Source: a virus. Taken from it: a DNA stretch of 20,625 nt. The notes under the pieces were generated by a model. That model was not told the DNA's origin, made no database searches, and saw nothing but the letters and a program-made list of their open reading frames with translations. Position numbers and translations under genes: made by a program. Shown piece after piece: positions 1-20,625 of this stretch. The stretch covers positions 1 through 20,625 of the IMG/VR virus record IMGVR_UViG_3300035664_000108; one strand, written 5' to 3'. Every line of letters begins with the position of its first letter. The stretch's first letter is position 1.

Positions 1-2
1 TT

Positions 3-140
3 GATAATATTAAACCCGTTCCTGTCCCTAAAGCTAATGGCTACCAAGATCAAATGAAAGGGGTGAAAACATCTGGCGTTAAAATTCGCGGGGCTGGTGC
101 AGCTAAAAAAGGCTTCACCGCTAGAGGTCCACAGGGCTAA
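3..140 (+). CDS. C-terminal end of a small conserved phage protein (5' truncated by window edge)
   Basis: An open frame enters from the left edge (first complete codon at base 3) and ends at TAA 138-140, giving 45 residues. The visible part is basic and Gly/Ala rich and ends in VKIRGAGAAKKGFTARGPQG. I recognise this type of ending from short proteins that lie just before the head-tail adaptor gene in many podovirus genomes; their function is not known to me. The frame is supported by the tight junction with the next gene: its stop overlaps the ribosome binding site of the adaptor. There is no start codon inside the visible frame near the edge, so the true start lies upstream. It could be a minor capsid or head-completion component, but nothing in the sequence shows that. 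Confidence 0.7.
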   Translation, partial: DNIKPVPVPKANGYQDQMKGVKTSGVKIRGAGAAKKGFTARGPQG

Positions 141-153
141 GGGGCTTCCTTTG
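139..153 (+). promoter_or_regulatory. Ribosome binding site deciding a TTG start
   Basis: The purine run AAGGGG (139-144) overlaps the upstream stop codon and lies 6 nt before TTG 151-153. This is the only good Shine-Dalgarno/start pair near the N-terminus of the adaptor, and it places the initiator directly before NYTEL, where adaptor homologues begin. Confidence 0.65.
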
Positions 154-807
154 AACTACACAGAATTAAGTGCGGCGCTTGTCGCATACACAGAAAATAC
201 AGGGCAAGACTTTGCTGATAACATCCCTACGTTTGTCCAGCAAGCGGAAATGCGTATCTATAATATAGTACAGCTTCCTGCACTACGAAAAAATATGATG
301 GGTGTTGTCACAGCAGATAATAAGTATTTATCAGCTCCTAATGACTTTCTTTCTGTGTTTAGCTTAGCCGTGATTGATGGTACTGGTGAATATCAGTATA
401 TGCTTGATAAAGACGTTAACTTTATTCGCGCCGCATACCCAACACCTACGGCAACAGGGGTGCCTAAATACTATGCTATTTTTGGACCTCAATCTAATCA
501 GGCAACGGAGCTATCGTTTATTTTAGGTCCTACCCCAGACGATGATTATGACGTTGAGCTACATTACTTTTACTATCCAGAGTCTATTGTCACAGCCGGA
601 ACTACTTGGCTTGGCGATAATTTTGATCCTGTACTACTTTATGGCTCGCTAGTTGAAGCTTATACCTACATGAAAGGCGAAGCGGATTTACTTGCGTTAT
701 ACGGACAAAAATATATGGAAGCACTAGCAATTCTTAAAGGGCTTGGAGATGGCAAACAACGCCAAGACGCATACCGATCTGGTCAAGCCAGAATAGCGGT
801 GAAATAG
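151..807 (+). CDS. Head-tail adaptor protein (SU10-adaptor-like)
   Basis: This 218-aa protein probably forms the ring between portal and tail. The N-terminal pattern (NYTEL, then AYTEN, then a helix containing AEMRIYNIV) and the C-terminal helices, rich in Tyr and Lys and ending before a basic tail, match the podovirus adaptor family recognised as phage adaptor protein/SU10 adaptor. The middle is beta-rich with a PxDFLSV segment typical of the family. The frame stays open back to a GTG at 97, but that start would overlap the previous gene by 44 nt and add 18 unrelated residues; TTG 151 has a proper ribosome binding site. The gene ends 2 nt before the next start. Family membership is by recognition of the pattern, without a search. 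Confidence 0.82.
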   Translation: MNYTELSAALVAYTENTGQDFADNIPTFVQQAEMRIYNIVQLPALRKNMMGVVTADNKYLSAPNDFLSVFSLAVIDGTGEYQYMLDKDVNFIRAAYPTPTATGVPKYYAIFGPQSNQATELSFILGPTPDDDYDVELHYFYYPESIVTAGTTWLGDNFDPVLLYGSLVEAYTYMKGEADLLALYGQKYMEALAILKGLGDGKQRQDAYRSGQARIAVK

Positions 808-809
808 TT

Positions 810-1247
810 ATGATTACTCAATGTTTATGCAATAGCTTTCGTGAAGAACTATTTCAAGGTGTCCATAACTTTTCTGCTATTGGCGGTGATGTTTTTAAAA
901 TAGCTCTATACACTGACACTGCACAGATTGGGGCTACAACAACTGCATATACCACGACAGGGCAAGTTGTAGCTACTGGATATACCGCTGGCGGCAAAAC
1001 GCTACTTGGGCAATCCATAACGGTAGCACAACCTCAAACAGGACCTCAGACATATATTACGTTTGATAACGCCGAGTGGACGGGTACAGATATAGTAGCT
1101 AGAGGTGCTTTGATTTATAATAGTTCGCAATCAAATAAAGCGGTTTTGGTTCTTAATTTTGGGCTTGATGTGTCTGCAACTGACGGGGTTTTTACAATTA
1201 CTATGCCCGTAGCAGCCCCAAATACAGCTTTAATATGTTTTTCATAA
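810..1247 (+). CDS. Conserved phage virion protein of unknown function (beta-rich, 145 aa)
   Basis: The protein begins with a short helix-like segment (NSFREELFQGVHNF) followed by GGDVFKIALYT and TAYTTTGQVVATGYTAGGK. This combination is familiar from a widespread group of uncharacterised phage proteins coded among tail genes. The rest alternates hydrophobic and polar residues and is Thr/Ala/Gly rich, as in a beta-sandwich. There is no signal peptide or membrane helix. It starts 2 nt after the adaptor stop with only a weak GGTGA-like Shine-Dalgarno, so it may be translated partly by coupling. Position between adaptor and fibre-type genes suggests a tail or head-surface decoration role; this is inference. 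Confidence 0.8.
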   Translation: MITQCLCNSFREELFQGVHNFSAIGGDVFKIALYTDTAQIGATTTAYTTTGQVVATGYTAGGKTLLGQSITVAQPQTGPQTYITFDNAEWTGTDIVARGALIYNSSQSNKAVLVLNFGLDVSATDGVFTITMPVAAPNTALICFS

Positions 1248-1259
1248 ATAGGTATTAAT

Positions 1260-1838
1260 ATGCACACAGAAAAAGTAGATGCACAAGACTCATTAGGCGC
1301 AACAACCCTTCTTGGTGGTAGTGTAGGCGAGCAACTTTCAGTCACAGGTCGATATGATGTTAAATGCCTTGATGCTGATGGTAATTTAAAGTGGGAAGAT
1401 TCAATTGAGAATCTCGTTGTGACTGTAGGTAAAAATAACTTACTCGATGTTTATTTAGGCGCAAGTACACCGACAACTACTTGGTACATGGGTCTTGTTG
1501 ACAACGCTTCATTCAGCGCTTACGCGGCTGGAGACACATTAGCTTCTCATACAGGCTGGCTAGAATACTTAGACTATACTATTTCAGGTAGTTCTACCAA
1601 TAGAGCAGCAGTAGCTTGGAACGCAGCATCATCAGGTTCTAAAGCATCAACAGCCACTACGTTTACAATTAGTGGTGCTGGCGGTACTGTGCTTGGCGTT
1701 ATACTGTGTGCGACACAGGCAAGAAACACGTCATCTAATGGTGGTGCAGGTATTCTTTATTCAGCAGGTAGTTTTGCAACTTCGCGTGCAGTTATTGCAG
1801 GTGATTCGCTTCTTGTAACTTATACAGCATCAGTGTAA
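1260..1838 (+). CDS. Conserved phage virion protein of unknown function (192 aa)
   Basis: After a variable N-terminus, residues ~30-60 carry GRYDVKCLDADGNLKWEDS and ENLVVTVGKNNLLD, followed by TWYMGLVDNASFSAYAAGD and a Ser/Thr/Ala-rich beta region ending in SLLVTYTASV. I recognise this arrangement from a common family of uncharacterised phage proteins, often next to the family of the preceding gene. No catalytic motif, transmembrane segment or signal peptide is visible. Translation starts at ATG 1260 with a weak AGG about 8 nt upstream. A tail or surface protein of the late operon is the most likely role, inferred from position and composition only. Confidence 0.78.
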   Translation: MHTEKVDAQDSLGATTLLGGSVGEQLSVTGRYDVKCLDADGNLKWEDSIENLVVTVGKNNLLDVYLGASTPTTTWYMGLVDNASFSAYAAGDTLASHTGWLEYLDYTISGSSTNRAAVAWNAASSGSKASTATTFTISGAGGTVLGVILCATQARNTSSNGGAGILYSAGSFATSRAVIAGDSLLVTYTASV

Positions 1839-1847
1839 GGACTTATT

Positions 1848-2654
1848 GTGGCTGGCGGTTGGGGTAGCGGAACTTGGGGGCAAGCTGGATGGGGTGACTC
1901 AGTCTATGAGGATACTCTTACTGAATCTGTAACAGCTACGAGCACCCAATCTGGTGCAGTAACTCAATCGCAAACGCTTACTGAATCTGTAACAGCTACT
2001 GATAGTCAATCATCGGTACTAAATGCGGTAGGGGCGCTTACTGAAACAGCTACAGCTACTGCTGCACAAACTGGAAACTTAATAGCAAGTCCTACGTTAA
2101 CTGAATCGGTATCAGCTACTGATGTGGTAGTCGGTGGTTTAGCAATAGCAGAAAGTTTAACAGAATCAGTAGTTGCAATAGATACACAGTCCTACACATT
2201 AAACGCTAGTGCTTCATTAACAGAGACAGTATCAGCAGATTCTAGTTTAGTAGCGGGAATATTGTTTACAAATTCTATAACAGAAACAGTATTGGCGTCA
2301 GATTCACAAACTACTGTACTGTATGCTGTAGGGGGTATCACAGAATCAATTAGTGCAACTGATTCACAAAGTGTAACCGTTTATATAACGGCTAGTGTAC
2401 TAGAAGAATTACTCGCCGAAGACTCACAAAGTGCTTCACTAGATGCTATAGCATCTATAATTGAGATAGGGGATGCAGTTGATGTAGTGTTTGCTAATGG
2501 GTCGTTCTATGTAACTATTAACGAAACAGTTTATGCACTTGACTCAGTTACTGGGCGATATTTGTGGGAACCTATAGACGATACCCAAACTCCCGCGTGG
2601 AGTATAATAAACAACAATCAGACTTCTACTTGGACACCGATAACGACTTCATAG
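1848..2654 (+). CDS. Repeat-built virion protein with eleven 20-residue units
   Basis: This 268-aa protein starts at GTG 1848, with AAGGA (1837-1841) overlapping the upstream stop. Residues 1-22 carry a Trp/Gly motif (GWGSGTWGQAGWG). Residues 23-242 divide without a gap into eleven units of exactly 20 residues with consensus near xLTESVTATDSQSxxLxAxx. The last 26 residues contain spaced W-x-x-I elements (PAWSIINN, STWTPITTS) of a kind I know from the ends of repetitive phage tail proteins. Thr/Ser/Ala/Val composition and strict periodicity suggest a repetitive beta structure, such as a fibrous rod or decoration. The two N-terminal units are most alike at DNA level and the later ones drift, so the array is old in part. 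No enzyme motif is visible and the function is unknown. Confidence 0.8.
   Translation: MAGGWGSGTWGQAGWGDSVYEDTLTESVTATSTQSGAVTQSQTLTESVTATDSQSSVLNAVGALTETATATAAQTGNLIASPTLTESVSATDVVVGGLAIAESLTESVVAIDTQSYTLNASASLTETVSADSSLVAGILFTNSITETVLASDSQTTVLYAVGGITESISATDSQSVTVYITASVLEELLAEDSQSASLDAIASIIEIGDAVDVVFANGSFYVTINETVYALDSVTGRYLWEPIDDTQTPAWSIINNNQTSTWTPITTS
1914..2573 (+). repeat. Tandem array, 11 units of 60 bp (20 aa)
   Basis: Eleven in-phase 60-bp units without any insertion or deletion. The best conserved part encodes (L/I)-T-E-(S/T) at unit positions 2-5; this motif decays in units 9 and 10 (VLEE, IIEI) and partly returns as INET in unit 11. Confidence 0.85.
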
Positions 2655-2663
2655 GTGCATTAA

Positions 2664-3464
2664 ATGGCTACATCATATACAACATTATTAGGGCTTGCCC
2701 AACCTGCTACAGGTGAGCTAGGTGGTACTTGGGGATCGGTAGTTAACGCGAGCGTAACTCAACTTGTTGAGGACTCTGTTGCGGGGGTTGCTACACAATC
2801 TGTTGCTTCTGGTAATTGGACCCTTTCAACAACTGGGGCTGGTGCGACAAATGAAGCACGAAAAGCCATTCTTATCCCAACAGGCTCACCCGGTGTATCG
2901 CGCAATATTATTGCACCTAGCTCAAGTAAAGCATACCTTGTTATTAACCAATCAAATGCGGCTGTAGTGCTTAAAGGTGCAGCAACAACAGGGGTAACGA
3001 TCGCTACTGGGGCTAATGTGCTAGTTGCTTGGAACGGTAGTGACTTTGTTAGCGTAACACCATCTTTATCAGCATATTTACCATTAGCTGGTGGTACGAT
3101 GACGGGTCTATTGACCACGAAAGAGTTAGCGTTAACTAAGACCGCACCAAGTATTTCAGCAGGTGTTTTGACTTTAGATTGCTCGTTATCTAATACATTT
3201 GCTGTTAGTTTAAACGCTGCAATTACTTCATTTACAGTTAGTAATATCCCAACATCGGGCAGTTACTACGAGTTTAATTTAGAGTTTACAGCAGATGGTA
3301 CAGCGCGGGCTGTAACATGGACTTTCTCAAGCGTTGCAGTTAAATGGCCTGGCGGTACAGCTCCTACGTTAACAAGTACAAACGGTAAAAAAGATACATT
3401 CGTATTCTACACTTACGATGCCGGTACGACTTGGCTTGGCTTCGTTGCAGGGCAAAACCTATAA
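2664..3464 (+). CDS. Tail-fibre-like protein
   Basis: This 266-aa protein opens with YTTLLGLAQPATGELGGTWG, an N-terminal module I know from phage tail fibre and spike proteins. Around residues 138-150 it has YLPLAGGTMTGLL, the Pro-Leu-Ala-Gly-Gly-Thr-Met-Thr-Gly repeat element found in many fibres. The C-terminal ~100 residues (LTLDCSLSNTF, then FTADGTARAVTW, ending in WLGFVAGQNL) form a beta-rich tip domain. Start ATG 2664 has AGGTG at 2653-2657. It should be surface exposed and may contact the host receptor or another fibre protein. The homing endonuclease gene begins 9 nt after its stop. Fibre class assignment is good; receptor and exact position on the tail are unknown. Confidence 0.8.
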   Translation: MATSYTTLLGLAQPATGELGGTWGSVVNASVTQLVEDSVAGVATQSVASGNWTLSTTGAGATNEARKAILIPTGSPGVSRNIIAPSSSKAYLVINQSNAAVVLKGAATTGVTIATGANVLVAWNGSDFVSVTPSLSAYLPLAGGTMTGLLTTKELALTKTAPSISAGVLTLDCSLSNTFAVSLNAAITSFTVSNIPTSGSYYEFNLEFTADGTARAVTWTFSSVAVKWPGGTAPTLTSTNGKKDTFVFYTYDAGTTWLGFVAGQNL

Positions 3465-3465
3465 T
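3436..3465 (+). promoter_or_regulatory. Possible sigma70-like promoter for the homing endonuclease
   Basis: TTGGCT (3436-3441) and a perfect TATAAT (3460-3465) are separated by 18 bp. A start point about 7 nt after the -10 would fall near 3472, only ~2 nt before the endonuclease ATG, giving an almost leaderless mRNA. TATAAT also occurs at 259-264 and 2603-2608 without a -35 match, so chance is a real possibility. Confidence 0.3.
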
Positions 3466-3475
3466 ACGTTATTAT
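3461..3475 (+). promoter_or_regulatory. AT-rich hairpin over stop and start codons before the endonuclease
   Basis: ATAATA (3461-3466), loop CGT, TATTAT (3470-3475) form a 6-bp stem that includes the stop of the fibre gene (3462-3464) and the AT of the endonuclease start codon (ATG 3474-3476). No Shine-Dalgarno lies at a normal distance upstream. The stem is weak (all A-T), so any effect on translation is inferred. Confidence 0.4.
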
Positions 3476-4238
3476 GAATATTTACTATACTTACGCTTTA
3501 ATCAATCCTTTTACTAATGTGATATTTTATGTTGGTAAAGGGAAAGATAATCGAGCTATGGAACACATAGTAGAAGCGACTAAACCTAATGGTAAACGTG
3601 CTAATAAGCATAAGCTCAACACAATTAGAGATATATTAGCTAAAAATGGTGAAGTAATTATAAAATACATAGACACTAATATAACTGAAAAAATTGCTTT
3701 TGAGTTAGAATGTTTTTTAATTGAACTGTTAGGTAGACGCGACAACAAAACAGGTGTGCTTACAAATCTTACTGATGGCGGAGAAGGTTTATCTGGGTTA
3801 CAAAGAGACTTATCTGGTAAAAATAACCCTAATTACGGTAAACGCGGTGAAATGGCTACTTGGTGGGGTAAAAAACACACCGAAGACACTAAACGTAAAC
3901 AGTCAGAATCTCAAAAAGGTAGAGTGTTTAGCGAAGCGCATAAAAGGGCTATGCGAAAACCTAAATCCGAACAAGGAAAGATTAACATTGCTAAGGCTAG
4001 ATTAGAAACTTCTTATAGACCATCTGAAGAAACTAAAAGAAAAACTAGCGAAGCATTGAAAGGTAGACCAAGCCCAACAAAAGGTAAAAAAATGTCAGAC
4101 GAGTTTAAAGCATCGATTAGTAAAAGATTTTTAGGTGTACCAAAAAAGAAAATTGAATGCCATAATTGCCACAATAGTGTTGCAATAAACACGGCTAATC
4201 GTTGGCACTTTGATAATTGCAAGGAGTTAACAAAATGA
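3474..4238 (+). CDS. Free-standing GIY-YIG homing endonuclease with NUMOD3 motifs and zinc finger
   Basis: A 254-aa selfish DNA endonuclease. Residues 1-105 are a GIY-YIG nuclease domain of the variant type: TYA (6-8) and YVG (19-21), then GKGKDNRAMEH with Arg27 as the expected catalytic arginine. The acidic metal ligand is probably Glu77 or Glu79, before the LTNLTDGGEG element. Residues ~114-220 hold several NUMOD3-type DNA-binding modules (for example SGKNNPNYGKRG and TKRKTSEALKGRP). The C-terminus has a C2HC zinc-finger-like motif, Cys229, Cys232, His245 and Cys249, in the familiar RWHFDNCK ending. The gene is A+T richer than its neighbours, as expected for recent arrival. It appears complete, lies between two tail genes that both look intact, and its TGA overlaps the next ATG. 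Its start lacks a good ribosome binding site. Confidence 0.9.
   Translation: MNIYYTYALINPFTNVIFYVGKGKDNRAMEHIVEATKPNGKRANKHKLNTIRDILAKNGEVIIKYIDTNITEKIAFELECFLIELLGRRDNKTGVLTNLTDGGEGLSGLQRDLSGKNNPNYGKRGEMATWWGKKHTEDTKRKQSESQKGRVFSEAHKRAMRKPKSEQGKINIAKARLETSYRPSEETKRKTSEALKGRPSPTKGKKMSDEFKASISKRFLGVPKKKIECHNCHNSVAINTANRWHFDNCKELTK
4221..4237 (+). promoter_or_regulatory. Ribosome binding site of the tail gene inside the endonuclease gene
   Basis: AAGGAG (4221-4226) lies 8 nt before ATG 4235-4237 and is read as Lys-Glu near the endonuclease C-terminus. It fixes the start of the downstream gene at 4235 rather than the in-frame TTG at 4217. Confidence 0.8.
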
Positions 4239-6142
4239 GTTTATTAAAAGTAGCTGGCACTACAGCTACAAGTGGGCAATTATATGTGGATTCGGTCTTT
4301 TCTACCTATCTCTACACCGGCAACGGCTCAACGCAAACCATCACTAACGGCATTGACTTGGCTGGTAAGGGTGGGTTGGTTTGGATAAAAGAAAGAAATT
4401 TTACTGATAGCCATCAATTGATTGATACAAATCGAGGTGTAGGAAATGCTTTATCATCTGATTTATCGTTTGCGAATAATTATAGCCCAACTGGTTTAAC
4501 TAATTTTAATAGCAATGGGTTTTCACTTGGTAGCTCGTCTTATGTGAATGGTTCATATAACTACGCCTCATGGACATTCCGCGAAGCACCTAAGTTTTTT
4601 GATGTGGTGACATATACGGGGACAGGTAGTGCAAGAACGATTGCACATAACTTAGGTATTGCTCCGGGAATGATTATTGTTAAGCGTACTGATGCAACAA
4701 AAGATTGGCAGGTTTATCACAGAAGTTTAACCTCAGCTGCGTATTCAATGCAGTTAAATTTAACTGACCCGCAAGCCTCAGCACCTACCGTATGGAACTC
4801 AACTGCACCGACAAGCTCAGTGTTTTCTGTAGGTACAGACTCAACGGTTAATGCTTCTGGTGGCACTTACGTCGCCTACCTATTTGCCCACGATACGTCA
4901 TCAACTGGGATTATTCAGTGTGGGAGTTATGGAGGTAATGGGAGTATCCCCGGCCCAACTGTTTCATTAGGTTGGGAACCGCAATACATACTTGTAAAAA
5001 GAGCCACAGGCGTAAATACTAATTGGGCAGTATTTGATGTGATGAGAGGGATGCCTGTAAGTACAACAGCGAATGCAATGTTGGCGCCAAATTTATCAGA
5101 TGCAGAATTTTCAAGTGGGTTTGTTAAGCCGAATGCTACTGGATTTCAAATAACAAATACCGGCGGAGGTTTTAATTCTTCTGGTGAAACCTACATCTAC
5201 ATGGCAATCCGTCGCCCAAACAAGCCGCCTACAACGGGGACGCAGGTTTATTTCACTGACCAAGCCGACGGCACAGGAGCATCCAACCCTCCTCAATTTG
5301 TAAGTGGGTTTCCAGTTGATTTAGCGTGGTATCAAGGCACAACAGGCGCGGCTGCTAGATGGACACCTAGGTTAACGTCTGGGTACTTTACGGAGTCTTC
5401 ATCAACTGCTGCTGAAGTTGTTTCATCCGCAACAAAATTTGACTATATGAATGGGTGGTTTAACGCAAATTTATCTAGTGGTTATTGGTCTTGGATGTTC
5501 AAACGCGCCCCCGGATTCTTTGATGTGGTTTGCTATACGGGGACGAGTAGCACTGTTGTAGTAACTAATAACTTAACAGTAGCACCAGAATTAATTATTA
5601 CAAAAAATAGATCCTCAACCGCAGATTGGGCTGTTTGTTATGGTTTTACTACAACAAATATGGGGTTTATGTTTTTAAACTCTGGGGGAGCTGCATCGTA
5701 TGACACTTATGCAAATCTTGGCGTATTAAACTCGAAACCAACTTCAACATCCTATTCACTTACTGCTGGGAGCGGGTTATTTATTAACAATCCAGGGTCT
5801 AATTTTGTCGCCTACCTATTTGCCACACTAGCTGGAATCTCTAAAGTAGGTTCTTACACAGGTAATGGTACAGGACAATCTATCGCGTGTGGATTTGGCT
5901 CTGGTGGTGCAAGGTTCGTCTTGATTAAGCGCACAGACTCTACTGGCGGTTGGTACACATTTGACTCGGCTCGTGGATTAACAAGTGGCTCAAGTCCATA
6001 CTTACTGCTTAATAGCACAGCGGCACAGGTCACGGGTAATAACGGTGTCTACGCATCATCGGGTGGCTTTACACTAGGTGCAACGGCAATAACAACGACC
6101 AATATAGCAACAGCAACATACATCTTCTTAGCAGTGGCATAG
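4235..6142 (+). CDS. Large tail/fibre protein with duplicated DUF7483-like domains
   Basis: A 635-aa protein without enzyme motifs, built from repeated beta domains. Units starting with a Tyr-Thr-Gly-(Asn/Thr)-Gly-like motif recur about five times (YTGNGSTQTI, YTGTGSARTI, YGGNGSI, YTGTSSTVVV, YTGNGTGQSI). They are often followed by a (V/A)-P-x-x-I-I-(V/T)-K strand and a W-x-V/W-x-x-F segment. This pattern matches what I know as DUF7483 in phage tail proteins. The two halves are related: APKFFDVVTYTGTG pairs with APGFFDVVCYTGTS, and FVAYLFA-type segments lie 312 residues apart. No signal peptide or membrane helix is present. Start ATG 4235 overlaps the endonuclease TGA in ATGA, so translation may be coupled. 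It is probably a host-contact fibre or tail surface protein; the receptor is unknown. Confidence 0.8.
   Translation: MSLLKVAGTTATSGQLYVDSVFSTYLYTGNGSTQTITNGIDLAGKGGLVWIKERNFTDSHQLIDTNRGVGNALSSDLSFANNYSPTGLTNFNSNGFSLGSSSYVNGSYNYASWTFREAPKFFDVVTYTGTGSARTIAHNLGIAPGMIIVKRTDATKDWQVYHRSLTSAAYSMQLNLTDPQASAPTVWNSTAPTSSVFSVGTDSTVNASGGTYVAYLFAHDTSSTGIIQCGSYGGNGSIPGPTVSLGWEPQYILVKRATGVNTNWAVFDVMRGMPVSTTANAMLAPNLSDAEFSSGFVKPNATGFQITNTGGGFNSSGETYIYMAIRRPNKPPTTGTQVYFTDQADGTGASNPPQFVSGFPVDLAWYQGTTGAAARWTPRLTSGYFTESSSTAAEVVSSATKFDYMNGWFNANLSSGYWSWMFKRAPGFFDVVCYTGTSSTVVVTNNLTVAPELIITKNRSSTADWAVCYGFTTTNMGFMFLNSGGAASYDTYANLGVLNSKPTSTSYSLTAGSGLFINNPGSNFVAYLFATLAGISKVGSYTGNGTGQSIACGFGSGGARFVLIKRTDSTGGWYTFDSARGLTSGSSPYLLLNSTAAQVTGNNGVYASSGGFTLGATAITTTNIATATYIFLAVA
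4598..5824 (+). repeat. Diverged internal duplication, ~936 bp period
   Basis: Segments at about 4598-4635 and 5516-5553 are similar, and an 18-nt string beginning GTCGCCTACC is identical at 4871-4888 and 5807-5824. The 936-bp offset of the latter equals 312 codons. The coordinates span the first copy to the end of the second matching string. Confidence 0.6.
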
Positions 6143-6151
6143 GACATATCA

Positions 6152-6577
6152 ATGGCAAACTATATCAATTTACAAACACACCAAGTTAGCACGGAATCTG
6201 AAATCCGTGCAGCGCATCCTAACACATCTTTCCCTGTGCCTTTTACAGTAGAAGGCTACTCGTGCGTATTTGATGCAGGGCAACCAGACTACGATAAGTA
6301 CACGCAGACTATTGCGCAAGGCGTACCTGTAGAGGCTTTACCTAATCACTGGGAGCAAACATGGATAGTCTTAGACCTCAATGCAGAGCAACTTGCTGAG
6401 GCACAAGCGCAAAAGATTGAAGATGAGAAAGCAAAAATCAAATCTGACATTGCAGCATTAGAAGCGTCAGTCACACCGCGTAGACAGCGCGAGGCCATCC
6501 TCAGTATTGATACCACATGGCTTGCAGATATTGAAATTCAAATCGGTCAACTCAGACAACAATTATCGGAGTTATAG
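6152..6577 (+). CDS. Putative tail fibre assembly protein or fibre-associated protein
   Basis: This 141-aa protein has an N-terminal ~75-residue globular part (SEIRAAHPNTSFPVPF, then Trp-rich HWEQTWIV). A charged helix follows, residues ~77-141, rich in Ala, Glu, Gln and Lys and suited to a coiled coil. The C-terminal VTPRRQREAILSIDTTWLAD segment is familiar from small proteins placed after tail fibre genes and often called fibre assembly or DUF4376-like proteins. ATG 6152 is preceded by AGGA (6141-6144), which overlaps the previous stop. Its place directly after the fibre gene supports a chaperone-like role, but a structural role cannot be excluded. The assignment rests on pattern and context. 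Confidence 0.6.
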   Translation: MANYINLQTHQVSTESEIRAAHPNTSFPVPFTVEGYSCVFDAGQPDYDKYTQTIAQGVPVEALPNHWEQTWIVLDLNAEQLAEAQAQKIEDEKAKIKSDIAALEASVTPRRQREAILSIDTTWLADIEIQIGQLRQQLSEL

Positions 6578-6579
6578 AC

Positions 6580-6771
6580 ATGAACAAAATACTTAAAGCG
6601 TGGAACTATTTAATGGCTCGATTAAAAGAGCCTTCTACCTACGCAAGTGTGGCAGCACTCGCAACGATGGCGGGTGTGAATATTGATGCAACGCCTGTTG
6701 TGCATGACAGCTTAACTGCCGCTAGTGTCGTGTTTGGTATGATTGGACTGTTTGTTTCAGAAGGTAAATAA
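6580..6771 (+). CDS. Holin-like small membrane protein
   Basis: A 63-aa protein directly before the endolysin gene. The basic N-terminus (MNKILKAWNYLMARLKEPS) is followed by hydrophobic stretches at about residues 21-33 and 45-59, and the C-terminus is short and polar (SEGK). The KEPSTYASVAALATMAG segment resembles small phage holins. In this family the protein accumulates in the inner membrane and opens it at a set time, letting the endolysin reach the cell wall. GGAG (6568-6571) lies 8 nt before ATG 6580. The first hydrophobic stretch is short, so one or two membrane passes are possible. The holin role is inferred from size, hydrophobicity and neighbour. Confidence 0.7.
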   Translation: MNKILKAWNYLMARLKEPSTYASVAALATMAGVNIDATPVVHDSLTAASVVFGMIGLFVSEGK

Positions 6772-6772
6772 T

Positions 6773-7126
6773 ATGAGCAAATACTTCAAACCAGAAGAAT
6801 TTGCGTGTCACTGCGGGTGTGGAGAGAAAGACGTTAATCCTAAGCTAGTAGAGCTACTTAATCGCATCCGTGAGTCTTTTGGCAAACCGATTACCATTAT
6901 GAGCGGTAGAAGATGTGAAGCACACAACACGAAAGTGGGTGGTGCAAAGCATAGCCAACACGTCTTAGGTAACGCAGCCGATATTAAAGTAAAAGACGTA
7001 CCGCCCAAAGAAGTGCAAGAATACCTCATGAAGCATTTTGATGACGAATGCAAAGGTCTTGGACGCTACAAATCTTTTACCCATATTGATGTTCGTGATG
7101 GTAAAATCGCACGTTGGAACGGATAA
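6773..7126 (+). CDS. Endolysin, M15-family (M15_3-like) zinc peptidase
   Basis: A 117-aa single-domain enzyme that should cleave the peptide part of peptidoglycan during lysis. The family motif is clear: SGRRCEAHN (44-52), then KHSQHVLGNAADIK with His63 and Asp70, then FTHIDVR with His104; these three are the expected zinc ligands. The N-terminal CHCGCG (12-17) is also typical of M15_3 proteins. There is no signal peptide, consistent with release through a holin pore. An in-frame TTG at 6743 would overlap the holin gene; ATG 6773 has GAAGG (6760-6764) at 8 nt and lies 1 nt after the holin stop. Length fits the family, and no separate cell-wall binding domain is present. Confidence 0.93.
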   Translation: MSKYFKPEEFACHCGCGEKDVNPKLVELLNRIRESFGKPITIMSGRRCEAHNTKVGGAKHSQHVLGNAADIKVKDVPPKEVQEYLMKHFDDECKGLGRYKSFTHIDVRDGKIARWNG

Positions 7127-7142
7127 TAAACAGGACTAAGCT

Positions 7143-9014
7143 ATGCCACTTAAATCAATAACCTTTCGCCCTGGGGTATCCCGTGAAGGGACTAACTATG
7201 CTAACGAAGGTGGATGGTATGCATGTGATAAAGTTAGATTTCGCTCTGGGTTTCCTGAAAACATTGGTGGGTGGCAAAAGTTTAGCCTTAATAGTTATAC
7301 AGATGTATGCAGAACACTAAGAAATTGGTCTTCTATTGCAGGTAATAACTACACAGGCATAGGCACAAACATCCGTTTCTTTATAGAATTTAGCGGAACC
7401 CTATACAACATCACACCCTACCGCCTTGTAGTTTCACCCCTTACACCAGCTAACCCACTTAATTTTGTATCAGGGCTAACGACGGTGAGCATAACTTACG
7501 CGGGACATGGTGCGTCTACCAATGATTATATTTTAATCTCTGGTGCGGTGATGGCAACTAGCGGAGTACCTGCGGCTGAAATTAATACTACCCACCAAAT
7601 CACAGTCTTAGACGCGAGTACGTTCACGTTTCAAGTAACTACCTCTGCTACAGCTACTACTACCGACGGCGGGGCAGTAATCGCGCTAAGTTTTGAAGCC
7701 TCTGCTGGTCTGCCTATTAACGTAACAGGGCTTGGTTGGGGTGCGGGTACGTGGAGTCGAGGTACTTGGGGTAGCAGTGCTACTTCAGGCGGTGTGGTTC
7801 AACCTTTAGGGTACTGGACGCAGGACAATTACGGTCAAGATTTAGTTATTGCCCCTACTAACGGTGAGATATATTATTGGAAAATAAGCACGAGCGTGGC
7901 AGGTTCAGGTATCCCTGCGGCTAATGCCGTTAAACTTAGCTCTTTAAGTGGTGCGGCAGATTGCCCTACAGTTGTTACAGGTATTATTACCACAGACGAA
8001 AATCACGTAATGGCGCTTGGATGTAACGCAATAGGAGAAAGCACAAAAACTCCTATGCTCGTGCGTTGGGCAGATCAAAACAACCCCGCACTTTGGACAC
8101 CAAGCATTACCACTTCAGCGGGTGGATATAAGCTTACCTATGGGGATGCTATTGTTACAGCAATTAAGACGCGCCAAGAAACACTTATCTTTACGAACAG
8201 CGCATTATATGGGGCGCAGTATGTAGGTACACCATTTACGTTTAGTTTTCAACCACGCTCAACTAATATCACGATTGCTTCACCCTTTGCCGCTATCTCA
8301 GTTAACAACATTACTTATTGGATGGGGCATAAAAAGTTCTTTACCTACGGTGGTACAGTAGAAACGCTCCCTTGCTCGCTACGTCAGTATATTTTTAACG
8401 ACTTTAATTACGCACAACAGGCTCAAACCTTTGCGGGGTCAGTGGGTGAGTTTAATGAAATTTGGTGGTTCTATTGCTCTAGTGAAGCAGAATCCCCTGA
8501 CCGCTACGCTGTCTATAACTATCAAGAGCGCATTTGGTACTACGGCACTATAAACAGAACTGCTTGGATTGACTGCCCTGATAGAACCTACCCTATTGCA
8601 GCTAGTGATGGAAACTTAATCTACCAAGAAAATGGTTTAGAAGACAACGCAACAGGCACTTCACTACCTATAGCTGCCTATATTCAGTCAGCGGATTTTG
8701 ACCTTGATGATGGGTATCAGTTTATGTTTATTCGTCGCCTTATACCTGACATTACGTTCTCTGGGTCTACAGATGAAACACCTGCGGTTGTTATGACGCT
8801 CTACGCTAGAGACTTTCCAGGCGGTCCATATAACCAAGAAACGGATGAACCCATTGCAAGAACCACAACAATCCCTGTAGAACAGTACACAGATCAAAAA
8901 TGGCTACGCCTACGTGGACGTCAGATAGCATTTAGAATTGCTAGTGATTCAACAGGTACACAGTGGTCGCTGGGTATCCCGCGACTCGAAATTGTTGCTG
9001 ATGGGAGAAAATGA
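7143..9014 (+). CDS. Putative tail nozzle / DNA-stabilisation-like virion protein
   Basis: A 623-aa protein. The N-terminus, SITFRPGVSREGTNYANEGG followed by WYACDKVRFRSGFPENIGGW, is a strong signature of a large family of podovirus structural proteins. The body is beta-rich with many Trp, Gly and aromatic residues, for example MLVRWADQNNPALWTP and YAVYNYQERIWYYG, as in a multi-bladed propeller. By position and general look it may be analogous to P22 gp10 or the T7 nozzle, which extend the tail and keep DNA inside; this analogy is inference. A Trp/Gly motif at residues 198-211 resembles the N-terminus of the repeat protein at 1848. The last ~120 residues (FMFIRRLIPDITF, then QKWLRLRGRQIAFRI) form a further beta domain. 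ATG 7143 has AGGA 7 nt upstream. Confidence 0.78.
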   Translation: MPLKSITFRPGVSREGTNYANEGGWYACDKVRFRSGFPENIGGWQKFSLNSYTDVCRTLRNWSSIAGNNYTGIGTNIRFFIEFSGTLYNITPYRLVVSPLTPANPLNFVSGLTTVSITYAGHGASTNDYILISGAVMATSGVPAAEINTTHQITVLDASTFTFQVTTSATATTTDGGAVIALSFEASAGLPINVTGLGWGAGTWSRGTWGSSATSGGVVQPLGYWTQDNYGQDLVIAPTNGEIYYWKISTSVAGSGIPAANAVKLSSLSGAADCPTVVTGIITTDENHVMALGCNAIGESTKTPMLVRWADQNNPALWTPSITTSAGGYKLTYGDAIVTAIKTRQETLIFTNSALYGAQYVGTPFTFSFQPRSTNITIASPFAAISVNNITYWMGHKKFFTYGGTVETLPCSLRQYIFNDFNYAQQAQTFAGSVGEFNEIWWFYCSSEAESPDRYAVYNYQERIWYYGTINRTAWIDCPDRTYPIAASDGNLIYQENGLEDNATGTSLPIAAYIQSADFDLDDGYQFMFIRRLIPDITFSGSTDETPAVVMTLYARDFPGGPYNQETDEPIARTTTIPVEQYTDQKWLRLRGRQIAFRIASDSTGTQWSLGIPRLEIVADGRK

Positions 9015-9017
9015 TTT

Positions 9018-9245
9018 ATGGCTTCAACTAATATACAAATACCCGTTCTACCTGTACCTCCTGTACAATATGACCAAAACTGGGCGAACCAATTACTACG
9101 TGGGCTTAACGCTTATTTTACGGCATTACAGAACCCAGGTCCTATGCGGGGCACAACCATCACATTAACCGATTTACCCACTAGCAGCGCAGGACTTGAA
9201 ACAGGGTCTTTGTGGAATGACAGTGGTACCGTAAAAATAGTATAG
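9018..9245 (+). CDS. Small conserved virion protein (75 aa)
   Basis: A Pro-rich N-terminus (IQIPVLPVPPVQYDQNW) leads into a short helix (ANQLLRGLNAYFTALQN). The C-terminal part, RGTTITLTDLPTSSAGLETG then LWNDSGTVKIV, is a well-known small module in phage tail proteins, sometimes at the end of fibres. No catalytic residues are visible. The gene lies 3 nt after the nozzle-like gene, with a GGGA 11 nt before ATG 9018, and its stop overlaps the ribosome binding site of the next gene. It is probably a minor structural component; its role is unknown. Confidence 0.75.
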   Translation: MASTNIQIPVLPVPPVQYDQNWANQLLRGLNAYFTALQNPGPMRGTTITLTDLPTSSAGLETGSLWNDSGTVKIV

Positions 9246-9253
9246 GAGCAGTC

Positions 9254-10780
9254 ATGCACAGCGTTGCCAATAAATTAGCACAATATGGTCGTGGAGGTGA
9301 TGACACACTAGTCCACATGAATAAGGCAGAAGTGGCTGGGCTTAACGCGCTTAACCATGCATTAAACAATCGCCCTCTCTCAAAAAACCCAGTAACAGGT
9401 ATGACTGAAGCGATGGACTTGACTGACATCCTCGCAGGTCTTGGTATTGGTGTGGCTGCTGCACTTACTGGTGGCGCGGCTGCCGCCGCTGCTCCTATGC
9501 TTTTGGGTGCTACAGCGGGTGCGGCTGGTGGTGCGGGTGCTTTAGGTCTTGGCGCTCTTGCTGGCGCGGCTACTGGCGCTGGGCTTAATGCAGGTAAAGC
9601 CGCTATTAAAGGCGATCAAGATATCGGCATGGCAGCAGCATTTGGTGCGGGGTCTGGTGCGCTTGGTGGTCTAGGTGGAGCTGCTGGTGTGGGTGGTGAA
9701 GCGGCAGCGGGTAATGTAGCGGAAAAAGGTTTAGAAAGTACAATAACTAATGTAGCTACACCAACTCTAAATAGCGCAGCAGAAGGCTTTAGCGAGGTAG
9801 GTAAATCAGCTCTCGAAGAAGGGGCAAAATCAGCCACTGAGAACAGCTTACAAGGCGGCATCGCAGGTTTAAATAATCAGGTTGGTTCTACTCTAACTTC
9901 TCAAGCGCAGAATGCAATTACCCCGTCTAGTTTTGCAGAGCACCTAGCTCCTACAGATGCTCTTAATTCATCAAGTGTAGGACTCACAGCACAAGGTGGG
10001 TCAATGATCCCAGGAGCAGCGCCAGGCGCTTCAACAGCAACAGCAGCATCCCTAAACCCTTTTGAACAAAGCTTTGCTGGATTAAAAGACACTATTACGA
10101 ACCCTATGCAACATCAGGGTATGCTAGCCGCGCAAGTAGGCGCAGCAGGGCTTGAAGACCAATATAAGCAACAAGGGTTAAACGAGCAAGCCAGTGCAAA
10201 ACAAGCAAATGAAATTGTTGGGCAGTACAGAAAAGCGGGGATTATGCCTAGTGAACTCCCCAAAGGGCTAACTGATATTGCTAATAGAAGAAAAAGCTTT
10301 GCTGCTGGCGGTACCATTCGTGACGTTCAGGGTTTAGGTGCTATTCCAACTGGCTATATTAACCAGCAGCCTATGCAGAACTTTTACCCACAGAGCATGA
10401 TTCCACAAGCCCAGCCTCTGCAATCAACGCAACCTATTCGCCATGAAGTTATTGGGTATGCTGACGGTGGACAAGTTGGTTATGGCTACGCTGAAGGTGG
10501 TGATGTTGGCGGTGGTGATGAAGGGTTGTTGCATGGACCAGGCACAGGGCAAAGTGATGGGATCGCTGGTTTGATTGAAGGCGCTCAGAGTCAAGAGCCG
10601 GTGCGTTTAGCCGATTCTGAGTTTGTAATCCCCGCTGATGTGGTATCCGCATTAGGGTCTGGTTCAACCAAAGCGGGTGCCCAAGCGTTATACGATATGC
10701 TTGATAGGATCCGTCAGCAGGCTTATGGGCATATACAACAGACAAACCCTGTAGACCCAAGCAAAGTCCTACCCGCGTAA
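9254..10780 (+). CDS. Gly/Ala-rich internal virion (ejection) protein
   Basis: A 508-aa protein. The N-terminus has YGRGGDDTLVHMNKAEVAGL and KNPVTGM, a signature of a common podovirus virion protein family. Residues 56-150 are almost wholly Gly, Ala and Leu with several hydrophobic stretches, consistent with insertion into the host membrane during DNA entry. A polar, Gln-rich middle follows. The C-terminus holds three FAAGG/YADGG/YAEGG motifs (residues 349, 402, 412) and a conserved block, VRLADSEFVIPADVVSALG (450-468), followed by GSGSTKAGAQALYDMLDRIR. AGGAG (9244-9248) lies 5 nt before ATG 9254. Ejection function is inferred from family context and composition. It heads the block of internal proteins reaching 20269. 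Confidence 0.75.
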   Translation: MHSVANKLAQYGRGGDDTLVHMNKAEVAGLNALNHALNNRPLSKNPVTGMTEAMDLTDILAGLGIGVAAALTGGAAAAAAPMLLGATAGAAGGAGALGLGALAGAATGAGLNAGKAAIKGDQDIGMAAAFGAGSGALGGLGGAAGVGGEAAAGNVAEKGLESTITNVATPTLNSAAEGFSEVGKSALEEGAKSATENSLQGGIAGLNNQVGSTLTSQAQNAITPSSFAEHLAPTDALNSSSVGLTAQGGSMIPGAAPGASTATAASLNPFEQSFAGLKDTITNPMQHQGMLAAQVGAAGLEDQYKQQGLNEQASAKQANEIVGQYRKAGIMPSELPKGLTDIANRRKSFAAGGTIRDVQGLGAIPTGYINQQPMQNFYPQSMIPQAQPLQSTQPIRHEVIGYADGGQVGYGYAEGGDVGGGDEGLLHGPGTGQSDGIAGLIEGAQSQEPVRLADSEFVIPADVVSALGSGSTKAGAQALYDMLDRIRQQAYGHIQQTNPVDPSKVLPA

Positions 10781-10781
10781 T

Positions 10782-11183
10782 ATGCAACTTATCTACTGCG
10801 AAAACATTAGAGATTCTTGGGATTTTATTCGTAATGCTTTAGAATGTCTCATAATTAAAACGAATACCAAAGGCTGGATTCCTGAAGATATTTTTATGGC
10901 AGCTGTGCTAGGGCAAGCCAGAGTCTACAGGACTCCAGACGGGGTTATCGTATTCAAACTGCTTACAGACGATTTGACACATGAGGTTTCGTTATTCGTA
11001 TGGGCTGCCTATAGTACAGAAGGTGATGCGCTAGTTAAGTATCATCAAGACGTTGACGCCATAGCCAGAGAGTTTGGTGCAAGCAAAATAACATTTACTT
11101 CCTCCCGTAAAGGTTGGCATAGAGCCATAGATAAAACTCCTGGGTGGAGAGAAGGCGAAACCATTTACGAAAAGAGGATTTAA
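10782..11183 (+). CDS. Degenerate GNAT-fold phage protein
   Basis: The 133 residues look like an acetyltransferase (GNAT) fold: N-terminal helix (SWDFIRNALECL), strand GVIVFKLL, strand SLFVWAAY, helix DALVKYHQDVDAIAREFGAS, strand KITFTSS, and a final strand around GETIYEKR. The acetyl-CoA loop normally found after the central strand (R/Q-x-x-G-x-G/A) is replaced by STEGDA, so catalysis is doubtful. Small GNAT-like proteins are known among podovirus internal proteins; T7 gp13 is the analogue I have in mind. It starts 1 nt after the previous stop with no clear Shine-Dalgarno, so it is probably translated by coupling. Either a virion assembly component or a modified enzyme is possible. Confidence 0.7.
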   Translation: MQLIYCENIRDSWDFIRNALECLIIKTNTKGWIPEDIFMAAVLGQARVYRTPDGVIVFKLLTDDLTHEVSLFVWAAYSTEGDALVKYHQDVDAIAREFGASKITFTSSRKGWHRAIDKTPGWREGETIYEKRI

Positions 11184-11185
11184 TT

Positions 11186-12931
11186 ATGGGCGGTTCATCA
11201 GTACCATCAAGCACTACACAGACCACAATGCTCGACCCAACCCGTCAGGCGGCTCTAAAAAAGTCGATGGGTTATTTTGACAAATGGGCAGACACCTATA
11301 AAGGACCGACATATAAAGGACCGTTAACTGCTGGTAGAACCTCTGATTGGTACGCTGCCCAAAACATGGCGCATAAGATGGCTAATAGGTTCTCTGAGGG
11401 GGGGATAACTAGTGTGCGGCGATTTGATGACGGTGGGCTAACCCTCGGTTCTGTTGTAGGTCCTCCTAGTGCTACGTCTGACCAGTCATACGGTCCAGTA
11501 CCTTTTGCTATGACTAACGATCAGGTGCCTACAGGTTATAACAACACTTATGCGTTTGATAACCCAAACTTAACTTTAACAACCGTAGATGGACCTATAA
11601 GCGCCTATTCCAACCAGACAGTCACAGATAAACCTCAAGTTACAGCTCCTAACGCTTTTGCTATGACTAACGATCAGGTGCCTACAGGCTATAACAATAC
11701 TTATGCGTTTGATAACCCAAACTTAACTTTAACAACCGTAGATGGACCTATAAGCGCCTATTCCAACCAGACAGTCACAGATAAACCTCAAGCTCCATTT
11801 GTCCCTACTAATGATTGGGGCGAACCATACCAACCCGCAGTGGCTAATCCTAATACCCAATCATTAAACCCATACGACACTATGGACGCTACGGGATTAA
11901 ACCCATACAACACTAAGGTAAATGTAGCTGATACAGGAGCAGGACTGGATGCTCTTAAAGATAAAGTAAATGTAGCTGATACAGGAGCAGGGCTAGACGC
12001 ACTTAAAGATAAAGTAAATGTAGCTGATACAGGAGCAGGAGCAGGAGCAGCGACAGATCAAGCTGTTAAAGATGTAGCACTGCAAAAAGCCATAACGGAT
12101 GCTAATCTAACACCAGCGAATGTTACACCGACGGTAACCTCAACGAATATGGGCAGTCCTTATTTACTAGGGCAAGCGCTAACGCTTGGTGGTGCGGGTA
12201 GTGCATTTAGATTAGGGTCAGATGTAACACCAAAACAAATTTATAACTCCTATAACACACCCGATAAGTTTACGCCCGACACGTGGAATAAGGCAGCAAT
12301 GGACACCTATATGAGTCCCTATACTCAAGGTGTGGTCGATATTGCTTTGCGTGAAGCGGAGCGGCAACGAGGTATAGAAAGGTTAAGAGAAAACACAGCG
12401 GCTACACAATCAGGTGCATTTGGTGGGTATCGTCAAGGTGTTGTCGAAGCGGAAGGGGAAAGAAACTATAACCAGCTTCTCAATGATATAGAGACTAAAG
12501 GTTACCAAAACGCCTATACTGATGCGGTCTCTCAATTCGCTGCGGATAGAGCTGCTAAACAAGCGGCATATACCGCAAACCAACAAGCCCTACAAGCGGC
12601 TGCTACAGGTGATATTTCTGCTGGTCAGTACAACCAAGCTAATAAGTTCCAAGCGTTTACTAATCAATTAAACGCACTTAACCAAGGTGTAAATAACGTA
12701 CAGAACCTAGGTGCTTTAGAAACAGCTTATCAGACTGCTATGGGTAATGCAGGAGCCGCGTTAAACAGTACAGATGCAAGTGCAAGAGCGTCAGACCAAG
12801 CGACTATAGACGCACTAAAACAACTAGGTATTGATATTACAAATGTTGATTGGACTAAAGCACAAAACTTGTCAGCACTAGCTGGTTTGTCGCAAAACAA
12901 TTCTAATGTCCAAATCAAACAATCAAATTAA
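11186..12931 (+). CDS. Internal virion protein with recent internal duplications (581 aa)
   Basis: Residues 1-85 contain two aromatic-x-x-Gly-Gly motifs (FSEGG 69, FDDGG 80). Residues ~100-300 are low complexity with a near-perfect 51-residue duplication and three 16-residue units (KVNVADTGAGLDALKD). The C-terminal ~220 residues are a conserved helical domain. It begins near DTYMSPYTQGVVDIALREAE, continues with TQSGAFGGYRQGVVEAEGER, then long Ala/Gln-rich helices ending at NNSNVQIKQSN. This C-terminal domain is familiar from large podovirus internal proteins. An in-frame upstream ATG at 11144 overlaps the GNAT gene by 40 nt; ATG 11186 has GAGGA (11174-11178) at 7 nt and is preferred. The role in DNA ejection is inferred. 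Confidence 0.75.
   Translation: MGGSSVPSSTTQTTMLDPTRQAALKKSMGYFDKWADTYKGPTYKGPLTAGRTSDWYAAQNMAHKMANRFSEGGITSVRRFDDGGLTLGSVVGPPSATSDQSYGPVPFAMTNDQVPTGYNNTYAFDNPNLTLTTVDGPISAYSNQTVTDKPQVTAPNAFAMTNDQVPTGYNNTYAFDNPNLTLTTVDGPISAYSNQTVTDKPQAPFVPTNDWGEPYQPAVANPNTQSLNPYDTMDATGLNPYNTKVNVADTGAGLDALKDKVNVADTGAGLDALKDKVNVADTGAGAGAATDQAVKDVALQKAITDANLTPANVTPTVTSTNMGSPYLLGQALTLGGAGSAFRLGSDVTPKQIYNSYNTPDKFTPDTWNKAAMDTYMSPYTQGVVDIALREAERQRGIERLRENTAATQSGAFGGYRQGVVEAEGERNYNQLLNDIETKGYQNAYTDAVSQFAADRAAKQAAYTANQQALQAAATGDISAGQYNQANKFQAFTNQLNALNQGVNNVQNLGALETAYQTAMGNAGAALNSTDASARASDQATIDALKQLGIDITNVDWTKAQNLSALAGLSQNNSNVQIKQSN
11502..11792 (+). repeat. Near-identical 138-bp direct duplication (153-bp period)
   Basis: 11502-11639 and 11655-11792 differ at only two positions (GGT/GGC and AAC/AAT), both synonymous, giving 45 identical residues per copy. 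A weaker third relative precedes them (LTLGSVVGPPSATSDQ compared with LTLTTVDGPISAYSNQ). Confidence 0.9.
11915..12046 (+). repeat. 48-bp tandem repeat, 2 full and 1 partial unit
   Basis: Units 11915-11962, 11963-12010 and a partial unit from 12011 encode KVNVADTGAGLDALKD. The third breaks off into a GCAGGA run (Ala-Gly). Just upstream, LNPYDT and LNPYNT form a further short repeat. Confidence 0.88.
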
Positions 12932-12946
12932 GGGGGAGGGAGCTAA

Positions 12947-15814
12947 ATGAGCATTAAATATTTACAAGACCAACAGTTAAATCAGGTCCAACAAAGCCCT
13001 AACAACTCCCCTTGGGCAAAACTTATTGCACAGTCAGAAATGCTAGAGCGTAATAAAATGAGACAACCTCAAGGTCAAGCACCACAAGGCACCGTAGCGG
13101 GTAACATCCAGCAGCAACTTATGGCGGCGCAGGAGCAAGAAGGTGAAAGACAAAACGCTGACCTGTATAAATCCCAGATGCTTGCACAGCTTATTGGCTC
13201 AGGTCAAATACCTGCTAATTTTATGTCCTCGTCTCAAGGCTATGCGGATGGTGGACTAACACAGCCACAAGCGGGTACAGGCGCGTATCGCGGTATTATG
13301 ATGCCTAACCAATCACCTCAGATGCAAGGGCAAAGACCTACTTATACACCACCTAACTCACAAGACCCCGCTGCGCAAGAAAAGAAACATGGGTTGATTC
13401 AGTCTTTAATTGACAATTCTATTTTTAAAGCCCCTACCACTGAAAGCTTTATGAATAACCTTGGTGACATGGCATCAGGTAAGTTTCTTAGCCGAGGCTT
13501 CGCTGAAGGCGGTGATGTTCGTGGGTTTGCCGCTGGCGGTGAGACGATGGCGGAGCAACTTGCTCGTATCAGACCTCAGATAGAAGCTACACTTAAGAAC
13601 CAAGGCTGGACTAAGGAAGCTATTGATCGCTATGTCTCCGCATATAAACCAGAAATGGGTCGTGGGTTCACTAATCAACTCCCCGCAACAACAGCGCAGC
13701 CCCCTTCGTTCGAAGATATGCTTAATCTGCAAAGACAAAAAGCAGCACAGACTGGTGTGGGCATTAAACCTTTTACTGCGGAGCCAGAGGCTCCACACCC
13801 ATTTCAACAAGCTGCGGAAGAAAGAGCCGCAAGACTTAGAGAAGAGCTACAACTAGCACCTCACAGAGAAGCAGCGGAAGCAAGAGCAGCTAAACTACGC
13901 GCTATACAAGAACAAGCCGCAGGCGCACAAAGAACGCTACCAGCTCCTGGACCAACAAGTACGTCAAGCTTAGAATCTGTTTTAGGTAAAAATGCTAATG
14001 TACAAGATTTTATTAATTCTCTAAAATCTAAGCAACTAACCACGACAGGAGCACCTGCTAGCGCGATGCCTGAAGGTGTTGAGAATCTTCCAGCGGTTAG
14101 AACAGGTACAGGATTACCTGCGGAAACTAATTATGGTAGAGGTGCAACTGTTGATGCCCCTTATTTTGTACATCCAAATGCAACACCTAACGCTGATGCA
14201 GCAGCAAAATCAGCATGGGAATCAGCGAACATTTTAGATAGGGCTAATAGTAAATGGGATAGAGGGCAGTCTCCCGAAGCTAAAGCTTGGTTAGCGGCGC
14301 AACAACAAGCAAATGCGCCAGTAGAAGGCAAGCCACCTGTACCTTATGACCCTATGGCTCCTGGTGCAACAACACTTGAAGAAGTAGCGGCTAAAGCAAA
14401 GCAAGGGTTAGGTAGTTTAGGTGAAGCAGCTAAAGTTGTTGGTCGTCCTATTGCTAAAGTAGCAGGAGCACTGTCACCTATTGGCGACCTTATAATGGCT
14501 AATAAATTTACAGGTGGTTCTAACGCATTGTTAGCTCAAGCATTGTCTGGTCAAACACCAAGTGGTTCTATGCAAGGCGATATTCCTGAGGTAGCAAAAG
14601 ATTTAATGACAGCGCCAAGTGTACCTGACTGGGCTAAAAACATAGGTTCCGCTATTAATAGCAAAGTGCCTTCAGTCCCACAAACTGATATATCTCAATT
14701 TGGGGTAGATGCAAAATCGGCTATCCCTCAGCAACCTACTATCGGGGACTTCAGCGGTTCTGTTCCTGAAACAAAAGGTCCAACAGCAAACGACAAAGGG
14801 GTTATCATTAACCCACATAGTGCAAATAAACACGAAAATACTACTGCTAACATCGCGGCTATTAACCGAGCACATGGGCAAGATCAACCCCAACCTACAA
14901 CACCAGTAGACCGAGCGGTAACACAAGCAGCGGCATTAGCTCAAACTGACCAAGCGGTAAGCAAATCAAGCGATACAGGTATGGGTCAAGGCAGTATCTT
15001 AGACTCGCTGTATAGCAAACTAAAAGACTCAGATGTAGATTATAGTGACCTTGCTAAACGTATTTCACAGAACGAATATGACCTTGCTCGTGAAAGAAAA
15101 GATGGCACATTCAACGCTATATTAGGTGGGGTTGGTGCGGCGCTTACTCAGGCTGGTACTTATCAAACCGCTGGAGATCGTGTGTTCAAACCTGGTCTTG
15201 GTGCTATTGCTGGTGCTGGTATTATGGGTGGTCTTAAAATGTCTGCGGCTTCTGATGAAGCAATCAGTAAAAAATCCCAAGACAATATGACAGCTATGAT
15301 AGCTCTCAAAAAGCTCAAACGTGAATCGATGAACGATGTCCTCGATGCTCTCTCAGCGCAGAAACAAAATGAAGTGTATGCGCAAAGCGTAGCTAATACC
15401 GCTCTAGCCCATAAAGACACCGCAGCTAACGCCGCGACGAAAAACCTGATTGATTTTAAGCAGGTTAATATAAACGAACAGATGGCGCTTAAAAATATGG
15501 AGCACCTCGATGCGCAAATTGCAGATCTGTACACTAAAGCAAGCTCTGACCCTAACCTACAAGGTAAAGTTAACCTAGCCGCAGATAAAGCAAAAACAGC
15601 TAAAGACGTTTTAACGTCGCTTATAAACGGAATGGTGCAACCATCTGACCCACGATATATTGAGGCTAGATCAAACTTTAATGCTGCTTTCGCTGACTTA
15701 AATTCTCTAGGTGGTGTTCTGAAAATACCTACCACTGTTGTTGCTCCAAATGCGGGTGGCCAAACCCCCCAAACAACCGAGGAATGGGCAGATCAAGGTT
15801 ATATCAAACGATAA
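12947..15814 (+). CDS. Large internal virion (ejection) protein, 955 aa
   Basis: A mostly helical, Gln/Ala-rich protein. Residues 1-95 are Gln-rich and charged. YADGG (99), FAEGG (185) and FAAGG (194) repeat the motif of the two preceding large proteins. Residues ~201-240 form a charged domain (AEQLARIRPQIEATL, WTKEAIDRYVSAYKPEMG), followed by an Ala/Glu/Arg helix around 286-325. Hydrophobic Gly/Ala stretches near residues 490-520 and 725-770 (ILGGVGAALTQAG, LGAIAGAGIMGGLKM) could touch membranes. Residues ~770-900 are long helices with coiled-coil character. The C-terminus ends in TTEEWADQGYIKR. A very strong ribosome binding site (GGAGG 12935-12939) precedes ATG 12947 by 7 nt, suggesting high output. 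The family assignment is by context and pattern; no enzyme motif was found. Confidence 0.72.
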   Translation: MSIKYLQDQQLNQVQQSPNNSPWAKLIAQSEMLERNKMRQPQGQAPQGTVAGNIQQQLMAAQEQEGERQNADLYKSQMLAQLIGSGQIPANFMSSSQGYADGGLTQPQAGTGAYRGIMMPNQSPQMQGQRPTYTPPNSQDPAAQEKKHGLIQSLIDNSIFKAPTTESFMNNLGDMASGKFLSRGFAEGGDVRGFAAGGETMAEQLARIRPQIEATLKNQGWTKEAIDRYVSAYKPEMGRGFTNQLPATTAQPPSFEDMLNLQRQKAAQTGVGIKPFTAEPEAPHPFQQAAEERAARLREELQLAPHREAAEARAAKLRAIQEQAAGAQRTLPAPGPTSTSSLESVLGKNANVQDFINSLKSKQLTTTGAPASAMPEGVENLPAVRTGTGLPAETNYGRGATVDAPYFVHPNATPNADAAAKSAWESANILDRANSKWDRGQSPEAKAWLAAQQQANAPVEGKPPVPYDPMAPGATTLEEVAAKAKQGLGSLGEAAKVVGRPIAKVAGALSPIGDLIMANKFTGGSNALLAQALSGQTPSGSMQGDIPEVAKDLMTAPSVPDWAKNIGSAINSKVPSVPQTDISQFGVDAKSAIPQQPTIGDFSGSVPETKGPTANDKGVIINPHSANKHENTTANIAAINRAHGQDQPQPTTPVDRAVTQAAALAQTDQAVSKSSDTGMGQGSILDSLYSKLKDSDVDYSDLAKRISQNEYDLARERKDGTFNAILGGVGAALTQAGTYQTAGDRVFKPGLGAIAGAGIMGGLKMSAASDEAISKKSQDNMTAMIALKKLKRESMNDVLDALSAQKQNEVYAQSVANTALAHKDTAANAATKNLIDFKQVNINEQMALKNMEHLDAQIADLYTKASSDPNLQGKVNLAADKAKTAKDVLTSLINGMVQPSDPRYIEARSNFNAAFADLNSLGGVLKIPTTVVAPNAGGQTPQTTEEWADQGYIKR

Positions 15815-15826
15815 TAAGGAGCAATC

Positions 15827-18800
15827 ATGGCTAAAAATCTCAGTATAGAAGCACCTAATAAAAAGGTATATAACATCGAGGTGCCTGACCACGCAACGGA
15901 TGATGACGCTTTTAGATACGTTCAACACCTCATGGAGCAGGACGCTCAACATGAAGAAAAGACTGGGGTATTCCCTCACGCGACTCAAGCCCTCACTCAA
16001 GGTAGAGCAAATATGTACGAGGGTGCTAGTACAATTGCTGGGTTAGCAGGGTTTCCTGAAACGGAAGCGTCTTTAGCAGAAAAGGGTAAGAAGACGAAAG
16101 AAGCCGCCGCTGGCATGGCAGAGCCTACTACACCTGAAGATGTAGCGGCGGCTGAAGCTAAAGGTCCTGTGTCGGGTGCAATAGCGTCTTTAGAAAAGAA
16201 TATAGGGGAACCTTTAGGCAGTGGTGTAGGGAGTATCGCACCTACAGCAGCGATGTTAGCGACAGGGAGCTGGCCTATTGCAGCCGTGGGCGCTGGAGCG
16301 GAGTATCTACGCGACGTTGGGCATATTAGAGAATTAGGTGGTACACCAGAAGCATCGGCTCTTGGTGGTGTTCCTGTTGCTGCAATCAACACAGGTACCG
16401 GCGTTGGTGGTCTTGTAAATAATGCTATCACTCGAAAACTAGCGCTCCAAGCAGGAGAAGGTTTAGCAACTAAAACAGCAAAAGCTACAGCTACAAACGC
16501 GATTGTTGGTGGTCCTTCAGCTATTGCAGCAGAAGATATATCGCGCAGCGCTGCAAACCAACCGCTAATGAACAAAGAAGAAATGGGTGAAACACTAAAA
16601 GACGTGGCTATTACCTCGGTACCATTTGGTGCCGCTCACGCTGTAGCTTCTCATTTAGCAACACCTAAAACTAACCCTCTTATCCCAGACCATTTAGCAA
16701 GTAGAACTAATGCGACTACAGAGCAACCTGCGCCTGACAATATCCCAGAGCCTACAGTTATAGGTAAACCAGAGACTATGGATCGTGGAGCGACGCCTTT
16801 AACAGACGAAGGTGTTGTGCATGACGCGGATTCACTGGCTAGAAACTTCGATCTAAAGAATGCAGAGAAAAGACACTACAACATATGGGGTATCCGTAAT
16901 GTAAACGGAGAAGGCTTCGCGCAGTATAAATCGCTTGACGATGGGTTAAACCATATTAACGGACTACTTGAGCGTTATGAAACAAAACATGGAGTTGATA
17001 CACCTGCTAAATTAGCTCATCGCTATGCACCACCAGAAGACCATAACGATACGGCGGCGTATGCTAAAAACATAGCAGACCATTTAGGCGTTGACGTAAA
17101 CGATAAGATTCACTTAACAGACCCACTAACTCGCCAAAAAGCTATCTGGGCTATTACTCGTCAAGAAGGTATTGCGCATCTCAACAAAGGGGCTAACTAC
17201 GCGCCATATACCCCAGGAGAGAAACCTGTTGTAGAAGGTCAGGCAGCCGCAGGGCAACCCGCTCCAGCCATGCTTACGCCAGAACAAATCCGTGACCAGC
17301 TAGGGCTTACTAAAAACCACGCAGCATACAAATCACTTAAAGACTTGGACTTAACCTCTGATGAAGGACTAGCTAACGCAGAGAGTGTGCTGTCAGGGCT
17401 TAAAGATACGGCAGGGGAAAAAGGTAGTATCACGGAAGATAAGGTCAGTGCTGTTGACGATATAATAAATCAGCTCAAAACTAAGCCTGAAGCAGTTAAA
17501 CCTGCTGACCCGATGGACAGATATTTTGAGGACGTACTGGGTGAAACTGATAAACCCGAAGCTATTAAACCAACCGCACCTAAGGCTATGGAAGCGGTAA
17601 ACCCGCTTACCCCCGAGCATTTACGTAGGGGTACATCAGGCGGAGTAGAAACTGCCGAAGCAGATTTACTTACTAACCCAAGCACCGTAGTGCGTGACCC
17701 TGAGGGTAAACCGACGTTCATCAAAGCAGTTAAAGACACAGCTAAAAACTTCGGTAAAAACCACGTCGATAAATGGCTTGGGCTTGCTAAGATTAACGAG
17801 GTGTATGGTGACTATGTAGGCGATCAGATGAGCGCTTATTGGACTGGGCATGAGTTAGACAACATAGGCAGAATTATACCTAGAGCACTCGAAAAAGGCG
17901 GACTTAAAAAGATGCCTGATGGCCGCATAGAAGTTATTGAACTGCCTATTACATTGCATGATGGTTCGACTAAAAATGCATCAATTAAAAATATGCTCGA
18001 CCTAATAAAAAACGAAAAGGGTGGTCAGGATGTTTTGAATGAGCTTCTTTGGGTGACAAACGAAAAGCGTATGCTTGAAAAAAACCCAGAAAATGCGAGC
18101 TTACGCGCAACTAGAGACCCTGAAGGTTTTGCTAAGAAAGTACAGAGTGTCGATACAATCCTCAAGAGCAAGCCTGTGTATCAAGATGCGCTGAGTATGC
18201 TCAAAGAAGTGAATAGCGCACGTGTTGAGTTCCTTAAAGACACTGAGCAACTTACTGATGATATGTATAAGTATTTCAAAGAGAACGAGCTGTATGTACC
18301 CAACTATATGTTGCGTGATGAAGCATCGGATATGCTCGGCGCTTCAGGTAAAAAGACAACTATTGGTAACACAGCAACTCGTGCTTTTAGAGAACGTACA
18401 CCATCAGATCACGATACCAACCCAATGGAGAATATCACTAATGAATTTTTACGCTCCTATATTGGTGGTGCAAGAAACAACCATAAATTGCAGACCGCCC
18501 TACAACTGCAAAAGATAGGTAAGGCATCTTATGTTGGCCGCACTAATGTTAAAGCTAAGCAGGGTAATTTTGGTGTTTTAAAAGGTGGCAAGCGTGAGTT
18601 TTATGAACTGCACGACCCAACAGATTATCCAGTGATGCAGATTCTAAGTCAGAGCGTAAATCCTATTATGATGGCGGCTCGTGCTTCTGCTGGGATTATA
18701 CGTACTGCGGCAACTAATACCCCTAACTTCTGGCTACGCCAATTATTTATTGACCCGCTTGGCGCTTCGATGGTTAGTGACGTTGGTTGGGTAACACCTG

Positions 18801-20269
18801 CACATACGATGTATCAGATCACTAGAGCGTTAACGGGAAATAAAAAGATTCTTAATCGGCTTATGGATGCGGGTGTTGTTGGGCATATCGACCCAACGCT
18901 TGACCCTAGAGACTCTCGTGCTTTCTACAAAGAAGTGGGCACACGTACTGTATCTAAAAGTGGACTTGATAAGTTTAAAGGTAAACTGCGTAGTGGCTCT
19001 GAATATGCACATATCTTAATTGACGGCGGTACTCGCTGCGCAGTTTACGAGAAAGCTTATGCTAAAGGTTTGAAAAAAGGGATGTCACCTGAGAAGGCAG
19101 ACAGCTATGCTGTTATGAAAGCGCGTGAGGTTATTAACTTTGGTGTTAGCGGTAACGCAGAATCTCAAAAAGTAGCGCGTCAGATGACACCTTTTCTTGG
19201 CGCGAGTATTAATGCCATTGAAGTAATGCGAAGAAACTTAACGATGGAGCACGTTAAGCTTGAAGATAGACCCGCGTATCGTCGGCAGTTTATGAATAAA
19301 GTCTATACCGTAGGTATGCTCTCGGCGGTACACGCGCTCTATATGGCTGGCGACCCTGACTACGAAGAAGCTATGAACAACTTCAAGTACAGCAAAGTGG
19401 CTATCCCTACGGGTAATAAAGAAGATCCGCTGTTTGGCGCGGCTATTCCTCCCGATATGGCGTTCCTCTACTATATACCTGCGCTTGTTGCACAATACGC
19501 TACAGGTACAAAAGATAGCCATGAAGTGTGGAAAATCATCAAAGACCAAGCACTGACTATGGTTCCTGGTGGTGTTGGTTACACAGGTGTTCCCATCCCT
19601 CAAATTGCTAAACCACCACTTGAGTTAGTGACGGGTAAATCATTCTTTACTGGTCAGGACATCGTACCTAAAGCAGAGCAGGGTTTACCTTCGTGGGCGC
19701 AGGGGCAGTACACTGCATCAAAAACAAGTAAAGCGGTAGGCAGAATGTTTGATATATCCCCGCCTAGGCTTGATGCGTTTGTTAAGGGGTACCTAGGTTC
19801 GTTTGGTGATATAGCACTTTGGGCAGTTGACGGTATGCTTGACGCTACAGGGGTTGCAGATAACATTCAAAAACCTGATAAGCATTGGACACAGACTCCA
19901 GGTCTTGGGTTGCAGAGTAGTTTTGGTACTTACCTCGCTAGTCAATCTGTTGAAGATATGTACACACATAAAGAAAAAGCAGACAAAGCACGTAAGCTCT
20001 ACAATCAGCTAGGCTCACAAGGTGCCGCAGGACAGGAAGACTTTAAAAACTTTACCTCTGACCCAGAAAACATCAAGCTGGTACAACTCGCTACAGTGCT
20101 CGACAGATATGCTAAAAAAGAGTCTGATATTATGAAACAGATTCACGTATTGCAGAACAGCAATATCAGTAGTGAAGAGATGACTCGTCGCATCAAAGAG
20201 TGGAAAGAGCAACGTAACGATGTTGCTAAAGAAGCTGAAAAAATGTATGCGAGTGTGATGGGTAAATAA
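15827..20269 (+). CDS. Giant ejection protein with lysozyme-like domain and LPD38-like C-terminal half (1480 aa)
   Basis: The N-terminal ~40 residues (KKVYNIEVPDHATDDDAFRY) form a small beta/helix module seen at the start of other phage polyvalent proteins. Residues ~130-235 contain Gly/Ala-rich hydrophobic stretches. Residues ~339-450 resemble a lysozyme-like domain of phage structural proteins: NIWGIRN (352-358), GEGFAQYKSLDDGL, HRYAPPEDHNDTAAY, and a closing WAITRQEG. I cannot assign its catalytic acid. After a linker, residues ~590-1400 carry helical domains and the NTPNFWLRQLFIDPLG region (~964-979) that I associate with large polyvalent protein-associated domain 38. By analogy with T7 gp16 it would be ejected first, open the cell wall and help pull DNA in. 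AAGGAG (15816-15821) lies 5 nt before ATG 15827. It is the last gene before the terminator. Confidence 0.78.
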   Translation: MAKNLSIEAPNKKVYNIEVPDHATDDDAFRYVQHLMEQDAQHEEKTGVFPHATQALTQGRANMYEGASTIAGLAGFPETEASLAEKGKKTKEAAAGMAEPTTPEDVAAAEAKGPVSGAIASLEKNIGEPLGSGVGSIAPTAAMLATGSWPIAAVGAGAEYLRDVGHIRELGGTPEASALGGVPVAAINTGTGVGGLVNNAITRKLALQAGEGLATKTAKATATNAIVGGPSAIAAEDISRSAANQPLMNKEEMGETLKDVAITSVPFGAAHAVASHLATPKTNPLIPDHLASRTNATTEQPAPDNIPEPTVIGKPETMDRGATPLTDEGVVHDADSLARNFDLKNAEKRHYNIWGIRNVNGEGFAQYKSLDDGLNHINGLLERYETKHGVDTPAKLAHRYAPPEDHNDTAAYAKNIADHLGVDVNDKIHLTDPLTRQKAIWAITRQEGIAHLNKGANYAPYTPGEKPVVEGQAAAGQPAPAMLTPEQIRDQLGLTKNHAAYKSLKDLDLTSDEGLANAESVLSGLKDTAGEKGSITEDKVSAVDDIINQLKTKPEAVKPADPMDRYFEDVLGETDKPEAIKPTAPKAMEAVNPLTPEHLRRGTSGGVETAEADLLTNPSTVVRDPEGKPTFIKAVKDTAKNFGKNHVDKWLGLAKINEVYGDYVGDQMSAYWTGHELDNIGRIIPRALEKGGLKKMPDGRIEVIELPITLHDGSTKNASIKNMLDLIKNEKGGQDVLNELLWVTNEKRMLEKNPENASLRATRDPEGFAKKVQSVDTILKSKPVYQDALSMLKEVNSARVEFLKDTEQLTDDMYKYFKENELYVPNYMLRDEASDMLGASGKKTTIGNTATRAFRERTPSDHDTNPMENITNEFLRSYIGGARNNHKLQTALQLQKIGKASYVGRTNVKAKQGNFGVLKGGKREFYELHDPTDYPVMQILSQSVNPIMMAARASAGIIRTAATNTPNFWLRQLFIDPLGASMVSDVGWVTPAHTMYQITRALTGNKKILNRLMDAGVVGHIDPTLDPRDSRAFYKEVGTRTVSKSGLDKFKGKLRSGSEYAHILIDGGTRCAVYEKAYAKGLKKGMSPEKADSYAVMKAREVINFGVSGNAESQKVARQMTPFLGASINAIEVMRRNLTMEHVKLEDRPAYRRQFMNKVYTVGMLSAVHALYMAGDPDYEEAMNNFKYSKVAIPTGNKEDPLFGAAIPPDMAFLYYIPALVAQYATGTKDSHEVWKIIKDQALTMVPGGVGYTGVPIPQIAKPPLELVTGKSFFTGQDIVPKAEQGLPSWAQGQYTASKTSKAVGRMFDISPPRLDAFVKGYLGSFGDIALWAVDGMLDATGVADNIQKPDKHWTQTPGLGLQSSFGTYLASQSVEDMYTHKEKADKARKLYNQLGSQGAAGQEDFKNFTSDPENIKLVQLATVLDRYAKKESDIMKQIHVLQNSNISSEEMTRRIKEWKEQRNDVAKEAEKMYASVMGK

Positions 20270-20273
20270 AAAT

Positions 20274-20290
20274 GGGGGCGTTAAGCCCCC
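20274..20290. terminator. Hairpin terminator between convergent genes
   Basis: GGGGGC (20274-20279), loop GTTAA, GCCCCC (20285-20290): a 6-bp GC-only stem beginning 5 nt after the + strand stop and ending 5 nt before the - strand stop. Read on the - strand the stem is followed by ATTTTTATTT, a good U-tract. On the + strand the tail (TGTTGTTAAAT) is poorer. It probably ends both transcripts and works best for the - strand gene. Confidence 0.85.
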
Positions 20291-20295
20291 TGTTG

Positions 20296-20625
20296 TTAAA
20301 TCAATTCGACATCACCCACCTGTGAGGGCATATCGTCTATATAGAACTGCTCTGTGCGGACTTTAGTGCCTGGGCAGTTGGGTCCATAAGCTAGGCGGTA
20401 CACACTAGAACCTGAGTAGATGCCCTTTTTCTTTGCGCTATCTATAAAGCCTTTGAACGGTATCTGCTTGTCAGCGCACCAGCGACGAAGCACTGAGGAA
20501 CTTATAGATACAAGCCTTACATCTTGGTCATAACGCGCAACGACTTCTCTACTAGGTATAAAAGTGGGGTGCTTATCAAGACCGTTAACTTGTCCTTGAT
20601 ACCCTACAAAAATCTGACCGTTATA
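20296..20625 (-). CDS. C-terminal part of an unidentified protein (truncated by window edge)
   Basis: A - strand frame stays open from the right edge to TAA at 20298-20296, giving 109 residues. The frame has no stop up to the edge, and the GTG at 20493 is probably an internal Val. The visible part contains REVVARYDQDVRLVSISSSV and LRRWCADKQIPFKGFID, then a Lys-rich segment and an acidic end (YIDDMPSQVGDVELI). I do not recognise the family. The helix-turn-like middle (SSSVLRRWCADKQIPF) could be a small C-terminal DNA- or partner-binding domain. Convergent orientation to the late operon, with a shared terminator, suggests it is the last gene of the early or replication block; that is inference. 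Confidence 0.65.
   Translation of the reverse strand, partial: YNGQIFVGYQGQVNGLDKHPTFIPSREVVARYDQDVRLVSISSSVLRRWCADKQIPFKGFIDSAKKKGIYSGSSVYRLAYGPNCPGTKVRTEQFYIDDMPSQVGDVELI

Follow-up and report, generated by a model that had tools for sequence, protein, structure and literature searches.

An [FY]xxGG peptide at module joints in the predicted ejection proteins of a short-tailed-type phage and its relatives

The window analysed here is a stretch of viral DNA of 20,625 bases (IMG/VR record IMGVR_UViG_3300035664_000108) that encodes an SU10-type adaptor (Pfam E 1.7e-22), an M15 peptidase and, at position 7143, a phrog_3287 virion protein which is the 'tail gene' of the counts below. The next gene encodes protein A (508 aa; 9254–10780), the first of a putative ejection module; a gene for a 133-aa protein separates it from B (581 aa; 11186–12931), which is followed by C (955 aa; 12947–15814) and D (1480 aa; 15827–20269), A to D all lying on the plus strand. 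That the proteins of the module are ejected is predicted from gene order and family. Pfam searches of A, B and C gave no domain above cut-off, C and D had no match by sequence in the PDB at E 0.1 and tblastn of C against phage records gave none at E 0.01. D contains an LPD38 domain, and a short region of it (residues 339–460), which also occurs in virion proteins of the SPN1S/phiV10 type and in an endolysin PHROG, is likely to be a peptidoglycan-cutting domain. B has internal protein repeats (TNDQVPTGYNNTYAFDNPNL occurs twice and VNVADTGAGLDALKDK is repeated), and its relatives have different repeats in the same region. Among the tail-fibre genes lies a 254-aa ORF (3474–4238) that ends in short repeated motifs; its start resembles a GIY-YIG endonuclease, and it may be a homing endonuclease.

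A sequence-only reading of the window had described eight copies of an [FY]xxGG motif in A, B and C, with none in D; all eight were found at the residues given and D indeed has no copy. On the plus strand, A carries FAAGG (residue 349; 10298–10312), YADGG (residue 402; 10457–10471) and YAEGG (residue 412; 10487–10501), the last just ahead of a C-terminal GPGTGxSDxI/EFVIPA module (from residue 428; 10535–10777) that A shares with tape-measure proteins. B carries FSEGG (residue 69; 11390–11404) and FDDGG (residue 80; 11423–11437), and C carries YADGG (residue 99; 13241–13255), FAEGG (residue 185; 13499–13513) and FAAGG (residue 194; 13526–13540). Seven of the eight have A or S at the second position, the exception being FDDGG. 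A ninth match, YGRGG at A residue 11 (9284–9298), had been overlooked; we did not count it as a linker copy and assigned it to another conserved N-terminal motif, GR[GN]xD, because distant A homologues read KGRNGD, RGRGPD or similar at this position. The A-like N-terminal stretch (GRxGDTxLVHMxPxEV; 9254–9400) resembles the C-terminal GPGxGxSDxI/GEFV module by eye, most clearly in L108; A may carry the module at both ends (9254–9400 and 10535–10777).

When residues were shuffled within each protein, the number of [FY]xxGG matches was higher than expected in A (p = 0.0005, ninth match included), in C (p = 0.003) and in B (p = 0.0285). Four other window genes have single copies: YTAGG (p = 0.10), YAVGG (p = 0.046), FGSGG (p = 0.60) and FTYGG (p = 0.41). 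The description of the surroundings as low-complexity linkers agrees with the AlphaFold prediction for A, in which the three linker copies fall in 10-residue blocks of pLDDT 26–36; this is weak evidence for a linker because 447 of the 508 residues are below 50; with a mean pLDDT of 37 the model is too poor for fold assignment.

Wherever the contigs of L003–L008 (IMG/VR) and of L016 reach the linker copies of A, these are kept. The changes are small (L016 reads FAVGG and L007 reads YAKGG), and L007 has gained one copy. Both B copies still read [FY]xxGG in L003–L007 and L016 (e.g. FEDGG, FPTGG). Of the C relatives, those of L004, L006 and L007 carry three copies, which include FAGGG and FVEGG, whereas the third is missing from those of L003 and L016. 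As to loss in close relatives, which the earlier reading had said would speak against the motif, most copies are kept; their number and position vary between relatives.

What that reading missed, and what we consider the main and well-supported pattern, is that the copies mark module joints. Over its first ~198 residues C is 83–85% identical to its relatives in L003, L006 and L007, and over residues 1–288 it is 54% identical to that of L004; beyond the conserved N-terminal part the relatives diverge abruptly, into alternative segments. Three different segments follow RGFAEGG/RGFAAGG (C residues 185 and 194): one in the window C, another in L003 and L006, and a third in L004 and L007. The segment found in L003 and L006 is attached behind the first copy in L003 and behind the second in L006. 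In the L007 relative of A, ~325 additional residues stand between YAKGG and YAEGG, after the position equivalent to residue 402; a Pfam search of this insert gave no match at E 0.05. In L062 and L085 a single ORF consists of an A-like C-terminal module followed by what is by eye a B-like region, with three copies at the joint. The D protein of L003 and L011 runs on past the end of the window D with GMAKGG and then cargo that includes LPD23. Beyond GMAKGG the extended D of L011 (12644–18424) has an HEAQH sequence as well as LPD23, which suggests a metallopeptidase-like cargo that is missing from the window phage. Joints are demonstrated for C 185/194 and A 402/412. The link is not close for B, where the first stretch matched in L005 and L006 ends at residues 116–122, ~35 residues past the motif pair, and no clear module break was seen in relatives at A 349 or C 99.

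The association with breaks in homology was measured in two sets of loci. The first came from an alignment of the tail protein, of which the best 80 loci were used (250 ORFs downstream and 374 upstream of the tail gene); the second came from a scan with an A-like C-terminus, which gave at least 80 loci, 78 of them used, and in which A-like ORFs were treated separately, since YADGG was part of one search peptide. In the best 80 loci, 61 of 123 [FY][AS].GG copies had an internal BLAST end no more than 10 aa away, where random placement gave 21.8 (sd 3.9); for [FY]..GG lacking A or S the count was 23 of 97 (random 16.0), and for A.GG lacking F or Y 100 of 339 (random 64.9). Taken together, 84 of 220 [FY]..GG copies were near BLAST ends versus 163 of 795 other GG pairs. 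In the second set, the fractions within 8 aa of recurrent breaks were 91/237 for [FY][AS].GG, 49/138 for MA.GG, 172/540 for [^FYM][AS].GG and 412/1691 for other GG, all of them above random. The motif thus sits at breaks, as do Gly-Gly linkers in general, and the aromatic residue adds little.

Exchange between joints was also seen in proteins with enzyme domains. In MW202675 (L028), one polyvalent-type protein has a GNAT domain (residues 64–121), YASGG at 214, an M15 peptidase (294–378), YADGG at 409 and ART-PolyVal (569–721), and a second has FNTGG at 722 and InPase from 734; these proteins with the motif between enzyme domains are encoded next to a portal-type gene. InPase relatives at 28 loci gave 26 ORFs, and [FY]xxGG immediately precedes the domain in 19 of them; of the other seven, two have the domain at their very start, one carries HKAGG, and those of L133, L135, L136 and L137 lack a copy ahead of it. 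Across 14 aligned InPase proteins the first copy reads [FY]xxGG in 11, while the second keeps F or Y in 13 and GG in all 14 as the two middle residues vary. Among the 13 comparisons made with L028, those with L115, L116, L127 and L128 gave 73–89% identity before the first joint, 72–78% in InPase and 26–30% in between. Both joints read [FY]xxGG in L115, L116 and L127; L128 lacks it at the first. The middle segments are homologous by BLAST (E ~1e-18), and a divergent version has therefore been exchanged. In an AlphaFold model of the L119 protein (1811–4519) a core at residues ~400–718 is folded between the copies (most 10-residue blocks at 60–93), and the blocks that hold the copies have pLDDT values of 29 and 33, although the InPase domain is also below 50. 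Foldseek of this model against the PDB found no match below E 0.57; the very weak matches to the ~400–718 cassette were to YTH domains, the best at E 0.57.

Enrichment of the motif in ejection proteins was the check that the sequence-only reading had proposed, with a background rate as the outcome that would speak against it. Many of the loci are homologous and the counts are for this reason not independent. Downstream of the tail gene in the best 80 loci, [FY][AS].GG occurred 67 times against 12.6 in shuffled sequences and the window-derived form [FY][ASD][ADE]GG 41 times against 3.8; upstream, the two forms occurred 29 times (13.8 in shuffles) and 15 times (3.2). When each cluster was reduced to one ORF, the figures became 24 against 5.4 and 13 against 1.9 downstream, and 14 against 6.7 and 5 against 1.3 upstream, so that the upstream excess of [FY][AS].GG over shuffles is smaller but real, and its density per 1000 residues is then much the same on the two sides (0.40 downstream, 0.37 upstream). 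It is the first letter, not motif density, that separates the two groups of proteins. Where xA[^G]GG occurs downstream in the best 80 loci, x is F, Y or M in 71 of 197 cases (M 4.8-fold, Y 4.3-fold and F 3.6-fold over composition) versus 8 of 89 upstream (M 0.6-fold, Y 1.0-fold, F 1.2-fold), and Arg is depleted at this position in the ejection set (0.3-fold). The second set agreed: F/Y/M precede AxGG in 98 of 239 cases downstream (21.4 expected) and in 2 of 103 upstream (10.3 expected), and with one ORF per cluster [FYM]A.GG occurred 9 times against 2.5 in 26 downstream ORFs and 6 times against 4.1 in 90 upstream ORFs. [FY][AS].GG was present downstream in 60 of the 65 loci of this set with at least 900 aa there. 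The proposed enrichment therefore holds beyond shuffles, with a first letter specific to the downstream proteins, but non-redundant density is alike upstream. A point on the other side is that in the best 80 loci F/Y stand directly before GG downstream (129/1176) as commonly as three residues before (122/1171). A logo of 66 distinct downstream [FY][AS].GG copies has G commonest at position −1, D or E at position 3, and I, R or M and then V after GG. A better consensus than [FY]xxGG is [FYM]AxGG, often G-[FY]-A-[DE]-G-G-[IRM]-V.

The module next to the joint in A links these proteins to tape-measure proteins. As defined from alignment A7 the tape-measure C-terminal module is GPGxGxSDxI, then GEFV, then a stretch that contains glycine, and A carries it as GPGTGQSDGI, SEFVIPA and GSGST. 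The 11-row profile of A7, A included, matches the tape-measure chains 8zdo (Douge gp16, two module copies; E 3e-16) and 8rk3 (JBD30 gp46, module at residues 1017–1057; E 1.8e-6), and all three matched stretches have [FY]xxGG near the module. Window A alone matched phrog_342 only and no tape-measure PHROG; in other phages, A-like proteins do match PHROGs of that kind, through the C-terminal module (best E 5.9e-9, L023). Four of six records fetched around tape-measure matches have [FY]xxGG in the stretch, and L143 and L144 do not (L144 has MARGG). Lambda gpH has FATGG at 733, GEFV at 754 and YATGG at 778, and in all three lambda-like proteins fetched [FY]xxGG stands on both sides of the module. 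With gpH 720–853 as query, 19 of the 25 matches listed, out of 939 and mostly from related phages, end within 10 residues of YATGG. Despite this shared arrangement of module and nearby [FY]xxGG in lambda gpH, JBD30 gp46 and Douge gp16, we did not file A as a tape-measure protein because its neighbourhood, with the SU10 adaptor, is of the short-tailed type; unlike the tape-measure phages the window phage looks short-tailed, and its motif also occurs in B and C, where the module was not seen.

Tape-measure proteins are ejected, and the accessible accounts report cleavage for those of lambda, T5 and JBD30. The T5 protein pb2 is cut after R1127, which separates a metallopeptidase domain, and the lambda protein is also described there as cleaved (PMC10038345, passages available). 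At R1127 pb2 reads NSFVPR|AEGG, the sole GG in its last 700 residues, and R-A-x-G-G is present in all five T5-like proteins fetched, of 904 matching (RAEGG, RAAGG, RANGG, RASGG and RAEGG). The suggestion that the motif is a protease site thus gains one circumstantial anchor in a cut directly before AEGG, weakened by the first position in T5 being Arg and not F, Y or M. The available part of the JBD30 paper, which cites the T5 work, places cleavage at residue 1066, beyond the module and not at AxGG, and the excerpts available from the literature on tape-measure cleavage yielded no mapped site for lambda gpH. Giant-phage ejection proteins are processed by proteolysis at prohead-protease sites, which in the portion of the source available end in E (AVE, ALE, SQE; PMC5694885), whereas the window motif ends in GG. 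A prohead-protease AxE site with E at P1 was rejected, the eight copies having no fixed E.

Other known systems offer partial likenesses. Polyvalent proteins are, in the sections of PMC5512222 available, virion-associated and multi-domain. D may be of this kind, having LPD38, and the relative's D has LPD23 in addition; the likeness extends to the two motif-bearing MW202675 proteins with their GNAT, M15, ART-PolyVal and InPase domains, but not to A, B and C, in which Pfam gave no domain. The same sections describe domains together with processing by zincin-like peptidases (Iyer et al. 2017, PMC5512222); the words 'linker' and 'glycine' are absent from the main text of that paper. The ejection proteins of T7 and P22 are similar in likely role and in their position beside tail genes, and domain swapping among ejection proteins is already described in the accessible text of PMC8954989. 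In T7 (22.5–37 kb, ORFs of at least 100 aa) we found one copy only, FSTGG in gp16; in P22 (1–22 kb) there were five copies in four ORFs and none in gp7, gp20 or gp16. As the P22 ejection proteins lack the motif and those of T7 have one, it is not needed for ejection as such. Among the papers listed from an open-licence library, no title or abstract opening names such a motif, and those listed for its five-letter strings were on unrelated subjects only.

The reading we prefer, to which we give a probability of about 0.8, is that [FYM]-A-x-G-G, alone or in tandem 8–11 residues apart, marks joints in proteins predicted to travel in the virion and to be ejected, where it would provide an exposed and flexible turn that connects modules able to fold on their own. 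In at least some proteins a host or phage protease would separate the cargo or C-terminal enzyme module at the motif. Such cutting is plausible by analogy with T5, the one experimental parallel; the joint together with cutting at the motif is a tentative proposal that we hold at less than even odds. That the ejected proteins of short-tailed phages, virion polyvalent proteins and tape-measure proteins share a single widespread processing signal, [FYM]|AxGG, cut directly before Ala, appears unlikely.

Among the alternatives, a passive hinge is somewhat doubtful. Here the motif would be a turn without structure, serving to separate the modules and to allow the protein to unfold and pass along the tail channel, recognised by nothing, its bulky residue incidental or helping to pack the protein in the head. 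Such a turn accounts for the nearness of all kinds of GG linker to homology breaks and for copies lying in low-confidence coil in the models of A and L119. A bulky residue would not be required for it, however, and enrichment of 3.5–5.5-fold is seen for each of F, Y and M downstream and not upstream; moreover, the InPase second copy holds its aromatic and glycines while the residues between them vary.

It is improbable that the motif serves as a docking peptide for a common partner (portal, inner core or another ejection protein) or for self-association of linkers. The spacing of successive copies, with a peak at 8–11 residues (29 of 133 gaps; 86 gaps exceed 30), would suit such a role. So would its spread across proteins: among the best 80 loci, 38 have at least 900 aa downstream, and [FY][AS].GG occurs there in 21 of these, in 14 of them in two or more proteins. 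Against docking, copy number and place vary between close relatives, and the MW202675 polyvalent-type proteins also have the motif between enzyme domains. A packaging tag, another function raised by the sequence-only reading, is disfavoured by the absence of the motif from D and from P22 gp7, gp20 and gp16, by the single T7 copy and by the same variation between relatives.

That the copies are background in Gly-rich, low-complexity sequence is very hard to credit: single copies do occur in other window genes, upstream ORFs are also in excess, and ORFs with at least two [FY]xxGG in eight GenBank relatives include very Gly-rich ones (L023 has 6 copies and 91 GG), but shuffles, first-letter specificity and replication in the second set all speak against it. 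A DNA-level recombination site translated by chance, which the abrupt segment differences at the copies might suggest, is just as hard to credit, because the copies differ in codons, which points to selection on the peptide, and because copies within one ORF share their Gly codons in 33 of 90 pairs (0.367), close to the 0.333 of random Gly pairs.

Alignment of ejection and tape-measure proteins is difficult, and most of them have no annotated domain. With a joint that can be recognised, they could be split into modules and exchanged cargo could be found, with candidate early-infection effectors among it, and chain ends could be predicted for virion proteomics. The internal proteins of short-tailed phages would be linked with tape-measure proteins through a common module and joint, and where and why tape-measure proteins are cut becomes testable. 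If the common processing signal is real, swappable cargo modules would be delivered joined and released as separate proteins.
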